A stretch of 64,000 bases of DNA from Halobacterium salinarum DSM 3754 (lineage in GTDB: Archaea > Halobacteriota > Halobacteria > Halobacteriales > Halobacteriaceae), in the NCBI RefSeq assembly GCF_008124605.1, contig NZ_VRYN01000004.1, positions 1-64,000 on the forward strand, written 5' to 3'. Positions 1 through 64,000 of this stretch are shown here, piece by piece. The translations under genes were made by a program, and so were the position numbers. Positions within the stretch are counted from its first letter, which is position 1. Each line of letters starts with the position of its first letter. The notes beneath the pieces were generated by a model that saw only the letters and a list, made by a program, of their open reading frames with translations, ran no database searches and was not told where the DNA came from.

Positions 1-16
1 GAGGGTGTCATAGAAC
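1..16 (+). repeat. Left terminal inverted repeat of the IS
   Basis: Sixteen bases, the exact reverse complement of 1054-1069; identity breaks at the next inward base. Confidence 0.92.
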
Positions 17-55
17 CGTTCTCATACCAGAGAGCAGGGTGAACGCTGAGGTGGT

Positions 56-1048
56 ATGAGCCCAGCGACCCTGCAAGATAATCCTACGGTAGAGACGTTC
101 TTCAATGCCGTGGAGACGGAGACGCTAGCGCTGTTCGAGCATCTCTCCTTCGAGTTTCTCGAAGAATTCGACGTGTTCGCCCCGGCGGAGACGGGGCGAA
201 CACGAGACCACGAACCACCCGAGATGATGCGTGGGTTTCTGCACTGCTACTACAAGGATATCTACGGCATTCGTCCGGTTGCGCGAGAACTGAACAACAC
301 AGTCGTCTGGCTCAGCTGTGGCTTCGATCGACCGCCGTCGAGAGACGCGGTCGATCGTTTCCTCACCGATCTCGAACACGTCATCGACGAGATTTTCGAC
401 CACCTCGTCGAGCAGGCCGCCTTGCGGGGCCTGCTCGACTTGACCTACTCGATTGATTCGACAGACGTGAGAACGATGCCAGCCGATCAAGACGCGTCGA
501 AATGCTACGATCCAACGGCTGAAGAGTACTACTACGGCTACGGCTGCACGATCGTTTCGACTGGTTCAAAGATCCCGATTGCAGCGGAATTCACCGAGAG
601 CAAACAAGCGCCAGAAGAGACGGCGATGCGCGTCACGCGTGACGCGCTCGCCGTCGACACTCCGATCTGGATGCTTGGAGACAGCGCCTATGACACACTC
701 GATTGGCACGACTACCTGCTGACCGCAGGAGTCGTGCCAATCGCCCCGTACAACGCACGCAATACCGACGATCCACTGGACATAGAGTACAGGGTCGAAG
801 ACCGTATCAAAGAACACAGCAAGGACGTGAAGTTGAAGCAATCGACGTTAGATGAGACGTACAACCGCCGGACAGGCGTCGAACGAACTAACGACGCAGT
901 CAAGGACTGCGGCCTCGGGCACGTCCACGCCCGAGGCCGCGTCCATGCACGAGCACAAGTGTTCCTGTCGTTGTGTCTGCGTCTCGTTATTGCGATCACC
1001 AACTACGAACGAGGAGATAATCCGGGAAGCACGATCATCACGGTGTGA
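56..1048 (+). CDS. IS5/IS4-superfamily DDE transposase
   Basis: A 330-residue transposase that would cut and paste the surrounding element. The DDE triad is recognisable as Asp134 in YSIDSTD, Asp209 in MLGDSAYD and Glu276 in RRTGVERTND, the last with the spacing typical of IS5-type enzymes. An N-terminal helical region of about 120 residues precedes the catalytic domain. The gene is full length, uninterrupted and framed by perfect inverted repeats, so the element looks potentially active. Confidence 0.93.
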   Translation: MSPATLQDNPTVETFFNAVETETLALFEHLSFEFLEEFDVFAPAETGRTRDHEPPEMMRGFLHCYYKDIYGIRPVARELNNTVVWLSCGFDRPPSRDAVDRFLTDLEHVIDEIFDHLVEQAALRGLLDLTYSIDSTDVRTMPADQDASKCYDPTAEEYYYGYGCTIVSTGSKIPIAAEFTESKQAPEETAMRVTRDALAVDTPIWMLGDSAYDTLDWHDYLLTAGVVPIAPYNARNTDDPLDIEYRVEDRIKEHSKDVKLKQSTLDETYNRRTGVERTNDAVKDCGLGHVHARGRVHARAQVFLSLCLRLVIAITNYERGDNPGSTIITV

Positions 1049-1053
1049 CAAGA

Positions 1054-1069
1054 GTTCTATGACACCCTC
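1054..1069 (-). repeat. Right terminal inverted repeat of the IS
   Basis: Perfect inverted copy of bases 1-16, lying 6 nt past the transposase stop codon. Confidence 0.92.
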
Positions 1070-1084
1070 TTGTATCTGCAAAGC

Positions 1085-1162
1085 ACGTCGTAGAAGCAGG
1101 AAGCCCCACTAAATGAGCGAACCGTATCAGCGGTGAGCGAGTCGGGTGGGGTAGTTCACAAC
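1085..1162 (+). mobile_element. Solo right end of an IS1341-type (TnpB) element
   Basis: This stretch resembles the 3' end of the TnpB element at 14.1-15.4 kb. The terminal block at 1144-1162 (GGGTGGGGTAGTTCACAAC) matches 15413-15431 with a single difference. A flanking stem (1104-1109 with 1146-1151) corresponds to the 8-bp stem at 15372/15419. No tnpB gene is attached. The body may have been deleted or may lie to the left of the IS5-type insertion, outside the window. Confidence 0.6.
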
Positions 1163-1199
1163 GGGGTACGCCTTTGGTTCTCGCCGCCAACTCCGACGT

Positions 1200-1904
1200 A
1201 TGCTCTCGACGCTCTCCGCGCTCGCCCTCGAAGTCCACCACCTCGGGCCGGCCGCCGACTGGTACGAGACCCACCTCGGCCTCGACGGCGACCGCAGCGA
1301 GCACGAGGCCCGCTACCAGGTCGGGGAGACCACGCTCGTCCTCCGCGAGCCGTCCACGGTCCCCCGGGGCGGCCTGCACGTCCACTACGCGCTCGCAACG
1401 CCGGAGGACCGCTACGACGATTGGTTCGCGCACTTGCAGGAGAACTTCGACCCGGTCGAGTTCGACTTCGGGAGCGCGCGCAGTCTCTACGTCGACGACC
1501 CCGACGGTCACTGCGTCGAAATCGGAACTGGTGGGTCGGACGGCGACGACCCGTTGACGGGCGTCTTCGAGGTCGCCCTCGAAGTCGAGGACCTGGCCCG
1601 GGCCGAAGCCTTCTACGGGGACCTGGGCTTCGAGGTCGTGGACCGCGGCGACGGCCGCGAGCGCACGCGGCTGTCCGGGCCGATGGCGCTCGAACTCTGG
1701 GAGCCCCAGCGCGGCATCGCGGACGCCCGCGGCGCCGTCCACGCCGACCTCCGGTTCGCGACTCCGGACCCCGAGGCGGCGGCGGAGGCCGTCGCAGAGC
1801 GCGCTTGCCGCGTCGATACGGTGGGGAGCGGCGACGGGACCGGGGGTGAGCCCCACCGCGTCCGGGACCCCGACGGCCACTACCTGACGTTCCACGCGGA
1901 GTGA
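1200..1904 (+). CDS. Two-domain VOC (glyoxalase/dioxygenase-like) protein
   Basis: A 234-residue protein made of two tandem vicinal-oxygen-chelate modules. The first (about 1-115) runs from LALEVHHLGPAADWYE to YVDDPDGHCVEIG. The second (about 122-234) runs from FEVALEVEDLARAEAFY to RVRDPDGHYLTFHAE. Each module ends with the family's DPDGHxxE metal-ligand region, although the second has Thr-Phe-His before its glutamate. VOC proteins of this layout include glyoxalases and extradiol dioxygenases; the substrate cannot be told from sequence. It stands alone between the TnpB stub and a TRAM protein. Confidence 0.85.
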   Translation: MLSTLSALALEVHHLGPAADWYETHLGLDGDRSEHEARYQVGETTLVLREPSTVPRGGLHVHYALATPEDRYDDWFAHLQENFDPVEFDFGSARSLYVDDPDGHCVEIGTGGSDGDDPLTGVFEVALEVEDLARAEAFYGDLGFEVVDRGDGRERTRLSGPMALELWEPQRGIADARGAVHADLRFATPDPEAAAEAVAERACRVDTVGSGDGTGGEPHRVRDPDGHYLTFHAE

Positions 1905-1968
1905 CCGCCGAGGACGGCTCTCGTCCGGAGCCGATGGCTTGTAGGCCCCCCGCCGTCATGGGCCGAGT

Positions 1969-2319
1969 ATGGATTACACAGTCGTCGGCGCGGGCGCCGG
2001 AGTCGCCGTGCTGCTGGTGGTGGTGCTCGTGCTGTGGCGTCGCCGGTCGTCGAGCGCCCGGCAGTCGAAGCAGGCTCACGACGCGGCCCAGGAGCGCGAG
2101 CCACCCGTCGGCCTCGGGGAGACCTACGAGTTCGGCGTGACGGAGTTCGCGGACCACCACTCGGGCGACCGGGTGGCGGTCGGGAAGGTCGAGGGGTTCG
2201 TGGTGTTCACCGAGGACATCCCGAAGCGGGTCTCCGAGGGCGACGTCATCCGGGCGACGATAACGTCGTTCAACCGGGACAAGACGTCCGCGGACGCCAT
2301 CTTCGAGGGCGCGGCGTAA
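1969..2319 (+). CDS. Membrane-anchored TRAM-domain protein
   Basis: A 116-residue protein. Residues 5-25 form one hydrophobic helix followed by basic residues (RRRSSSARQSK), so the rest should face the cytoplasm. Residues 50-115 form a TRAM domain (GETYEFGVTEFADHHSGDR, then EGDVIRATITSFNRDKTSADA). TRAM is an OB-like RNA-binding fold, and stand-alone TRAM proteins are abundant in haloarchaea and proposed RNA chaperones. The membrane tether is the unusual part. Confidence 0.82.
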   Translation: MDYTVVGAGAGVAVLLVVVLVLWRRRSSSARQSKQAHDAAQEREPPVGLGETYEFGVTEFADHHSGDRVAVGKVEGFVVFTEDIPKRVSEGDVIRATITSFNRDKTSADAIFEGAA

Positions 2320-2392
2320 TCGCCGCACAGTCGCAGAGTGACGAACCACATTTGTAGGGGCCTCGCCTACGCGGAGCCAAGGTGACTTCCCT

Positions 2393-5086
2393 GTGCGCGT
2401 GAGCATCGTCGGCAGCGGTTACGTCGGCACGACAATCGCGGCGTGTTTCGCGGACCTCGGCCACGAGGTCGTGAACGTGGACGTCGACGAGGAGCTCGTC
2501 GCGACCATCAACGACGGCGAGGCCCCCATCCACGAGCCGGGTCTGGAAGAGCGCATCGCCGAGCACGCCGGCGGTCGGCTGCGCGCGACGACGGACTACG
2601 ACGCGGTGCGGGAGACGGACGTGACGTTCCTCGCGCTCCCGACGCCGTCCCGCGAGGACGGCAGCATCGACACCTCGATCATGGAGACGGGTTCGGAGTC
2701 CCTCGGCGCGGCCCTCGCCGGGAAGGACGACCACACGGTCGTCGTGAAGAGCACGGTCGTCCCCGGGACGACCGAGGACGTCGTCGAGCCGGCCCTCGAA
2801 CGCGGAGGCTCCGAGGGCGCGACGCTCGCGATGAACCCCGAGTTCCTCCGGATGGGGTCGGCCGTCGAGGACTTCCTCGACCCCGACAAGGTCGTGTTCG
2901 GCGCGCGCGACGACGCCGCATTCGAACCGCTGCGGGAGGTTTACGCGCCGCTACTCGACGAGGCGCCCGACGCGGCGGTCGTGGAGACGGGGCTTCGGGA
3001 GTCCGAGATGATCAAGTACGCGAACAACGCCTTCCTCGCGTCGAAGGTCAGCCTCGTGAACGACCTCGGGAATATCTGCAAGGAGTTCGGCGTCGACGCC
3101 TACGAGGTCGCGGACGCCATCGCGCACGATGACCGCATCAGCGGCCGGTTCCTGCGGTCTGGGGTGGGGTGGGGTGGGTCGTGCCTGACCGGCGAGCAGC
3201 GCGTGCTCGCGAAAGACGAGGACGGAGCCAAGCAGATGATGCTTGCCGAGTTCTTCGAGACGTATGTCTCTGAGGGGACGCTCGAAGACGTCTCCGTACT
3301 CAGTCGGCAGGACGACGGGTCGTTCGGATTCAAGCCAGTGACTGCAGCGACTCGGCGCGAGTACGACGGCGCGCTCCACACTGTCAGGACCCGGATGAAC
3401 AAGTCCGTTACAGTCACGCACGACCATCCGATGCTGACGGCCGACGGTGATGTCATCGCGACACGGGAAGCCAGAGAGCTGAGCGAGGGCGACCAGCTCC
3501 CCGTATTCACTGACCTTCCCGAGAACCCGACCGGGTCGTTCGACCTCGTTTCGATTATCGACGACTCGGATGCCTTCGAGAACGGGGACGTGTACCTGAA
3601 ACCGGACTTCGATCTCGCCGAGGTCAAAGCCGAACTCAGAGACGCCCTCTCCGAGTACAACGACCAGTTCGGATACGACAAGGTACACGAGTTCACGCGG
3701 AACAATTACCTGAAGCTCGATGCGTTTCTTTCCGTCGAGGACAGGCTCCCATTCGGTAGGGAAAACGTTGGGCTGTACACGACCGTCGGTGGCGGTCAAA
3801 CGTATGTGCCGGGCATTATCGACGCCGACGAGGACTTCTGGCGGTTCATCGGATACTATCTCAGCGAGGGACATATCAACGACGACGAGTCCGGCCGTGG
3901 GTCGACGACTCGCCGTCGCGTCTTCCTGAGTTTCCACCCCTCTGACGAGCAGGCCTACGTAGAAGACGTCAAGTCGTACCTCGACGAGATGGATATCCGA
4001 TATCGTACTGAGACTCAGGAGACTGCGACTCAGATCGAAGTGTCCAGTCGCGTCCTCGCGGAGTTCCTAGAGTGGTTGGGTTGCGGCACCGGCTCGTACT
4101 CGGCACGCGTCCCGGACGCGGCGTACCAGGAGTCAGTCGATTGTCGGACTGCGCTGCTGGCTGGCCTGTTCCGCGGCGACGGCTACATTGAATACACGAA
4201 TCACTCGAACGCCGTGGTCTACGATTACGGGTCAGTCAGCGAGGAACTGATTCAGGGGATGCAGTTCCTCCTCCATAGCATCGGCATCGTCCCGAGTTAC
4301 AAGACCTCGCAGTCCGCGAAGTCAACGCAACCCGCTCACTTCCTGCGTGTGAGTTCTAAGGAACAGATTGCGTCGTTGAAGGAGATGTTCCTCCCGGAAA
4401 CTCAGGCCCGTATTGAACGCCGGCTCGACGGGTACGACCGTGACATAGCTCCCACCGGTCACTCCGTCGACGGCGGACAGACGACTGTGAGCGTTCGTGA
4501 TGTCGAGGTTGACGAAACTACGACAGATGTGTACTCGCTAGAGGTCGAGAACACCCACAACTTCGTCACGACTGACGGCCTCGTCGTCCACAACTGCTTC
4601 CCAAAGGACGTCGCCGCCATCACGGCCGCGGCGAAGCGCGAGGGCTACGACCCGGCGATGCTGGAGGCCGCGGTCGAAGTCAACGACCGCCAGCCCGAGC
4701 GCCTGCTCTCGCTGCTGGACGACCACGTCGACGTCGAGGGCGAGCGCGTCGCCGTCCTGGGCCTCTCGTTCAAGCCCGGCACCGACGACATCCGGGGGAC
4801 GCGAGCGATTCCGGTCATCGACGGCCTCCAGGAGCGCGGCGCCGACGTCGTCGCGTACGACCCGGTGGCGACCGAGAAGATGGCCGAGAAGCGCCCGGAC
4901 GTTGCGTACGCCGACAGCGCGCGCGAGGCCCTCGACGGCGCCGTGGGCGCGGTCGTCGTCACGGACTGGGACGAGTTCGCGGCCCTCGACGACGAGTTCG
5001 ACGCGATGGTCGAGCGCGTCGTGGTCGACGGCCGCCGCGTCGTCGAGCCGCGGGACGGCCTCACGTACGAAGGACTCACCTGGTAG
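2393..5086 (+). CDS. ugd: UDP-glucose 6-dehydrogenase interrupted by an intein
   Basis: Oxidises UDP-glucose to UDP-glucuronate with NAD+, supplying acidic sugars for surface glycans (AglM in Haloferax N-glycosylation is this family). The N-terminal Rossmann motif GSGYVG is at residues 7-12, followed by the central and C-terminal UDPGDH domains. The catalytic motif GGSCFPKD is split: GGS ends at Ser263, a 471-residue intein occupies 264-734, and CFPKD resumes at Cys735. After splicing the enzyme would be 426 residues, normal for the family. Translation starts at GTG. Without splicing the catalytic cysteine is not in place, so activity depends on the intein. Confidence 0.95.
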   Translation: MRVSIVGSGYVGTTIAACFADLGHEVVNVDVDEELVATINDGEAPIHEPGLEERIAEHAGGRLRATTDYDAVRETDVTFLALPTPSREDGSIDTSIMETGSESLGAALAGKDDHTVVVKSTVVPGTTEDVVEPALERGGSEGATLAMNPEFLRMGSAVEDFLDPDKVVFGARDDAAFEPLREVYAPLLDEAPDAAVVETGLRESEMIKYANNAFLASKVSLVNDLGNICKEFGVDAYEVADAIAHDDRISGRFLRSGVGWGGSCLTGEQRVLAKDEDGAKQMMLAEFFETYVSEGTLEDVSVLSRQDDGSFGFKPVTAATRREYDGALHTVRTRMNKSVTVTHDHPMLTADGDVIATREARELSEGDQLPVFTDLPENPTGSFDLVSIIDDSDAFENGDVYLKPDFDLAEVKAELRDALSEYNDQFGYDKVHEFTRNNYLKLDAFLSVEDRLPFGRENVGLYTTVGGGQTYVPGIIDADEDFWRFIGYYLSEGHINDDESGRGSTTRRRVFLSFHPSDEQAYVEDVKSYLDEMDIRYRTETQETATQIEVSSRVLAEFLEWLGCGTGSYSARVPDAAYQESVDCRTALLAGLFRGDGYIEYTNHSNAVVYDYGSVSEELIQGMQFLLHSIGIVPSYKTSQSAKSTQPAHFLRVSSKEQIASLKEMFLPETQARIERRLDGYDRDIAPTGHSVDGGQTTVSVRDVEVDETTTDVYSLEVENTHNFVTTDGLVVHNCFPKDVAAITAAAKREGYDPAMLEAAVEVNDRQPERLLSLLDDHVDVEGERVAVLGLSFKPGTDDIRGTRAIPVIDGLQERGADVVAYDPVATEKMAEKRPDVAYADSAREALDGAVGAVVVTDWDEFAALDDEFDAMVERVVVDGRRVVEPRDGLTYEGLTW
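3182..4594 (+). other. Intein with LAGLIDADG homing endonuclease in ugd
   Basis: The intein is residues 264-734 of the precursor. It begins with the nucleophilic Cys of CLTGEQRVLA (block A) and has the TxxH-type block B in TVTHDHP (His343). It ends with LVVHN followed by Cys735, giving the terminal His-Asn and the +1 Cys. Two dodecapeptide-like motifs mark a LAGLIDADG endonuclease: FIGYYLSEGHI near residue 485 and LLAGLFRGDGYI near residue 588. The insert has visibly lower GC and different codon choice from the extein, which suggests horizontal arrival. Both protein splicing and homing look possible. Confidence 0.94.
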
Positions 5087-5141
5087 CGAGGCTGTCGATT
5101 TCGCCGAAGAGACTTTAGGTATGAACGAGATATGAATAGAC

Positions 5142-5408
5142 ATGAGTGAGGGTGAACGCCGGACGGTCGGCGAGCGTGGTCAGATTACGCTCCCGAAGGG
5201 GTTCCGCGAGGCCTACGACATCCGGGGTGGCGACGAGGTGGTCGTCCGGGACGACGACGGTCGGCTCGTAATCGAGAAGCCTGTTACCAGGGAGGACCTC
5301 GCCGAGGGCTACCGCCAGCGTGCCGAGCGGAATGCGGCGCTTGCGGACGAGTTCGACGGTGTCTCCACGGAGGCCAACGAGGAGTTGGGCGACGCTCCTG
5401 ACTGGTGA
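5142..5408 (+). CDS. AbrB/MazE-like antitoxin
   Basis: An 88-residue protein whose first 48 residues form a SpoVT/AbrB swapped-hairpin DNA-binding domain (RRTVGERGQITLPKGFR, then GDEVVVRDDDGRLVIEKP). The acidic C-terminal tail would wrap the toxin. It is followed at once by a MazF-like gene, the standard antitoxin-first order. As usual for such pairs it probably binds its own promoter together with the toxin. It starts 55 nt after ugd. Confidence 0.85.
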   Translation: MSEGERRTVGERGQITLPKGFREAYDIRGGDEVVVRDDDGRLVIEKPVTREDLAEGYRQRAERNAALADEFDGVSTEANEELGDAPDW

Positions 5409-5410
5409 TT

Positions 5411-5764
5411 ATGCAGGTGAGACGAGGTGATGTCGTGGTCGTGGAACTTGACCCGACGCGCGGTTCCGAACAGCAGGGTACTCGACCGTGTCTCGTGGTC
5501 CAGAACGACGTCGGTAACGATAACGCACCCACGACAATCGTCGCACCATTCACGACCTCGTTCGGGGACGAACTCTACCCGTTCGAGGTGTTCGTCGGTG
5601 CCGACGAGAGTCCGCTTCGGGAGGACTCCGTCGCGATGTGTAGCCAGCTCCGCACGGTCTCCATCGAGCATCGCGTCCGCGAGAATCTCGGGTCCATCCC
5701 CGACGACCGACTACCAGAACTGAATTCGGCGCTCGGCTACAGCCTGGGCCTCATCGACGTCTAG
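5411..5764 (+). CDS. MazF/PemK-family endoribonuclease toxin
   Basis: A 117-residue protein. It opens with VRRGDVVVVELDP, then GSEQQGTRPCLVVQND, the conserved PemK-like core, and has TTIVAPFT in the next strand. Family members cleave single-stranded mRNA at short motifs. The ATG at 5411 lies 2 nt past the antitoxin stop; a GTG at 5405 overlapping that stop is an alternative start. Translational coupling with the antitoxin is expected. Whether the pair is a functional addiction module cannot be judged from sequence. Confidence 0.85.
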   Translation: MQVRRGDVVVVELDPTRGSEQQGTRPCLVVQNDVGNDNAPTTIVAPFTTSFGDELYPFEVFVGADESPLREDSVAMCSQLRTVSIEHRVRENLGSIPDDRLPELNSALGYSLGLIDV

Positions 5765-5780
5765 CTCCTCAATAGGATTC

Positions 5781-6074
5781 TCAGAGGCGACCCGCGTCGA
5801 CGTCGACCCCGGGCGGCGCGACGACGAGGAACTCCCGGAAGTGGACGAGCGACCCGCCGGCGTCCTTGACGTCGCCCGCGAACCCGGCGGCGAGTTCGTT
5901 CAGGTCGCCCTCGACCGCGAGGAAGAGGACGTTGCCGCGCTGAATCTCGTCGCGCCACTCCGAGTCGGGGGTGTCGCCGTCGAGCACGCCGAGGGTGACG
6001 CCGCCCTCGAAGTTCTCCGGGATGTCGATCTCGTCCTCGGCTCGCCGCAGGTCGAGGTTGAAGCCGTCGCTCAT
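5781..6074 (-). CDS. DUF5779 family protein
   Basis: A 97-residue acidic protein when started at MSDGFNLDL, the start chosen because homologues begin this way; an upstream ATG at 6101 adds nine unconserved residues. Recognisable features are VTLGVLDGDTPDSEW, a predicted strand NVLFLAVEGDLNEL and a C-terminal FLVVAPPGVDVDAGRL. The family is confined to haloarchaea and its function is unknown to me. It is convergent with the MazF-like gene. Confidence 0.8.
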   Translation of the reverse strand: MSDGFNLDLRRAEDEIDIPENFEGGVTLGVLDGDTPDSEWRDEIQRGNVLFLAVEGDLNELAAGFAGDVKDAGGSLVHFREFLVVAPPGVDVDAGRL

Positions 6075-6150
6075 GTCCGGGTGTGGGCGCCACGCCGGCA
6101 AAAACCTTCCCGCCCCCGCGTTTATGTCGTCCGCCGTCGTAGTTTCGGAT

Positions 6151-6297
6151 ATGCCACAGGTGACGCTCAGCGAGGAGACGGTCGAGCGCCTGGACTCGCT
6201 GCAGACAGAGGACGAGTCCTACGACGAGCTCGTCGAGGAGCTGTTGAACATCTACGAGGCCGAGGAGCTCACGATGTTCCGCTCCGGCGACGGCTGA
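6151..6297 (+). CDS. DUF7557-like small haloarchaeal protein
   Basis: A 48-residue protein starting MPQVTLSEETVERLDSL and ending ELTMFRSGDG, resembling the N-terminal part of VapB-type antitoxins (VxLxEExxxRLDxL, then YDELVEELL). No toxin gene follows. The family name is from memory. It is divergent from the DUF5779 gene with a 76-nt gap that should hold both promoters. Confidence 0.7.
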   Translation: MPQVTLSEETVERLDSLQTEDESYDELVEELLNIYEAEELTMFRSGDG

Positions 6298-6333
6298 CGA
6301 GGAGCACGCGAGAACGCGCTGTTCGCCGGTCGA

Positions 6334-6780
6334 CTACTCGCTGGCAGCGGCGCGCCGGACTTCCTCGAAGCGCCCCTCGTCCTCGAGGTGCGCCTGCAGT
6401 TGGTCGGCGTACGCCTGCGCGAGTTCCCGGGACTCGTCGGCGAGTTCCTCGTGGTCGTCGTCGCCGCCACCGATGCCGAGGGCGTCCTTGATGCCGCCGA
6501 CGACCCCGCTGCCGCCCGAGGACCCGCCACCGCCGCCCCCCATCGCGCCCATCTGCTGGTCGACGTTGTCCATCTCCGGGAGCACGTGTTCAAGGCTGGA
6601 GGTGTCCGCGACGATGCGGGCGGTCTCCGGGTCGTCCGCGTTCTCGAACGCGAACTCGACGGCGGTCATCACGAGCCCCCACTGGGGCCGTGACAGGCCA
6701 GAGGCCTGCACGCGGTCCGCGAACTGCTGGTCGACGCTCATGCGGGCGCCGACAATGAGGTCCTGCCAATCGTCAGTCAT
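6334..6780 (-). CDS. DUF5799 family protein
   Basis: A 148-residue haloarchaeal protein beginning MTDDWQDLIVGARMSVDQQF. It has a helical N-terminal half (SRPQWGLVMTAVEF), a glycine-rich linker with MGAMGGGGGGSSGG near the middle, and an acidic helical C-terminus. The start at 6780 is preferred over 6822 because conservation begins there. No enzymatic motif is visible and the role is unknown. Confidence 0.8.
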   Translation of the reverse strand: MTDDWQDLIVGARMSVDQQFADRVQASGLSRPQWGLVMTAVEFAFENADDPETARIVADTSSLEHVLPEMDNVDQQMGAMGGGGGGSSGGSGVVGGIKDALGIGGGDDDHEELADESRELAQAYADQLQAHLEDEGRFEEVRRAAASE

Positions 6781-6860
6781 GCGCACGGCTACGCGGGGCG
6801 CCGGCTTGTATGCTGCGACCAAAGAACAGGGACGTGTCGGCGTCGAGCGATTCGCGGCGT

Positions 6861-7259
6861 TCAGAAGGCGCCGGTCTCGCCGGAGATTTCGGCGTGGAGC
6901 TCCTCGCGGAGCGCGGCGTGGACGTGACAGATGCCCTCGGCTCGCTCGACGATGGCGTCGAACTCGTCGTCGTCGAGGTCCTCCTCCACGAGCAGGTGGA
7001 AGCGGATGGCGGAGATGTCGTCGTCGTCGTCGATGTCGCCCTCGACGTCGACGTCGATGCGGCCGAGGTCGTCGAAGCCCTCCTTCTGGCCGCCGACGCG
7101 GAACGCCGGGATGAAACAGGACGCGTAGTCCGCGAGCAGCGTCGCGTTCGGATTCGGGCCGTCCTCGTCCGTGGCGTCGATGGTCAGTTCGAAGTCCCCG
7201 ACGCGGGACCGCGTGGTGTAGCCTTCCTCGGACGTACTGGTAACTTCGATGGTGCTCAT
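6861..7259 (-). CDS. OsmC-family peroxiredoxin-like protein
   Basis: A 132-residue OsmC/Ohr-fold protein. Family members reduce organic hydroperoxides with two conserved cysteines, visible here as Cys48 (ADYASCFIPAFR) and a second in EGICHVHAAL. The N-terminal half is β-rich (YTTRSRVGDFELTIDA) and the centre holds an acidic Asp run typical of a salt-in cytoplasm. It is likely a stress protein, transcribed alone. Confidence 0.87.
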   Translation of the reverse strand: MSTIEVTSTSEEGYTTRSRVGDFELTIDATDEDGPNPNATLLADYASCFIPAFRVGGQKEGFDDLGRIDVDVEGDIDDDDDISAIRFHLLVEEDLDDDEFDAIVERAEGICHVHAALREELHAEISGETGAF

Positions 7260-7308
7260 TGCGTTCGGTTAGTTGCCCGCCTGCGGTGTAAGCGTTGTTC
7301 TTCCGATC

Positions 7309-7450
7309 ACCTACCTCGCCGTGAACGGCGAGGTTTGTCGGTTGACTCCCGGTCTGTCCACTATACTGTGGAAGGCGAGTAGTCGCCGTTTCCGTTCAGC
7401 GTCCCCGACTTCAGGGCGAGGTGATTGGTCGCCCGTCCAGAACCAGACTT
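7309..7450 (-). ncRNA. Probable ωRNA / right-end region of TnpB element 1
   Basis: TnpB proteins of IS200/IS605 elements use an ωRNA made from the 3' end of tnpB plus the element's right end. Just past the tnpB stop there is a perfect 8-bp stem with a TGAA loop at 7314-7333 (CCTCGCCG/CGGCGAGG on the plus strand). The guide would begin beyond about 7309. The limits given are estimates. Confidence 0.45.
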
Positions 7451-8578
7451 GAGCCGATTCTGGACATACCGATGTGCTATGTTTCGTGCCGCATTGTAGT
7501 CGCTGTGTAGCTCCTTGCCGCATTTCTGACAGGCAAACTCGTCGCCGTCGCGGTTGTCCTCGTGGGTGAAGCCACAATTGGTGTGACTGCACCGCTGGCT
7601 GGTGTAGGCCGGGTGGACTGACTCGACGGCGATTCCATGCGCACGAGCTTTGTATTCGGCTTGGCGTTTCAACTCGCGGAACGCCCATTGTTGGAACTTT
7701 GAGGCGCCAGAAATCCGGTCTCGTATCCGTTTCAGGTCCTCGAATACGATTACCGAACAGTCCTGTGAGGCGGCTTCTTTCACCAACCGCTTTGACGCCT
7801 GGTGCAAGAAGTCTTCAGACCAGTTGGCAAAAGTATCCCCGATGGACTGAATTGTAAGATGTGCGTTCCGTGTGCCTGTCTGTTGTAGGCGGTTGCGGCG
7901 ACGTTCGTACTCGCGACGTTTGTGGTTCAGCAAGTCCGCGTTCCCGATGAACGCGCCTGTGCTTGTGACTGCCAGATACCCGTCCACGTTCCGGTCCACG
8001 CCGAGAACTGTTCGGCTCTCGGCTCCTTCCGACGAATCTTCACGTTCCTGCTTGACGGAAACGTGTAGGTAGTAGGTATCTGACTGACAGTCGTAGCGGA
8101 GCTTCGCGCCCTGCTTTGTCCACTCGTCACCCTCCATGTATTCAGCTTGCAGAGAGTCGTCCGGGTAGACATACTCGGCGTGAACACGACCACTTCCGTA
8201 TGCGGCCAACGAACAGTAGCCGTCAAAGTACGTAATCGCGTTTGTGTTGTAGACGGTCGTATTCGAGGTGAACACCGGTTTCGAGGTTCGTTCACCTTCC
8301 TTCATCCGGTCTACGCACCCGGAGAGAGCGTCTGACGCATGGTTGACGGCGGCCACAGTCAAATCCGAGTGTAAACCGGTGTCTTCCCGTATGTCGTCGT
8401 AGACAAGTGGTTGAAGACGAGAGCGCGACGTTATCACGTAGCCACTGTCGTCACCCTGCCATCCCCGATCAGCAAACCTCTGGGAAGCGTCCCGAAACGT
8501 ATCCATTGTCCGTTTCAGGTCGTCTTGGCGCTCGTTGGGGACGGAGAGCTTAACGACAGCAGTACGCTGAAGCTCCAT
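7361..8578 (-). CDS. tnpB: TnpB RNA-guided nuclease of an IS1341-type element
   Basis: A 405-residue TnpB. The RuvC-like active site is present: Asp195 in VLGVDRNVDG, Glu280 in SVIVFEDL and Asp360 in SDYNAARNIA. The zinc ribbon has Cys330, Cys335, Cys350 and Cys353. All catalytic residues are kept, so it may be an active ωRNA-guided DNA nuclease. No tnpA transposase lies nearby, as is usual for IS1341-type elements. Upstream are a TATA-like stretch (8606-8617) and a 10-bp palindrome CCACATGTGG at 8586-8595. It differs clearly from the second TnpB at 14.1 kb. Confidence 0.93.
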   Translation of the reverse strand: MELQRTAVVKLSVPNERQDDLKRTMDTFRDASQRFADRGWQGDDSGYVITSRSRLQPLVYDDIREDTGLHSDLTVAAVNHASDALSGCVDRMKEGERTSKPVFTSNTTVYNTNAITYFDGYCSLAAYGSGRVHAEYVYPDDSLQAEYMEGDEWTKQGAKLRYDCQSDTYYLHVSVKQEREDSSEGAESRTVLGVDRNVDGYLAVTSTGAFIGNADLLNHKRREYERRRNRLQQTGTRNAHLTIQSIGDTFANWSEDFLHQASKRLVKEAASQDCSVIVFEDLKRIRDRISGASKFQQWAFRELKRQAEYKARAHGIAVESVHPAYTSQRCSHTNCGFTHEDNRDGDEFACQKCGKELHSDYNAARNIAHRYVQNRLKSGSGRATNHLALKSGTLNGNGDYSPSTV

Positions 8579-8660
8579 CTACATACCACATGTGGGGTCA
8601 ATATTATATAAATTTCAGGCAGTTACCATGCTACTGTACTGCGGTTGCGGCACAGAGCTT

Positions 8661-8710
8661 ACGCGGTTCCCGCCTGCCGTGAACGGCGGGGACTCCCTCG
8701 CTGAATTAGG
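8661..8710 (-). mobile_element. Solo TnpB-element end hairpin
   Basis: Read on the minus strand, this stretch carries GGGAGTCCCCGCCGTTCACGG, closely matching the end of TnpB element 1 (GGGAGTC followed by CCTCGCCGTTCACGG). It has the same GCCG-TGAA-CGGC stem-loop in the same orientation but lies upstream of that element's gene. It is either the element's left end or the remains of an adjacent related element. Confidence 0.45.
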
Positions 8711-8757
8711 TGGGTGTCACCAGGGGCGACGACTCGCTCGCCGTCCCTGCCTGTGAC

Positions 8758-9480
8758 CTACACGAGTTCGTCGAGGTCGAGCGTCTCGTCGCCGTCGAGG
8801 ACGCGGACGTCGGTCTGGCTGCCGGTGGCCTTCACCTCGCGCTCGAAGTCCTCGACGTCGACCTCGATGGGCGGGAAGGTGTCGTAGTGCATCGGGAACG
8901 CGACGTCGACGTCGAGCCAGTCGACGGCGACGGCGGCCTGCATCGGTCCCATCGTGAAGTGGTCGCCGACTGGGACGGCGGCGGCGTCGGGTTCGAGGAA
9001 CGTCGCGGTGACGTCCCGCATCTCCGTCTGGAGGCTGGTGTCGCCCGCGTGGTAGAACGTCGTGGCGTCCTCCTCGGCGACCTGCGTGGGCTTGGTGTCC
9101 GAGAGGACGTAGCCCGCGGGCATTCCGGCGGAGGTGCCGTAGCCGGTGTCGATGCCGTTGGAGTGGTCGGCGCGCACCATCGTGACGTAGGCGTCGCCGA
9201 GTTCGACGGTGCCGCCGAGGTTCATGCCGGTGGTGTCGTCGATGCCGTACTCGTCGGTGAGGTAGCCCGCGAGTTCGGGCGTCCCGACGAAGTGCGCGCC
9301 GCGGAAGCGGTCGACGTCCGCGATGTGGTCCGCGTGGCCGTGCGTGAGCAGGACGTGGTCGGGGTCGAGTTCCTCGGGGTCCGTGTCCGTGAACGGGTTG
9401 TCGAAGAACGGGTCGATGAGGAAGTCCGTCTCGCCGACCGTCACGCCCCACGTCGAGTGGCCGTACCAGGTGAGTTCCAT
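8758..9480 (-). CDS. UPF0173-type metal-dependent hydrolase (MBL fold)
   Basis: A 240-residue metallo-β-lactamase-fold protein with the zinc-binding motif [13 protein letters not shown], an early strand [19 protein letters not shown] typical of UPF0173/YtkL, and later metal-ligand histidines in [14 protein letters not shown] and PMHYDTFPP. The substrate is unknown for the family. It ends about 50 nt from the TnpB end-like hairpin and is divergent from the aldo/keto reductase gene at 9.6 kb, with a roughly 100-nt shared promoter region. Confidence 0.88.
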
Positions 9481-9579
9481 GACAGTTCACTGTTCGCCTG
9501 AAGAACACTTAAAACGTGGCGGCGAGGCCGGTCGGTCCGCTTCCCACACCGTTACGTGCGAGGGCGGCGACCTCCCCGT

Positions 9580-10563
9580 ATGGACACGCGACCACTCGGC
9601 TCGACCGGCTTCGACGTGACCGAGGTCGGCCTGGGCACCTGGGAGATCGGCGGCGAATGGGGCGAGGTCGACGAGGCGACCGGCAAGGAGGCCGTCCGCG
9701 CCGCCCTCGACGAGGGCGTGACCTTCCTCGACACCGCGGACGTCTACGGCGACGGCCGCAGCGAGCGCCTCATCCGGGAAGTCCTCGAGGAACGAGACGA
9801 GGACCCGGTGGTCGCCACGAAGGCGGGCCGCCGACTCGACCCCCACGAGGCCGCGGGCTACGACCGAGAGCACCTGGAGTCGTTCGTCGACCGCTCCCGG
9901 GAGAACCTCGGCGTCGACAGCCTCGACCTCCTCCAGCTGCACTGCCCGCCGACGGACGTCTACTACCAGCCCGAGACCTTCGACGCGCTCGCGGACCTGC
10001 GGGCCGCGGGCAAACTCGACCACTACGGCGTGAGCGTCGAGCGCGTCGAGGAGGCGATGAAGGCCATGGAGTACCCGGGCGTGGAGACCGTCCAGATCAT
10101 CTTCAATCCGTTCCGCCAGCGCCCCGCCGAGGAGTTCCTCGACGCCGCCTACCGGAACGACGTCGGCGTCATCGTGCGCGTCCCGCTCGCGTCGGGCCTC
10201 CTGACCGGGAACATCGACGCGGACACCGAGTTCCCGGAGGACGACCACCGGAACTTCAACCGCGACGGCGACGCCTTCGACGTCGGCGAGACGTTCGCGG
10301 GCGTCCCCCTGGCGGACGGCGTCCAGGCGGTGGATGCGCTGCGCGAGCACGTCCCCGAGCACCTCGCGATGGCGCAGTTCGCGCTGCGCTGGATTCTGGA
10401 CTTCGACGCTGTCTCCACGGTCATCCCGGGGTCGACGTCCCCCGAGCACATCGCGAGCAACGTCGCCGCGTCGAACGCCGCCCCACTCACCCACCAGACG
10501 CACGGCGCCGTCCGCGACGTCTACGAACTCACCGTCGAGGAGCACGTCCACCAGCGCTGGTGA
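9580..10563 (+). CDS. Aldo/keto reductase
   Basis: A 327-residue NADP-dependent (α/β)8 oxidoreductase. The catalytic tetrad is visible: Asp and Tyr in FLDTADVYGDGRSE, Lys in VVATKAGRRLD and His in LDLLQLHCPP. The C-terminal cofactor region reads VSTVIPGSTSPEHIASN. The start MDTRPLGSTGFDVTEVG matches the usual family N-terminus and is preferred to an ATG 24 nt upstream. The substrate is unknown. It sits 72 nt ahead of an FAH-family gene and may be co-transcribed with it. Confidence 0.9.
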   Translation: MDTRPLGSTGFDVTEVGLGTWEIGGEWGEVDEATGKEAVRAALDEGVTFLDTADVYGDGRSERLIREVLEERDEDPVVATKAGRRLDPHEAAGYDREHLESFVDRSRENLGVDSLDLLQLHCPPTDVYYQPETFDALADLRAAGKLDHYGVSVERVEEAMKAMEYPGVETVQIIFNPFRQRPAEEFLDAAYRNDVGVIVRVPLASGLLTGNIDADTEFPEDDHRNFNRDGDAFDVGETFAGVPLADGVQAVDALREHVPEHLAMAQFALRWILDFDAVSTVIPGSTSPEHIASNVAASNAAPLTHQTHGAVRDVYELTVEEHVHQRW

Positions 10564-10635
10564 CATCCTCCCCGGCGAAACGAGCGGCCTGCCGGTCCCG
10601 GAACCCTGAAGCGGCCACCGGGGGAAGCCGACGGC

Positions 10636-11370
10636 ATGCACCAGATGCGCTTCCGGGACCCGGCCGGCGCCGTCCGGACCGGCGAGTACGACGAGGCGAC
10701 CGACACCGTCGCGGCGGCGGGCCGCACCTACGACACGGACGAGATCGACGTCCTGCCGCCCTGCGAGCCCACGAAAGTCGTCTGCGTCGGCCGGAACTAC
10801 GTGAAACACGCCGACGAGCGCGACGAGGAAGTCCCCGACCGTCCCCTGCTGTTCCTGAAGCCGCCGAACGCCGTCGCGGGCCACGGCGACACCACGCCGC
10901 TGCCCGCCGACAACTACGTCGAGCACGAGGCCGAACTCGCCGTCGTCGTCGGCGAGCAGGCCCGGAACCTCGACGAGGCGGACGCCCTGAAGGCCGTCGC
11001 GGGGTACACGGTCGCGAACGACGTCTCGAACCGCACCGACCAGGACGAGGAGCAGAACTGGGTGCGGGGGAAGGCCTTCGACGGCGCCTGCCCGCTCGGC
11101 CCGGTGCTCGCGACGCCCGAGGAGGTCCCCGACGACGCGGCCGTCGAACTCCGCGTGAACGGCGAGACGCGACAGTCGTCGTCCATCGAGCACTTCGTCT
11201 TCGACGTGCCGGAACTGCTCGCCGAAATCACGGAGTTCGTGACCCTGGAACCCGGCGACGTGGTGCTCACGGGGACGCCCGAGGGCGTCGACGAACTGAC
11301 CGACGGCGACAGCGTCGCGGTGGAAGTCGAGGGCGTCGGGACGCTCGAACACACCGTCGAGCGCGCCTGA
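10636..11370 (+). CDS. Fumarylacetoacetate hydrolase family protein
   Basis: A 244-residue protein of the FAH/HpcE superfamily, which hydrolyses or isomerises acylpyruvates using a divalent metal. Motifs seen are VCVGRNYVKHADERD, the metal-binding ExE of YVEHEAELAVVVG, YTVANDVSNRTDQ and the terminal GDVVLTGTPEGVDEL. The length fits single-domain acylpyruvases and 2-keto-4-pentenoate hydratase-like members. The exact substrate cannot be assigned. Confidence 0.9.
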   Translation: MHQMRFRDPAGAVRTGEYDEATDTVAAAGRTYDTDEIDVLPPCEPTKVVCVGRNYVKHADERDEEVPDRPLLFLKPPNAVAGHGDTTPLPADNYVEHEAELAVVVGEQARNLDEADALKAVAGYTVANDVSNRTDQDEEQNWVRGKAFDGACPLGPVLATPEEVPDDAAVELRVNGETRQSSSIEHFVFDVPELLAEITEFVTLEPGDVVLTGTPEGVDELTDGDSVAVEVEGVGTLEHTVERA

Positions 11371-11430
11371 TGCTCCGGCGTCCGTCACGAACGCAACCCT
11401 GAAGTTTAGGCTCGCCTAAGTCGCGGGCAG

Positions 11431-11949
11431 ATGGAGCTGACGCGCCGCGACGTGCTGGCCGCGCTCGCCGCCAGCGGCGCGGCCGCCGGCGCGAGCGTCT
11501 CGCTGGCCAGCGACCCCGGCGACGGTCCGGTCGGCGACCACGAGGTCGACACGCTCGTCGCCGTCGCCCGCGTCGTCTACCCCAGCGCGGTCGACGGCGT
11601 CGAGTCGTTCGTCGGGCAGTACAGCGTCGAGCGCGCCCGCGACAGGCCCGAGTACGCATCGGGCGTGGCGGACGCCGTCGCCGCGCTGGACGAGTACAGC
11701 CGGACCTGGGAGGACGCCGAGTTCGTCGACCTCGACGCGGAGCGCGCGGACCGCACGCTCTCCGGGTTCGAGGTCGACACCGCCGACCCCGACCCCGAGG
11801 GGAGCGACCGCGAGCGCGTCCGATACTACCTCGTGAACGAACTCCTGTACGCGCTGTTCTCGACGCCGACTGGCGGCAGCCTCGCGGGCATCGAGAACCC
11901 CCAGGGCCACCCTGGCGGCACCACCTCCTACCAGCGGGGCCCGGAATGA
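11431..11949 (+). CDS. Tat-exported gluconate 2-dehydrogenase subunit 3-like protein
   Basis: A 172-residue small subunit. It begins with a twin-arginine signal (LTRRDVLAALAASGAAAG), then the subunit-3 domain (HEVDTLVAVARVVYPSAVDG, later ERVRYYLVNELLYALFSTPTGG). In membrane-bound sugar dehydrogenases this subunit escorts the GMC flavoprotein through Tat and helps dock it. It overlaps the next gene by 4 nt (ATGA), so the two are translationally coupled. The complex would act outside the membrane. Confidence 0.88.
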   Translation: MELTRRDVLAALAASGAAAGASVSLASDPGDGPVGDHEVDTLVAVARVVYPSAVDGVESFVGQYSVERARDRPEYASGVADAVAALDEYSRTWEDAEFVDLDAERADRTLSGFEVDTADPDPEGSDRERVRYYLVNELLYALFSTPTGGSLAGIENPQGHPGGTTSYQRGPE

Positions 11950-13544
11950 ACCGCGAGCCGTCGGAGCGCGTCGACGTCTGCATCGTCGGCGCGGGACCCG
12001 CCGGCGGCCTGATGGCCGACGGACTCGCCAGGCGAGGGCACGACGTCGTGGTGCTGGAGGCCGGCCCGCGATTCGACGCCGACCACGAGGACCGCGAGCG
12101 ACGGATGGAGCGCTCGATTCGACCCGGACACGGCCCGGACTCGGTCTGGGAGATGGGCGGTGAGCGCGACGCCTACGAGTCCACCGGCGAGCAGTACTAC
12201 CCCCTGAACGCCGCCCGCGTGAAGGGCGTCGGCGGGTCGACGCTCCACTGGCAGGGGATGGTGATGCGCCTCCACGAACGGGACTTCCGCCTGGAGACGG
12301 AGACGGGCGTCGGCGCCGACTGGCCGATCGCGTACGACGACCTGCGGCCGCACTACGCCGACGCGGAGGACGAACTCGGGGTGGCGGGCGCCAGCGACAA
12401 CCCCTTCGCGCCGCCGCGCGAGCACCCCCACCCCCAGCCGGCGTTCGAGCCGAGTTACTCCGACTCGCTGTTCGCCGACGCCTGCGAGGAACTCGGAATC
12501 GCGACGCACTCGGTGCCGAACGCTCGGCTCTCGGAGGGCCGCGAGGGCCGGAGCGCGTGCGTCGGCTACGGCACCTGCCAGCCGGTCTGTCCGTCCGGCG
12601 CGAAGTACGACGCGACGATTCACGTCGAGCGCGCGGAGGCGGCTGGTGCGCGAGTACTCGACCGGGCGCCCGTGCAGCGTCTCGAACACGACGACGCGGG
12701 CGAGCGCGTGACCGCCGCCGTCTACGCCACTCCGGAGGGCGAACAGCACCGCCAGGAGGCCCGGGAGTTCGTGCTCGCGGCCGGCGGCGTGGAGAACCCC
12801 CGGCTGCTCCTGCTCTCCGAGAGCGAGCAGTACCCCGACGGCCTCGCGAACTCCTCCGGATTGGTGGGGCGGTTCTTCCACGACCACCTGTTCGCTGGCG
12901 TCGGTGGCACCCTCGACCGGCCGACGCGCCAGAACCACGTCGGCTTCAACACGACCGAGAGCCACCAGTTCTACGACCAGCCACCCGACGGCTCGCGGGG
13001 CGCCATCAAACTGGAGTTCCTGAACTACGCCGGCCCGAGCCCGGTCGAGATGGCGCTCGGGGGCGACGACTGGGGCGACGAGATGCTCGACCGCATCCGA
13101 GCGAACTACGGCACTCACGTCGCGGTCGGCGCGCTCGTCGAGCAGCGGCCCCGCGCGGAGAACCGGATTCGCCTCCACCCGGAGCGCACCGACGACCACG
13201 GCAACCCCGTGCCGGACGTCGTGTGGTCGCTGTCGGACGACGAGCGCCGGACCATCGAGCGCGCCAACGAGATTCAGCGCCGCATCATGGATGAACTCGG
13301 CGCGGACGTCGAGTGGACCGTCGGCCCCGAGAGCACGGGCCCGGCGTTCCACCACATGGGGACGACCCGGATGGGCGCAGACCCCGAGTCGAGTGTCGTG
13401 GACAGCCAGCTGCGGACTCACGACCTTGGGAATCTCACCGTCGCCTCGTCGAGCGTCTTCCCGACCGGCGGCGCGATGAACCCGACGCTCACCATCGCGG
13501 CGCTCGCGCTGAAGGCCGCCGACCACGTCGACGAACGGCTCTGA
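11946..13544 (+). CDS. GMC-family flavoprotein dehydrogenase (large subunit)
   Basis: A 532-residue FAD-dependent oxidoreductase. The dinucleotide-binding motif VCIVGAGPAGGLMADGLA is at the N-terminus, GVGGSTLHWQG follows, and the GMC C-terminal signature PTGGAMNPTLTIAALALKA closes it. A cysteine cluster SACVGYGTCQPVCPSGAKY lies in the middle, as in gluconate/sorbitol-type dehydrogenases. It has no signal of its own and presumably travels with the Tat-signal partner just upstream. The substrate is probably a sugar or polyol (inference). Confidence 0.9.
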   Translation: MNREPSERVDVCIVGAGPAGGLMADGLARRGHDVVVLEAGPRFDADHEDRERRMERSIRPGHGPDSVWEMGGERDAYESTGEQYYPLNAARVKGVGGSTLHWQGMVMRLHERDFRLETETGVGADWPIAYDDLRPHYADAEDELGVAGASDNPFAPPREHPHPQPAFEPSYSDSLFADACEELGIATHSVPNARLSEGREGRSACVGYGTCQPVCPSGAKYDATIHVERAEAAGARVLDRAPVQRLEHDDAGERVTAAVYATPEGEQHRQEAREFVLAAGGVENPRLLLLSESEQYPDGLANSSGLVGRFFHDHLFAGVGGTLDRPTRQNHVGFNTTESHQFYDQPPDGSRGAIKLEFLNYAGPSPVEMALGGDDWGDEMLDRIRANYGTHVAVGALVEQRPRAENRIRLHPERTDDHGNPVPDVVWSLSDDERRTIERANEIQRRIMDELGADVEWTVGPESTGPAFHHMGTTRMGADPESSVVDSQLRTHDLGNLTVASSSVFPTGGAMNPTLTIAALALKAADHVDERL

Positions 13545-13633
13545 CTCCCGACAGAAGCGGATTTCAGCAAGCGCGCTTACAGAAGCATCATTCAGATTAT
13601 CATTATGGTGGTCGGGGTGCTGTATCTACCTGT

Positions 13634-13879
13634 ATGAGCCACCGAACCACTCGCGCGCCCGCCGAGGCGCACAGTCTCCCCGCAACGGTCCTCACCGCGG
13701 CGGCAGCCGTCGTCGCGGTGTTCGCCGCCGTCGCCGTCGTGTCCGCCCCCGGCACCGCAGTTACTGTCGCCGCCACCGTCGTCGCCGTCCTCGCCGTGCA
13801 GCGTGGCCGGAAGGCGCTCGCGACCCGCGGCCACGCCGGCCACCGCGACTCGCTCGGAACGCCCCGCCACGCGGGCTGA
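13634..13879 (+). CDS. Small two-helix membrane protein
   Basis: An 81-residue protein starting MSHRTTRAPAEAHSLP. It has two Ala/Val-rich hydrophobic stretches (about 16-38 and 42-58) and a basic, His-containing tail. I do not recognise the family. Coding is supported by codon usage and a clean start; the composition is simple, so confidence is moderate. Confidence 0.5.
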   Translation: MSHRTTRAPAEAHSLPATVLTAAAAVVAVFAAVAVVSAPGTAVTVAATVVAVLAVQRGRKALATRGHAGHRDSLGTPRHAG

Positions 13880-13939
13880 GTCTCCCGACGGGGCCGGATC
13901 GGGCGGCCCGGCCCGCCCCACCTCAGCAGTTTCGAGGCG

Positions 13940-14012
13940 GAGCCCCCGGCCTCAAGGAGCGAGGGCTTCCGGCTGGTCGGAAGCGCGAAGCAAGTAGACC
14001 GGGGAGGAAGCC
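13940..14012 (+). mobile_element. IS1341-type end hairpin of a third kind
   Basis: Nested hairpins typical of haloarchaeal TnpB element ends: an outer CCCCGG/CCGGGG stem (13944-13949 with 13999-14004) and an inner perfect 7-bp stem GCTTCCG/CGGAAGC (13965-13971 with 13978-13984). The trailer GTAGACCGGGGAGGA resembles right ends I remember from other haloarchaeal elements. It lies about 80 nt upstream of the second tnpB and could be its left end or a solo remnant. Confidence 0.45.
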
Positions 14013-14091
14013 GACACTCACGACACAATCCACAAGCCAATAGCTTCCCGACTCCCGGATCATTAAGTACCGATAGGCAAATATCTGAACT

Positions 14092-15348
14092 ATGGAGGTC
14101 AGGCGCACCGCGCCGGTCAAACTCGTTGTCCCCGACGAGTACCACGACGACCTCCACGAAACCGCCGAGCAATTCATCTACTGCGCGAACGAAGCCAGTG
14201 ACTACTGCTGGGACAACACCAGCTACGAGAATTGCATCACCTCGAACGTGACCGCGAGAAACGCGTTGTACGACCGGCTCCGCGAGGAAACGGACCTCAC
14301 GGCAAACCTCGTCCAAGAAGCCATTCGACGTGCCGTTCACGCCGTCGATAGTGGTGTTGATCGCTGGAAAAACGGCAAGCGGACGAACAAACCAGAGTTC
14401 ACCTCGTGGAGTATGGTCTACGACAAGCGGAGTGCGACGTTCTACCGGAACAAAATCTCACTGTCCACGGTGGACGGACGCATCGAGTGTGATTTCGAGT
14501 TGCCAGCGGATAGTCCAACGCCGTACGAAGAGTACGTCTTGTCCGAGGAGTACGAGTTTCGAACGAGTACACTCCAGTACGACCAAGCGACTGACGAGTT
14601 CTACTTCCACGTCAAAACGCGAAAGATGGACACAGACGGTGAGGCTGTTGAGATTGAGGGTTCGGACGATACCGGGCACCAGACAGTCCTCGGGATCGAC
14701 CTCGGTGTGAACAGTCTCGCCGTCGCCAGCACAGCCACGTTCTGGAGTGGTGACGGGTACGATCACTGGATCCGGGAGTTTGAGAAACGTCGGGCGGAGA
14801 TGCAACAGCGTGGCACACAAGCCGCTCACAACGCCTGGCTTCGGCTTGGAAAGCGAGAGCGAGCATGGCGGAAACAGTACATCCACATGGTCGCCAACGA
14901 GATTGTTGACGAAGCGGTTGACCACGATTGCGACGTGATAGTGTTTGAGGAGTTGACGGATATTCGAGAGCGACTCCCTCAAGCTGACTGGCATCACGTG
15001 TGGGCATTCCACCGCCTTGTCGAGTACGTTGCGTACAAAGCTCCAGAACGGGGTGTGGCGGTTGAACAAGTCGAGCCTGCCCACACGAGCCAACGGTGTT
15101 CTCGAACTGATTGTGGGTTCACCCACGAAGATAACCGCGACAGCGAACAGTTCCAGTGTCTGAAGTGCGGGTACGAAATCAACGCTGATTACAACGGCGC
15201 GAAAAACATCGCGCTCCGATATATGCGGAAGCGACAGCACCGCCTGCGTTCCTCGCCCACGTCGAGGGGCGCAGACGCACCAGTAGACGTGCGTGTACAT
15301 GGTGGGACGTTGAACGATGACGGCTATCGGCCAACCGCCGACAGCTGA
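14092..15348 (+). CDS. tnpB: TnpB RNA-guided nuclease, second subfamily
   Basis: A 418-residue TnpB. The RuvC residues are Asp203 in LGIDLGVNSLA, Glu286 in DVIVFEEL and Asp366 in NADYNGAKNIA. The zinc ribbon cysteines are 336, 341, 356 and 359. It shares only the general family pattern with the TnpB at 7.4 kb, and its right end belongs to a different hairpin class, so two separate lineages are present. No tnpA accompanies it. All catalytic residues are intact. Confidence 0.93.
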   Translation: MEVRRTAPVKLVVPDEYHDDLHETAEQFIYCANEASDYCWDNTSYENCITSNVTARNALYDRLREETDLTANLVQEAIRRAVHAVDSGVDRWKNGKRTNKPEFTSWSMVYDKRSATFYRNKISLSTVDGRIECDFELPADSPTPYEEYVLSEEYEFRTSTLQYDQATDEFYFHVKTRKMDTDGEAVEIEGSDDTGHQTVLGIDLGVNSLAVASTATFWSGDGYDHWIREFEKRRAEMQQRGTQAAHNAWLRLGKRERAWRKQYIHMVANEIVDEAVDHDCDVIVFEELTDIRERLPQADWHHVWAFHRLVEYVAYKAPERGVAVEQVEPAHTSQRCSRTDCGFTHEDNRDSEQFQCLKCGYEINADYNGAKNIALRYMRKRQHRLRSSPTSRGADAPVDVRVHGGTLNDDGYRPTADS

Positions 15349-15431
15349 TTCCCGGGAGTCCACATCAAAGTCCCACCCTCAACGAACTGAGGCGCGTAGC
15401 GCCGAGGGAGTAGGGTGGGGTAGTTTACAAC
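15230..15431 (+). ncRNA. Probable ωRNA / right end of TnpB element 2
   Basis: It covers the tnpB 3' end and the element's right terminus. An 8-bp stem CCCACCCT/AGGGTGGG (15372-15379 with 15412-15419) encloses a second stem GGCGC/GCGCC (15391-15395 with 15399-15403). The last block, GGGTGGGGTAGTTTACAAC, is shared with the solo end at 1144-1162, which fixes the element's right border near 15431. The 5' limit is an estimate. Confidence 0.5.
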
Positions 15432-15859
15432 TGGAGGTGGCTGGTCGAACTCGGCCCGTCGTCGTCACCGTCGTCGTTCGGCAGGCCGTCGTAGAGGTAC
15501 CGGACGTCGTCGTCGACGAGGTACACCTGGCCGTCCTCTACTGCCACGTCCACCGACGGTAGCGTCGTGTCGGCGGCGTCCCCGTTGTCGCAGTACCCCG
15601 AGCAGGTGTCGAACAGCGACCCGTGTTTCGGACAGACGACCTCGCCGCCGCGCGTGACGGCGCCGACGCCCTCCCGGTAGAGCCGCTGGGCCTCGTGCGT
15701 GCAGCGGTTCACCCAGGCCCGGACCGGCGGCCGGTCGTCGTCCTCGCAGGGCACCAGGAAGTAGCTCGCGGTGTCGCCGTGTTCGTCCCGCACCGTGAAC
15801 GCCCACGACCCCTCCTCGGTGACGGTGTCGACACTCGTCAGGCGGTAGCGGTCGGCCAT
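15425..15859 (-). CDS. Rieske-type [2Fe-2S] protein
   Basis: A 144-residue soluble Rieske domain. The cluster ligands are Cys and His in NRCTHEAQRL and in VVCPKHGSLFD. A further Cys pair in TCSGYCDNGD is unusual. There is no oxygenase catalytic domain and no membrane helix, so it is probably a small ferredoxin-like electron carrier. Its stop codon and last codons fall inside the conserved terminal block of TnpB element 2 (15413-15431). The present C-terminus may therefore have been supplied by that insertion. Confidence 0.83.
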   Translation of the reverse strand: MADRYRLTSVDTVTEEGSWAFTVRDEHGDTASYFLVPCEDDDRPPVRAWVNRCTHEAQRLYREGVGAVTRGGEVVCPKHGSLFDTCSGYCDNGDAADTTLPSVDVAVEDGQVYLVDDDVRYLYDGLPNDDGDDDGPSSTSHLQL

Positions 15860-15898
15860 GGCAGAAGCGAGTGCGCGCCCGGCAGTTAGTCTTCCCGC

Positions 15899-16324
15899 TC
15901 AGAGCGCCAGCGAGACGAGGTAGCCGGCGTCCAGCAGGAGCGCGACGGCGAGGACGGCGCCGCCGTAGAGGAACGGCGTGGCGTCGTCGCCGGATTCGAT
16001 GCGGCTGCCCGCGGCCTCGGTGACGCCGGTGAGCAGGAACCAGAGGACGACCATGCCGAGGACGGCGTGCCCGCGGCCCGTGCCGGTGAGGACGCCGCTG
16101 TCGGTGTACCCGCCGAGTGTGAGCATGTAGCCGCCCGTCAGGACGAGCAGGACCGCGGAGGCTCGGGAGACGTTGCGGAGCGTGCCCGCGATGGACTCCC
16201 GAACGCTCGTGGAGACGTTCGCGGCGATACCGGGCACAGTGAGCGCAGCGAACAGCACGCTGCCGGTGAGGAGCCCGGCGAACACCATGTGCGTCGCGTA
16301 GACTGCTGTCTCGATGACTGTCAT
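15899..16324 (-). CDS. CopD-like four-helix membrane protein
   Basis: A 141-residue protein starting MTVIETAVYATHMVFAGLL. Four hydrophobic helices are visible, with GRGHAVLGMVVLWFLLTG in the third. The His in the first helix (ATHMVF) and the His in the third recall the CopD/DUF2269-type heme or copper membrane fold. The start at 16324 is chosen because the ATG 21 nt upstream adds polar residues ahead of the first helix. The function is uncertain. Confidence 0.65.
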   Translation of the reverse strand: MTVIETAVYATHMVFAGLLTGSVLFAALTVPGIAANVSTSVRESIAGTLRNVSRASAVLLVLTGGYMLTLGGYTDSGVLTGTGRGHAVLGMVVLWFLLTGVTEAAGSRIESGDDATPFLYGGAVLAVALLLDAGYLVSLAL

Positions 16325-16370
16325 GTGCTGTCCGAGGGACGGCACGCTCCTAAAAGCGGTGGTGGCGGAA

Positions 16371-16790
16371 TCACGACACTCGGTAGGTGGCGTTCAGCGA
16401 GACCAGCGCGCGGAGGCCGACGACCCAGGAGACCGCTATCGCCGCGAGCATCGCGGGCGACGGACCGATGCCCGCCACCGTCGCGTCGACCACGCTTCCG
16501 GTCACGGCCCCGGCGACGGTGCCGGCCGCGACTCCCAGGGCGGCGGCGGCCGCGTGCCGCTGGAGTTGTGTCTCCCGCTCGACTTCCTCTGCGAACCGAT
16601 CGAAGTCGAACTGCTCGGGCGCGGACCGAAGTCCGACTCGCAGCGCGTACGTCGGCGCGACCGCGCTGGCGAAGACGACCACCGTCTTCGGGTGGATACC
16701 GCTTGCGACCGCTTTCGCGGCCGTTCCGAGAGCGACACCGACGACCCAGAGCACTGCGATACTTCCGAGCAGTTCCAGCCGCGCTCGCAT
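16371..16790 (-). CDS. Membrane protein of unknown function
   Basis: A 139-residue protein starting MRARLELLGSIAVLWVVGV. Four hydrophobic stretches are interrupted by an amphipathic segment APEQFDFDRFAEEVERETQ. I do not recognise the family. It lies between the CopD-like gene and the divergent hisC. Confidence 0.6.
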   Translation of the reverse strand: MRARLELLGSIAVLWVVGVALGTAAKAVASGIHPKTVVVFASAVAPTYALRVGLRSAPEQFDFDRFAEEVERETQLQRHAAAAALGVAAGTVAGAVTGSVVDATVAGIGPSPAMLAAIAVSWVVGLRALVSLNATYRVS

Positions 16791-16891
16791 CGTACAGACG
16801 TGTCGGACTGGGGATAAATATAGCTTCACACCGCGGCCGCCCGTCATCCCGTGAAGGCACGCTTAAGGCCCGTCCGCCACTCCCCTCGGAC

Positions 16892-17968
16892 ATGGAACTA
16901 CGGGACCTCTCCGACCACATCGAGTACCGGGCGGGTCGGGGCATCGAGGAAGTCGCGCGCGAACTCGGGCGCGACCCCTCGGACTTCGTGAAGCTCTCGT
17001 CGAACGAGAACCCCCACGGCCCGAGCCCGAAGGCGGCGGTCGCAATCCGGGAGGCCGCGACGGAGGTCCACCGCTACCCGAAAGCCGTCCACGCGGACCT
17101 GACGGCCGCGCTCGCCGAGCAGTGGGGCGTCACCGACGAACAGGTCTGGCTGGCGAACGGCGGCGACGGCGCGCTGGACTACCTCGCGCGAGCCACCCTC
17201 GACCCGGACGACGAGGTGCTCGTCCCCACGCCGGGGTTCACGTACTACGGCATGAGCGCGCGCTTCCACCACGGCAGGGTGTCGGAGTACGCCGTCGAGG
17301 AGGGGCCGGACGGCTTCGAGATGACGCCCGAGGCCGTCCTCGACGCGTACGACGGCGAGCGCGTCGTCTACCTCACGAGCCCGCACAATCCGACGGGCGC
17401 TCGGTTCACGCTCGACGAGGTCGAGACGGTCGCCGACGAGACTGGCGAGGACACGCTCGTGGTCGTCGACGAGGCCTACGGCGAGTTCGCGGACGCGCCC
17501 TCCGCGGTCTCGCTGCTGGACGAGCGCGACGATATTGCCGTCCTCCGGACCTTCTCGAAGGCGTACGGGCTGGCGGGCACCCGGCTCGGCTACGCGGTCG
17601 TCCCCGAGTCGTGGGGCGACGCGTACGCTCGCGTGCAGACGCCGTTCGCGGCGAGCGTGGTCGCCTGCGAGGCCGGGCTCGCCGCACTGGGCGACGACGA
17701 GCACGTGGCGAAGACGACCGAGAGCGTCGAGTGGGGCCGCGAATACATCCACGACGAACTCGACGCCCGCACCTACGAGAGCCACGGGAACTTCGTGCTC
17801 GCGAACGTCGGCGACGCGGCGAGCGTCACCGAGGCGGCGAAACGCGAGGGCGTCCTGATTCGGGACTGCACGAGCTTCGGGCTGCCCGAACACGTCCGCG
17901 TCACGGTCGGCACCCGCGCGGAGACCGAGCGCGCCGTCGACACGCTGAACGAGGTGCTGGGCGAGTGA
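16892..17968 (+). CDS. hisC: Histidinol-phosphate aminotransferase
   Basis: A 358-residue PLP enzyme that converts imidazole-acetol phosphate to histidinol phosphate in histidine synthesis. The family pattern is clear: KLSSNENPHGPSP near the N-terminus, LTSPHNPTGARF, VVVDEAYGEFAD and the PLP lysine in TFSKAYGLAGTRLGY. The start MELRDLSDHIEYRAGRG is typical of archaeal HisC. Its stop overlaps the GTG start of the next gene by 4 nt, so it leads a three-gene operon with the kinase and CDP-alcohol transferase. Confidence 0.94.
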   Translation: MELRDLSDHIEYRAGRGIEEVARELGRDPSDFVKLSSNENPHGPSPKAAVAIREAATEVHRYPKAVHADLTAALAEQWGVTDEQVWLANGGDGALDYLARATLDPDDEVLVPTPGFTYYGMSARFHHGRVSEYAVEEGPDGFEMTPEAVLDAYDGERVVYLTSPHNPTGARFTLDEVETVADETGEDTLVVVDEAYGEFADAPSAVSLLDERDDIAVLRTFSKAYGLAGTRLGYAVVPESWGDAYARVQTPFAASVVACEAGLAALGDDEHVAKTTESVEWGREYIHDELDARTYESHGNFVLANVGDAASVTEAAKREGVLIRDCTSFGLPEHVRVTVGTRAETERAVDTLNEVLGE

Positions 17969-18474
17969 GAGTCGCGGTCACGGGCACCCCGGGCACCGGG
18001 AAGACGACCGCCACAGAGCTACTCGACACTGACCTCGACGTCGAACACCTCAACGACCTGGTCGCCTCGGAGGGCCTCTACAACGAGGTCGACGACGCCC
18101 GGGGCAGCAAGGTCGTGGACGTCGACGCCGCCCGTGCGTACTTCGAAGGGCGCGACGACCTGCTCGTGGAGTCCCACCTCGCACACCACCTCGACGACCT
18201 GGACCGCGTGGTCGTGTTGCGGTGCGAGCCCGGCGAACTGGACGACCGGCTCCAGGACCGCGGCGAGCCACCCGAGAAGGCGGGCGAGAACGCCGAGAGC
18301 GAGGCGCTCGACGTCATCCTCTCGGAGGCCGTCCGCGACCACGGCCGGGAGGCGGTGTACGAGATAGACACGACCGGCCGCGACCCGGAGGCGGTCGCGA
18401 GCGACGTGCAGGCTGTCCTCGACGGCGACCGGGGCCCGTCGGCCGGCGACGTGAACTTCACCGACTACCTATGA
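17965..18474 (+). CDS. AK6/Fap7-type adenylate kinase family protein
   Basis: A 169-residue P-loop protein with Walker A GTPGTGKTT at residues 7-15 and the AK6-like LVESHLAHHLDD and VLRCEPGELDDRL segments. AK6/Fap7 proteins have adenylate kinase/ATPase activity and act in late 18S/16S rRNA maturation with uS11. GTG start within the hisC stop (GTGA), and its own stop overlaps the next ATG by 4 nt, so translation of all three genes should be coupled. Confidence 0.9.
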   Translation: MRVAVTGTPGTGKTTATELLDTDLDVEHLNDLVASEGLYNEVDDARGSKVVDVDAARAYFEGRDDLLVESHLAHHLDDLDRVVVLRCEPGELDDRLQDRGEPPEKAGENAESEALDVILSEAVRDHGREAVYEIDTTGRDPEAVASDVQAVLDGDRGPSAGDVNFTDYL

Positions 18475-19070
18475 CGCTCGACCAGTTCCGTCCCGTCGCG
18501 AACCGCCTGCTCGCGCCCTGGGTGCGCGCCGCGAAGGCCGTCGGCGCGACGCCGAACGCCGTGAGCGTCGTCGCGTTCGGACTCGCTATCGGCGCGGGCG
18601 CGGCGTACTACGTGGCGACGCCGCTGGCGTACGCCGGTGGCGCGCTGCTGGTGTTCCTGAACGGCTGGCTGGACCTGATGGACGGCGCGCTCGCCCGGGA
18701 ACTCGGCACGGAATCGGAGGCCGGGGACATGCTCGACCACGTCCTCGACCGGTACGCCGACGTGGTCGTGGTGTCGGGGCTCGCCGCGGGCCTCGACCAG
18801 TTCGGGCTCGGACTGGCGGCAGTCACGGGCGTGCTGCTCACCTCCTACCTCGGCACGCAGGCGCAGGCAGTCGGTCTCGACAGGGTATACGGCGGGCTGC
18901 TCGGGCGCGCGGACCGCCTCGCGCTCATCGGCGCGACGACCGCCGTGACCGCGCTCGTCCCGACCGTCGCGGGCTACTCGCCGGTGGCGGCGCTGCTGGT
19001 CGTGTTCGCGGTCGTCGGCCACTTCACGGCGGTCCAGCGGTTCGTCTCGGCGTGGCGGCAGCTCGCCTGA
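18471..19070 (+). CDS. CDP-alcohol phosphatidyltransferase (archaeal phospholipid synthesis)
   Basis: A 199-residue integral membrane enzyme. The CDP-alcohol signature appears in order: the DLMDG step, the ALAR of the DGxxAR box, then GDMLDHVLDRYAD, giving all metal-binding aspartates. About six hydrophobic helices are present. Archaeal members transfer a polar head group such as L-myo-inositol-1-phosphate to CDP-archaeol; the head group here is not certain. Third gene of the hisC operon. Confidence 0.9.
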   Translation: MTLDQFRPVANRLLAPWVRAAKAVGATPNAVSVVAFGLAIGAGAAYYVATPLAYAGGALLVFLNGWLDLMDGALARELGTESEAGDMLDHVLDRYADVVVVSGLAAGLDQFGLGLAAVTGVLLTSYLGTQAQAVGLDRVYGGLLGRADRLALIGATTAVTALVPTVAGYSPVAALLVVFAVVGHFTAVQRFVSAWRQLA

Positions 19071-19111
19071 CGGGCGTGCATTTTAAGCGTCGGCCACGGC
19101 TACCCTTCTCC

Positions 19112-19651
19112 ATGGCCCAGTGCGAGATGTGTGGCAAGGAGGTCTCGAACCCGAAGACCGTGAAGGTCGAGGGAGCAGAGATCGACGTCTGCGACGACTG
19201 TGCCGACTTCGGCACGGAAGTCAAGACGGACTCGTCCTCGTCCACCAGCACGAAGTACTCGACGTCCTCGTCCAGCCAGTCCTCCGGGTCCTCCGGTAGC
19301 TCGCAGTCCTCCGGGGAGTCCTCGGGCGGCCGGCGACGCCGGGACATGTTTGACGAGATGGAGGAACTGGCCGGCGACTACGACGACCGGCTGCGGAACG
19401 CCCGCGAGCAGGAAGGATTGAGTCAGGAGGAACTGGCCGGCGAACTCAACGAGAAGGCCAGCGTCATCCGCAAGCTGGAGCGCGGCGACAGCCTCCCGAG
19501 CGACGACGTTCGAGAGAAACTGGAGAACCACCTCGGCATCTCGCTCACCGAGAGCGGCGACGCGGACGCCGACGAGGACTGGTCGTCGAGCGGCGGCAGC
19601 GCCGGCCTGACGCTCGGCGACAAGGTCCGGCGCAAGGGCGACGACGGCTGA
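19112..19651 (+). CDS. Multiprotein bridging factor 1 (MBF1)-type transcription factor
   Basis: A 179-residue protein. An N-terminal zinc ribbon (CEMCGKEV and CDDCADF) is followed by a long Ser/Gly-rich linker (about 40-72), then a cro-type HTH (LSQEELAGELNEKASVIRKLE) and a short C-terminal tail with GLTLGDKVRRK. This is the archaeal TIGR00270/MBF1 layout, thought to bridge regulators and the basal machinery. The serine-rich linker is longer than in non-halophiles. Confidence 0.93.
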   Translation: MAQCEMCGKEVSNPKTVKVEGAEIDVCDDCADFGTEVKTDSSSSTSTKYSTSSSSQSSGSSGSSQSSGESSGGRRRRDMFDEMEELAGDYDDRLRNAREQEGLSQEELAGELNEKASVIRKLERGDSLPSDDVREKLENHLGISLTESGDADADEDWSSSGGSAGLTLGDKVRRKGDDG

Positions 19652-19705
19652 GCGCGGACCGACGCGATAGCTACCTTTTTGCCGCGTGCGGTCCCCGACT
19701 CGCGT

Positions 19706-20353
19706 ATGTTCGTACTCGTCAATCTGAAGGCGTACCCCTGTGACCCGGTCGCGGTCGCCGAGGCCGCAGCGGACGTCGCCGTCGACACCGAGGCGACGGT
19801 CGCGGTCGCGCCGCAGGCCGCCGACCTCGCGCGGGTCGCCGACACCGGCGTCACCACGTACGCACAGCACGTCAGCCCGAACGGCCACGGCAGCCACACC
19901 GGCAGCACGCTCGCCGAGTCCGTCGCCGACAACGGTGCCGTCGGCACGCTGCTGAACCACTCCGAGGCCCGCCGGAAGCTCGCAGACATCGACGGCAGCC
20001 TCGACGCGGCGGCGCGCGCCGACCTCGACACGGTCGTCTGCGCGAACAACCCCGAGCAGGTGGCGGCCGCCGCGGCGCTCGGTCCGGACGCCGTCGCAGT
20101 CGAGCCGCCGGAGCTCATCGGCACCGGGACACCGGTCTCGCAGGCCGACCCCGACATCGTGGAGGACGCAGTCGCGGCGGCCGAGGCCATCGACCCGAGC
20201 GTCGACGTCTACTGCGGTGCCGGCATCAGCACGGGCGAGGACGTCGTGGCCGCAGAAGAACTGGGTGCGAGCGGCGTGCTGCTCGCGTCGGGGGTCGCGA
20301 AGGCCGACGACCCGCGGGCAGCGCTCGAAGACCTCGTTGCACCGCTGGACTGA
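19706..20353 (+). CDS. tpiA: Triosephosphate isomerase
   Basis: Interconverts dihydroxyacetone phosphate and glyceraldehyde-3-phosphate. At 215 residues it has the short archaeal form. Catalytic residues are visible: Asn and Lys in VNLKAYP, His in LLNHSEARR and Glu in [12 protein letters not shown]. Phosphate binding uses [10 protein letters not shown] and [11 protein letters not shown]. It lies 54 nt downstream of the MBF1 gene. Confidence 0.95.
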
Positions 20354-20396
20354 GAACGGTCACAACGCCGAAGTGCGGTCGCAGCGACCCACCGGT

Positions 20397-20576
20397 ATGG
20401 CTGCCAGAGACGCGACTCTATTCGGCATCGCTCTGATACTCGCTGCCGGGTTCTTCATGGTGAACGACCTGATTCAACGAGGCAGTCCGACGTCGCTCTC
20501 TGTCTACGGCGTGCTCGGCGGGCTCGTCGTCTCGTTCCTCGGGGCAGTGGCGGGCCTCCCCGAGGAACCGAACTGA
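20397..20576 (+). CDS. Small two-helix membrane protein
   Basis: A 59-residue protein starting MAARDATLFGIALILAAG, with two hydrophobic segments separated by NDLIQRGSPTSL. I do not recognise a family. It follows tpiA by 43 nt on the same strand and may share its transcript. Confidence 0.55.
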   Translation: MAARDATLFGIALILAAGFFMVNDLIQRGSPTSLSVYGVLGGLVVSFLGAVAGLPEEPN

Positions 20577-20652
20577 GAGCGCACTGCTTGTGACTACGGC
20601 CAGCGACCGCACTGTCGGCATCGACGGCGGGGTCGCGAAATCAGTTCGAGAA

Positions 20653-20928
20653 TCAGACCGGTTCGATGACGTAGTGGCCCTCAGTTTGCTTGCGAAGCAC
20701 GCTGTCCTCTCGCAGTTTGACGATGTGGCCCGTGGGCTGCTGTTCGGTCTCGTGGTCGGCCGTCGTGCGGACGAGGTGCCCGACAATCTGTGCGCTCGGC
20801 GGGGCCTGGGCCGCGCCGCAGTCGTAGATGGTCAGCAGTTCACCGCCGTCTAGCGCCTCGTAGACCACGACGTGGGCGTGGCGGGCCAGCGTCCAGGTGT
20901 CCTCGCCCGCGCTCGGGAGCTTGTTCAC
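20653..20928 (-). CDS. Conserved-looking haloarchaeal protein, function unknown
   Basis: A 91-residue protein with a GTG start. Visible segments are HAHVVVYEALDGGELLTIYDCG, split by a likely strand-turn-strand, and QIVGHLVRTTADHE. It looks like a small β-rich domain. No motif lets me assign a function. It lies downstream of and on the same strand as dinB. Confidence 0.65.
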   Translation of the reverse strand: MNKLPSAGEDTWTLARHAHVVVYEALDGGELLTIYDCGAAQAPPSAQIVGHLVRTTADHETEQQPTGHIVKLREDSVLRKQTEGHYVIEPV

Positions 20929-20958
20929 ACCGCTGGCTACGCCCGCCCAGACAAAAGC

Positions 20959-22137
20959 CTACTCGAACTCGCCGAGACTCGACTGCCCCTCGCGCTCGTC
21001 GTCACGGCTCCAGTCGCGGTCGCCCTCGTCGGCGTCGCCGTCCTCGCCTCCGGTCGACGGCTCGTCGCCGCCGAACCCGGTGAGGCTGGTCTGGTCGCGC
21101 TCGGAGAAGTCCAGATTCGAGACGCGGACGCCGACCTTCCGGACCGCGTCGTCCGCGAACTCGTCCAGGAGGTCCTGAGACACGTCGTGGACGAGGTCCG
21201 GGTCGTCGACGGGACCGGGCAGCGACTCGGCGCGCGTGTGGACGTCGTAGGGAGGCGTGACGACTTTCACTCCGATGGTGCGGTAGAACGCGTTCTTGCG
21301 GCTGGCGCGGTCGGCGACCGCCTCGCCGAGCGCGGCGGCCTGCTCGCGGACTGTGTCGAACTCCTCGGTCGCACCGTCGAAGGAGGACTCCCGGGAGAGG
21401 CTCTTCGGGTCGCCCCGTGGCTCGACCGGCCGGTCGTCCTCGCCGCGGGCGCGCCGCCGGAGCTCCCGGCCGCGGTCGCCGAACTCGGCTTCGAGTTCGT
21501 AGGGGTCGGCGTCGGCGAGGTCGCCGGCCGTCTCGATGCCGAGCCCGCGGAGTTCTCTCGCGCGGACGGGACCGACGCCGTGGACGTCCGCGATGTCGAT
21601 GGGCGCGAGGAACTCCCGGACCTCGTCGGGCTGGACGACCACGAGGCCGTCGGGCTTGTCGTAGTCGCTCGCGAGCTTCGCCGTGCTCATGTCGGGGGCG
21701 ACACCGACGCTCGCGGGGACGCCGACCTCTCGCGAAATGCGCTGTTTGACGTGGCGGCCGAATCCCTCGGCGACCTCCCACGCGGTCCGCTCGGTGACGT
21801 CCAGATAGGCCTCGTCGATGCTCACTTCGCGGACGGTGTCCCCGAGTTCGTAGAGAATCTCCTTGACCTCGCTCGCTACGTCCTGGTAGTAGTCGAGGTC
21901 GACGGGCCGGTAGTAGCCCGCCTCGGGGTTCGCCGGCTCGTTGGTCTTCCGGGGGAGCCGGTCGAGGGCGGCCGAGATGGCTTGCGCGCTCTCCACGCCG
22001 TACTCCCGGGCCTCGTAGCTCGCGGTGGCGACCGCGCCGACGGTCTTGCCCGCCTCGTAGCCCATGCCGACGACGAGCGGCTCGCCCGCGAGCTCGGGTT
22101 CGCGGCGGCGCTCGCAGGACGCGTAGAAGCAGTCCAT
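20959..22137 (-). CDS. dinB: Y-family DNA polymerase IV (DinB); true start unclear
   Basis: Translesion DNA polymerase. The palm motif VSIDEAYLD gives Asp108 and Glu109 (counting from 22137), with MGYEAGKTVGAVATASYEAR ahead of it as separate segments and helix-hairpin-helix VHGVGPVRAREL in the thumb. The C-terminus is acidic and ends QSSLGEFE, which may include a PCNA-binding peptide. The first in-frame ATG (22137) cuts HVD|MDCFYASCE and would drop the first metal-binding Asp. In-frame coding clearly continues upstream (DEYTQDASSTREERIVLHVD) to a TGA at about 22213-22215 but contains no ATG, GTG or TTG. A CTG start or an upstream indel is implied. Confidence 0.88.
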   Translation of the reverse strand: MDCFYASCERRREPELAGEPLVVGMGYEAGKTVGAVATASYEAREYGVESAQAISAALDRLPRKTNEPANPEAGYYRPVDLDYYQDVASEVKEILYELGDTVREVSIDEAYLDVTERTAWEVAEGFGRHVKQRISREVGVPASVGVAPDMSTAKLASDYDKPDGLVVVQPDEVREFLAPIDIADVHGVGPVRARELRGLGIETAGDLADADPYELEAEFGDRGRELRRRARGEDDRPVEPRGDPKSLSRESSFDGATEEFDTVREQAAALGEAVADRASRKNAFYRTIGVKVVTPPYDVHTRAESLPGPVDDPDLVHDVSQDLLDEFADDAVRKVGVRVSNLDFSERDQTSLTGFGGDEPSTGGEDGDADEGDRDWSRDDEREGQSSLGEFE

Positions 22138-22417
22138 GTCGACGTGGAGGACGATGCGCTCCTCGCGTGTCGAACTCGCGTCCTGCGTGTACTCGTCCAG
22201 CGTCAGCGCCCCTCACCCCGGCTCTGGTCACCCGAGTCCGGTCCACTGCGCGTCCCGGCCACTGTCCAAGGACGCGGACGGCCGCCGGCAGTATGCGTCG
22301 CAGCGGTCACGTGACGCGGAGAGGTTCGGCCCACACCGAAAAGACGTTGACGACCGTGCCCGCGGTGGCCGGGCCGACACCAGAACTGGTTACTGCCAGC
22401 CCCAGCTACGCCCACGC

Positions 22418-22555
22418 ATGGGTCGACTCCGACAACTCGGCTTCCTGCTCGGCATCGCCAGCATCGCCTACGTTCTCAAGAAGGGACTGGACGACACTGT
22501 AGACCACTCCGATCCCGTTGCGCCGGCCGACTCCGGCACGACCGGCGAAGCGTAG
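22418..22555 (+). CDS. Small single-helix protein
   Basis: A 45-residue protein: MGRLRQLGFLLGIASIAYVL forms a basic start and one hydrophobic helix, followed by an acidic, Pro-rich tail. No family recognised. It lies between the divergent dinB and rtcB; the short length leaves doubt. Confidence 0.4.
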   Translation: MGRLRQLGFLLGIASIAYVLKKGLDDTVDHSDPVAPADSGTTGEA

Positions 22556-22690
22556 CTCTGGCGTCGCGGACGGACCACGGCCACCGACGTTAATTTCTGT
22601 CACACGACGCGAGTGTTCAAGTTCCAGTAGCCCGTTACAGTACCTGTAGTCGCGTCCGCACTGCGGGCGACGACCCCAGTTGGTGAGACG

Positions 22691-24142
22691 ATGCCCGAAG
22701 ACACAATCACGATCGACGGCGAGTACGCGACAGTCGAAATCAAGACGACGAACGTCGACGAGGCCACGCTCGACCAGGTCGAGTCAATCGCCGACCACGA
22801 GGCGTTCCGGAACGACATCCGCGTGATGCCCGACGCGCACGCTGGCGCTGGTGCCGTCATCGGGTTCACGATGCCGCTCGGCGAGCGCATCTGCCCGAAC
22901 ACGGTCGGTGTCGACATCGGCTGCGGGATGACCGCCCTCGACCTCGGCGAGCAGCCACACGACCGGCTGCAGGACGACCCGGCAGCCGTGGACCGTGCCA
23001 TCCGGGAGCGGGTGCCCCTCGGCGCGGACACGTTCGGGGACGTCGACGAAGCCGTCGACTTCCACATGATAGACGACTTCCCGTGGGACGAGTGCGAGCG
23101 GAAGGTGCGCCAGCTCACCGAGCACAACGACGTCGGCATCAGCGTCGACGCGGAGTTCGGCGGCGAGTACTTCACCGACCTCTGCGAGCGAGTCGGGTAC
23201 AGCCAGCGGCGGGCCATCAACTCCGTCGGGACGCTCGGCGGCGGCAACCACTTCGTGGAGGTCGCGCGCAGCGAGGAGACCGGCCACTACTGGGTCGTCG
23301 TCCACAGCGGCTCGCGCGGCATCGGGCTGACCATCGCCCAGTACTGGCAGGACCGGGCGACGGAGCTCTGTGACGACCGCGCTGACCGCGCTCGCGAGGC
23401 GCTGACGGACGTCCCCGAGTTCGCGTACAAGTTCGACCTGGACTCGGTCTCGGACGCGACGCTCGTCACGTGGCTGCTCGGCGGCCGGGGCGAGGACTGG
23501 AAGGCAACCGACGAGATTCGGACGCGACTCGACGGCGAGGAGATCAGTGACCTCGTGGACGATCTCCGCGACATCGGGCGGATGGTCGAGGCCGCCGGCG
23601 ACGACGACGGCGACGACCTCGACTACCTCTCCGGGTCGGCCCGGGAAGGATACCTCCACGACATGGTGTTCGCGCAGACGTACGCGGCGGTGTCTCGGCG
23701 TCGGATGGCCGAGGCCGTCGCCGACGTGCTGGACGCCGAGGTGCTGGACAGCGTCGTGTCGACGCACAACTACGTCGACTTCGAGGACCTCGTGATTCGG
23801 AAGGGCGCGACGCGCGTCCACGAGGGCGAGCGCGGGGTCATCCCGTTCAACATGCGGGACGGAGCCGTCCTCGTCCGGGGGCTCGGCAACGAGGACTGGC
23901 ACCGGAGCGCGCCACACGGCGCGGGTCGCCGGGGGAGCCGCCGGTGGGCGTTCGACGAGTTCGACGTGGAGACGTTCCGCGAGGAGATGCGGGACGTGTA
24001 CTCGTCGAGCGTGACCGAGGCGACGCTCGACGAGGCTCCGATGGCGTACAAGGACACCGACGGCATCCTGTCGGCGCTGGAGGCGACGGCGACCGTCGAG
24101 GAGACGCTGACGCCGGTGCTGAACGTGAAAGCCGAAGAGTAG
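22691..24142 (+). CDS. rtcB: RNA-splicing ligase RtcB
   Basis: A 483-residue GTP/Mn2+-dependent ligase that joins the exons of intron-containing tRNAs after endonuclease cleavage (the tRNA-Trp at 49.2 kb would be a substrate). Motifs: VGVDIGCGMTA with the metal Cys, GTLGGGNHFVEV, VVVHSGSRGIG, and SAPHGAGRRGSRR containing the guanylylated His. No intein is present, although RtcB is an intein-prone family. Confidence 0.96.
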   Translation: MPEDTITIDGEYATVEIKTTNVDEATLDQVESIADHEAFRNDIRVMPDAHAGAGAVIGFTMPLGERICPNTVGVDIGCGMTALDLGEQPHDRLQDDPAAVDRAIRERVPLGADTFGDVDEAVDFHMIDDFPWDECERKVRQLTEHNDVGISVDAEFGGEYFTDLCERVGYSQRRAINSVGTLGGGNHFVEVARSEETGHYWVVVHSGSRGIGLTIAQYWQDRATELCDDRADRAREALTDVPEFAYKFDLDSVSDATLVTWLLGGRGEDWKATDEIRTRLDGEEISDLVDDLRDIGRMVEAAGDDDGDDLDYLSGSAREGYLHDMVFAQTYAAVSRRRMAEAVADVLDAEVLDSVVSTHNYVDFEDLVIRKGATRVHEGERGVIPFNMRDGAVLVRGLGNEDWHRSAPHGAGRRGSRRWAFDEFDVETFREEMRDVYSSSVTEATLDEAPMAYKDTDGILSALEATATVEETLTPVLNVKAEE

Positions 24143-24160
24143 TCTGGCGGCCGGTCGCGG

Positions 24161-24925
24161 TCAGTGCAGGTCGCCTTCGACGTCGGTCTCGTCCTCGCGT
24201 GCGAGTTCGAGCGCGTGCTTGGCTCCCATGCCGGCGTCGTGGGGCGACGCGCCCGTTCCGACACCCACCCGGAGGTCGACGCCGGCGGTCTCGCGCACGT
24301 GTTCGACGGCCTCGGCGTAGTCGTCCTCGGAGAGACCGGGGCAGACGGCGATGATGTTGTCGCCGCCGACGAAGAACGACAGCGAGTCGTGGGCGACGTG
24401 CATGTGCTTCATGAGTTCGGCGTACCCCTGCTCGATGTGGATGAACGAGGAGAACGCGTCCAGTTCGTCGGTGTACTTGCCCGTGGCGTCGACGACGTCG
24501 AAGTGCGCGATCTGGACGTCGTCGTCGCTGCGCTCGGACTCGGGGACCGGCTGGCCGAGCAGGAGTTCGCTGCGGTCGGCGTCCTGGGCGCTGCCCTCGT
24601 CCTGGATGGCCGCGGTGGCTTCGACGAGCGCGTCTGCGGGGGTGGCTCCCGTCCCGATGGAGAGGCTGACGGTGACGGGGTAGCGGTTCCGAATCGACTC
24701 CTGGATGCGGGCGTGGTCTTCGAGGTCGAGGCCGTTCGTGACCGCGACCATGTTGTCGAAGCGCGTGAAGAAGGTGTAGCCGTCACGCATCCCGATGGCC
24801 TGCGAGAGGTCGGCGTACAGCCGCGACTGGAGCGTCTGGAGGTCGACTTCCCGCCGGGGGGACGGCGTCACGGTCCACGGTCCGTAGTTGTCGAGTTGGA
24901 CGAGAGTGACCTGCGTGTTCGTCAC
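24161..24925 (-). CDS. gch3: GTP cyclohydrolase III
   Basis: A 254-residue archaeal enzyme converting GTP to 2-amino-5-formylamino-6-ribosylaminopyrimidinone phosphate, the first step toward F420 and riboflavin in archaea. Two related halves each carry a GGDN/RFDN-type nucleotide-cyclase-like motif: FFTRFDNMVAV and FFVGGDNIIAV. The N-terminus TNTQVTLVQLDNYGPW is typical. The GTG at 24925 is chosen because the TATA box lies about 29 nt upstream, which gives a leaderless start; a GTG at 24937 is the alternative. Confidence 0.94.
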   Translation of the reverse strand: MTNTQVTLVQLDNYGPWTVTPSPRREVDLQTLQSRLYADLSQAIGMRDGYTFFTRFDNMVAVTNGLDLEDHARIQESIRNRYPVTVSLSIGTGATPADALVEATAAIQDEGSAQDADRSELLLGQPVPESERSDDDVQIAHFDVVDATGKYTDELDAFSSFIHIEQGYAELMKHMHVAHDSLSFFVGGDNIIAVCPGLSEDDYAEAVEHVRETAGVDLRVGVGTGASPHDAGMGAKHALELAREDETDVEGDLH

Positions 24926-24950
24926 GATACCGGACACTCACCGCGCGCCG

Positions 24951-24958
24951 GATATATC
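24951..24958 (-). promoter_or_regulatory. TATA box of gch3
   Basis: Minus-strand GATATATC centred about 29 nt ahead of the GTG at 24925, the spacing of a haloarchaeal leaderless promoter. Confidence 0.55.
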
Positions 24959-25198
24959 GGTTTTGGATTGCGTTCCATATTTGGGTCCGTGGGGTGGAGA
25001 CCGAGACCTGTTCCTCACCGGTGCCGATCTCCACGTGCGCGTCGAACGCCAGCCCGGATTACGCCCCGGCTGTCGGCCGGTTTCCGACCGGGTCCAGACA
25101 CGCCCCGTCAAAACCTAACACGGTTGCGGCCCTCGTGGATGGTATGCGACCACTCAGCCGCGCACTCGCGTCGTCCGACACGCTCCCGGGGTGGACTG

Positions 25199-26591
25199 AT
25201 GACTGACGACCGTCGGCACACCCGCCGCCAGGTCCTCCGCGCGGGGTTCGCCCTCGGCGCGGGCAGCGCGCTCGCAGGCTGCCTGACACTCGACACCGGC
25301 TTCGGGTCGTCCGACCAGCCCAGCCGAACGACGACCGTCCGGGACGGCGGGACGACGCCGACGGGTAGTCGAAGCGAGACGCCCGACGCCGTCGGCACCG
25401 AGTTCGTCGCCGGCGGCTTCGCGAACCCGCTCGGCGTCGAGTTCGCACCAGGCGACACGAGGACGCCGTACGTCGTCCGACCAGCCCGGCGTCGTGTACG
25501 CAGTCGGTCGCGACGGCGTCCGCGAGGAGCCGTTCCTCGACGTGCGCGACCGGCTGGTCGACCTCTCGGGCTACGAGGAGCGCGGCCTGCTCGGCCTCGC
25601 CTTCCACCCCGACTTCGAGGCCGACAGACGCGTCTTCGCGCGATACAGCGCGCCAGCGACCGTCGACACGCCGCCGAACTACAGCCACCGCTTCGTCCTG
25701 TCGTCGTTCCGAGTCACCGAAGGCAGCGCCGACCCCGACAGCGAGACACGCCTCCTGGAACTCCCACAGCCTCAGGCGAACCACAACGCCGGGAGCGTCG
25801 CCTTCGGTCCGGACGGCTTCCTCCACGTCGGCACCGGCGACGGCGGCGGCGCGAACGACGTCGGGACCGGCCACGTCGCGGACTGGTACGACGCTATCGA
25901 CGGCGGGAACGGCCAAGACGTCACGGAGAACCTCCTGGGGAGTGTTCTCCGAATCGACGTGGACGCCGACGGCGACCAGCCCTACGGCATCCCCGAGGAC
26001 AACCCACTCGTTGGCCGGCCGGGGCTCGACGAGCAGTACGCCTGGGGGTTCCGGAACCCCTGGCGATTCTCGTTCACCGACGGCGACCTCTACGTCGCGG
26101 ACGTCGGTCAGAACCGCTTCGAGGAGGTGAGCGTCGTCGAGTCCGGCGGAAACTACGGCTGGAATGTCCGGGAGGCCACCCACTGCTTCGACCCGGAGAC
26201 CCCCGGGTCGCCCCCTGACGACTGCCCCACAGAGACAGCCGACGGCGACCCGCTCCGCGACCCCATCGTCGAGTACGCCCACGACGGGGACGACCTCTCC
26301 GGCGTCTCGGTCATCGGCGGCTACCGCTACACCGGCGACGCGCTCCCGGGGCTCGCCGGCGCATACGTCTTCGGCGACTGGCAGGCCGACGGCCGCCTCT
26401 TCATCGCACGACCGGACGACGGCCTCTGGGAGACCGAGACGGTCGACCTCACGGGTGGCGACACCGGCCCGGGCGAGTACCTGCTCGCGTTCGGCCGGGG
26501 CGCCGACGACGAACTGTACGTCGCCACCACCGACTCCGGGACGCCGACGGGGCAGTCGGGTACGGTGCACCGACTCGTCTCGACCGCGTGA
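25199..26591 (+). pseudogene. PQQ-type sugar dehydrogenase lipoprotein, frameshifted
   Basis: Would encode a six-bladed β-propeller aldose/sorbosone dehydrogenase-like protein. The N-terminus has a Tat motif (TRRQVLRAGFALGAG) and lipobox LAGC. The propeller includes GLLGLAFHPDF, NHNAGSVAFGPDG, GTGDGGG and AWGFRNPWRFSF. The frame breaks at about 25477: the first part reads through TPYVV, the rest resumes as DQPGVVYAVGRDG one base later. The span of 1393 nt is 3n+1, so a single extra C in GTCGTCC explains it. The downstream part is uninterrupted, so the lesion is recent or a sequence error. Confidence 0.88.
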
Positions 26592-26656
26592 CGGGTCGTC
26601 CCGGCAACCCGGTCCGGGTACCGAACACCAAAGACGACGGGCTTCCAGCACAGTCC

Positions 26657-26869
26657 ATGGACCGCGACGTCACCACGAGAGACCGCATCTGGGCGTCGGT
26701 ACTGCGGCACGCTCAGCGAGACGACCCGCTCTCTATCTCGAACGTCCGCAACGACATCCACTTCGACCACCGCCCTAGCGACGAGGAAGTGCGGCGCGTC
26801 CTCGAAGCCGCCAGCGAAATCGGCACGGTCGAACGGACGCCGTCCGGGCACTGGGCGTTCACCAACTAG
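26657..26869 (+). CDS. Small winged-helix-like protein
   Basis: A 70-residue protein starting MDRDVTTRDRIWASVLRHA. LSISNVRNDI, EEVRRVLEAASEIGTVER and GHWAF resemble a minimal winged helix ending in its wing. DNA binding is plausible but there is no known partner. It follows the sugar dehydrogenase gene by 65 nt. Confidence 0.6.
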   Translation: MDRDVTTRDRIWASVLRHAQRDDPLSISNVRNDIHFDHRPSDEEVRRVLEAASEIGTVERTPSGHWAFTN

Positions 26870-26974
26870 CGCAGTCGCAGCGGCCACTGGAAAGCGTCAG
26901 TACGACGCGCCGGAAACCGGCGCTGGACCCGACTGTGTCTGTCGAGTCCGAAAAACAACAGAAGAGTGGGGCCG

Positions 26975-27556
26975 TTACAGATTGACGGCGTTCTTGTCCT
27001 TGAGGGACTCGGGAACGTTCGCCCAGTAGGACGTTTTCGAACCGTACTGGGTGGTCAGCGTGAGCTGGACCTCTTCGCCGGCCTTCAGACCGTTCTCCGT
27101 GATTGCCGACGAGTTCATGACAATCGTGAGGCGGTCGGACTGGTCGACAAGCACGGGGTTGTTGTTGCCTTTGATCTGCTCGGTCGTGAAGTTCGTATCG
27201 TCCGGATTACTCGTGTTGTAGACGAGGGTAGTGGCAGTGTCCGGGCCAATCCACTGGATGGTGGACTTGCTGAGGTTGATGTTGTCAGCCCCAGCCGCCT
27301 GCCGCACCGTCAGGTTCGTATAGTTGACGATGTCGGAGCTATTGACGTTGCCGTAGGCGGAGACGACATCGATACGGTTAGAGACCTGTGCGCTGGCTTC
27401 CTCGCCCGTGGCTGCGCCTTTGGACTGGAGGAAGCCGGCCGTGTTGATGAGGACGCCGGCGGCGATCGCCGCGACCAGCACCATCGCGATGAACACGATG
27501 AGTGTGCCAATCCCGACCTGACCCCGCTCGTCCTCGTCGTTGATAAACTCGAACAT
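26975..27556 (-). CDS. Archaellin (archaeal flagellin), orphan locus
   Basis: A 193-residue archaellum filament subunit. The class III signal [13 protein letters not shown] would be cut before [17 protein letters not shown], the conserved filament-core helix. The rest is the β-rich outer domain. Seven N-x-S/T sequons are present (NSS, NYT, NLT, NLS, NTS, NFT, NSS), consistent with the N-glycosylation of halophile archaellins. The start at 27556 is chosen because the signal must begin there; an ATG 60 nt upstream adds non-signal residues. No other arl/fla genes are in the window. Confidence 0.93.
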
Positions 27557-27723
27557 GTGCGTAGTGCCCGCGCGGATACCGACGCGAGTACTCGACTGGA
27601 GTCGCAGGGCACTCATAAACGTTCGCTCCGATTATCTGGCGTGAAAACCACGGTATGGCGGGCGCTCGGGTCAGACACTACCGTCGCGGTGTCTCCCGCG
27701 CTCGTTCTTCTCAGAGTTCCGGT

Positions 27724-28083
27724 TCAGACGCCGGGGACGCCCACCGCATCGAACGTCGAGAGGCCGAGGAACGCGAGCGCGTAGAGCACGACGAGGACGG
27801 TGAGCCAGGCGACGAACGCGATGAGGACGGCGCTCCCCCAGCCGCCGGGATACCGGGAGTTGATGACGGCGACGTACGCGAGCAACACCAGCAACGGTCC
27901 GAGCAGCGGAATCCAGCCCAACAGGAAGCCGACGACTGCCCAGATGATGGCACCGAGCAGCGCCGTCACGATGGCGTACGTGTAGTCCTCGCGGTCGGTG
28001 ACGACCCGCGCGCCGACGTAGATGCCGAGCGCGCCGACCAGGAGGCTGACGACGAAGACGACCAGAGAGTCGAGGAGCGCCAT
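27724..28083 (-). CDS. Four-helix membrane protein
   Basis: A 119-residue hydrophobic protein starting MALLDSLVVFVVSLLVGALG. Four transmembrane stretches are visible, with GFLLGWIPLLGPLLVLLAYV in the middle and PGGWGSAVLIAFVAWL near the end. The pattern is common in haloarchaea, but I know of no function. Confidence 0.7.
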   Translation of the reverse strand: MALLDSLVVFVVSLLVGALGIYVGARVVTDREDYTYAIVTALLGAIIWAVVGFLLGWIPLLGPLLVLLAYVAVINSRYPGGWGSAVLIAFVAWLTVLVVLYALAFLGLSTFDAVGVPGV

Positions 28084-28152
28084 ACCGGCTACCGTCGACG
28101 GACGCACTGATTGTTAGTTCCGCGTTTCGCGACCCGCCGGTAGGATCCCGGG

Positions 28153-28449
28153 TCAGCCCGAGTCCGGGTCGTCGTCGGCTGCCGGCGGTCGGCTGGACAG
28201 CTCGCCGAATCGCCGGCGTGCACGCCCGGAGCGCCGCTCGGACTCGTCGGGGTCGTACGACACCGCAGCTACCCGGCCGTCCTCGACCTCGACGCGCAGG
28301 ACGGCGTCCACGCTGCGGCCGGCTTCGGGTAGCCGAGCCCTATCCAGCGCGCGCTCGCCGACTGTCTCGCTGTCGACTTCCAGCAGCACGACCGCCAGAT
28401 CCCCCTCGAAGCGGTCCACGACGCCCGTGTAGGTTCCGTCTGCCGGCAT
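28153..28449 (-). CDS. DUF3006 family protein
   Basis: A 98-residue protein. YTGVVDRFEGDLAVVLLEV is the DUF3006 signature of a small β domain; the C-terminal third is Arg/Glu/Asp-rich and disordered. DUF3006 genes commonly sit next to ComEC-like MBL genes, as here. Its ATG overlaps the upstream TGA by one base, so the two are co-translated. Confidence 0.82.
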   Translation of the reverse strand: MPADGTYTGVVDRFEGDLAVVLLEVDSETVGERALDRARLPEAGRSVDAVLRVEVEDGRVAAVSYDPDESERRSGRARRRFGELSSRPPAADDDPDSG

Positions 28450-29870
28450 CAGTACGCCTCCCGGGTCACAGTCGACCCGTCGTCGTCCTGCACCGTAACG
28501 ATGGCCCCGGCGTTGTTCCACACCGCGCGGTCCAGTCCCCAGTAGACCGCCGTCCGTGTGTCCGTTCCGGTGCCCGTGTACAGCGTCACGCGCTCGCCGG
28601 GTCCGAGTTCGAGCCCGGTCGGGAACACGTACTCGTGGCCGGCCTTGTCGGTGACAGTCCACCCGCCGAGGTTCAGTGGCTCCGCGCCGTCGTTCTCGAA
28701 GACGACGTACTCGCCGTTCGGGTTCTCGTTGTCGTCGCCGGGTGCGTCTTCGTGGACGTCCACGACCGAGAGCGAACCGTCCATCTGCTCGGTGGTGGTC
28801 GGCGGCACGTCCGCCACCGGCCCCGCCACCGGAATCACGGCCCGGACCGCGAGGTCGTCCGCCGGTTCGGCGTCGCTCGGGGCTCCGTCTCGGAGGGCCA
28901 GCGGGCCCGTCGGCGCGTCGCGCTGTGTCGCGACGGTGACGGCGGACCCGTTACTGGTCACGCGCACCGCGCCGTGGGTGGCCGTCCAGTACGTCCGAAC
29001 GCCGCGCTCGGCGAGCCGCGAGAGCACCGCCTCGTGGGGGTGGCCGTACTGGGAGTCGTACGCGCTGGAGACGACGGCGACCCGCGGCGTCGCGGCGTCG
29101 AGGAACGTCGCGCCCGAACTCGACGCGCTGCCGTGGTGGCCCGCGCTCAGCACGGTCGCGTTCAGTCCGTCGCCGTACTCGTCGACGAGGAACGCTTCGC
29201 TTTCGTCTTCGCCGTCGCCCGGCAGCAACAGCGTCGTGTTCCCGAACCCGAGTCGGAGGACGACGCTGTTCTCGTTGCGGTCGCCGCCCGCGAGGTGGCG
29301 GCGCGGCGGCGCGAGCACTTCGATGTCGACGCCGGCCATCGGAATCGGGTCGCCGGCGCGCGTCTCGTACAGGGGCACGTCGTGGGCTTCGACGGCGTCG
29401 AGGTAGTTGTCGTAGGTCTGGGATGACGCCGTGATGCCGGGGTCGTAGACGGCACCGACGCCCTCGCTCTCGGTCTCGAAGTGTTCGATGACCGCGGCGT
29501 GGCCGCCGATGTGGTCGGCGTCGGCGTGACTCGTCACGAGGTAGTCGAGGCGCTCCACGCCCCGGGCGTCGAGGTACGCGAGGACGTCCTCGCCGTCGTC
29601 GCGCCAGTCCCCCGAGTCCACGAGCATCGTCTCGCCCGTCGGACCCTCGACGAAGACACTCGACCCCTGGCCGACGTCGAGAAAGTGGACAGACAGCGTG
29701 CCGTTCGGTGAGTCGACGGTTGGCTGGCTCCCCGACGCGGACTGGGAATCGGGCGGTGCGTCGGTCTGCTCGCTCGGCGCGACGGCCCCGTCGCTGACCG
29801 CGCCCGTACACCCCGCGAGGGCGACGAGGGCGACCACACCGAGAACGACGATGACTCGACGCCGGTCCAT
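28449..29870 (-). CDS. Secreted ComEC-like MBL hydrolase with a lamin-tail domain
   Basis: A 473-residue lipoprotein. The signal is followed by lipobox ALAGC (Cys21). The MBL domain (about 58-300) has FLDVGQGSSVFVEGP, TSHADADHIGGH and LSAGHHGSASSSG, as in the C-terminal domain of ComEC/Rec2. A lamin-tail-like β domain (about 368-470; YVVFENDGAEPLNLGGWTV) closes it; such domains often accompany secreted nucleases. It probably degrades or binds extracellular DNA near the cell surface (inference). Two-gene operon with DUF3006. Confidence 0.87.
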   Translation of the reverse strand: MDRRRVIVVLGVVALVALAGCTGAVSDGAVAPSEQTDAPPDSQSASGSQPTVDSPNGTLSVHFLDVGQGSSVFVEGPTGETMLVDSGDWRDDGEDVLAYLDARGVERLDYLVTSHADADHIGGHAAVIEHFETESEGVGAVYDPGITASSQTYDNYLDAVEAHDVPLYETRAGDPIPMAGVDIEVLAPPRRHLAGGDRNENSVVLRLGFGNTTLLLPGDGEDESEAFLVDEYGDGLNATVLSAGHHGSASSSGATFLDAATPRVAVVSSAYDSQYGHPHEAVLSRLAERGVRTYWTATHGAVRVTSNGSAVTVATQRDAPTGPLALRDGAPSDAEPADDLAVRAVIPVAGPVADVPPTTTEQMDGSLSVVDVHEDAPGDDNENPNGEYVVFENDGAEPLNLGGWTVTDKAGHEYVFPTGLELGPGERVTLYTGTGTDTRTAVYWGLDRAVWNNAGAIVTVQDDDGSTVTREAY

Positions 29871-30035
29871 GTGTTATCCCAACACTCCCCGCGCGAATAG
29901 GTGTTCTGGGCGCACTCGCGTCCGATTCTCGGGCGAGCAGGCCGCAGTCGCGGCACCAACGAGAGGGCGCGTCCTTTGGCAACGTCTGCCAGCGGGGGAA
30001 GACGTAAGTGCAACCGCGGACTGGGGAGTGATACG

Positions 30036-31257
<1,222 letters not shown>

Positions 31258-31290
31258 CGCCGGCCGGCAAGCCTTGCGCCACCAGTCACA

Positions 31291-31298
31291 TCTATACG
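31291..31298 (+). promoter_or_regulatory. TATA box ahead of the ilv-leu leader
   Basis: TCTATACG is centred about 29 nt before the ATG of the 25-codon leader ORF, so the transcript should begin at that ATG. Confidence 0.5.
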
Positions 31299-31323
31299 TG
31301 GCCGCGCGATAGCGGAGTGTACG

Positions 31324-31401
31324 ATGCAGTCACACACCGCACGCTCGGCCGTTCTCGCGGGCAGCGGTGTGGCTGTCGGACTCGGTATTGTAGGGGCGTA
31401 A
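31324..31401 (+). CDS. Candidate leader peptide of the ilv-leu operon
   Basis: A 25-residue ORF, MQSHTARSAVLAGSGVAVGL followed by GIVGA. Seven of 25 residues are Val, Leu or Ile, concentrated in the second half (V10, L11, V16, V18, L20, I22, V23). It sits about 29 nt past a TATA-like box, so it would be the first thing translated on a leaderless message. It ends inside the loop of a 7-bp hairpin, 124 nt before ilvB. This is the layout of an attenuation leader, but archaeal ribosome-mediated attenuation is little documented, so regulation is inference. Confidence 0.5.
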   Translation: MQSHTARSAVLAGSGVAVGLGIVGA

Positions 31402-31416
31402 GCTCCCCTACCTACA
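31389..31416 (+). promoter_or_regulatory. Overlapping alternative hairpins in the ilvB leader
   Basis: Stem A: GTAGGGG (31390-31396) pairs with CCCCTAC (31405-31411); the leader peptide's TAA (31399-31401) lies in its loop. Stem B: TGTAGG (31389-31394) can pair instead with CCTACA (31411-31416). The two share the left arm and exclude each other. Confidence 0.4.
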
Positions 31417-31525
31417 CTTCTCACCGACCCGGCCGGTACCGAATTTCCAGACCGACAGCCACCGCAGCATCCGCAATGACACACGCAGCAGACACCCGAG
31501 ACACGACACGGACCGAGGGGTATCG

Positions 31526-33430
31526 ATGACAGACCACGGCGCAGTGCCGGAGTTCGACGACGCGGACGCGCCGGGTGAACCGACGCCCGACGCGGACGCG
31601 CCGACTCCCGAGGGGGAGACGGACGACGGCCGCGACCCGGAGCGGGAGAACAGCACCGACGAGACGACGCAGACGTCGACCGGCGCTGACGCGGTCGTCG
31701 CCGCGCTCGAAGCAGCCGGTGCAGAGACGGTGTTCGGCGTGCAGGGCGGCGCTATCATGCCGGTCTACGACGCGCTGTACGACGCCGACGACGTGTCCCA
31801 CGTGACGATGGCTCACGAGCAGGGGGCGGCCCACGCTGCGGACGCGTACGGCGCAGTCACGGGCGAGCCGGGCGTCTGCATGGCGACCTCGGGGCCCGGC
31901 GCGACGAACCTCGTGACCGGCATCGCGGACGCCGACATGGACTCCGAGCCGGTCGTCGCGCTCACCGGGCAGGTCCCTTCCGATTTGGTCGGCAACGACG
32001 CGTTCCAGGAGACGGACACGGTCGGCGTCACGACCCCCATCACGAAGTCCAACACGTTCGCGTCGAGCGCCGACGAGGTCGGCGAGGACGTGTCGACGGC
32101 GTTCGCGCTGGCGGCCAGCGGTCGACAGGGGCCGACCCTCGTCGACCTCCCGAAAGACGTGACGACCGATAAGACGGACGCCGAACCGACCGATAAGACG
32201 GACGCCGAACCGACCGAACCGACGGTTCCCGGCACCGTCTCGGTCCCTGAGCGAGCCGACGAGGCCGCAATCGACGCCGCCGCAGCTACCATCGCTGCCG
32301 CCGACCGACCCGTGATTCTCGCGGGCGGCGGCGTCGTGAAGGGCGACGCCACCGACGAACTGCGGGCGTTCGCGAAAGACCACGAGATTCCGGTGGCGAC
32401 GACGATGCCCGGCATCGGCGCGTTCCCGGAAGACCACGACCTCGCACTGGAGATGGCGGGGATGCACGGCACCGGGTACGCGAACATGGCGACGACGATG
32501 ACCGACTGCCTGCTGGCGGTCGGCACCAGATTCGACGACCGGCTGACCGGCGGCGTCGACTCGTTCGCGCCGGAGGCGACCGTCGTCCACGTCGACATAG
32601 ACCCGGCAGAGATTTCGAAGAACGTCGAGGCCGACCACCCGCTGGTCGGGGACGCCGGTACCGTCCTCGACCAACTGGCGGCAGCGATGGACGGCTCGCC
32701 GGACACGGACGAGTGGCTGGCGCAGTGCAGCGACTGGCAGACGGAGTACCCGATGGACTACGCGGTGCCCGCTGCCGAGACCGACGACGGCGCACCCGAC
32801 GCGTCGGCGTTCCCCGACGACGAGCCGGTGAAACCGCAGTTCGTCGTCGAGGCCGTCGACGCCGCGACCGACGACGACACCGTCGTCACGACCGGCGTCG
32901 GCCAGCACCAGATGTGGGCCTGCCAGTACTGGACGTACACCGAACCCCGGACGTGGGTGTCCAGCCACGGCCTCGGCGCGATGGGGTACGGGCTGCCCTC
33001 CGCCGTCGGCGCGCGGCTGGCGGCCGACGACGACCAGTCCGTCGTCTGCTTCGACGGCGACGGCTCGTTCCTGATGACGTGTCAGGAACTCGTCGTTGCG
33101 GCCCGCGAGAACCTCGACATCACGGTCTTCGTGCTGAACAACGAGGCCATCGGGATGGTCAAGCAGTGGCAGGACGCCTTCTTCGACGGCCGGCGGATGG
33201 CCTCGGAGTACCCCTGGGTGCCGGAGTTCGACGCGCTCGCCGAGGCGTTCGGTGCCGACGGCTTCCGCATCGAGCGCTACGACGATGTCGCTGACACCGT
33301 CGAGGCGGCGCTCGCCACCGACGGGCCGGCGGTCGTGGACGTCTACATCGACCCGACCGAGGAGGTCTACCCGATGGTCCCGTCTGGCGGCGACAACGGC
33401 CAGTTCGCGCTCTCGGAGGCCCACCTATGA
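31526..33430 (+). CDS. ilvB: Acetolactate synthase, large subunit
   Basis: TPP- and FAD-dependent enzyme making acetolactate and acetohydroxybutyrate, first common step of Val/Leu/Ile synthesis. 634 residues; the first 50 or so are an acidic, Pro-rich extension not found in bacterial enzymes. Motifs: GVQGGAIMPVYDAL, TMAHEQGAAHAADAYG with the catalytic Glu, ATSGPGATNLVTG, and the TPP-binding GDGSFLMTCQEL to NN. An internal 24-nt duplication lengthens the linker after DLPKDVT. Its stop overlaps ilvN by 4 nt. Confidence 0.96.
   Translation: MTDHGAVPEFDDADAPGEPTPDADAPTPEGETDDGRDPERENSTDETTQTSTGADAVVAALEAAGAETVFGVQGGAIMPVYDALYDADDVSHVTMAHEQGAAHAADAYGAVTGEPGVCMATSGPGATNLVTGIADADMDSEPVVALTGQVPSDLVGNDAFQETDTVGVTTPITKSNTFASSADEVGEDVSTAFALAASGRQGPTLVDLPKDVTTDKTDAEPTDKTDAEPTEPTVPGTVSVPERADEAAIDAAAATIAAADRPVILAGGGVVKGDATDELRAFAKDHEIPVATTMPGIGAFPEDHDLALEMAGMHGTGYANMATTMTDCLLAVGTRFDDRLTGGVDSFAPEATVVHVDIDPAEISKNVEADHPLVGDAGTVLDQLAAAMDGSPDTDEWLAQCSDWQTEYPMDYAVPAAETDDGAPDASAFPDDEPVKPQFVVEAVDAATDDDTVVTTGVGQHQMWACQYWTYTEPRTWVSSHGLGAMGYGLPSAVGARLAADDDQSVVCFDGDGSFLMTCQELVVAARENLDITVFVLNNEAIGMVKQWQDAFFDGRRMASEYPWVPEFDALAEAFGADGFRIERYDDVADTVEAALATDGPAVVDVYIDPTEEVYPMVPSGGDNGQFALSEAHL
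32165..32212 (+). repeat. 24-bp tandem duplication inside ilvB
   Basis: Two exact 24-nt copies encode TDKTDAEP twice, followed by a partial third (TEP). They fall in the acidic linker between the first and middle domains, so expansion is in frame. Confidence 0.85.
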
Positions 33431-34053
33431 GCGGCCGGAACGAACAGCGGGGGCTCCCGGGTCCCGCGCCCGAGGACCGCCAGCGGCCGCGGGGCCGGCG
33501 GACGGCCCAGGGCGTCCGCGTCGACCCGGAGGCGGAAGCCGAGCATCCGGCCCGGCGCACGGTCATCTCCGCGCTCGTCGAACACGAGCCGGGCGTGCTG
33601 GCACGGGTCTCCGGGCTGTTCAGCCGCCGGCAGTTCAACATCGAGTCGCTGACCGTGGCGGACACGCAGAACGACGACTGGGCGCGCATCACCGTCGTCG
33701 TGGAGGAGCCCGACCCGGGCATCGACCAGGTCGAGAAGCAGCTCGCGAAGGTCGTTCCCGTCATCCACGTCCGGGAACTCGAAGCCGACGCGCTCGCCCG
33801 CGAGCTCGTCGTCGTCAAAGTGGACGCCGACCGCCCGGAGGAGGTCCACGCAATCACCGAAATGTACGGCGGGACCACCCTCGACGCGGGGCCGCGGACG
33901 GTGACGGTCGAACTCACCGGTGACGAACAGAAAATCGACGACGCCATCGACGCGTTCCGCCAGTTCGGCATCCGCGAGATCGCCCGCACCGGCCAGACGG
34001 CACTGGCCCGTGGCGAGACGAAAACAGCAGTCGTTCCAGACCACCTCAAATGA
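33427..34053 (+). CDS. ilvN: Acetolactate synthase, regulatory small subunit
   Basis: 208 residues. The N-terminal ACT domain (about 48-120: [31 protein letters not shown]) binds valine for feedback inhibition in characterised enzymes; a second ACT-like C-terminal half follows. A basic N-terminal extension of about 40 residues is unusual. ATG overlaps the ilvB stop and its TGA overlaps the ilvC start by 4 nt. Confidence 0.95.
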
Positions 34054-35126
34054 CAGAGACAGACAGCAGTCCGAGCGGAGACGAGCAGTTCACGCAACCA
34101 GTGTACCACGAGTCCGACGCGGACCGACGACACGTCGACGACAAGACGGTCGCCGTCCTCGGCTACGGCAGTCAGGGGCACGCGCACGCCCAGAACCTCG
34201 CCGACAGCGACGTCGACGTGGTCGTCGGCCTGCGGGAGACCTCCGACTCCCGGAGGGCGGCCGAAGCCGACGGGCTGCGCGTAGCGACCCCAGTCGAGGC
34301 AGCCAGCGAGGCCGACGTCGTCTCCGTGCTCGTGCCGGACACCGTTCAGCCGGACGTGTTCGACGCCATCGAGCCCGAACTCGACGCGGGCGACACGCTC
34401 CAGTTCGCCCATGGCTTCAACGTCCACTACGGCCAGATCGAGCCGCCGGAGCGCGTCGACGTGACGATGATTGCGCCGAAGTCTCCCGGCCACCTCGTCC
34501 GCCGGAACTACGAGGCCGGTGAGGGCACGCCCGCGCTGCTGGCGGTCTACCAGAACGCCACCGGCGAGGCGCGGCAGGAGGCCCTGGCGTACGCGGACGC
34601 CATCGGCTGTGCGCGGGCTGGTGTCGTGGAGACGACGTTCCGGGAGGAGACCGAAACCGACCTGTTCGGCGAGCAGGCCGTGCTCTGTGGCGGCGTCGCC
34701 GAACTCACGAAGGCGGGCTACGAGACGCTCGTGGACGCCGGGTACAGCCCCGAGATGGCGTACTTCGAGTGCCTGAACGAACTCAAACTCATCGTGGACC
34801 TGATGTACGAGGGCGGTATCGGCGCGATGTGGGATTCGGTCTCCGACACGGCCGAGTACGGCGGGCTGACGCGCGGTGAGGCTGTCGTCGACGAGTCCGT
34901 CCGCGAGAACATGGAAGAAGTTCTGGAGGAGGTCCAGAACGGCGCGTTCGCGACCGAGTGGGTCGCCGAGAACCAGGCCGGCCGGCCGTCGTACAAGCAG
35001 CGCCGCAAAGCCGAGCAGGAACACGACATCGAGGACGTCGGGGAGCGACTCCGCAGCCTGTTCGCGTGGGCCGACGAGACCGCGTCCGAGGCCGAGCGGG
35101 AGCCGGAGGTGTCCGCCGATGACTGA
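34050..35126 (+). CDS. ilvC: Ketol-acid reductoisomerase
   Basis: NADPH- and Mg2+-dependent second step of branched-chain synthesis. The Rossmann motif is [20 protein letters not shown]; the knotted C-terminal domain has [35 protein letters not shown] and [10 protein letters not shown] with metal-binding acids. 358 residues, slightly longer than class I bacterial enzymes because of an acidic tail. The stop overlaps the next gene's ATG by 8 nt. Confidence 0.96.
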
Positions 35127-35421
35127 GCGCACGATGCGGTCGGTCAGCCAGCGCAACCCCGTCGACCCCGACCACGCCGTCGGCACGGTGTTCCGACGCG
35201 GGCCGGCGGTCGTCGCGGACGGCGGCGAGCGCGGCGTGGCCGCGGCCCAGCGCCCCGACGGCGGCGCGGACGCCGAAGACGGCGGCGACGGTGAGGACAG
35301 CCAGAAGATGAAGGACGTCGACCAGACGCCGCCGGACGAGGACGCGAGCGCGAACCGCGTCTGGGAGCGCGGCGGCGAATCGGCCCCGGACGGGGACGAC
35401 AACTCCGTAAACGATGAGTGA
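35119..35421 (+). CDS. Acidic protein of unknown function inside the ilv-leu operon
   Basis: A 100-residue protein. It begins [19 protein letters not shown], has a short ordered-looking N-terminal part, then becomes very Asp/Gly/Glu-rich and probably disordered ([15 protein letters not shown]). Both ends overlap neighbours by 8 nt (ilvC stop and leuC start), so it is translated with the operon. I do not recognise a function; a role linked to LeuC/LeuD is only guessed from position. Confidence 0.7.
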
Positions 35422-36838
35422 CGGCACGCTGTACGACCACGTCTGGGACCGCCACGCGGTCACCGAGCTGCCGACGGGCCAGACGCAACTGTTCGTCGGC
35501 CTCCACCTCGTCCACGAGGTGACGAGCCCGCAGGCGTTCGGGATGCTGGCGGAGCGCGGGCTGGACGTGGCGTACCCGGAGCGGACCCACGCGACCGTCG
35601 ACCACATCGTCCCGACCGCCGACCAGTCCCGGCCGTACAGCGACGACGCCGCCGAGGAGATGATGGCGGAACTGGAGGCGAACGTCGGCGAGGCCGGCAT
35701 CGACTTCGACGACCCGACGACGGGTCGGCAGGGCATCGTTCACGTGGTCGGCCCGGAGCAGGGGCTGACCCAGCCCGGGATGACCATCGTCTGCGGTGAC
35801 TCCCACACGGCCACCCACGGCGCGTTCGGCGCGCTGGCGTTCGGTATCGGCACCTCCCAGATTCGGGACGTGCTGGCGACTGGCTGCGTCGCGATGGAGA
35901 AGAAACAGGTCCGCCGCATCGAGGTCACCGGCGAACTGGGCGACGGCGTCACGCCGAAGGACGTTATCCTGACCGTCATCCGGAAGCTCGGCACGGACGG
36001 CGGCGTCGGCTACGTCTACGAGTACGGCGGCGAGGCCGTCGAGGCGATGGACATGGCGGGCCGGATGAGCATCTGCAACATGAGCATCGAGGGCGGCGCT
36101 CGCGCGGGATACGTGAACCCAGACGGGACCACCTACGAGTACCTGCGGGGCCGCGACGCAGTCCCCCAGGGCGACGCCTTCGACGAACTGCGGGCGTACT
36201 GGGAGTCCGTCGCCAGCGACCCGAACGCCGAGTACGACGATGTTGTCACCGTCGACGGCAACGCCCTCGAACCGGTCGTGACCTGGGGGACGACGCCGGG
36301 GCAGGGCGTCGGCATCTCGGAGGAGATTCCGGCCCCCGAGGACCTCCCGGCGGACAAACGGGAGACCGCCCGCAGTGCCCAGAAACACATGGGCGTCGAA
36401 CCGGGCGACACGATGGCGGGCTACCCAATCGACGTGGCGTTCCTCGGGAGTTGTACGAACGCCCGGCTGCCGGACCTCCGCGAGGCCGCCGCTGTCGTGC
36501 GGGGCCGCGAGGTCCACGACGACGTCCGGGCGATGGTCGTTCCCGGCAGCCAGCGCGTGAAGGCCGCCGCCGAAGCGGAGGGTCTCGACGAGGTGTTCAC
36601 CGAGGCGGGCTTCGACTGGCGGGGCGCGGGCTGCTCGATGTGCCTCGGCATGAACGAGGACCAGCTGGTCGGCGACGAGCGCTGCGCGTCCTCGTCGAAC
36701 CGCAACTTCGTCGGCCGACAGGGCTCGAAGGACGGCCGGACGGTCCTGATGAGTCCGCCGATGGTCGCCGCAGCGGCCGTCGAGGGGGAAGTAACCGACG
36801 TGCGCGAACTGGAGGCGGTCAGGGAGGTGCGAGCGTGA
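35414..36838 (+). CDS. leuC: 3-isopropylmalate dehydratase, large subunit
   Basis: 474-residue aconitase-superfamily [4Fe-4S] subunit that isomerises 2- to 3-isopropylmalate with LeuD. Cluster ligands are in [15 protein letters not shown] and [11 protein letters not shown]; substrate-binding motifs include [19 protein letters not shown]. The N-terminus [12 protein letters not shown] is the usual start. GTGA overlap with leuD couples the two subunits. Confidence 0.96.
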
Positions 36839-37515
36839 GCCCGAACGCCGGGGGTGACGCGACGAGCAGCTCCGGTCCGGCTGATACGGTCCGCCGAGTC
36901 ACCGGCACGGGCGTTCCAGTCCGGGGGAACGACGTGGACACGGACGAAATCATCCCGGCGCGCTTCCTCAAGGTCGTCACGTTCGACGGCCTCGGGCAGT
37001 TCGCGTTCTTCGACGAGCGATTCGATAGCGCGACTCCGGAGGAGTCGCGAGACGGCGGAGCCGTCGGAGCAGACGAGCCACTGGACCACCCGTTCAACGA
37101 GGAGCGCTTCCAGGGGGCGTCCGTGCTCGCCGTGAACGCGAACTTCGGCTGTGGCTCGTCCCGCGAGCACGCGCCGCAGGCGCTGATGCGGTGGGGCATC
37201 GACGCCGTCGTCGGCGAGTCGTTCGCCGAGATTTTCGCGGGGAACTGCCTCGCGCTCGGTATCCCGACGGTGACGGCCTCACAGGAAGATATCGAAGCCC
37301 TACAGGACTACGTCGACGAGCACCCCGACGCCGAAATCGAGGTAGACGTCGCCGCCGAGGAGGTCCGCTACGGCGAAACCACCATCGAGGCGTCGGTCGA
37401 CGACGCCCAGCGCCGCGCGCTCGTCGACGGCGTCTGGGACACCACCGCGCTGATGGCCGCGAACGCCGACAGCGTCGAAGCGACCGCTGCCAGCCTCCCC
37501 TACACCGATGACTGA
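36835..37515 (+). CDS. leuD: 3-isopropylmalate dehydratase, small subunit
   Basis: 226-residue swivel-domain partner of LeuC. Motifs: [18 protein letters not shown] and [19 protein letters not shown]. Starts with GTG inside the leuC stop and carries about 20 extra residues ([13 protein letters not shown]) before the conserved core. Its TGA overlaps leuB by 8 nt. Confidence 0.95.
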
Positions 37516-38476
37516 GGAGATTGCGGTCGTCCCCGGGGACGGCATCGGTCGCGAGGTAACGCCGGTCGCCGTCGACGTGCTGGACGCCGTCGGCGACTTC
37601 GAGTTCGTCCACGCCGAGGCGGGCGACGAGGTCGCCGGCGAGCAGGGGACGCCGCTCCCGGCGGAGACTCGGGAGGCGGTCGAGACGGCGGACGCGACGC
37701 TGTTCGGCGCGGCGGGCGAGACGGCCGCGGACGTCATCCTCCCGCTGCGCGCGGCCGTCGACTCCTTCGTGAACGTCCGGCCCGCGCGGACGTACCCCGG
37801 CGTGGACGCGGTCCAGCCGGAGACGGACCTCGTCTTCCTCCGGGAGAACACGGAGGGCGTCTACGCTGGCCACGAGGCCGAACTCGCGGACGGCGTGACG
37901 ACCTGCACGCGCGTCGTCACCGAGGACGCGAGCCGACGGCTCGCCGAGTACGCCTGCGAGTACGCGCCAGAGGGCTTCACGGTCGCCCACAAGGCGAACG
38001 TGATGCGCGTGACGGACGGCCTGTTCCGGGACACGGTCGAGAGCGTCGCGGCCGAGCACGGCGTCGAGACGGAGGCGGCGCTGATGGACGCGCTGGCGAT
38101 GCACCTCGTGGAGAATCCGGCGGACTACGACGTAGTCGTCTGCCCGAATCTCGCCGGCGACGTGCTCTCGGACCTCGCCGCGGGTCTGGTGGGCGGCCTC
38201 GGCCTGCTGCCGTCCGCGAACATCGGCCCGGAGCGCGGCGTCTTCGAGCCTGTCCACGGCACCGCGCCGGACATCGCGGGCGACGCCGTCGCGAACCCGG
38301 CGGCCGCCGTGCTGTCGGCGGCGATGCTCTTGGAGTTCCTCGGCCACGACGCCGCGGGTGAGCGCGTCCGCAGCGCGGTCGAGGACGTACTGGAAGACGG
38401 GCCGACGACGCCCGACCTCGGCGGCGAGGCGACGACCCGCGAGGTCGGCGACGCCATACTGGAGGTGGTCCGATGA
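37508..38476 (+). CDS. leuB: 3-isopropylmalate dehydrogenase
   Basis: 322-residue NAD-dependent decarboxylating dehydrogenase of the isocitrate/isopropylmalate family. Motifs: [44 protein letters not shown] and the metal-binding [20 protein letters not shown], with [12 protein letters not shown] near the C-terminus. Being in a leu operon points to isopropylmalate as substrate. Confidence 0.95.
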
Positions 38477-38543
38477 CGGGGCGCTCGCTGGCAGCGACTG
38501 CGCGGTCCGCGACATTTACCGCTGCGCGGTGCGAGGTGGCACC

Positions 38544-40256
38544 ATGACCGGACAGAAGGACCCGGACCTTCCGAGCGCGGACGTGACCGAGGGGCCCGAG
38601 CGCGCCCCGCACCGCGCGATGTTCCGCGCGATGGGCTACGACGACGCCGACTTCTCCTCGCCGATGGTCGGCGTCGCGAACCCCGCCGCGGACATCACGC
38701 CCTGTAACGTCCACCTCGACGACGTGGCCGAGTCGGCCGTCGACGGCGTCGAGGCCGGCGACGGGATGCCAATCGAGTTCGGCACAATCACCATCTCGGA
38801 CGCCATCTCGATGGGGACCGAGGGGATGCGGGCCTCCCTCGTCTCCCGAGAGGTCATCGCGGACTCTGTCGAACTGGTGGCGTTCGGTGAGCGCATGGAC
38901 GCGCTCGTCACAGTCGCGGGCTGCGACAAGAACCTCCCCGGGATGATGATGGCCGCCATCCGCACCGACCTCCCGTCGGTGTTCCTCTACGGCGGCTCCA
39001 TCATGCCCGGCGAACACGACGGCCGCGAGATAACCGTCCAGAACGTCTTCGAGGGCGTCGGAGCCGTCGCCTCCGGGGACATGACCGAGGACGAACTCGA
39101 GTCGATGGAGCGCGACGCCTGCCCCGGCGCGGGCGCTTGCGGCGGGATGTTCACCGCGAACACGATGGCGTCCATCTCGGAAGCCATCGGACTCGCACCG
39201 CTCGGCTCCGCGAGCCCGCCCGCAGAGAGCAATGGCCGGTACGATGTCGCCGAGCGCGCCGGCCGTCTCGCGGCGGAGTGCGTCCGCGAGGACCGCCGAC
39301 CTTCGGATATCCTCACCAGAGAGAGCTTCGAGAACGCCATCGCCGTCCAGGTCGCGCTCGGCGGCTCGACGAACGCCGTGTTGCACCTGCTCGCGCTCGC
39401 CGCCGAGGCGGGCGTCGACCTCGACGTGGAGGACTTCAACGACATCAGCGACCGCACCCCGAAGATTGCGAACCTCCAGCCCGGCGGCACGCGCGTCATG
39501 AACGACCTCCACGAGGTCGGCGGCGTTCCGGTCGTCCTCGCGCGCCTGCTCGACGCCGGCCTGATTCACGGCGACGCGATGACCGTGACCGGCCGCACTA
39601 TCGCCGAGGAACTCGAACACCTCGGTGAAGACGGCAGCGTGGACGGTGACGTGGACTTCCTCCGCCCGGTCGACGACCCGTTCCACGAGACCGGCGCAAT
39701 CACCGTCCTCACCGGGAATCTCGCGCCAGACGGCGCAGTTCTCAAAGTCACCGGCAAAGATGAGACCCAGCACACCGGCCCGGCCCGCGTCTTCGAATCC
39801 GAAGAGGACGCCATGGCGTACGTCCAGGAGGGCCACATCGAGTCCGGCGACGTCATCGCCATCCGGAACGAGGGCCCGAGGGGCGGCCCCGGGATGCGCG
39901 AGATGCTCGGAGTCACTGCCGCCGTCGTCGGCCAAGGCCACGAGGACGACGTCGCGCTGCTGACCGACGGCCGGTTCTCGGGTGCCACTCGCGGCCCCAT
40001 GGTCGGCCACGTCGCGCCCGAAGCCGCGGTCGGCGGCCCGATCGCGCTCCTCGAAGACGGCGACGAAGTGACCGTCGACGTCCCCAACCGAGAGCTCTCA
40101 GTGGCAGTCCCCGACGACGAGCTCGCGGCCCGCCGCGAGGACTGGAGCGAACCCGACCCCCGTTACGACGCCGGCGTCCTCCGGAAGTACGGCGACCTCT
40201 TCGCCTCGGCCGCCGACGGTGCGGTCACCGACCCCGGCGCGAAACGCGACCCCTGA
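38544..40256 (+). CDS. ilvD: Dihydroxy-acid dehydratase
   Basis: 570-residue Fe-S dehydratase of the IlvD/Edd family making the 2-oxo acids of Val and Ile. Cluster cysteines: ADITPCNVHLDD, TVAGCDKNLPGMMMA and CPGAGACGGMFTANTM. The C-terminal LLTDGRFSGATRG and GHVAPEAAVGGPIAL are conserved. It begins 67 nt after leuB, a gap that is larger than elsewhere in the cluster and could hold a second promoter. Confidence 0.96.
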   Translation: MTGQKDPDLPSADVTEGPERAPHRAMFRAMGYDDADFSSPMVGVANPAADITPCNVHLDDVAESAVDGVEAGDGMPIEFGTITISDAISMGTEGMRASLVSREVIADSVELVAFGERMDALVTVAGCDKNLPGMMMAAIRTDLPSVFLYGGSIMPGEHDGREITVQNVFEGVGAVASGDMTEDELESMERDACPGAGACGGMFTANTMASISEAIGLAPLGSASPPAESNGRYDVAERAGRLAAECVREDRRPSDILTRESFENAIAVQVALGGSTNAVLHLLALAAEAGVDLDVEDFNDISDRTPKIANLQPGGTRVMNDLHEVGGVPVVLARLLDAGLIHGDAMTVTGRTIAEELEHLGEDGSVDGDVDFLRPVDDPFHETGAITVLTGNLAPDGAVLKVTGKDETQHTGPARVFESEEDAMAYVQEGHIESGDVIAIRNEGPRGGPGMREMLGVTAAVVGQGHEDDVALLTDGRFSGATRGPMVGHVAPEAAVGGPIALLEDGDEVTVDVPNRELSVAVPDDELAARREDWSEPDPRYDAGVLRKYGDLFASAADGAVTDPGAKRDP

Positions 40257-40309
40257 CCCGGTGAAAACCACCTAGCACTTTTTTCAAGCTGCTGTGAGTA
40301 CCTCCAGAT

Positions 40310-40654
40310 ATGGAGGTCCGCGTACCCCCGTTCCGGGACGCCGCCGGGCCAGCACTCCGGTCACTCGCGGCCTACGACCGCGAGGACGTCGAACTCGTGT
40401 ACGAACGCGACGACGTCTCCACCAAAGACCGCGTCGTCGACGACATCCACGAGGAACTCATCCTCAACGACATCGGCATCGGCCGCCTCGAACAGCTCTT
40501 CCGGGTCGGCAAGTGGCACTGCACGATGCACCGCTTCGAGCACGCCATCTGCATCCACCACGCCACCGGCGACTACAGGGGCGTCCTCGTGAGCGTCGAC
40601 ACCGACGCCGACGTGGACCTAGAAGCCGTGGCAAGGGCGTGTGACGGCATCTGA
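40310..40654 (+). CDS. Conserved-looking haloarchaeal protein of unknown function
   Basis: A 114-residue α/β protein. VELVYERDDVSTKD, DDIHEELILNDIGIGRLEQLF and the Cys/His-containing VGKWHCTMHRFEHAICIHHA stand out; the clustered His/Cys could bind a metal. I do not recognise the family. A T-rich run lies just upstream in the ilvD-40310 gap and may terminate the ilv-leu transcript. Confidence 0.7.
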   Translation: MEVRVPPFRDAAGPALRSLAAYDREDVELVYERDDVSTKDRVVDDIHEELILNDIGIGRLEQLFRVGKWHCTMHRFEHAICIHHATGDYRGVLVSVDTDADVDLEAVARACDGI

Positions 40655-40867
40655 CCGCGGGCGTTCGGAGTGCGACTGTTCTGCCGGCTCTGGTCGTGTG
40701 TGCATCGTCGCCGCGAGAGCACCCATCCAGTTCGGGTCCAGTACTTCGAGTACAGTGACGCCCAGAACCACCTCTGCGACAGAACGGTGTCTCGGCGGAC
40801 GACTCCGCCGAGGCTGGCGGTACCAGACGACGACAGATTTTATCCCACCCATCAGTGATTCAGGAGT

Positions 40868-42121
40868 ATGGGGCCCGGTATTTTCCGCCGCGGCGCAGCG
40901 CTGTCCGTCGATCTCGTCGCGCTCTCGGCGGTGCTGTTCCACCCGTTCCCGCTGTCCGTCGTGGTCCTCGTCTACTGGGTAGACCTGCTCGGTGGGACGG
41001 CCCGCCGCTTCTGTCAGACGGTGGTCGCGGCTCCACGCGAGGCGTTCTCGCCGACCGGTCCGCCCGCGATGCGGCGGAACGGCGACCCGAACCCGCTGCG
41101 GTTCTTCACCCCCAAGCTCGGGACCCTCCGGCCGGTCACGTGGCTGCCGCCGATAGCGATTCACAACCTCAAGCCGGCCGTGGTCGGACTGTTCACCGCG
41201 GCCCCGCTGACCGCCGTCGCCGTCGGCGCGACGGTGGGGAGACTCGCCCCACCGTTCGCCCTCGGGTCGTGGCCGACGGCCGGACTGCTGACTGCCGGCG
41301 GCGTCGCTGTCCTCGCGAAACACGGGTCGGCGCTCCAGCAGTTCGTCCGCTCGGAGCGTCCGCCAGCCAGACGAATCCTCCCTGGCGTGCAGTGGCTCGG
41401 GCCGGTTCTGATGGCACTCCCTGTGGCCGCCATCGACACCGTCTATGCGGGGGCCGACTTCGACCCGTCAGCTGGATTCACGGCCGTGGCACTCCTGCTC
41501 GTCGTCGGGCGAATCACCCACGAGACGCGGCGGAGCGACCCGCCGACCGGAGCGGAGCCGTTCGAGATTTCGACGCCACCGGGGCGACCGACCGAGGTGT
41601 TCCACGTCGAGCAGCGCGCGGTCCGGACCGCGGGAGCGCTCGACGGGCTCGTCCCCCGGACCGAGTGGGACCTGCTCAACGTCGTCTCCCGACTCGCGGC
41701 CCTCTCTGCGGTGGCTGTCGTGGGGTTCTCGGTGGCCCTCGCCGTCGGACCGACAGTGGGGCTCGTCGCGACCGGCCTCGCGCTCGGCGTCCTCGCAGTG
41801 GGATTCGTGCTGACCGGTATCGCGCACTTCGAACTGGCGTTCGGTACGATGGAATACCGATTGTACGGCGACGCTCTAGTCGCGTACGACACGCGACTCG
41901 ACGCCGTCCAGTGGCACGTCCCGCTGCAGGCTATCCGGGCCGTTTCGATCGAACGGGACCGCTCGGAGCGGCCGCCTCGAACGGACGCAGCGACGGTCAC
42001 GCTCGACCGGACTGACCTGGACATCGACCAGTCGCCGTACGGCTTCTACCGTCAGTCTCTCCCGTACGTCCAGAACCCCGAACGCGTCGCCGAACGAATC
42101 CAGCAAGCGAAGGCGCGGTAG
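40868..42121 (+). CDS. DUF6498-like polytopic membrane protein
   Basis: A 417-residue integral membrane protein with about eight hydrophobic segments. The N-terminus (SVDLVALSAVLFHPFPLSV, then VYWVDLLGGTARR) is the DUF6498 pattern. A long soluble C-terminal part ends AERIQQAKAR. A TATA-like GATTTTAT lies at about 40834-40841. Function unknown. Confidence 0.75.
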   Translation: MGPGIFRRGAALSVDLVALSAVLFHPFPLSVVVLVYWVDLLGGTARRFCQTVVAAPREAFSPTGPPAMRRNGDPNPLRFFTPKLGTLRPVTWLPPIAIHNLKPAVVGLFTAAPLTAVAVGATVGRLAPPFALGSWPTAGLLTAGGVAVLAKHGSALQQFVRSERPPARRILPGVQWLGPVLMALPVAAIDTVYAGADFDPSAGFTAVALLLVVGRITHETRRSDPPTGAEPFEISTPPGRPTEVFHVEQRAVRTAGALDGLVPRTEWDLLNVVSRLAALSAVAVVGFSVALAVGPTVGLVATGLALGVLAVGFVLTGIAHFELAFGTMEYRLYGDALVAYDTRLDAVQWHVPLQAIRAVSIERDRSERPPRTDAATVTLDRTDLDIDQSPYGFYRQSLPYVQNPERVAERIQQAKAR

Positions 42122-42258
42122 TCGGTCGTAGCGACTACTCCGTCACGAATCGACGGCTTGCCGGCGGCAGCGCCCACCGTTACCCCGCCGACGGCGCGGT
42201 GGTTGCGCCCCACCAACTGCCGGGCACCGTGGGCGAAGCGCATACGATAGATGAGGAG

Positions 42259-42266
42259 TTTATTTA
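42259..42266 (+). promoter_or_regulatory. TATA box of the 42.3 kb gene
   Basis: TTTATTTA is centred about 32 nt before the ATG at 42295. Confidence 0.5.
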
Positions 42267-42294
42267 CCTGAGGGGTTGGGTCCTCCAAAGGTCG

Positions 42295-42783
42295 ATGTCC
42301 CGAACTGGCCCGGCATTCGTCGAGAACGAGGATGAACTGAACGCGGATCTCGAGCTCAAGGTGAACAACGGCGAGCTGTCGGAAGTCGCCGCGGAGGCGT
42401 TCTTGGACCTCTACGAGTTCGGTCACGAGATCGGTGACCGTGTCGACATCGGCGGCGCGAAAAACGCGAACTTCGAGGTCAAGGTCGACGTCCATCAGGG
42501 AACGTACCGTGGTGACCCCAGTGTCTTCACCGCGAACGTCGACGGAGAAGTACTGATCTGGCCCGCGATGATGCCGAAGAAAGAAGACGCGATGGACGAC
42601 GTTCCGTGGGAGGTAGCAGACTACAAAGCCTACCAACGAGCACTCTGCTCCCTGAGCGAGGTGCGGGACTCGAAAGCCATAGACTTCCAGGCGCTTGTCT
42701 CGAACGGCGAACTGGACGAGTTCAAAGCCGTGGTTCAGGACTTCGTCGATACCTGCCAGGAGCGAAGCGCAGACTCTGCCTGA
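42295..42783 (+). CDS. Soluble acidic protein of unknown function
   Basis: A 162-residue protein. The ATG at 42295 is chosen because a TATA box sits upstream at leaderless spacing; the frame is open further up but without promoter support. Predicted mixed α/β: ELKVNNGELSEVAAEAF, FEVKVDVHQGTYRGD, VLIWPAMMPKKEDAMDD. I do not recognise it. It opens the accessory stretch that runs to 49 kb. Confidence 0.65.
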   Translation: MSRTGPAFVENEDELNADLELKVNNGELSEVAAEAFLDLYEFGHEIGDRVDIGGAKNANFEVKVDVHQGTYRGDPSVFTANVDGEVLIWPAMMPKKEDAMDDVPWEVADYKAYQRALCSLSEVRDSKAIDFQALVSNGELDEFKAVVQDFVDTCQERSADSA

Positions 42784-42812
42784 GCCGGCTCGCTAACCGA
42801 TCATAATCTGCC

Positions 42813-42974
42813 GTGGTCGCCACCGTTCCCGCCAGCGTCCAGAATCAGGGCGGCTTCACGAACCTCGTCGGACACGGTGCCGGGTTCTTCACTGGGATAC
42901 TCGTGGCGCACGTCGGCTCGTACCGTGACTCTGGCCTTATACTAACGAAAGTGGCTGGGTTCCTTTGCTTCTGA
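42813..42974 (+). pseudogene. C-terminal remnant of a rhomboid-like membrane protease (copy 1)
   Basis: An open 53-codon fragment with no proper start. It reads QNQGGFTNLVGHGAGFFTG, then ILVAHVG, which resembles the last helix of rhomboid proteases with the catalytic His (GHxxGF pattern). It matches a second fragment at 44.05-44.15 kb in both DNA (about 45 nt at roughly 85 percent by eye) and protein. The rhomboid reading rests on a short motif. Confidence 0.45.
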
Positions 42975-42989
42975 CGAACAGCAACTCAC

Positions 42990-42997
42990 TTATTTTA
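42990..42997 (+). promoter_or_regulatory. TATA box of the 43.0 kb gene
   Basis: TTATTTTA is centred 25 nt before the ATG at 43019, consistent with a leaderless message. Confidence 0.5.
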
Positions 42998-43018
42998 GGT
43001 TTTTCTTCTGTGGTATGA

Positions 43019-43981
43019 ATGCCGCGTAAAGGGTCCGATGGGAACAGATATCTTGACCGAGAGAGTGGATCAGACGACAAATCGGAAGGCCGAGACGATG
43101 GAGACTTTCGATGGCAAAACGAGCTTGCTAAACAGGCTAAAGGGCTTCTCAAGTCGTTCTCTTCGAGGATAGACGGTTATTCGACTAGACTCACGTATCT
43201 TCTTTTGGGAGGCTTGATTTTCTTGGTAGCATCAGGACTGAATTCGCCAGTCATCGCAAGGGGTGGAATCACAGCCAGCGTTGTATACGTCTTCCACGAG
43301 ACACTGCACCTGAGAGTTCACGAACTTACCAGGATAATACGCGACCGTCTCGGGGAAGGCTGGACCTTAGCGCACGCTTTCTCACCGACGATCGGGATTG
43401 TCGCGATTGATTTATTCATCTCAGTTCCGATGTTTTCGTCCGGCGAGTACGTATGGCCGTATACCGTCGCGCTGGTAGCGCATTTTGCCGTTGTCCTGCT
43501 GATTTATCTTTGCATCAAATCGGCTAATAAAGAACTGTCCGGTATTCTCCAGCCCTGTCTTCGCAAACCGTATAGTTCAATACTTGCAGGCAGTACTATT
43601 GCAATTCTTGATCTGTACTTCGCGGTTAGAGTTTTCACCACTCCAGAATTGAAAGCTATTCAAGTTCTCTCCAGTACTAGCGAGGCCATTACACATACCG
43701 ACGGCTCTCTATTATTCATGTTTGCATGCATTGGTGTACTGTTTACCGTTCTTGTCCTACTGTTGTTGATACTTTATGGCATGCTCTATCTGGCCTTGGC
43801 TGTTCTCTTGGGAAGTATACCTATACTAATATATTTCCGACCTGATTTGGTGGTTGAGGGCCTCGAAACCGCGCCTCAGTCAGTCCGCATCTGGGCAGCG
43901 GTAAGTGGGATAATTTTCGCCATAATCTCGGTCACCCCTTCGGTTCTAAAGGGTAGACCATTTCTCAAGACATTCCGCTAG
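43019..43981 (+). CDS. AT-rich polytopic membrane protein, unknown
   Basis: A 320-residue protein. A charged cytoplasmic N-terminus (about 1-55) is followed by about seven hydrophobic helices (for example LTYLLLGGLIFLVASGL and LFTVLVLLLLILYGMLYLAL). A His-containing segment VVYVFHETLHLRVHELTR follows the second helix. GC content and codon use are clearly lower than in surrounding genes, and two matching rhomboid-like fragments flank it. I do not recognise the family. Confidence 0.7.
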   Translation: MPRKGSDGNRYLDRESGSDDKSEGRDDGDFRWQNELAKQAKGLLKSFSSRIDGYSTRLTYLLLGGLIFLVASGLNSPVIARGGITASVVYVFHETLHLRVHELTRIIRDRLGEGWTLAHAFSPTIGIVAIDLFISVPMFSSGEYVWPYTVALVAHFAVVLLIYLCIKSANKELSGILQPCLRKPYSSILAGSTIAILDLYFAVRVFTTPELKAIQVLSSTSEAITHTDGSLLFMFACIGVLFTVLVLLLLILYGMLYLALAVLLGSIPILIYFRPDLVVEGLETAPQSVRIWAAVSGIIFAIISVTPSVLKGRPFLKTFR

Positions 43982-44050
43982 TTACGGTTAGACTCCCAAA
44001 CGGGAAGTATAGATATGTCTGTTTGATTCTCCGGTAATGGGGGCCACGCT

Positions 44051-44149
44051 AATCACCAAAGCCAAGGCAGGTTCACGAACCTTGTCGGGCACGGTGCTGG
44101 GTTCTTCTCAGAGATGGTGATTCACTCGTGGCAGAATAGACCGCTGTAA
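44051..44149 (+). pseudogene. C-terminal remnant of a rhomboid-like membrane protease (copy 2)
   Basis: A 32-codon open fragment ending at TAA. It reads QSQGRFTNLVGHGAGFFSE, then MVIHSWQNRPL, and matches copy 1 at 42.8-43.0 kb around the GHGAGFF motif. No start or upstream domain is present, so it cannot be a functional protease. Confidence 0.45.
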
Positions 44150-44159
44150 GCTCCCGGTT

Positions 44160-44666
44160 TCAGAGACTAGCTCCTTCCTGCTCGATTCGCTGGAGGAGAC
44201 GCGACGTCGGTCGATCGTCGGCGACTCGCCACAGTCCCTGCGGCCAGAAGCTGTCTTCGTATTCGAGGATGCGGTTGACAGTCTCTGGTTCGAGATCGAT
44301 ACTCGTCCACTGGTCGATGTGGAAGACGTCGAGTGCCGGACCGCCATTCCAGAATTCGTCCCGCACCCACTCAGTGTGCCAGAGAGGCCCGCCAATTCGC
44401 CCAGCGGCAACGTACCGACTCTCACTGTTCCGATACACGAGCAAGGGATCGCCCGGCTCCATCTTCTCTAGGTTCCGTTCGTTGCGCTTCCACGGTGCGT
44501 CGGGGTGCTCAGGGTCCGTTCTGACTCCCCACACACGTGCATGGTCCGGGAAGCCGTCGGGTTTGTCTGGAGCAGGTGTGAGGTTTCGCGACTTCGCGAG
44601 GGTTTCGTTGAACGATTGCTCGTCAGCAGGGATCAGCCAGAGCTGAGGCACAAGATACAGATGCAC
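44160..44666 (-). CDS. EVE-domain protein
   Basis: A 168-residue protein that is essentially one EVE (PUA-like) domain. YLVPQLWLIPADEQSF opens it; ARVWGVRTDPEHPDAPW and EPGDPLLVYRNSESRYVAAG form the barrel; FWPQGLWRVADD ends it. EVE domains read modified bases in DNA or RNA and are often near restriction or defence genes. No restriction enzyme is visible nearby. Confidence 0.75.
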   Translation of the reverse strand: MHLYLVPQLWLIPADEQSFNETLAKSRNLTPAPDKPDGFPDHARVWGVRTDPEHPDAPWKRNERNLEKMEPGDPLLVYRNSESRYVAAGRIGGPLWHTEWVRDEFWNGGPALDVFHIDQWTSIDLEPETVNRILEYEDSFWPQGLWRVADDRPTSRLLQRIEQEGASL

Positions 44667-44718
44667 ACCTACAACTAAAATATCTAACCTATACCGAGGT
44701 CATATCCGCCATCAGCGT

Positions 44719-45129
44719 TCAGTCCTCGACTTCTGGCTGCAGATACCGTTTCCCTCGGCCACTTCCCTCGACGGCGATTAGCTCGTACTCCACGAGTCTG
44801 CCGAGATATTTCCGCCGAGTAGACCGCGCGACGGGGTCCTGCGACCGGTCCTCGTAGCGGGCGTGCAGGGTTCCGGCGTCCACGTCACCGGCTTCCTGAA
44901 TGATCTCGTAGAGCAGTCGCTTGTCGGTGTCCAGTTCCCGGACCCGATGCGTGCGCATCTCTGCGCGCGCTTCCTCCTCGACGTCCTCGACAATCGCCCG
45001 CGTGATCTGGTCGCAGTCGCCGGCAACTGCACGCTCGACCGCGCTCCGAAGCAGCGCAATCCCTGCTCGTGCGTCTCCCGCTGCCCGATCGGCCACGTAC
45101 GCCAGCGTCTCGTCGTCGATGCTGGACAT
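44719..45129 (-). pseudogene. Orc1/Cdc6 C-terminal remnant
   Basis: 136 codons matching only the end of archaeal replication initiators: the lid helices (LAYVADRAAGDARAGIALL, RSAVERA), the spacer EEARAEMRTHRVRELD and the winged helix ending LVEYELIAVEGSGRGKRY. The AAA+ ATPase core (about 250 residues) is missing. The fragment stops at about 45129, where an unrelated gene begins on the opposite strand. Orc1/Cdc6 paralogues are typical of haloarchaeal plasmids and integrated replicons. Confidence 0.8.
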
Positions 45130-45586
45130 CCGGCTGAAGGAACTGTGCGACTGGCGTATCAACGTCCTCGAGCGCGGGGTGGTGGTCGTCTACAAAACGA
45201 AAGTCGACGACCACTCGGGGGAAATGACGGAGAAGCGGATGCACCGGGTTCGGTGGGGGCCGCTGGACGACCACCCGGAACACCAGGTGCTCGAGGAGAA
45301 GAAGGTCGAGCACATGGAGAACTTCGCGGAGAACTCGTATCTCGCGGGCGATGACGACGAGGACGACGAGGCGGGCGTGACGTCGGTCGACGACATCTCA
45401 AAGCCGGTTCGGGACACGCTGATTCGGCGGTTCTGTCAGGTGGGGGTGAAACAGGCGAAGATCGGGGCGGTGTTCGACCTCCATCGGTCGACGATCTCGA
45501 CAATCAAAGGCGACGGGAGCACGGAGCTGGACGACGAGCACGCGTGGGACAACGACGGCGTCTCCGCAGGGGCCGACGATGACTAA
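45119..45586 (+). CDS. Plasmid/virus-like protein with C-terminal HTH
   Basis: A 155-residue protein. The first half is basic and β-rich (WRINVLERGVVVVYKTKVDD); the second half is acidic, with a helix-turn-helix VGVKQAKIGAVFDLHRSTIS and an Asp-rich tail. It begins at the junction with the Orc1/Cdc6 remnant, overlapping it by 11 bp, so its own N-terminus may also be truncated. I do not know a family name. Confidence 0.6.
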   Translation: MLDIRLKELCDWRINVLERGVVVVYKTKVDDHSGEMTEKRMHRVRWGPLDDHPEHQVLEEKKVEHMENFAENSYLAGDDDEDDEAGVTSVDDISKPVRDTLIRRFCQVGVKQAKIGAVFDLHRSTISTIKGDGSTELDDEHAWDNDGVSAGADDD

Positions 45587-45656
45587 CGAGGATGTCTTCG
45601 ATACGGTCTTGAGCGGTTTCGTCGTCGACAGCTCCCTCGATAGCGAGCGGTTCTGA
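45579..45656 (+). CDS. Possible 25-residue protein coupled to the HTH gene
   Basis: MTNEDVFDTVLSGFVVDSSL followed by DSERF; its ATG overlaps the upstream TAA (ATGACTAA). It may be a real tiny protein or the start of a truncated gene. Nothing further is recognisable up to 45.8 kb. Confidence 0.3.
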   Translation: MTNEDVFDTVLSGFVVDSSLDSERF

Positions 45657-45787
45657 GCACGGTGTTCGTGGACGTGGCCGGCTACCCGCTTGCGCTAGGA
45701 TGTCGCACTTCAGTAGGCTGTAGATCGTCATAAATTCGAGTGTCTGTGGGCTATTGTGTTATACAAGCTTCATTTTGAGCAGGAGAC

Positions 45788-45795
45788 AATTTTAA
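45788..45795 (+). promoter_or_regulatory. TATA-like box of the 45.8 kb gene
   Basis: AATTTTAA is centred about 31 nt before the ATG at 45823, supporting that start over the ATG at 45799. Confidence 0.45.
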
Positions 45796-45822
45796 GTCAT
45801 GTTGGAATTAAAAACTATCTGC

Positions 45823-46140
45823 ATGTCCGACTATAGGGCAGTTCTTGAACACCCGGAAACAGGCGACAGAGAAGTGCTGTACGATGGCGAACGAATTGAA
45901 CACGTTCCCTACGGAGACAGTTCACAAGACGACTTTTCCTGGGGATATACCGGTGCAGGTCCGAATAACGTAGCACAGTCTATCCTAGAGCATGCGATTG
46001 CTGAGACCGACGAATCATTCGATGTTAATGCCTCCAGCGTTCGAAGCGAGTTCGCTGGAGAATTCACTATACCGGTAGGCAAAAGCGAGGAGTGGACACT
46101 GAGCATGGAAGAGGTCAAGGAGTTCTTGAGAAATCACTGA
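45823..46140 (+). CDS. DUF6166-like small protein
   Basis: A 105-residue protein starting MSDYRAVLEHPETGDREVLY. FSWGYTGAGPNNVAQSIL is the characteristic core (a clock-regulated-gene-like pattern, DUF6166). The C-terminus is an acidic helix. It is frequent on plasmids and islands; function unknown. Confidence 0.7.
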   Translation: MSDYRAVLEHPETGDREVLYDGERIEHVPYGDSSQDDFSWGYTGAGPNNVAQSILEHAIAETDESFDVNASSVRSEFAGEFTIPVGKSEEWTLSMEEVKEFLRNH

Positions 46141-46444
46141 GACAGACTGTTACGTCCAAGTGAGAGAACCGTAGAAACGAGAAACACTCAGGGCGGTCAA
46201 CCATGTTCTCTCGACTAAGTTCCCCATTCTTGCGTTGACGCGTGGGGTTTCGCGTCCGAGAACGTGCTCGCCCGGATATGCACACGAACCCGTGTCCGCT
46301 CGTGTGCATATTCGCGCTCGGTCGTCGCCGCGCACCGGCGGAACTACCGTGGCCGTGATAGGAGGATGTGAACTCACCCCGATTTTCGGGTGTTCAGTGA
46401 GACAAATTCATTCGGTTATCCGGGGTCGTGTGTACGAGTCGAAT
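46141..46444. other. Intergenic region with a long inverted repeat
   Basis: No coding sequence is convincing here. The stretch contains a 12-bp perfect inverted repeat, described as its own feature at 46276-46311, and otherwise unremarkable sequence. Confidence 0.5.
46276..46311. promoter_or_regulatory. 12-bp perfect inverted repeat, possible operator
   Basis: ATATGCACACGA (46276-46287) and TCGTGTGCATAT (46300-46311) separated by 12 nt, about 135 nt upstream of the gene at 46445. Length and symmetry suit a dimeric repressor site or an RNA hairpin. Confidence 0.4.
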
Positions 46445-46702
46445 ATGCGAATCCGCACTGACGGCGAGTACGCACACCGCGAGGACACCATTGAGGCAGC
46501 TGCGAACCGCTTAGACTGCAACAAGACCCACGCCGTGCTGGTCTCCTGCGAGGTCGTCGGCGACGTCCTGAACGGCGTGGAGGACGCACTAGAGCATCCC
46601 GATCTCCCACCCCGTATCCGTCGGGAGTTGGCCGAGACAATTTCTACACGCCGAGTGGATGTCAAGGTTCCAGAGACGAAGGCGTCGGTGCGAGTCGACT
46701 GA
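46445..46702 (+). CDS. DUF7692-like small protein
   Basis: An 85-residue protein, MRIRTDGEYAHREDTIEAAA to VPETKASVRVD. The middle NRLDCNKTHAVLVSCEVVGD resembles a ribbon/helix DNA-binding unit. Such proteins recur in haloarchaeal plasmids and islands; the family name is from memory. Function unknown. Confidence 0.6.
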   Translation: MRIRTDGEYAHREDTIEAAANRLDCNKTHAVLVSCEVVGDVLNGVEDALEHPDLPPRIRRELAETISTRRVDVKVPETKASVRVD

Positions 46703-46819
46703 GTCAGTGTTCTACCCTTCGTAGTAGCTTCCGTAGAGTAGACCATGAGATGATCGACTCGCATCCCACTCTTGGTCGTAGATTTATACCCAAATCGCCT
46801 GTTACGAAACTTAGTAGAA

Positions 46820-47137
46820 ATGTCCAGATTGAATTCGGTTTCTTGGATTAAGCAAATTGATGGGGAGCTATTCCAACGGGAATACAATCGAGCAGCACGG
46901 GATGTGGTAAGTGGGGCAATTGGAGGGGCATTGTTCTACGCTGCGAACATAGCTGGTGGGATTTTGGTACACACCCTGCTTGCAGTGATTGGCTTTCTCA
47001 TGATACTTTTAGCTGCGCTATTCTACTACTTCCTGAATAGGGGTAGGGCGTATTCGTTGCGAATCGAGGAGTGGAGAAGTGACGGGGGGCAACCTGAGCG
47101 GAAGCGTAACGAGTGGCCGGAGGGAAGGGCATCCTAA
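46820..47137 (+). CDS. Two-helix membrane protein, AT-rich
   Basis: A 105-residue protein starting MSRLNSVSWIKQIDGELFQ. Two adjacent helices (GAIGGALFYAANIAGGILV and LLAVIGFLMILLAALFYYFL) are followed by a charged tail. A TATA-like TTTATA at 46783-46788 supports this start. No family recognised. Confidence 0.55.
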   Translation: MSRLNSVSWIKQIDGELFQREYNRAARDVVSGAIGGALFYAANIAGGILVHTLLAVIGFLMILLAALFYYFLNRGRAYSLRIEEWRSDGGQPERKRNEWPEGRAS

Positions 47138-47267
47138 ATTTACTGTTTTAAAGAGCGGATGAAGACGTGAATCTGGGTGTGTATGTTCTGTCCAGATTCC
47201 ATAGACAGTGGGAGCCTCTTCACCTCACCAACCCAAGAAATAAGTTATATCGCTGAAGCTTCAGGGC

Positions 47268-47558
47268 ATGGTTGACATCAGCTTCGACGCGGACATTGAT
47301 GTAGATCGTAGAGAGTTTTTGCAAGGCTTCGCTGAAGAGTACGAGAAAAAGGTCGAGCAGGGAGAAATCGACTGTCCAACTGACGGTTGTGATTCAGAAG
47401 TCTTTGATGCAGAAATCTGGCTAAGTAACCAGAACCATTTGGAGGGGGCTGCTATATGTAAGTCCTGCAATAAACGGATTGACCTGAATATCGATGATTC
47501 TCAAGTACATGACGCAGTAGGAGAAATCGAATCCGAATTGGAAGACGCATTTAAGTAA
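47268..47558 (+). CDS. Zinc-ribbon protein
   Basis: A 96-residue protein with a CPTDGCDSEVF knuckle and a second CKSCNKRI knuckle about 28 residues later, enough for one zinc. Both flanks are acidic helices. The ATG of the next gene overlaps its stop by one base. Likely a regulatory or adaptor protein of the island; unknown family. Confidence 0.6.
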   Translation: MVDISFDADIDVDRREFLQGFAEEYEKKVEQGEIDCPTDGCDSEVFDAEIWLSNQNHLEGAAICKSCNKRIDLNIDDSQVHDAVGEIESELEDAFK

Positions 47559-48022
47559 TGGTTGATACAGTTTCTATTGTTTTGAGCGCCGTTGTCTCTG
47601 TTGCCGTATCTCTGGCATCAGTCGAATATCGGATTCGTCGGTCTAGATCAATTCAGCAAGACGACGAAGTATCTGAATGGTATGCAGACGCTGCTTCATA
47701 CGCCAATAAAGTCCAGTCCACCTGGGAAACAAAATTCGAGCGGCCGTATGAGGAGAACCAATTCACATCATTTGATGAAGTTCAGAGAGAGATGAACCTA
47801 TTTCAGACTCAGCTCACCAACCACGCTGCAGAAGCAAATGGGGTGGAAGTGGACGAGGACGTGGTAGACGTAGTTGAAGAGACCGCAGAAGCGTGTCGTA
47901 GCGTATACGAGATTCGAACACACATGAACGTGCTACCCGAATTCGAGGAACAAGGACGCACGGCGAAGCAGCAAGCCGCAGAGTTAGAAGAGAAAGCTCT
48001 TGAGAAACTATCTGAGGCATAA
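47558..48022 (+). CDS. Membrane-anchored coiled-coil-like protein
   Basis: A 154-residue protein: one N-terminal helix (VSIVLSAVVSVAVSLASV), then a long helical soluble part (residues 35-154, EEKALEKL at the end). Co-translated with the zinc-ribbon gene (TAATG overlap). No family recognised; the pair could be a two-component small system. Confidence 0.55.
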   Translation: MVDTVSIVLSAVVSVAVSLASVEYRIRRSRSIQQDDEVSEWYADAASYANKVQSTWETKFERPYEENQFTSFDEVQREMNLFQTQLTNHAAEANGVEVDEDVVDVVEETAEACRSVYEIRTHMNVLPEFEEQGRTAKQQAAELEEKALEKLSEA

Positions 48023-48578
48023 CCTCGACTGGAAGCCAAAATCTTCGCGCTTCCGTCAGGGCTAGTTGCGGGTGTCGCTGCGGAACGGTGGGAAGTGTTT
48101 TGGAATTGTGGCCTTAGCCCAGGAGGCGTAGGAGTTCCTGACAATCTGCATTGCCATGTACTGAACACACGCAATCCAGTACCTCAGCGTCTCTCCAATC
48201 CGGTAGCGGCAGCTGGGGCTGATTGCGGTGAGGGGCGCGCGTTTGCGCGCCCCGCATTTGGCCTGCCCCCTTAGGGGCACTACCGTAGCGGTATGCGGTA
48301 ACTTGGGCGGACGCGCCAGCGGCCGAGAGTGCTGGATTCCGAACGCGAGCGGGCGTAAGTGGCTGCTTTCGAGCGTGTGAGCGCACGTATTATGCGCGAA
48401 AAACTGGAGTGTACAGAACAGGGCCAGTCCGTATACACCCGTGTGAAAGTAGAGAGTGCCGAGATTTTCCTCGTAATCAGCGGATCGAGGGCGTCGACGA
48501 ACGGTCGAGCCGCGAAAAACAGTCGAGCGTTACAGAGGCGTCGCTATTCGTCGGGGCGAGCCCGGTTGTGAGACGCCG
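48023..48578. other. Intergenic region with strong hairpins
   Basis: No gene is clear. A weak minus-strand candidate is 48114-48257 (47 residues, LPLPDWRDAEVLDCVCSVHG, then a Leu-rich end), whose tail looks like plasmid HTH proteins. A 9-bp GC hairpin (48232-48253) and a 5-bp hairpin GCCCC/GGGGC (48265-48278) lie side by side and could belong to an RNA or a terminator. Confidence 0.4.
48232..48253. terminator. 9-bp perfect GC hairpin
   Basis: GGGGCGCGC and GCGCGCCCC with a GTTT loop. There is no T-run, so it is not a textbook terminator; a structured RNA is equally possible. Confidence 0.3.
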
Positions 48579-48906
48579 CTACGTGGGCGGTGGGCCGTCA
48601 GCGTCGTGTTCGTCGTCCAGGAGGCGAACTCGGACGTCGTCCTCCGCGCGGTCACCGCGGACGATCTCGTCGATTAGCATCTGCGGGGTTCCGCGCCAGT
48701 CCGCTAGGTACCGCCACCGGCTCCGCGAGCCGTCGGAGTCGGCGTCGTCGTCCTCAACGGCCTCCGTGTCGCGTTCCCGCTCACGCCGTGGGCTCCCCGA
48801 CCGGCAGCCCGCACTCGGGACAGGCCCGGAGGTCCGCGTCGTGGCGATCTTCGACAGGCTCCCGGACCACGTCGGGCGTCTCGACGCCGTACGCTTCGAG
48901 ACTCAC
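48579..48906 (-). pseudogene. Zinc-knuckle miniprotein, apparent frameshift
   Basis: The first frame starts at GTG 48906: MSLEAYGVETPDVVREPVED, then ADLRACPECGLPVGEPTA and stop at 48781-48783. One base later, a second frame without any start codon continues with ERERDTEAVEDDDADSD, SRWRYLADWRGTPQMLIDEI and RVRLLDDEH, to a TAG at 48579. Joining them by one base gives a plausible protein of about 107 residues. The start overlaps the upstream gene's stop by 4 nt. Confidence 0.45.
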
Positions 48907-49100
48907 CGCTGAACACCTCCGGCGGACTCGTCACGCTCACCGAGCGGAGAGAGTCCGAAGTCTTCGGGCGAGTGGCCCTCCAGAAAGTGTTTCCAGCGGT
49001 TCTCGTTCTCGGCGATGACGTAGCCGCATGGGCACGCGGTGAGCGTGTGGACGCGCCGGCCACGAGCGTAGATGTCCGTGGACAGGCTCACGCGGACCAC
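48903..49100 (-). CDS. Zinc-finger miniprotein
   Basis: A 65-residue protein, MVRVSLSTDIYARGRRVHTL onward. CPCGYVIAENENRWKHFLEGH supplies two Cys and two His with spacing like a C2H2-type finger. Its TGA overlaps the next GTG by 4 nt (GTGA), so it forms a mini-operon with the frameshifted zinc-knuckle gene. It lies just downstream of the tRNA-Trp 3' end. Confidence 0.6.
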   Translation of the reverse strand: MVRVSLSTDIYARGRRVHTLTACPCGYVIAENENRWKHFLEGHSPEDFGLSPLGERDESAGGVQR

Positions 49101-49178
49101 CCCGCGGAGCCGACGCTGGTGGATTTACGTGAAGTAAACGGAAGCCGGCAAGAGCTTCCGAAGTACTTTTTTGCAGAA

Positions 49179-49354
49179 TGGGGCCGGAGGGATTTGAACC
49201 CCCGATCGACTGATATCTCCGGTGCGCCTCGGAACTCCAGAGGGTCGTCACAGCGGACCGATGATCAGTCGGCCGCTCGGTATACCAGTCTGGAGCGTCG
49301 TCCCGGGCGCGGGCCTCTGGAGTCAGTCGCCATGCCTGGCTTGGCCACAGCCCC
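49179..49354 (-). tRNA. tRNA-Trp (CCA) with a 102-nt intron
   Basis: Minus-strand tRNA. The 7-bp acceptor stem is GGGGCTG with CGGCCCC, and the discriminator is A73. The T arm holds the GTTCAAAT loop. The anticodon stem is ACTGA/TCAGT with loop CTCCAGA, giving anticodon CCA. Exon 1 is about 49354-49317 and exon 2 about 49214-49179, 74 nt in all. The CCA tail is not encoded. An intron in tRNA-Trp is the haloarchaeal norm and would be removed by EndA and joined by RtcB (encoded at 22.7 kb). Confidence 0.93.
49215..49316 (-). ncRNA. tRNA-Trp intron, probable C/D-box guide RNA
   Basis: 102 nt between anticodon position 37 and the 3' half. In haloarchaea this intron is known to carry C/D boxes that guide 2'-O-methylation of its own tRNA (positions 34 and 39). 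Here CTGA (D-like) and GTGACGA (C'-like) elements can be seen, but I have not confirmed the full box set. Confidence 0.6.
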
Positions 49355-49463
49355 GTGCGTTCCATCATACGGCGAATCTCCTCAAGAGGGTTTCGATTCG
49401 GGGGCCGCCCGGACCGCCACGCAGCGAGTGGGTTTTGTGGATCGCGCGGCATCGCTTGGGTGT

Positions 49464-49676
49464 ATGCCAGAGTATCCGATTGTCGTGCGGGAGCTCGGCG
49501 GCGAGAACCGACTGGGCGTCGAGGACGCCGACGACTTCGAGGGGGATCTACGGGACGTTGTCGTCGAGGGCTACGACCGCGTGGCGGTTCCGGAGTACGA
49601 GGACGGCGACCGCGTCGGCACGGTCGTTGCGGCGTCCACCACGGAGATCGAAACCGTGCGCTGGACGACCGACTGA
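49464..49676 (+). CDS. Small acidic protein of unknown function
   Basis: A 70-residue protein: MPEYPIVVRELGGENRLGVE to EIETVRWTTD. Predicted all-β with DRVAVPEYEDGDRVGTVVA. Divergent from the tRNA gene and convergent with DUF5795. No family recognised. Confidence 0.6.
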   Translation: MPEYPIVVRELGGENRLGVEDADDFEGDLRDVVVEGYDRVAVPEYEDGDRVGTVVAASTTEIETVRWTTD

Positions 49677-49680
49677 GCGG

Positions 49681-49905
49681 CTACGACTCTCGGGCGCTCC
49701 AGTCGCAGTCCTGGCATTTGTACCCGGTGATGAACTCCGTGACCGACGGCATATAGCCGACGGTCAGCACGTCGCTGCCGCACTCCGGACAGTCGCGGTC
49801 GGCGTCACTGATCGGCTCGGCGTCCATCACCGACGTGCCTTCGACGAGTTCCGCGAGTTTCTTTGGGGTGACCATGCGACCCTGCACGACGCGGTTGTCA
49901 GCCAT
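49681..49905 (-). CDS. DUF5795 family zinc-ribbon protein
   Basis: A 74-residue protein. RVVQGRMVTPKKLAELVEGT, then a four-Cys ribbon DCPECGSDVL and YKCQDCDWS. The family is strongly conserved in haloarchaea and its role is unknown. The start MADNRVVQGRM is chosen because homologues begin there. Confidence 0.85.
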   Translation of the reverse strand: MADNRVVQGRMVTPKKLAELVEGTSVMDAEPISDADRDCPECGSDVLTVGYMPSVTEFITGYKCQDCDWSARES

Positions 49906-49985
49906 ACATGTACGCCTGACTGTGCGCACATGAAAGCGTGTCGTCGCCGGGCACACGATGACTGCGATGCGGTGTGGTCCGAGGG

Positions 49986-50903
49986 CTACAGCCAGGGCGC
50001 GCGCTCCTCGGCGGTGTCCTCGCCGGGGTAGCCGTACGCGGCCTCGTCGGGCTCGTGGCCGTTCCCGCCGTCAGTTGCGGGGGGCGTGGCGCGGGCGTCG
50101 GGGCCGTCGTCGGCCGGGACCGTGATGCCGTCCGGGCCGCCCTCGCCGTCGGGGGCGGCCTCGGCGTCGTCGCTGGCCGCCTGGTCGGGGTCGAACGCCA
50201 GCAGGCCCGCCACCGCGAACACCATCAGCGGCGCTTGTGACGGCACCAGGTTGAACACGGACAGCGCGAGCGTGGCGAGCGCGACGGCGGAGCCGAACCG
50301 GAACCGGTCGATGTCGACGACGCGGCGCAGGGCCGGCCCGAGCGCGACGACGACGAGCGCGAACGTGACTGCAACGCCGCCGGCGGCGGCGGCGTGTAAC
50401 AGCAGCCCGTTCTCGTACTGCGTGACGAGCCTGGCGTTGGCCGGGCTCGCGCTGGCGAGAAAGCCCAGGCCGATGATGACACTGGGCGACGGCAGGTACT
50501 CCCCGATGGTGGCGCTGGCGGTTTTCGCGGCGATCGCGAGGATGACGAGCGCCGCGAAGCGCTCGAAGGTGTGGATGTCGACGACCGTGTCGACCGTCGG
50601 CGCGAGCGCCGCTTCGGCGGTCGCGATGACGATGAGCGGGACGCCGACGATCAGCACGCTGGTGGCTTGTTCGCGGCGGGTGCCGTCCATCTCCGCGAGG
50701 ATGACTGCCAGGGTGGCGCTGCCGCCGAACACGAGCAGGCCCGTCTGGAGGACGCCGGCCCACGTGTCGAGTGCGCCGGCGAGCACGAGCGCCGCGAAGA
50801 TCCCATCGACGAGCGGCAACAGCGTTACCGTCGCGAGAAGCTTGGTCGCGCCGCCTACCTGTTGCTCCAGCCGGAGCGCAACGGGGTGACGTGAGCTGCT
50901 CAT
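49986..50903 (-). CDS. DUF5794 family membrane protein
   Basis: A 305-residue protein with about seven hydrophobic helices in residues 20-230 (LLATVTLLPLVDGIFAALVL; VFNLVPSQAPLMVFAVAGLL) and an acidic disordered tail (DPDQAASDDAEAAPDG). It lies just upstream of DUF5795 on the same strand, an arrangement I recall as common. Function unknown. Confidence 0.82.
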   Translation of the reverse strand: MSSSRHPVALRLEQQVGGATKLLATVTLLPLVDGIFAALVLAGALDTWAGVLQTGLLVFGGSATLAVILAEMDGTRREQATSVLIVGVPLIVIATAEAALAPTVDTVVDIHTFERFAALVILAIAAKTASATIGEYLPSPSVIIGLGFLASASPANARLVTQYENGLLLHAAAAGGVAVTFALVVVALGPALRRVVDIDRFRFGSAVALATLALSVFNLVPSQAPLMVFAVAGLLAFDPDQAASDDAEAAPDGEGGPDGITVPADDGPDARATPPATDGGNGHEPDEAAYGYPGEDTAEERAPWL

Positions 50904-51413
50904 ATGCTATCTTCTCAACGTGGGGGTGTGGTCGGAGCGACGATACAGACGGGCGGTCGTGCGTGCGCCTGTATTTGTTGCTGGCGGGAATCCGAGCCAG
51001 CGCCCACGTCGGTGGTCCATCGTCCCAAGGGTAAATTTCGGTACGTCCGGGGAAACGGCAGTGTGGTTGCCGGTCGTACGCTTCGTGTTGGGACTGATGG
51101 AGTCCATACGTGCAGTAAATTCGTTTGAATGCATAAAGATTGCGTGACAAAGAGACGCATATGGTAAGGAACCGATACCGGCATTTAAGTCGGGGCTTTG
51201 GGTTATCTACCCACGGTGGTAGTTTATCGAGAATACAACGATGCTTTAGAACGTCTATGAAGAACTGGTGGGAGAACGCCCGTCGAACTGTACACGTGTT
51301 GTTCCCCCGACGGGAATGCACAACCATGCATGGTGGTCTCCCCCACCTATCTCCGCCCGGTCACGTTCGCCCAATCTCGCAACGCTTTTGCGGTCTCACA
51401 CCGACCGTTTGAC
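50904..51413. other. Long intergenic region ahead of guaB
   Basis: 510 nt between divergent genes. TATA-like TTTAAG (51184-51189) and TTTATCG (51223-51229) are present, the latter about 31 nt before a 51-codon ORF reported separately. Otherwise nothing is recognisable. Confidence 0.5.
51257..51412 (+). CDS. Possible 51-residue protein upstream of guaB
   Basis: [20 protein letters not shown] at the start, then a Cys/Pro/His-containing tail ending GLTPTV. Its stop lies just before the guaB ATG and a TATA-like box precedes it. It could be a real leader or miniprotein, or simply untranslated leader. Confidence 0.25.
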
Positions 51414-52913
51414 ATGGCGAACGATTCCTCAACGGACGGCAGATTCTCCGAGAAGCTCCGCGTCCCGGAAGCGCTCACGTTCGACGACGTGCTGTTGCGC
51501 CCGGCCGAGAGCCGCGTCGAACCGGACGACGCCGACGTCGCCACGCGCGTCTCCACGAACGTCGAACTCGAAGTCCCCGTACTGTCGGCCGCCATGGACA
51601 CGGTCACCGAGTCCCGGCTTGCGATCGCGATGGCACGCGAGGGCGGCCTGGGCGTCCTCCACCAGAACATGGACACGGACCGAGTCGTCGCGGAGGTCGA
51701 ACGCGTCAAGCGCGCCGACGAACTCGTCATCGACCGCGAGAACGTCGTCACGGCCGCCCCCGAGCAGACCGTCGAGGCCGTCGACGAGATGATGGACCGC
51801 AGCGACGTCTCCGGTGCCCCCGTCGTCGGCGACGACGACACGGTACGCGGCATCATCTCCGCGACGGACATCCGGCCGTATCTCGAAGTCGGCGAGTCGG
51901 ATGCCGTTCGGGAGGCGATGACCGACGAGGTCATCACCGCCCCCGAAGACATCACCGCACGCGACGCGCTCGAACTCATGTACGAGCACAAAATCGAGCG
52001 CGTTCCGATCGTCAACGACGAGCAGCACCTCGTCGGCCTGGTCACCATGCAGGGCATCCTCGAACGCCGCGAACACGGCAGCGCCGCCCGCGACCAGAAC
52101 GGCCGCCTCCGCGTCGGCGTCGCCGTCGGTCCCTTCGACACGGAGCGCGCGACCGCGGTCGACGAGGCGGGCGCGGACGTGCTGTTCATCGACTGTGCGC
52201 ACGCGCACAACCTGAACGTCATCGACTCCGCCCGCGAGATCAAAGCCAGCGTCGGCGCCGACGTGGTCGTCGGCAACGTCGGCACCCGCGAAGCCGCCGA
52301 AGCGGTCGTGGACTTCGCCGACGGCATCAAGGTCGGGATCGGGCCGGGATCGATCTGCACCACCCGCGTCGTCACCGGGTCCGGCATGCCACAGATCACG
52401 GCCGTCTCACAGGTCGCCGACGTCGCCGCGCCGGCCGGCGTGCCCGTGATCGCCGACGGCGGAATCCGGTACTCCGGCGACGCCGCGAAAGCAATCGCCG
52501 CGGGTGCCGACGCCGTGATGCTCGGCTCGTACTTCGCCGGCACCGACGAGGCACCCGGCCGCGTCATCACGATGAACGGCAAGAAGTACAAGCAGTACCG
52601 CGGCATGGGCTCGGTCGGGGCGATGCAGTCCGGTGGCAGCGACCGCTACCTCAAAGACGACGACGAGGACGAGGAGTACGTCCCCGAGGGCGTCGAGGCT
52701 GCAACCCCCTACAAGGGGTCGCTGGCGTCGGAGCTCCACCAGCTCGTCGGCGGCATCCAGTCCGGCATGGGGTACGTCGGGGCCGAGTCGATCCCGGCGT
52801 TCAAGGCTGACGCCGAGTTCGTGCGCGTCTCCGCGGCGGGACAGACCGAGGGCCACCCTCACGACGTGATGATCACGGACGAAGCGCCGAACTACAGCCC
52901 ACAAGGGGAGTAG
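51414..52913 (+). CDS. guaB: Inosine-5'-monophosphate dehydrogenase
   Basis: 499-residue NAD-dependent enzyme making XMP for GMP synthesis. The barrel opens with [15 protein letters not shown] and [11 protein letters not shown]; a tandem CBS (Bateman) insert spans about residues 100-215. The catalytic loop is [15 protein letters not shown], followed by [11 protein letters not shown] and the [10 protein letters not shown] flap. Start [19 protein letters not shown]. No intein. Confidence 0.96.
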
Positions 52914-53055
52914 CGGCCTCCGCGATCGACTGAACGGGATTTTGGACCGCTGGGGGTCGGACGGCAGGTCGGTCACGCAGCTTACGTGCGCGAGCGCACG
53001 GTGCATAGTCCGGGAGAGGTCGGTGCGGGGTTGCCACCACTCCCAAGCCGCCTCG

Positions 53056-53257
53056 TCAGGCGGCCTGCCGTCCCCACGAGATGGTGCTCCAGAGGCGCTC
53101 CCAGAGGTAGTACAGTACGGTCTTTCCGACAGCAGCAGAAACGCCGATCTTCGCCGCGGAGCCGAACTCGCCGGTGTAGAGGAACGCGATGGTGAACACC
53201 AGCGAACACGCGGTACGACGCTGCCTTCACCGCCGACCGGTAGCGTGAGTCTGCCAT
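53056..53257 (-). pseudogene. DUF2061 membrane protein, 2-nt deletion
   Basis: Starts MADSRYRSAVKAASYRV, then the DUF2061 body continues in another frame: CSLVFTIAFLYTGEFGSAAK, IGVSAAVGKTVLYYLWERLW, ending SWGRQAA at a TGA. Adding back a GT/TG dinucleotide in CGTGTT restores a normal protein of about 67 residues; the present span (202 nt) is not a multiple of three. Family function unknown. Confidence 0.75.
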
Positions 53258-53264
53258 CGGGGGC

Positions 53265-53465
53265 TCACTCCACGTACCCGAGTTCGGCGAGTTTCTGCCC
53301 GAGTTCGCGGGCCTCCTGTTCGGTGATCTCGCCGTCGTCCTCCATCTCGCGGACGACGAGGTGTTTCACGAACTCCTTCGGGGAGGCGAACGGTTCGTCC
53401 TCGATGTAGGTTTCGACGTCGCTGACGAAGTCCTTCCTCAGAGAGATGGTGGTGTAGTCGGACAC
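53265..53465 (-). CDS. Ribbon-helix-helix-like small protein
   Basis: A 66-residue protein. DYTTISLRKDFVSDVETYI matches the strand and first helix of an RHH/CopG DNA-binding fold; ASPKEFVKHLVVREME supplies helix two. The GTG at 53465 is chosen over an ATG at 53489 because the TATA box at 53501-53507 would place transcription start between them. It probably represses its own or neighbouring genes (inference). Confidence 0.7.
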   Translation of the reverse strand: MSDYTTISLRKDFVSDVETYIEDEPFASPKEFVKHLVVREMEDDGEITEQEARELGQKLAELGYVE

Positions 53466-53500
53466 GACCGGAGCGTCTCGCGCACCCACATTAACTGTTG

Positions 53501-53507
53501 TTATATG
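53501..53507 (-). promoter_or_regulatory. TATA box of the RHH gene
   Basis: CATATAA on the minus strand, about 39 nt ahead of the GTG at 53465, leaving a 5' leader of around 12 nt. Confidence 0.45.
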
Positions 53508-53817
53508 TAATTAAACGCGGGCTGGCGGCAGCCAGCGCGTCACGACGTGGGTTTCGAGACCCATTGGCTACCTGATCCGGACGGCGGTGCACACGTCTCC
53601 GTGGACGTGCTGGGGTGTCTCCATGCGGGGGTTGCCGCCATCGTGGTACGACGACCTCCCCCGGCTGGTCGCAGACCGCCGTTCGATGTCGGCGTCGCTC
53701 GGTTGCCTCGGCGAGTCGGAGATTCCGCCTTCCAGTGAGTGAGAATTGGTGCCACGCGCACTCCGCCCAGTGCGGGAACCGGGAACAGCAAGTCACTGAT
53801 CACCGGCTTTCCCAAAG

Positions 53818-53823
53818 TTATAT
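53818..53823 (+). promoter_or_regulatory. TATA box of the 53.8 kb gene
   Basis: TTATAT is centred 28 nt before the ATG at 53849. Confidence 0.5.
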
Positions 53824-53848
53824 GCCTATTCCGTCAAACATGTTACGT

Positions 53849-54091
53849 ATGTCGTCCTCCACGAAACTAGTCGAATGGATCGGTCGGGTGTCGGCCGGCG
53901 CGTTGGGATGGGTGCTCGTATTCATGGGCACCTTCGGCGCCCTGTTCGGCCTCGTCCAGCTGTTCTTCGGCCCGGAATGGCGGGGACCGGTCGGCTCGCT
54001 GGTCGTGCTCGCGGTATCGCTGCTCGTGGTCGCCATGGGGATCTACGGGAACCCCACGTACCGGGAGCGCATTCACGCCACGCTCGGTTGA
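53849..54091 (+). CDS. Two-helix membrane protein
   Basis: An 80-residue protein: MSSSTKLVEWIGRVSAGALG, two helices (WVLVFMGTFGALFGLVQLFF and VGSLVVLAVSLLVVAMGIY) and a short basic tail. The ATG at 53849 is preferred over 53822 because of the TATA spacing. No family recognised. Confidence 0.65.
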   Translation: MSSSTKLVEWIGRVSAGALGWVLVFMGTFGALFGLVQLFFGPEWRGPVGSLVVLAVSLLVVAMGIYGNPTYRERIHATLG

Positions 54092-54235
54092 CGTCCGCCC
54101 CGGATTGAGTTTTGCGCCGGTTCGTCCCACAGTTTGGACTGCCCACCGGCGGGTGCCCGCGTCCGGCCGCCAGGCCGCCGCGGGTTGCCGATTGTTGAAC
54201 GCATATGGGCGTGGTCGTGCTACTCGGAGCCGACC

Positions 54236-55246
54236 ATGCCACCCACGGACGACCAGCCGCTCGACTTCGTGCAGCTCGGCGACACCGGACTCCAGACGAG
54301 TGCCCTCCAGTTCGGAACGTGGCGGTTCGGCAAGCGAACGGAGTCCGGCGACCTCGAAATCAGCGAGCAACGCGCCCACGACCTCCTCGATACGTACGCC
54401 GACGCGGGCGGCCGGTATATCGACACCGCCGACGTGTACGGCGGCGGCGACAGCGAACGCTGGATCGGCGACTGGCTGTCGGACCGCGACCGCGACCGGT
54501 ACACCATCGCCTCCAAGATCTACTGGCAGGTGCGCGACGGCGACCCCAACAGCCGGGGGACGAACCGCAAAACCATCCGCAACCGCATCACCGCGCTGCT
54601 CGATCGCCTCGGCACGGAGTACCTCGACGTGTTGTACATCCACCGCTGGGACGGCGACACCACGGCCCGCGAGCTCATGCGGACGCTCAACGACCTGGTC
54701 GCCGACGGGCTCGTCCATTACCTGGGCGCGTCGACGCTCCAGCCGAACGCCTGGCGGATCGCGCGGGCCAACGAGCTCGCGCGCGCCGAGGGCTGGGAGC
54801 CGTTCAGCGTGCTCCAGCCGCGGTACAACCTGGTTGACCGCGAGATCGAAGGCGACTACCTCACGTTCGCCCGCGAGCAGGGGCTTGCGGTCTGCCCGTG
54901 GAGCCCGCTGGCACAGGGCTTTCTCACCGGGAAGTACAGCCGGGACGACGGCCTCACCGGCGAGTCGAAGGCCAGCGACTCCAGCCGGTGGGCGGACACC
55001 TACCTCACGGACGCGAACTTCGACGCCCACGACGTCCTGGACGCAGTTGCGGACGAGGTCGAGGCGTCGCCGCCCCAGGTCGCGCTGGCGTGGCTGCTGC
55101 ACCGCGACGGCATCACGGCCCCTATCGTCGGCGCGCGCACCCCTGACCAGCTGTCGGAGAACATCGACGCGGCGACCATCGACCTGACCGACGACCAGAT
55201 GGCGCGGCTCACGGATGCGGCCGCCGGACCGTACGCGGACCTCTGA
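54236..55246 (+). CDS. Aldo/keto reductase (YajO/potassium-channel β-like group)
   Basis: 336 residues. Tetrad: Asp and Tyr in YIDTADVYGGGDSE, Lys in TIASKIYWQV, His in LDVLYIHRWD. VCPWSPLAQGFLTGKY and APIVGARTPDQLSENI form the NADP site. It belongs to a different subgroup from the reductase at 9.6 kb. Substrate unknown; convergent with acs. Confidence 0.9.
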   Translation: MPPTDDQPLDFVQLGDTGLQTSALQFGTWRFGKRTESGDLEISEQRAHDLLDTYADAGGRYIDTADVYGGGDSERWIGDWLSDRDRDRYTIASKIYWQVRDGDPNSRGTNRKTIRNRITALLDRLGTEYLDVLYIHRWDGDTTARELMRTLNDLVADGLVHYLGASTLQPNAWRIARANELARAEGWEPFSVLQPRYNLVDREIEGDYLTFAREQGLAVCPWSPLAQGFLTGKYSRDDGLTGESKASDSSRWADTYLTDANFDAHDVLDAVADEVEASPPQVALAWLLHRDGITAPIVGARTPDQLSENIDAATIDLTDDQMARLTDAAAGPYADL

Positions 55247-55252
55247 ATCGGG

Positions 55253-57256
55253 TCAGTCGCCGGCCAACTGGTCCTGAATCGTCTCCACCACGTCGGGGTT
55301 CCGGAGCGTCGAGGTGTCCCCGAGGTCGGCGTCGTTTGCGATGTCCTCCAGGAGCCGGCGCATGATCTTCCCCGACCGCGTCTTCGGGAGTTCCGGCGCG
55401 AACACGACCGCCTCCGGGCGCGCGATGGGGCCGATGGCGTCCTCCACGCTGGCCACGATGCGCTCACGGAGGGCGTCGCTGGCGTCGTGGTCGTCCGTGG
55501 TGAGCACGTACGCGTACACGGCTTCGCCTTTCAGGTCGTGGTCGCCGCCGACGACCGCCGCCTCCGCAACCCCCGGCACGTCGACGATGGCCGATTCGAT
55601 CTCCATCGTGCCCAGGCGGTGCCCGGAGACGTTCACCACGTCGTCGACGCGCCCCAGGACCGTGATGTAGCCGTCGTCGTCGACTTTCGCGCCGTCCTCC
55701 GGGAAGTACACCCAGTCCGCGGGGTCGCCGCTGTCGGTGTCGGAGTATACCCGCCAGTACTCGTCGATGAACCGCTCGTCGTTCTCGTAGAGGGTTTGGA
55801 GCATCCCCGGCCACGGCTTCTGGATGGTCAGGTGGCCCGCTCGCCCGCCCGCCACGTCGTCGCCGTCGGTGTCGATGACGCGCGCGTCGACGCCCGGCAG
55901 TGGGCGGCCCGCCGACCCCGGCTTCATCGTGGAGACGCCGGGCAGCCCCGTGACCATCATGCCGCCGGTCTCGGTCTGCCACCACGTGTCCACGATCGGG
56001 CACGACTCGTCGCCGATGTGGGTGTAATACCACGTCCAGGCCCGTGGGTTGATCGGCTCCCCGACGGTCCCGAGCAGCCGCAGGCTAGAGAGGTCGTGGG
56101 CGTCGGGGTACTCCACCCCCCATTTCATGAACGACCGGATCGCCGTCGGCGCGGTGTACAGTTGGGTTGCCTCGTAGGACTCGACGAGCTCCCACAGGCG
56201 GTCCTTGTCGGGGTGGTCCGGGGCGCCCTCGTAGAGCATCGTCGTGGTGCCAAGCGCCAGGGGCCCGTAGACGATGTAGGAGTGGCCGGTGATCCAGCCG
56301 ATGTCCGCCGAGCAGAAGTAGGTGTCAGACGGCTTGATGTCCAGGACCGCCTGCGACGTCCAGGCGGCCCACGAGAGGTAGCCGCCCGTGGAGTGAGTGA
56401 CGCCTTTGGGCTGGCCGGTGGTGCCCGACGTGTACATCAGGAACAGCATGTCGGTGGCGTCGCGCTCGACCGGCGAGACGCTGGCTCCGTCGTGGGCGGC
56501 GACGACGGCGTCGTAGTCGTGGTGTGCGGCCGGGCGGTCGTGGTCGAAGCCGTCGCCGTTCGCGCCGAGGCGGTCGACGACGACCACGTCACTGACCGCG
56601 TGTGACACCCCAGCCAGGCCGTCGAGCGTTTTCGCGTAGTGATCGAGGGGGTCGCCGCGCCGGTAGTAGCCGTCACAGGTGACGAGATACTCCGAGTCGG
56701 CGGCGTTCATTCGCGTGCTGAGCGCGTCCGCGGAGAAGCCCGCGAACACCACCGAGTGTGGCGCGCCGAGGCGCGCGCAGGCCAGCATCGCGATCGGCAA
56801 CTCGGGCACCATCGGCATGTACAGCGTGACGATGTCGTCCTCGCCGACACCCATCTCGCGCAGCCCGGCGGCGAACTCGTTGACCTCCCGGTGGAGCTGG
56901 GCGTACGTGTACGTGCGGTTGGCTTCGTCGGCCGGCTCGCCCACCCACTCGATGGCGGCCTCGTCGCCGCGCTCGTCGAGGTGGCGGTCCAGACAGTTCG
57001 CGCTCGCGTTCAGGCCGCCGCCCGGGAACCACTCGTAGAACGGCGGGTTCGAATCGTCGAGGACCTGATCGTACGGCGTCTCCCAGTCCAGCAGGTCGGC
57101 CGCGTCAGTCCAGCATTCGGGCCAGGTCGCATCGAACTCGTCGTAGATACCCGGGTCGGAGACGTTCGCCTGCTCGACGAACGACTCGGGCGGCGTGAAC
57201 TCGTCCTGGTCGGTGAGTCGCGCCTCCAGCTCCGGGGTGTCGGTGTCGTTGCTCAT
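55253..57256 (-). CDS. acs: AMP-forming acetyl-CoA synthetase
   Basis: 667 residues; activates acetate to acetyl-CoA through acetyl-AMP. Motifs: YTSGTTGQPKGVTHSTGGYL, DTWWQTETGGMMVTGLPG, the adenylate site and the C-terminal PKTRSGKIMRRLLE with the regulatory lysine. N-terminal extension is acidic. A TTAA-containing TATA-like element lies about 32 nt upstream. The Bat-type regulator gene ends 121 nt upstream on the same strand and may control it. Confidence 0.95.
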   Translation of the reverse strand: MSNDTDTPELEARLTDQDEFTPPESFVEQANVSDPGIYDEFDATWPECWTDAADLLDWETPYDQVLDDSNPPFYEWFPGGGLNASANCLDRHLDERGDEAAIEWVGEPADEANRTYTYAQLHREVNEFAAGLREMGVGEDDIVTLYMPMVPELPIAMLACARLGAPHSVVFAGFSADALSTRMNAADSEYLVTCDGYYRRGDPLDHYAKTLDGLAGVSHAVSDVVVVDRLGANGDGFDHDRPAAHHDYDAVVAAHDGASVSPVERDATDMLFLMYTSGTTGQPKGVTHSTGGYLSWAAWTSQAVLDIKPSDTYFCSADIGWITGHSYIVYGPLALGTTTMLYEGAPDHPDKDRLWELVESYEATQLYTAPTAIRSFMKWGVEYPDAHDLSSLRLLGTVGEPINPRAWTWYYTHIGDESCPIVDTWWQTETGGMMVTGLPGVSTMKPGSAGRPLPGVDARVIDTDGDDVAGGRAGHLTIQKPWPGMLQTLYENDERFIDEYWRVYSDTDSGDPADWVYFPEDGAKVDDDGYITVLGRVDDVVNVSGHRLGTMEIESAIVDVPGVAEAAVVGGDHDLKGEAVYAYVLTTDDHDASDALRERIVASVEDAIGPIARPEAVVFAPELPKTRSGKIMRRLLEDIANDADLGDTSTLRNPDVVETIQDQLAGD

Positions 57257-57377
57257 GTCCCAGTTGCACCCAAACCAACCATCCTGTTAAGCACGAACGC
57301 TAATTATCCTAATTGTCCATTCGGGATCGGGTGCTCGGAACCGCCCCACGACGGTGGGGTGTGTGGACACACCTAGG

Positions 57378-59183
57378 TTACTGTCGCGTGTCCGGCCAGG
57401 GCGTGTCCGGGTCGCAGCCACCATCGCTGTCGATGACCGTCGCCAGCAGCTTCTGCTGGGCGCGCCGCAAGTGGTTGTGCAGCGTGGGGGCTGTCACGCC
57501 CATGTCGGCCGCGAGGTCCTCGGCGGTCGACTCCCGGGGCCACTCGAAGTAGCCGGCGTGAAACGCCGCCCGCAGGACCGCCGCCTGCTTGTCGGTGAGT
57601 GCGTCGTGCAGCGACGCCCCGTCGCGCTGCCCCGTCTCGTCGCCGCGGGCGCGCTCGCGCTTGGCCGCCAGCGACACGCCGGGGAACGCCGTGGCGAGGG
57701 CATCGAGGAGCGCACGCACGTCCGTCTCGAGGGCCACGCCGGCGACGACGCGCTCCCCACCGGGGCCGGCGCTGAGATCCCGGATCGTCCCACCGTGGCT
57801 GACGACCGCCATCGCGAGATCAGCGCCCGGGGCCACCCCGACCGCGAGCACCGCCTCGCCGCCCTGGTCGCGGACCACGCGCACGCTCACGACGCCGTCG
57901 TGGTCGTGCAGCCAGTCACGGACGCCGTCCGCGGGTGCGCCGGCGATCCGCACGAAGAACACGAGTGTCTGCCGGTCACCGGGTACGACACCCTCCAGGG
58001 AGAGGTCACACCCCTGTTCGACCGCGGCGCGCGCGAACACCGACCCCGCCCGGACCTCGAACGTGACTTCGAGGACGGTGTCCGTCAGTAGGCGGTGGCG
58101 CTGCTCGGCCAGCGCGACCGCCCGGCCCACGCGACGCCCCAGGTCCGTGATGAGGGTGCGCTCGCGCTGGCTGAACCGTGCTGTTGACGCCCCCACGGCC
58201 AGGACGCCGTGGGCCGCCTCGGGTCCGGCAACCGGAACGACACCCATCGCCTGAACGCCCGCCGCCGCGGCGTGCTCGCGCAGCGCCGCGACCGCCGGGG
58301 CAGCGCTCGCGGCCGGCGTGAACAGCCCTGTCCCGTCGTCGAGGGCGGCTTGCACGAGCGTCGCGCCCGGGGCGGCGCTCGCGTCGTCGCGGATCGCACG
58401 GTCGCCGCCCGCGGTCGCGGCAACCGTCACGTCGTCGCGGGTCGTCGGCCGCGCCAGCCACGCCATCTCGTAGGCGTCGCTGGCGGCCAAGGCCTCGCAG
58501 ACGGCCGTCTCGACGGCCCCCCGAGTGCTCGCATCCGACAGCGCGTCCCCCGCCGCGAGGACGGCGCGGTGCGCTTCGTCCACCCGGTCGTGTGCCCGCT
58601 GCTCGCTGCGGTCCGTCGGCGCTCGCGTCGTGCCGTCGAACGCCCGCGCGATGGCGTCCCGGTCGACGGCGTCCACCGCGGCGTACTGATCGAGGCTGGC
58701 GAGCCGCGACCAGCCGCCGACTGCCGCCACGACACGCGGGTCGACGCCCGCCCCGGTGAGCAGCCGCCTGGCGAAAAACGAGCGCAGGTCCTGGGCGGAG
58801 ACCCCGTCCAAGCCGGCCGTGTCGGTGCGCTCGGCGACCGCGTTGACCAGCGTTTGGACGCGGCGCGCCGACACGTCGACCAGCGGGTCGTCGTCGGCCA
58901 GGCCCGCGGCGTCGGCGCGCCGCCGGATGTCGCGCTCGACCGCGGGCGGGAGGTAGGCGTCGCGGTCGCTGCCGCCGTCGGCACCGGGCACGGCCAGGAA
59001 ATAGTGTGTGACACCGTCGTGGTCGTGGGGCGCGACGTCACACGGGCGGACGCGCGGTATCTCGGCGGACGTCAGCCCGACCTCGCCGGCCAGCCCCACC
59101 ACCACTGCCTCCCGGGGGGTTTCGGTTGCGCCGCGCAGCTCCCGGTAGTCGGCGTCGGTCACGCGACCGTCAGCCCCACGCAT
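57378..59183 (-). CDS. Bat-type regulator with a degenerate tyrosine-recombinase domain
   Basis: 601 residues in three parts. Residues 1-175 resemble the tyrosine recombinase catalytic domain: QDLRSFFARRLLTGAGVDPR, GGWSRLASLDQY. Arg134, Trp158 and Tyr167 are retained, but the box I Arg is Thr38 and the box II His is Ser135, so DNA cleavage is unlikely. Residues about 215-365 are a GAF-like sensor. The C-terminal half is the bacterio-opsin-activator domain with HTH DLAADMGVTAPTLHNHLRRA. It probably regulates acs and carbon metabolism (inference). Confidence 0.85.
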   Translation of the reverse strand: MRGADGRVTDADYRELRGATETPREAVVVGLAGEVGLTSAEIPRVRPCDVAPHDHDGVTHYFLAVPGADGGSDRDAYLPPAVERDIRRRADAAGLADDDPLVDVSARRVQTLVNAVAERTDTAGLDGVSAQDLRSFFARRLLTGAGVDPRVVAAVGGWSRLASLDQYAAVDAVDRDAIARAFDGTTRAPTDRSEQRAHDRVDEAHRAVLAAGDALSDASTRGAVETAVCEALAASDAYEMAWLARPTTRDDVTVAATAGGDRAIRDDASAAPGATLVQAALDDGTGLFTPAASAAPAVAALREHAAAAGVQAMGVVPVAGPEAAHGVLAVGASTARFSQRERTLITDLGRRVGRAVALAEQRHRLLTDTVLEVTFEVRAGSVFARAAVEQGCDLSLEGVVPGDRQTLVFFVRIAGAPADGVRDWLHDHDGVVSVRVVRDQGGEAVLAVGVAPGADLAMAVVSHGGTIRDLSAGPGGERVVAGVALETDVRALLDALATAFPGVSLAAKRERARGDETGQRDGASLHDALTDKQAAVLRAAFHAGYFEWPRESTAEDLAADMGVTAPTLHNHLRRAQQKLLATVIDSDGGCDPDTPWPDTRQ

Positions 59184-59294
59184 ACTTCGTGATTATTTTG
59201 AATGCCGAACCATCAACCTTGCGTGGTCGTCCGCGCCGACTGCGCCGGGCTGACGGGGGCGGCGTCGCGGCGTGGCCGCGTCCGAGTGGCGGCG

Positions 59295-59483
59295 TCAGTC
59301 GTCGTCTCGCCCGGCGATGAGGGCGTCGATGTGCGCGGGGCTGATCGAGCACCCGCACGGGCTGGCGGTGGCGTCGGTCGGCCCGTGCTGTGTGACCGCC
59401 TGCACCCCCCGCCCGCAGTTCGGACAGTCGAAATGCTGTGCGCCGTCGGAACGCTCTTCAGCGTCGTCGGTGGACTCTAGCAT
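59295..59483 (-). CDS. Cys-rich zinc-ribbon miniprotein
   Basis: A 62-residue protein: MLESTDDAEERSDGAQHFDC, then CPNCGRGV and ASPCGCSISPAHID, four to five cysteines arranged as a zinc ribbon. Start at 59483 chosen because upstream codons are unlike the family pattern of acidic N-termini. It is upstream of and on the same strand as the Bat-type gene. Function unknown. Confidence 0.6.
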   Translation of the reverse strand: MLESTDDAEERSDGAQHFDCPNCGRGVQAVTQHGPTDATASPCGCSISPAHIDALIAGRDDD

Positions 59484-59714
59484 GGCTTCTGTAGCTGCGG
59501 TACAGGAGCCCGCGCGAGCCTGCTGCCCTAACAGCGAGGCTCGCACTTTTCGAGGTGATAGGTTGGTCGCCTCTCGAATAGCTCCTGTAGCCGACAATGC
59601 TGTAGGCAAGCCACTTAGTGCTTACCGACAGTCTTGTACACATAACATTGGTTATTGTACACGCTTCCATCGTGATGAAAATAGTAATCCGAGAGGCACT
59701 GCGTACAGATTTGC

Positions 59715-59993
59715 ATGCCCCGGCCGGAACTCGCGGAGTGGATGACACCGATGGACCGGGATATTTTGGAACTTCTCTGGAATGATGGCCGCCGAGAGCT
59801 GATCCTGAATCCGGGTACTATCGAAGCAAACACCGACTGGAAACGCCAGTCCATCAGACAGCACATCCTAAAGCTTCGAGAACACGGACTTGTCGAATAC
59901 TACGACGAAGACCGCGCGCTCTATCAGCTTTCTGAGCACGGCCGTATGTGGCTGGTGGGGAACCTTCCAACAGAAGAACTCGAAGAAAAATAG
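59715..59993 (+). CDS. Winged-helix DNA-binding protein (PhiH repressor-like)
   Basis: A 92-residue wHTH: MTPMDRDILELLWNDGRRE, IEANTDWKRQSIRQHILKLR as the recognition unit, EHGLVEYYDEDRALYQLSEHG as the wing. Such proteins are common next to haloarchaeal viruses and islands and are usually repressors. It lies 119 nt ahead of the SIR2-TPR gene on the same strand and may control it. An internal ATG at 59742 is an alternative start. Confidence 0.75.
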   Translation: MPRPELAEWMTPMDRDILELLWNDGRRELILNPGTIEANTDWKRQSIRQHILKLREHGLVEYYDEDRALYQLSEHGRMWLVGNLPTEELEEK

Positions 59994-60083
59994 ACTCCGA
60001 TCGTCTCTGGTGTGTTCTGTGGGCAGGTTGGATTTAGACCCCCGTTAGCCTACAAATCATTCCCGGAATATTACCCCCATTAC

Positions 60084-60091
60084 TATTTATA
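60084..60091 (+). promoter_or_regulatory. TATA box of the SIR2-TPR gene
   Basis: TATTTATA is centred 25 nt before the ATG at 60113: a strong, own, leaderless promoter. The SIR2-TPR gene need not depend on the upstream wHTH transcript. Confidence 0.65.
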
Positions 60092-60112
60092 CGGGGAATA
60101 AATAATCGACTG

Positions 60113-62893
60113 ATGACAGACTTCTCCAGCGACTCTGAAAAGGATATCCAGAGGTGCTCGGTCGATAAGTTAGTGAGAATTATCGACAGATCCCCTGACG
60201 GGTCCTATTCCTTCCTTGTCGGTGCTGGCGTTTCTAACCCTTCACCGGCAGATATCCCACTAGGTGGAGATATGGTTGAGGAGTTTAAACATGATATCTA
60301 TTCAGAGCAAGAGCGGGATTCGAGTCTGAACGAATGGGCGAATCAGTACGAGTCTGAACACAGGGAAGACGAATCGGAATACGGCTTCTGGTTCGCTGAG
60401 GCCTATCCCAACCTCACCGCTCGAAGAGAGAAAATCAGCCAGTTTGTCGAGGGAGCTGATCCGCCGCTGGGTCAAATGATTCTTGCCTCGATGCTTCAAC
60501 AAGGCGTGGTTTCACACGTATTCACTCCAAATTTTGACGACCTACTGGTGAACGCCTCAATTGACCTGCCGGGTCGAAGGCCACTATTTGTCGACCATGA
60601 CGCCCGTGCATCCCGAATTCAATTCCCGTCTGATCGTCCGGCGATCATGAAAGTCCATGGCGACTTTCTCCACTACACGAAAAACACCGATGAAGAAACT
60701 TCAAGTCTGAATGAGCCGATTGAACAGGCATTCAAGAAGTCACTCCAATCTTGGGGCTTGGTTGTACTCGGTTATGCAGGGTGGGATGAATCCATCATGG
60801 GGGTCTTGGAAGAAACCGAAGTATCTGAGAAAGGCCTATATTGGTGCAAACTGTCCGGCCACAACGTCAATGACCGTGTTGAGAAATTACTTGAGTCTAA
60901 AGATAATGCCTACCTTGTCGAAATTGAGGGATCAGAAGAGTTCTTTACCAAGATACTAAATAGATCAACTGAAGATTATCTTCCAAACCCAGAGGAGTTC
61001 GTCGAAAAGGCCAAGAACACTGCTGACAGAATCCGCGACCTACTGCGTAATCAAGAAAACGTTTCCAAACGCCATTTTCTGGAGGCGATGAGTGAGGACC
61101 GAGACTATTCAGGAGAAATACCGGATTCCGTTGACGAAACAGACGAACTTTCTGAAGTCGTTAACCTAATAGAAAAAGATAAAAATAAGTCTGCAATTGA
61201 AACACTCAATTCAATAATTGAGTCTACTGGTAATCCTCATTTTGCATATTATTATCGTGGATTGGCAAGGCAATCAATTGGTGAGGATGAAAAAGCAATT
61301 CGCGACTTCGATACTGCAATCGAACTTGATACTGAGTTTACTGACGCATATCGAGGTCGGGGCATTTCGAAAAGACGCATTGGTCGCCATAGTGAAGCCT
61401 TAGAAGATCTCAACGAGGCGATCAAGCTTGACTCCGAACACTCCGCGACCTACGTTGGCCGAGGGCGTGTGAAGCGGGAACTTGGAGAGTTGGAAGCGGC
61501 CATCGAAGATCTCAACGAGGCGATCAAGCTTGACCCCGAACACTCCGCGACCTACGTTAACCGGGGGATTCTAAAGCGGGAACTTGGTGAGTTGGAAGCG
61601 GCCATTGAAGACTACAATGAGGCGATCAATCTTGGCACCGAACACTTCGCGGCCTACTTTAACCGGGGGAATGCAAGAAAGGAGCTCGGAGAGTTAGAAG
61701 CGGCTATCGAAGACTACAATGAGGCGATCAAGCTTGACCCCGAAGACTCCGCAGCCTACTTTAACCGGGGGAATGCAAGAAAGGAGCTCGGAGAGTTAGA
61801 AGCGGCTATCGAAGACTACAATGAGGCGATCAAGCTTGACCCCGAAGACTCCGCAGCCTACTTTAACCGGGGGAGTATAAAGCGGGAACTTGGAGAGTTA
61901 GAAGCGGCCATCGAAGATCTCAACGAGGCGATCAAGCTTGACCCCGAACACTCCAGGGCCTACGTTAACCGGGGGAGTCTAAAGCAGGAACTTGGTGAGT
62001 TGGAAGCGGCCATCGAAGACTACAATGAGGCGATCAATCTCAGCACCGAACACTTCGCGGCCTACTTTAACCGGGGGAGTCTAAGGCAGGAACTTGGTGA
62101 GTTAGAAGCGGCTATCGAAGACTACAATGAGGCGATCAAGCTTGACCCCGAAGACTCCGCAGCCTACTTTAACCGGGGGAGTCTAAGGCAGGAACTTGGT
62201 GAGTTGGAAGCGGCCATCGAAGACTACAATGAGGCGATCAAGCTTGACCCCGAACACTCCAGGGCCTACGTTAACCGGGGGAGTCTAAAGTGGGAACTTG
62301 GAGAGTTAGAAGCGGCCATCGAAGACTACAATGAGGCGATCAAGCTTGACCCCGAAGACTTCGCGGCCTACGTTAACCGGGGGAGTCTAAAGCGGGAACT
62401 TGGTGAGTTGGAAGCGGCCATCGAAGATCTCAACGAGGCGATCAAGCTTGACCCCGAAGACCCCCGTCCGTTCATCAATCGCGGCGCCCTAATGCTAAAA
62501 GATGGATCCGTTGAGGAGGCAATCAATGACTTTGATCAAGCTATTCGGTTTGACTCGCAGGATGTATCTGCTCTAAGTGGTAGAGCAGAGGCTAAAATTG
62601 TGTGTGGAGAGTTTGAAGACGCGTATCAAGACGCTCGTAACGCAAAAGAGGCAAGTAAAACTAAAAAAGATGAGTTTTCTAGCCTGATGTTAGTGCTTAT
62701 ATCAAAAGTCTGTCTAGGGGATGAAACAGATTCTCTTGAAGAAGAGTATCAGTCAATCGGAAAAAGTGAATTTACGATAACCTGGGACTACTCCATCCTC
62801 AATAATTGGTTGGATTCAACTAATCTTTCGCGGAGTGATGAGCGCCACATTGAGGACATTATTGATTTCCACAAAGAGCACACTGAGGGGTAA
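60113..62893 (+). CDS. SIR2-domain / TPR-repeat protein, candidate antiviral NADase
   Basis: 926 residues. The N-terminal SIR2_2 domain (about 15-290) has the NAD loop VGAGVS (36-41), HVFTPNFDDLL with Asn140 and Asp142, catalytic His182 in MKVHGDF and GLVVLGYAGWDE. Residues about 300-376 are a helical linker. Fourteen 34-residue TPR units fill 377-850, of which units 3-12 are nearly identical. A helical tail ends the protein. Stand-alone SIR2 proteins with long helical C-termini (DSR1/DSR2, ThsA) deplete NAD+ on phage infection; the same role is inferred here. GC is lower than in core genes. Confidence 0.88.
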   Translation: MTDFSSDSEKDIQRCSVDKLVRIIDRSPDGSYSFLVGAGVSNPSPADIPLGGDMVEEFKHDIYSEQERDSSLNEWANQYESEHREDESEYGFWFAEAYPNLTARREKISQFVEGADPPLGQMILASMLQQGVVSHVFTPNFDDLLVNASIDLPGRRPLFVDHDARASRIQFPSDRPAIMKVHGDFLHYTKNTDEETSSLNEPIEQAFKKSLQSWGLVVLGYAGWDESIMGVLEETEVSEKGLYWCKLSGHNVNDRVEKLLESKDNAYLVEIEGSEEFFTKILNRSTEDYLPNPEEFVEKAKNTADRIRDLLRNQENVSKRHFLEAMSEDRDYSGEIPDSVDETDELSEVVNLIEKDKNKSAIETLNSIIESTGNPHFAYYYRGLARQSIGEDEKAIRDFDTAIELDTEFTDAYRGRGISKRRIGRHSEALEDLNEAIKLDSEHSATYVGRGRVKRELGELEAAIEDLNEAIKLDPEHSATYVNRGILKRELGELEAAIEDYNEAINLGTEHFAAYFNRGNARKELGELEAAIEDYNEAIKLDPEDSAAYFNRGNARKELGELEAAIEDYNEAIKLDPEDSAAYFNRGSIKRELGELEAAIEDLNEAIKLDPEHSRAYVNRGSLKQELGELEAAIEDYNEAINLSTEHFAAYFNRGSLRQELGELEAAIEDYNEAIKLDPEDSAAYFNRGSLRQELGELEAAIEDYNEAIKLDPEHSRAYVNRGSLKWELGELEAAIEDYNEAIKLDPEDFAAYVNRGSLKRELGELEAAIEDLNEAIKLDPEDPRPFINRGALMLKDGSVEEAINDFDQAIRFDSQDVSALSGRAEAKIVCGEFEDAYQDARNAKEASKTKKDEFSSLMLVLISKVCLGDETDSLEEEYQSIGKSEFTITWDYSILNNWLDSTNLSRSDERHIEDIIDFHKEHTEG
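61445..62464 (+). repeat. Ten tandem 102-bp repeats encoding TPR units
   Basis: Units of exactly 102 bp (34 codons) run from residue 445 to 784. Units 5 (61649-61750) and 6 (61751-61852) differ by one silent base. Alternation between AIEDLNEA and AIEDYNEA and between KLDPE and NLGTE/NLSTE shows blocks copied as groups. DNA-level identity points to recent unequal recombination. Confidence 0.95.
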
Positions 62894-62937
62894 TCTAAAT
62901 ACGCGAATTCAGTAAATATAACCTAAACGACATTTTG

Positions 62938-63219
62938 CTACCCACGACGGCCATCAGGCACCGACCTCCGCCGTCGTGAGACACGCTTCGGGCTCGTACG
63001 TGATTCGGGCAGTTCCGAGAACGCGTTTTGAAAGCAGCTGTCAGAAATGTTGCCCTCGCTGTCTACTGGTTCAGCGCAGATGTCCGCATTCAGGTTCTCG
63101 TTGAACTGTGACTCCCTTCTGTTGGTGCTCTCTGTATCCTCCTGTCCACCCTCACGCTTGGTCCCGCGAATTCCGTGAACGCGTGGTGGCCGCCACAGTC
63201 TCCCCCCTCGAACAGGCGC
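62938..63219 (-). pseudogene. Start-less open frame, possible gene remnant
   Basis: 93 codons open from a TGA at 63220-63222 to a TAG at 62938, with no ATG, GTG or TTG near its beginning. The composition is protein-like rather than random GC-rich: GTKREGGQEDTESTNRRESQ, FNENLNADICAEPVDSEGN. I recognise no family. The remaining 62.9-63.3 kb intergenic sequence shows nothing else. Confidence 0.3.
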
Positions 63220-63326
63220 TCAAACAGTGCTCCCCGTCGCCATCGGCGTCAACAGCCCAGATCGATGACGAACCGATCCTGTTATTGACCAAAATCCATA
63301 CAAACGCTAGACCAATACCTGTTGAT

Positions 63327-64000
63327 ATGACCGACCGCCCTCCTCGAATCGCGCTCGTTATACTCGCACTGTGTTTACTCACGGTTCCATTCTGGGCACC
63401 CCTGTTGGACGTCACAGGAACCGAGCACGAGTACAGTGCCACACAGCTCACTGTTGAAGACGACCGAATACAGGTTCAGCAAGACTCACCGAGGCTCAAA
63501 CAGATCAACGGACTCGATTGCTTCAGGGAGCGGTCGCCGACTCGGACCTGTGGGTTTGAATCCGCACTGCTCACTGAGCGCTCACGTTCCGCATCGTATC
63601 CCGGTGTCCGGCACGTCGACGGACACCCGTCGCTTGCTGCCCGAGATCGGTATCTTGCGTTCCCCGGTGACGGACGTGTCTTCGAACGCGTCACGGACTG
63701 GAACGAGTCGGCACAATCATATCGTCTCAGCGTAGAGCGAGTGAACGCCTCACAGGCGGTAGCGGACGTTTCGCACCCCGTTGATCAGTACTCGCCAGCG
63801 GTCCAGCGGGCGGTTGAGACCGGGGCGAGCCAGTCTCAGACGGATCTGCGAGAAGCGGTTGTGGCCAACGTTAGCGGCCGATATTATGCGGTGTACGCCT
63901 CAGGCACGACGTCGCTGCTCTCCGAAGCGCCAGGTTCGGAGCGTGTGCTCGAGTTCTTGGCGGTCATCACCGGTGCCGTGCTATTGTTCAGGGCGGGCGC
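63327..64000 (+). CDS. Haloarchaeal membrane protein, cut by the window end
   Basis: The first 224 codons of a longer gene, open to the edge. MTDRPPRIALVILALCLLTV forms an N-terminal helix or signal, then a long extracytoplasmic domain with a Cys pair (LDCFRER and TRTCGFES) and several N-x-S/T sites. A second helix begins at FLAVITGAVLLF at the edge. The pattern resembles conserved haloarchaeal membrane proteins of unknown role. The stop is outside the window. Confidence 0.65.
   Translation, partial: MTDRPPRIALVILALCLLTVPFWAPLLDVTGTEHEYSATQLTVEDDRIQVQQDSPRLKQINGLDCFRERSPTRTCGFESALLTERSRSASYPGVRHVDGHPSLAARDRYLAFPGDGRVFERVTDWNESAQSYRLSVERVNASQAVADVSHPVDQYSPAVQRAVETGASQSQTDLREAVVANVSGRYYAVYASGTTSLLSEAPGSERVLEFLAVITGAVLLFRAG

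Follow-up and report, generated by a model that had tools for sequence, protein, structure and literature searches.

The question raised by this locus is what a protein that joins a SIR2 domain to a long array of tetratricopeptide repeats (TPRs) does in a haloarchaeon, and whether it serves the cell or the element that may have brought it there. The gene lies in the window, by which we mean the whole stretch of DNA analyzed (64,000 nucleotides, positions 1 to 64,000 of contig NZ_VRYN01000004.1 of Halobacterium salinarum DSM 3754). A sequence-only reading had proposed an open reading frame with an N-terminal SIR2_2 domain and TPRs, and had interpreted it as an NAD+-depleting defense system. The frame is present, and Pfam agrees with the architecture, with SIR2_2 matched at residues 135–236 (E 8.5e-7) and TPR families matched with E-values down to 2.9e-105. 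The features of the locus are collected in Table 1.

Table 1. Features of the SIR2-TPR locus, with positions in the window
Feature	Position	Strand	Evidence
PhiH-repressor-like winged-helix (wHTH) protein, 92 aa, 119 bp 5' of the SIR2-TPR gene	59715..59993	+	tblastn: phiH repR, BJ1, HRPV-9 PhiH1-like repressor
TATA-box-like TTTATA	60086-60091	+	22-27 bp 5' of ATG; read from sequence
SIR2-TPR protein, 926 aa	60113..62893	+	ORF with ATG start; Pfam/PADLOC; AlphaFold2 model
SIR2_2 NADase-type domain, about aa 12-290	60146..60982	+	model, fold search, residues
Long linker helix aa 293-328, low-confidence hinge 332-341, first helical pair 338-371	60989..61225	+	AlphaFold2 model
TPR array, 14 units of 34 aa, about aa 375-851	61238..62665	+	HMM count; predicted helices
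Recently amplified array core, 102-bp unit, 10.4 copies, 89% matches	61403..62458	+	TRF
Conserved C-terminal cap, ~90 aa, about aa 834-926	62612..62890	+	BLASTP to relatives, E 3e-15 to 9e-4; alignment

The gene has a GC content of 0.48–0.49 against 0.65–0.71 in the flanks, and a GC3 of 0.52, where the IMPDH gene has 0.89; it lies in a patch of 48–54% GC, which agrees with the AT-richer patch noted by the sequence-only reading. The same reading had assigned the gene its own leaderless promoter. The position of the TTTATA element and the lack of an obvious Shine-Dalgarno sequence ahead of the ATG on inspection are compatible with this and suggest a putative leaderless start. The phage-repressor-like wHTH protein noted just upstream was found to match the repressors of phiH, BJ1 virus, and the pleolipovirus HRPV-9. 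An Rfam scan of 58–64 kb returned nothing credible, and no DNA-level match was found in E. coli genomes. A second AT-rich stretch (51–59% GC) lies at about 42000–48500 of the window and may be another island.

The active site of the SIR2 domain is intact. The GAGxS loop at 37–41 (G37-A38-G39-x-S41), N140, D142, H162, and H182-G183-D184 are all present, in agreement with the NAD loop, Asn140/Asp142, and His182 named earlier, and G37, N140, D142, and H182 are invariant in an alignment of 35 members. Residues 1–330 contain only two cysteines and the domain therefore has no zinc ribbon; with its SIR2_2 fold, GAGxS loop, and catalytic Asn and His, it is of the immune type. The AlphaFold2 model, for which the input alignment was built without rows from phage or plasmid records, has a mean pLDDT of 86.7 for the whole protein (35-row alignment) and a pTM of 0.82 for the SIR2 domain. 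A fold search with the full-length model returned mostly TPR proteins, O-GlcNAc transferase for example, and was uninformative; it was redone with the SIR2 domain alone. A structure-based search of this kind had been proposed as a check of the defense reading. The top 50 PDB matches were all immune-type SIR2s, with no deacylase among them. SPARSA (8y80) ranked first (E 2.1e-15), followed by ThsA, Kongming KomC, DSR2, Avs5, SIR2-HerA, and FAM118B; nothing in a viral structure library matched at E ≤ 0.001. The earlier comparison with DSR1, DSR2, and ThsA has to be revised, as SPARSA is closer by PADLOC (SPARSA SIR2, E 5e-47), by PDB sequence search, where it also came first, and by fold. In the alignment to GsSir2 of SPARSA, N140 corresponds to N142, H162 to H163, and H182 to H186. 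The NADase activity of GsSir2 is abolished by N142A and by H186A, and the contact of H186 with H163 has been linked to activation (PMC10781750). We infer that the SIR2 domain of the window protein is likewise an NADase.

The count of 14 TPR units given by the sequence-only reading was reproduced exactly by the TPR HMM in a 34-residue register. The repeat signal found by TRF in the array core is far beyond chance, and similar tandem arrays occur in the Halonotius (105-bp unit, 11.2 copies) and Halovenus (102-bp unit, 3.7 copies) proteins; each has a unit sequence of its own, so the array was amplified separately in the three lineages. The array ranges across the clade from two or three recognizable units to 14 or more. 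Among the ten near-identical units of the window protein, most of the variation is held by helix A and helix B is nearly invariant. The ligand groove of a TPR is usually taken to be lined by positions 2, 5, 9, 12, 13, 33, and 34. These positions are more variable than the others (mean entropy 0.88 versus 0.29 elsewhere; permutation p 0.009, an optimistic value since the repeat units are not independent). The array shows no sign of positive selection overall (pN/pS 0.48; 0.83 at groove positions).

The array is followed by a cap that the earlier reading had missed, the conservation of which reaches the Thermoplasmata protein (E 3e-15). By BLASTP from the window protein, the cap is common to L039, L041, L044, and L032 (E about 1e-10 or better) and weakly to the viral homologue from Halfgib1 (E 9e-4), with no match to it in L036, L042, L043, and L046. 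In the archaeal clade, the SIR2 domain is constant and the cap is retained in about half of the members, the Thermoplasmata protein among them. We tentatively suggest, as a possibility to which we give rather low odds, that these proteins make up an archaeal and proviral family of immune receptors in which an elastic TPR sensor separates an NADase and a cap that both stay fixed, so that tandem duplication in each lineage would lengthen or vary the array and recognition of viral proteins could be quickly retuned through repeat number and helix-A residues.

The sequence-only reading had held that homologues in core, syntenic positions would speak against a defense role. The opposite was found. 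Among 392 Halobacteria genomes, a match of any strength occurs in 20 and a strong homologue (E < 1e-40) in seven, one of them the window genome; these seven belong to several genera, and the gene is at unrelated sites. The 12 further genomes from this genus have no match at all. Ten archaeal proteins, including those of the window and of a Thermoplasmata MAG, form one clade in the tree (support 100/99). The neighborhoods of the archaeal copies differ from one another. The Natronococcus copy adjoins TmtA (Tiamat) and is the only archaeal homologue seen near a known defense gene. The Thermoplasmata copy adjoins a serine-recombinase-like ORF, the copies in G184 and G309 appear to stand alone in housekeeping surroundings, and there is no defense island of the classic kind around the window gene. 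Bacterial relatives are found beside or near integrases in two Vibrio phages, one PM2-like and one P2-like, and in 44 IMG/VR viral contigs.

The weaker haloarchaeal matches (~27%) appear to be another family; the one that was scanned, on contig C27 of the same genome, is a full-length PDC-S65 (E 7.5e-188). This second SIR2 gene of the genome (L007 1498-3243, G000 contig C27) adjoins an HTH gene. Plasmids of Halobacterium salinarum encode the same protein, there with an integrase-like gene and a DUF4365 gene as neighbors. A two-gene pair was also observed in bacteria, in which a SIR2 gene (~560 aa) is followed by one for a ~335-aa protein (L088 1763-4452, L106 7959-10717, L109 4152-6903); in L088 this partner has a glutathione-synthetase-like ATP-grasp domain.

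A more specific link to viruses is provided by Halfgib1, a Haloferax pleolipovirus that was recovered after induction of its provirus, the integration site of which is tRNA-Arg (PMC7911831). Its genome has a wHTH gene, then 139 bp, then a SIR2-TPR gene, which is the gene order of the window (119 bp). Homology between the two SIR2-TPR proteins covers the SIR2 domain and extends into the cap, at 31–37% identity. The window wHTH protein shares 32% identity with the repressor that Halfgib1 has in the equivalent position and 53% with a Haloferax pleolipoprovirus repressor (L225). Halfgib1 additionally encodes a cytosine methylase and a REase_II-like protein. The slot behind phiH-like repressors is variable, holding the HicBA toxin-antitoxin in SNJ2 and other genes in HRPV-9 and three Haloferax proviruses, and is read here, from the gene content of a small sample, as a probable cargo site. 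Window-type wHTH proteins did not prove to be generally linked to SIR2: of 195 genomes, 50 have close wHTHs, and these lie in differing gene contexts, so the pairing of repressor and SIR2-TPR rests on two cases, the window and Halfgib1. The contents recorded for these pleolipovirus slots comprise SIR2-TPR, HicBA, MCM-like ORFs, and further ORFs (L025 1659-7287; L228 2081-2923; L224-L226).

Synteny next to the SIR2-TPR gene is broken. The BAT gene to the left lies between two acs-like genes in six relatives, and the right-hand acs copy is absent there in the window genome. The distance from the BAT gene to the DHH gene next to tRNA-Lys is ~30 kb in G009 and G010 and ~5.7 kb in the window, with the SIR2 gene in between. 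The tRNA-Lys(CTT) gene is 1.7 kb to the right of the SIR2 gene with its 3' end towards the island, and in the Halobacterium relative G008 this tRNA is occupied by an element of ~6.5 kb that contains an integrase-like ORF and at which the tRNA 3' end is duplicated (L201 about 1800-8340), which marks the tRNA as a site used by integrating elements. The window locus showed none of the hallmarks of an intact pleolipoprovirus (integrase, Rep, spike, att repeats), no other viral gene, and neither a copy of the tRNA-Lys 3' end nor any other 14-bp direct repeat; as no att copy was found, descent of the window gene from a provirus remains putative. The BAT/HTH_10 regulator at 57378-59183 has a weak phage-integrase-like N-terminal match (E 1e-4, under the Pfam cut-off).

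Taken together, the gene product is probably a stand-alone NADase that acts by abortive infection and senses through its TPRs, and mobile elements are its probable carriers. The protein would be folded and inactive at rest, and the TPR superhelix and C-terminal cap would bind a virus-derived protein or a host protein altered by the virus. Binding or oligomerization would open the SIR2 active site, and the domain would then convert NAD+ to ADP-ribose and nicotinamide, by which cell and virus would be halted. Pleolipovirus-like elements may carry the gene as cargo together with a phiH-type repressor; its product would then keep competing viruses out and protect the host as well. The NAD+-depleting defense role claimed by the sequence-only reading is thus well supported, at the level of sequences and models, by fold, active site, mobile context, sporadic distribution, and viral relatives; what does not stand is the view of it as simply a host gene. 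Who benefits is indeed the point on which the strongest competitor turns, and we give that competitor a little less than an even chance: the gene would serve a provirus in superinfection exclusion, or as cargo or addiction gene, with host protection secondary and the adjacent repressor tying expression to lysogeny. The closest genome with known biology is that of an active virus, HicBA occupies the variable slot in SNJ2, and the SIR2 gene adjoins an integrase in the two Vibrio phages; however, other archaeal copies have no neighboring provirus, and integrase and att site are missing from the window locus. The biochemistry expected is the same, and only the beneficiary differs. Since an active pleolipovirus carries the best-understood homologue as cargo, and does so in the same layout of repressor and SIR2-TPR, virus-virus exclusion appears at least as likely as host defense.

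Other explanations concern what the parts of the protein do. The array might be an oligomerization ruler or filament scaffold with no part in viral sensing, as ThsA and Avs5 are activated by filament assembly (PMC12700824) and helix B is almost invariant between units; the concentration of variation in helix A and the excess at the supposed groove positions make this unlikely in our judgment. Less likely still is a role as a regulator and not as a suicide NADase, in which the TPR scaffold would recruit a cellular protein for ADP-ribosylation or deacylation by the SIR2 domain. TPRs are generic protein scaffolds, and some conflict sirtuins were proposed to ADP-ribosylate macromolecules (PMC9503650), but the missing zinc ribbon, the lack of any deacylase in the top 50 fold matches, and the sporadic, mobile distribution all weigh against such a role. 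That the gene is foreign and now degenerate or silent, with no present function, seems very improbable: an intact frame of 926 residues, repeats amplified in frame, retention of every active-site residue, and promoter-like sequence outweigh the foreign-looking, AT-rich patch and the broken synteny next to it.

The sequence-only reading had called the system undescribed. This holds in part only, since such proteins were already noted: the Halfgib1 sirtuin is mentioned (PMC9503650) and the FAM118 tree includes SIR2_2-TPR fusions (PMC12700824), in both cases without a function. Neither the term SIR2-TPR nor a test of SIR2-type NAD depletion as a haloarchaeal defense was found in the literature searched. 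The parts are of known kinds; what is new in detail is their combination, the archaeal and proviral setting, and the elasticity of the array. The family is small and single-gene, and a virus already obtained from a laboratory haloarchaeon carries one member, so that Haloferax lends itself to tests of activity, trigger, and virus-virus exclusion. An elastic array between constant ends would be a natural experiment on how repeat sensors acquire new specificities.

Among known systems, Avs5, ThsA, Kongming KomC, SIR2-HerA, and human FAM118B are alike in SIR2 fold class and differ in their sensors (STAND, SLOG, partner proteins). The window protein is not an Avs5 (SIR2-STAND), with no NTPase among the best 25 Pfam families listed and TPR helices in that part of the model. 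The PADLOC candidate PDC-S65 has a distantly similar SIR2 domain (~27% identity), a different C-terminal half (~580 aa), and a separate branch in the tree; its model of 592 positions is matched only at positions 30–289, by residues 29–284 (E 3e-24), and we do not assign the protein to it. DSR2 and DSR1 are likewise single-gene SIR2 proteins with a long helical C-terminal sensor and are alike in fold class, with ~14–19% identity between DSR2 and the window protein in fold alignments. In DSR2, however, the SIR2 domain is followed by HTH, helix-bundle, HEAT, and C-terminal domains (PMC11263360) where the window protein has 14 TPR units, and membership was rejected. SPARSA has the nearest SIR2 domain (GsSir2, PDB 8jkz/8y80), with the catalytic Asn-His pair and the loop histidine in common. 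It consists of Sir2-APAZ and a short pAgo, whereas the window protein has a TPR array and cap in place of APAZ and no partner gene. PADLOC SPARSA matches stop near residue 300 (one weaker model reaches 359), and PIWI (PF02171) had no match across the whole genome, with a positive control genome, so that membership was rejected here too. The counterpart in Halfgib1, HfxHg1_085, is a protein of 555 residues annotated as a 'tetratricopeptide repeat protein', in which the TPRs are few or degenerate as against 14 in the window protein, and it is carried by an intact virus.

Follow-up and report, generated by a model that had tools for sequence, protein, structure and literature searches.

A SIR2–TPR gene with an in-frame homogenised repeat array in a low-GC island of Halobacterium salinarum

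The SIR2–TPR gene and its predicted protein

The 64-kb window of Halobacterium salinarum DSM 3754 analysed here (the whole stretch of 64,000 nucleotides) carries on its plus strand, at 60113–62893, an intact ORF for a protein of 926 amino acids that matches Pfam TPR families and SIR2_2 and that AlphaFold models with a mean pLDDT of 82. The protein consists of an N-terminal SIR2 domain, a TPR spiral of about 15 hairpins and a conserved C-terminal cap. The SIR2-like domain (residues 17–284; 60161–60964) is followed by a low-confidence linker (residues 290–343, pLDDT <50; 60980–61141), disordered in the model, and by a TPR superhelix whose 15 hairpins (residues 343–847; 61139–62653) are evident from the secondary structure of the model and from fold matches; four helices then form the cap (residues 851–926; 62663–62890), all on the plus strand. 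The TPR part is modelled with a pLDDT mostly >90 and the SIR2 part with moderate confidence in places (pLDDT <50 at residues 150–173), and since the pTM of the whole model is 0.51, the arrangement of these parts with respect to each other is unreliable. The predicted fold of the TPR part is that of consensus-designed TPR proteins and of the O-GlcNAc transferase (OGT) superhelix (Z 27–29; 29.5 with consensus TPR and 27–28 with OGT TPR in the fold comparison). The protein differs from O-GlcNAc transferase in having SIR2 as its effector and no glycosyltransferase, and the fold is uninformative on the ligand.

The SIR2 part scores above the curated cut-off of Pfam SIR2_2 (PF13289; 29.6 vs 24.5 bits) and is matched by the SIR2-APAZ models of PADLOC (best 3e-48), which together with the pAgo-SIR2 models cover residues 14–302 (one reaches 359), the TPRs coming after. 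Its closest PDB protein is the Sir2 of SPARSA, both by sequence (1e-15) and by profile (3e-33), and the modelled fold matches 8y80_E (Z 21.9) and 8jl0_A (Z 21.4). In the profile alignment to 8jkz, N140 (60530–60532) and H182 (60656–60658) are the equivalents of N142 and H186, which are catalytic in GsSir2 of SPARSA (PMC10781750), and both columns are invariant among the aligned relatives. Judged by its sequence and fold, the domain is of the type of antiphage NADases and not of deacetylases, and it is probably an NAD-destroying suicide enzyme. The same genome encodes on contig 27 a second SIR2 protein (L030, 3364–5109; 581 aa), which is without TPRs and gives a full-length match to PDC-S65, a candidate defence family of PADLOC (E 7.5e-188).

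A sequence-only reading of this DNA had described the protein as a putative sensor and had likened it to STAND and surface proteins. The first description fits repeats fused to what appears to be a toxic-type effector, a SIR2 NADase. The STAND comparison does not hold: no NOD/STAND domain was found among the best 25 of 37 Pfam families, and the disordered stretch between SIR2 and TPR, about 54 residues long, is too short to hold such an ATPase. Nothing observed pointed to a surface protein.

The 102-bp array and exchange between its units

Ten homogenised 102-bp (34-aa) TPR units occupy 61442–62461 on the plus strand in the canonical TPR register and correspond to units 3–12 when the 14 full units are numbered from residue 376. 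Tandem Repeats Finder reports the array at 61403–62458 (period 102, 10.4 copies, 89% matches, no indels) with a score of 1488, which far exceeds that of all other tandem arrays of the window, and the whole array is in frame within one intact ORF. This bears out the ten coding repeats of the sequence-only reading, although its coordinates (61445–62464) lie 3 bp off the canonical register. Its term 'near-identical' captures the similarity of units 3–12 but is slightly generous, since pairs of units differ at 2–23 of 102 bases (mean 13.4), with a mean identity of 0.869 in DNA and 0.805 in protein; the single silent difference that it noted between two neighbours is present in its own register (61649 vs 61751, GCG/GCA). 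The youngest-looking duplication (61652–61874, plus strand) is a 121-bp exact match at a spacing of 102 (61652–61772 and 61754–61874). Identity between units is highest at lag 4 (0.899), and exact matches extend over 84 bp at lag 3 and over 82 bp at lag 4, which is suggestive of the joint duplication of larger blocks that had been proposed; shuffling of the unit order gave P = 0.055, and we do not claim a four-unit higher-order repeat.

In the one further multi-TPR protein observed in this genome, on contig 13, adjacent units peak at 60% DNA identity, and the array is thus not the normal behaviour of TPRs in the genome. That protein (L169) is a large ATPase–TPR protein with the look of a STAND sensor and divergent 35-aa TPRs. 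No second copy of the array was found in its own genome, in a repeat-specific 24-mer DNA scan of IMG/VR or in a distant DNA search of plasmids. Against 392 genomes of the order, the array DNA gave only two further matches, both of them SIR2–TPR genes, and a promiscuous TPR cassette shared among genes was rejected on this ground.

Within units, the four-gamete test fails for 83 of 253 site pairs (55 of 171 when each codon contributes a single site), and linkage between sites falls with distance (permutation P 0.001 for all sites, 0.002 with one site per codon). Both results support a mosaic exchange between units in short tracts, in agreement with the recombination suggested earlier, although some of the four-gamete failures could also stem from recurrent mutation. 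In fungal-type arrays, the repeats of one protein resemble each other far more than they resemble those of its orthologues, and the same relation is seen here: identity among internal units is 0.80 within the H. salinarum protein vs 0.54 to those of the relative in genome G126 and 0.48 to those of Halovenus. The last TPR unit (62564–62665, plus strand) is not homogenised and is conserved across species; last units are 0.41–0.47 identical between species vs 0.24–0.32 to the internal units of their own protein, and those of H. salinarum, G126 and Halovenus group together with a support of 0.976. This clustering of internal units by protein and of the last unit across species is, as far as sequences tell, concerted evolution, in which the ends would be inherited and the middle remade in each lineage. 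The Halonotius 35-aa array is independently homogenised, with a DNA identity of up to 98% between two units, genome G130 has its own homogenised array of a 40-aa type, and the arrays of most family members are less homogeneous. The Halonotius terrestris gene (L033, 5956–8805) holds twelve 35-aa TPR units, some of which alternate as 70-aa pairs.

Changes are unevenly spread over the unit. Helix A (codons 1–12) has a dN/dS of 1.60 (column bootstrap 0.75–5.75) and codons 13–30, mainly helix B, one of 0.07 (0–0.32), the ratio of the two being significant in a permutation test (P 0.0006); counted as minimal changes, helix A shows 15 amino-acid to 3 silent vs 2 to 9 for helix B (P 0.0013). Variable positions are enriched at the TPR ligand-contact positions 2, 5, 6, 9, 12 and 13 (PMC1261162), with 5/6 vs 9/28 (one-sided P 0.03), but the numbers are small, and the same test with the seven most variable TPR positions gave P 0.08. 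In other arrays, the dN/dS of helix A is 0.43 (Halonotius), 0.39 (G126) and 0.17 (Halovenus); it lies above that of helix B in four of the five others, the Bacteroidales array being the exception, and is always <1, so that a value >1 is confined to the H. salinarum array. These comparisons support a unit in which one face is free to vary on a constant scaffold. Positive selection on helix A is not proven, as the interval of 0.75–5.75 spans 1, and because its dN/dS is not significantly >1, relaxed constraint would fit as well.

Relatives and genomic setting

With one genome per species in the comparison set, a SIR2 of the same kind is present in 8 of 392 genomes of the order at E <1e-40, that of H. 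salinarum included, and the gene is absent from all 12 other species of the genus. In the scan of the genome collection, the window protein alone returned no relatives and an alignment used as query did. Family members occur in Halovenus aranensis, Halonotius terrestris, Natronococcus sp., Haloferax gibbonsii, a Thermoplasmata MAG and a Bacteroidales MAG. Their middle region comprises no TPR (L029), one to three (L024, L031, L037), five to seven (G126, Halovenus) or about 15 (H. salinarum, Halonotius), so that the TPR number differs widely while the SIR2 domain is retained in all and the cap in most of these relatives; the searches used found no TPR in L029 or in the SIR2 relative L038. The cap can be aligned in seven proteins, including those of the Thermoplasmata and Bacteroidales MAGs, and the last 105 residues are 41% identical between the H. 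salinarum and G126 proteins; Halonotius and Natronococcus have in common a different C-terminal end. Two relatives look degraded, one in G130 whose SIR2 region is interrupted by an in-frame TAG (L028) and one in the MAG G033 with a short ORF, a shortened start and a divergent end (L036).

The gene lies in a low-GC island with approximate ends at 59200–63300, the core of which (about 44–55% GC vs 65–75% around it) spans the SIR2–TPR gene and a small winged-helix (wHTH) regulator directly upstream (59715–59993, plus strand). The GC content drops to the core values from about 70%. A similar wHTH adjoins the SIR2–TPR genes of Halfgib1 and G033 and is also found in the island of a sister species. 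On one side, the island is flanked by a Bat-like regulator, named by general resemblance and not by a profile match, and on the other, just past the window, by tRNA-Lys(CTT) and a DHH-family gene. Flanks were located in other genomes by tblastn with the named flank proteins. In the sister species G007 and G005, a distance of about 30 kb separates the same two flanks, between which G007 carries a XerC-type integrase (36% to the Halfgib1 integrase) and homologues of two H. salinarum genes, the island wHTH and the small ORF at 59295. The G007 insert also encodes a CBASS cyclase and a 2TM effector (L153, 10254–11971). Within the window, a regulator-like gene at 57378–59183 weakly matches the archaeal XerA tyrosine recombinase profile in its N-terminal part (E 3e-4). 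In Haloferax gibbonsii, the pleolipovirus Halfgib1 carries a relative as cargo, again with a wHTH gene directly upstream, and the Halfgib1 provirus has been reported to be active (PMC7911831). From this context we infer that the gene was acquired horizontally and that the island is of a mobile kind, and the interval between the Bat-like gene and tRNA-Lys has the appearance of a defence hotspot.

A possible TPR-based sensor and its alternatives

Considering the architecture, the catalytic pair, the predicted superhelix, the conserved ends and lineage-specific middle, the contrast between helices A and B, the mosaic units and the mobile context, all read from sequence, we propose, as a reading that is rather probable, that the gene encodes a single-gene, horizontally acquired, STAND-free sensor for abortive infection in which the TPR groove sets off NAD hydrolysis. 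In this hypothetical scheme, (i) the TPR superhelix would act as receptor, with a groove lined by helix-A side chains that could bind an infection-derived protein or peptide and a C-terminal cap that closes the spiral; (ii) binding, or assembly caused by binding, would switch the inactive SIR2 domain to NAD hydrolysis, so that the cell stops; (iii) since the internal units are near-copies in DNA, they would exchange and duplicate by recombination; (iv) each lineage's array would be homogenised on its own scaffold with a constant helix B, while its unit number would change and its groove residues would be shuffled, a shuffling that may have adaptive value. The island, the defence genes in a sister species and the Halfgib1 cargo make a role in defence or superinfection exclusion the best inference.

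The array could instead be a structural rod or oligomerisation scaffold on the same SIR2 defence effector, its homogenisation being a neutral by-product: helix B would pack the spiral, helix A would merely tolerate change, and length and residues would vary without specificity. Such a scaffold, which we regard as a good deal less probable than a sensor but as the most serious of its competitors, would agree with a helix A interval that includes 1, with the weak lag structure of the array and with the common action of SIR2 NADases through assembly and filaments (PMC12700824), whereas the enrichment of variation at ligand-contact positions (P 0.03) speaks against it, although the numbers are small and not decisive. 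A regulatory or metabolic SIR2–TPR enzyme of the cell or of an integrated element, and not an immune sensor, appears unlikely: the adjoining wHTH and the relative on a provirus are compatible with it, but the SIR2 domain is of the antiphage type, the distribution over the order is patchy, and the equivalent site in a sister species holds defence genes.

That the exact unit number arose as an assembly artefact is very improbable. An assembly error could alter the count, chiefly at the 121-bp exact tandem duplication; but this is the only exact match longer than 84 bp, each unit has distinct variants, the contig reads across the whole array, with unique sequence on either side, and homogenised arrays recur in independent assemblies.

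Among known systems, SPARSA (PDB 8in8, 8jkz, 8y80) provides the nearest SIR2 by sequence and fold, with the same Asn–His pair. It is, however, a short pAgo with a SIR2-APAZ NADase, whereas the H. salinarum protein has no APAZ and a TPR superhelix after SIR2; among the ORFs listed for its neighbourhood, only some of which were profile-scanned, no short Argonaute was recognised. DSR2, Avs5, ThsA and other antiphage SIR2 proteins likewise combine a SIR2 NADase and a region for sensing or assembly in one protein, but here the putative sensor is TPR and no STAND or SLOG part was found, nor were the PADLOC models named for DSR2, Avs5 and ThsA among the matches at E 0.01. HfxHg1_085 of Halfgib1 (MW344766) belongs to the same SIR2 family (37%) and has a wHTH directly upstream; it differs in its length of 555 aa and its few divergent helical repeats without a homogenised array, and it is annotated only as a TPR protein.

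The closest parallel to the array itself is found in fungal NLRs with highly conserved WD, ANK or TPR repeats (PMC4986451), which share an N-terminal effector, near-identical C-terminal repeats, concerted evolution and amino-acid variation on the interaction face. Units 9–12 are on average about 87% identical over 136 aa, which is close to the 85% over 100 aa of the fungal proteins, although the two values were measured differently (PMC4986451). The fungal proteins possess a NOD/STAND switch, whereas the H. salinarum protein is archaeal, without NOD and with SIR2 as effector; strain polymorphism and positive selection have been demonstrated for the former (PMC4986451). Lacking both NOD and APAZ, the protein was filed under neither fungal NLRs nor SPARSA. 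Superstructure-forming repeats such as TPRs have been described in prokaryotic conflict systems by Kaur et al. 2020, whose main text does not contain the word SIR2 (PMC7159879), and the literal phrases SIR2-TPR and TPR-SIR2 were absent from the open-access literature searched, though a description elsewhere is possible. More tentatively, archaea and proviruses may carry a STAND-free counterpart of fungal NLRs, a one-protein NADase receptor whose TPR groove is recombined in frame within populations and gives each lineage a private recognition surface. If true, receptor diversification via repeat homogenisation, as documented in fungal NLRs, would also exist in archaea and without an ATPase switch. 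As the family is small, single-gene and present in the genetically tractable Haloferax, the effect of repeat shuffling on sensing is directly testable. SIR2 proteins that are broadly of this type, many of 860–875 aa, are also encoded on viral and prophage contigs (L085–L102); their C-termini are without detected TPR, which suggests sensor swapping behind a single effector.
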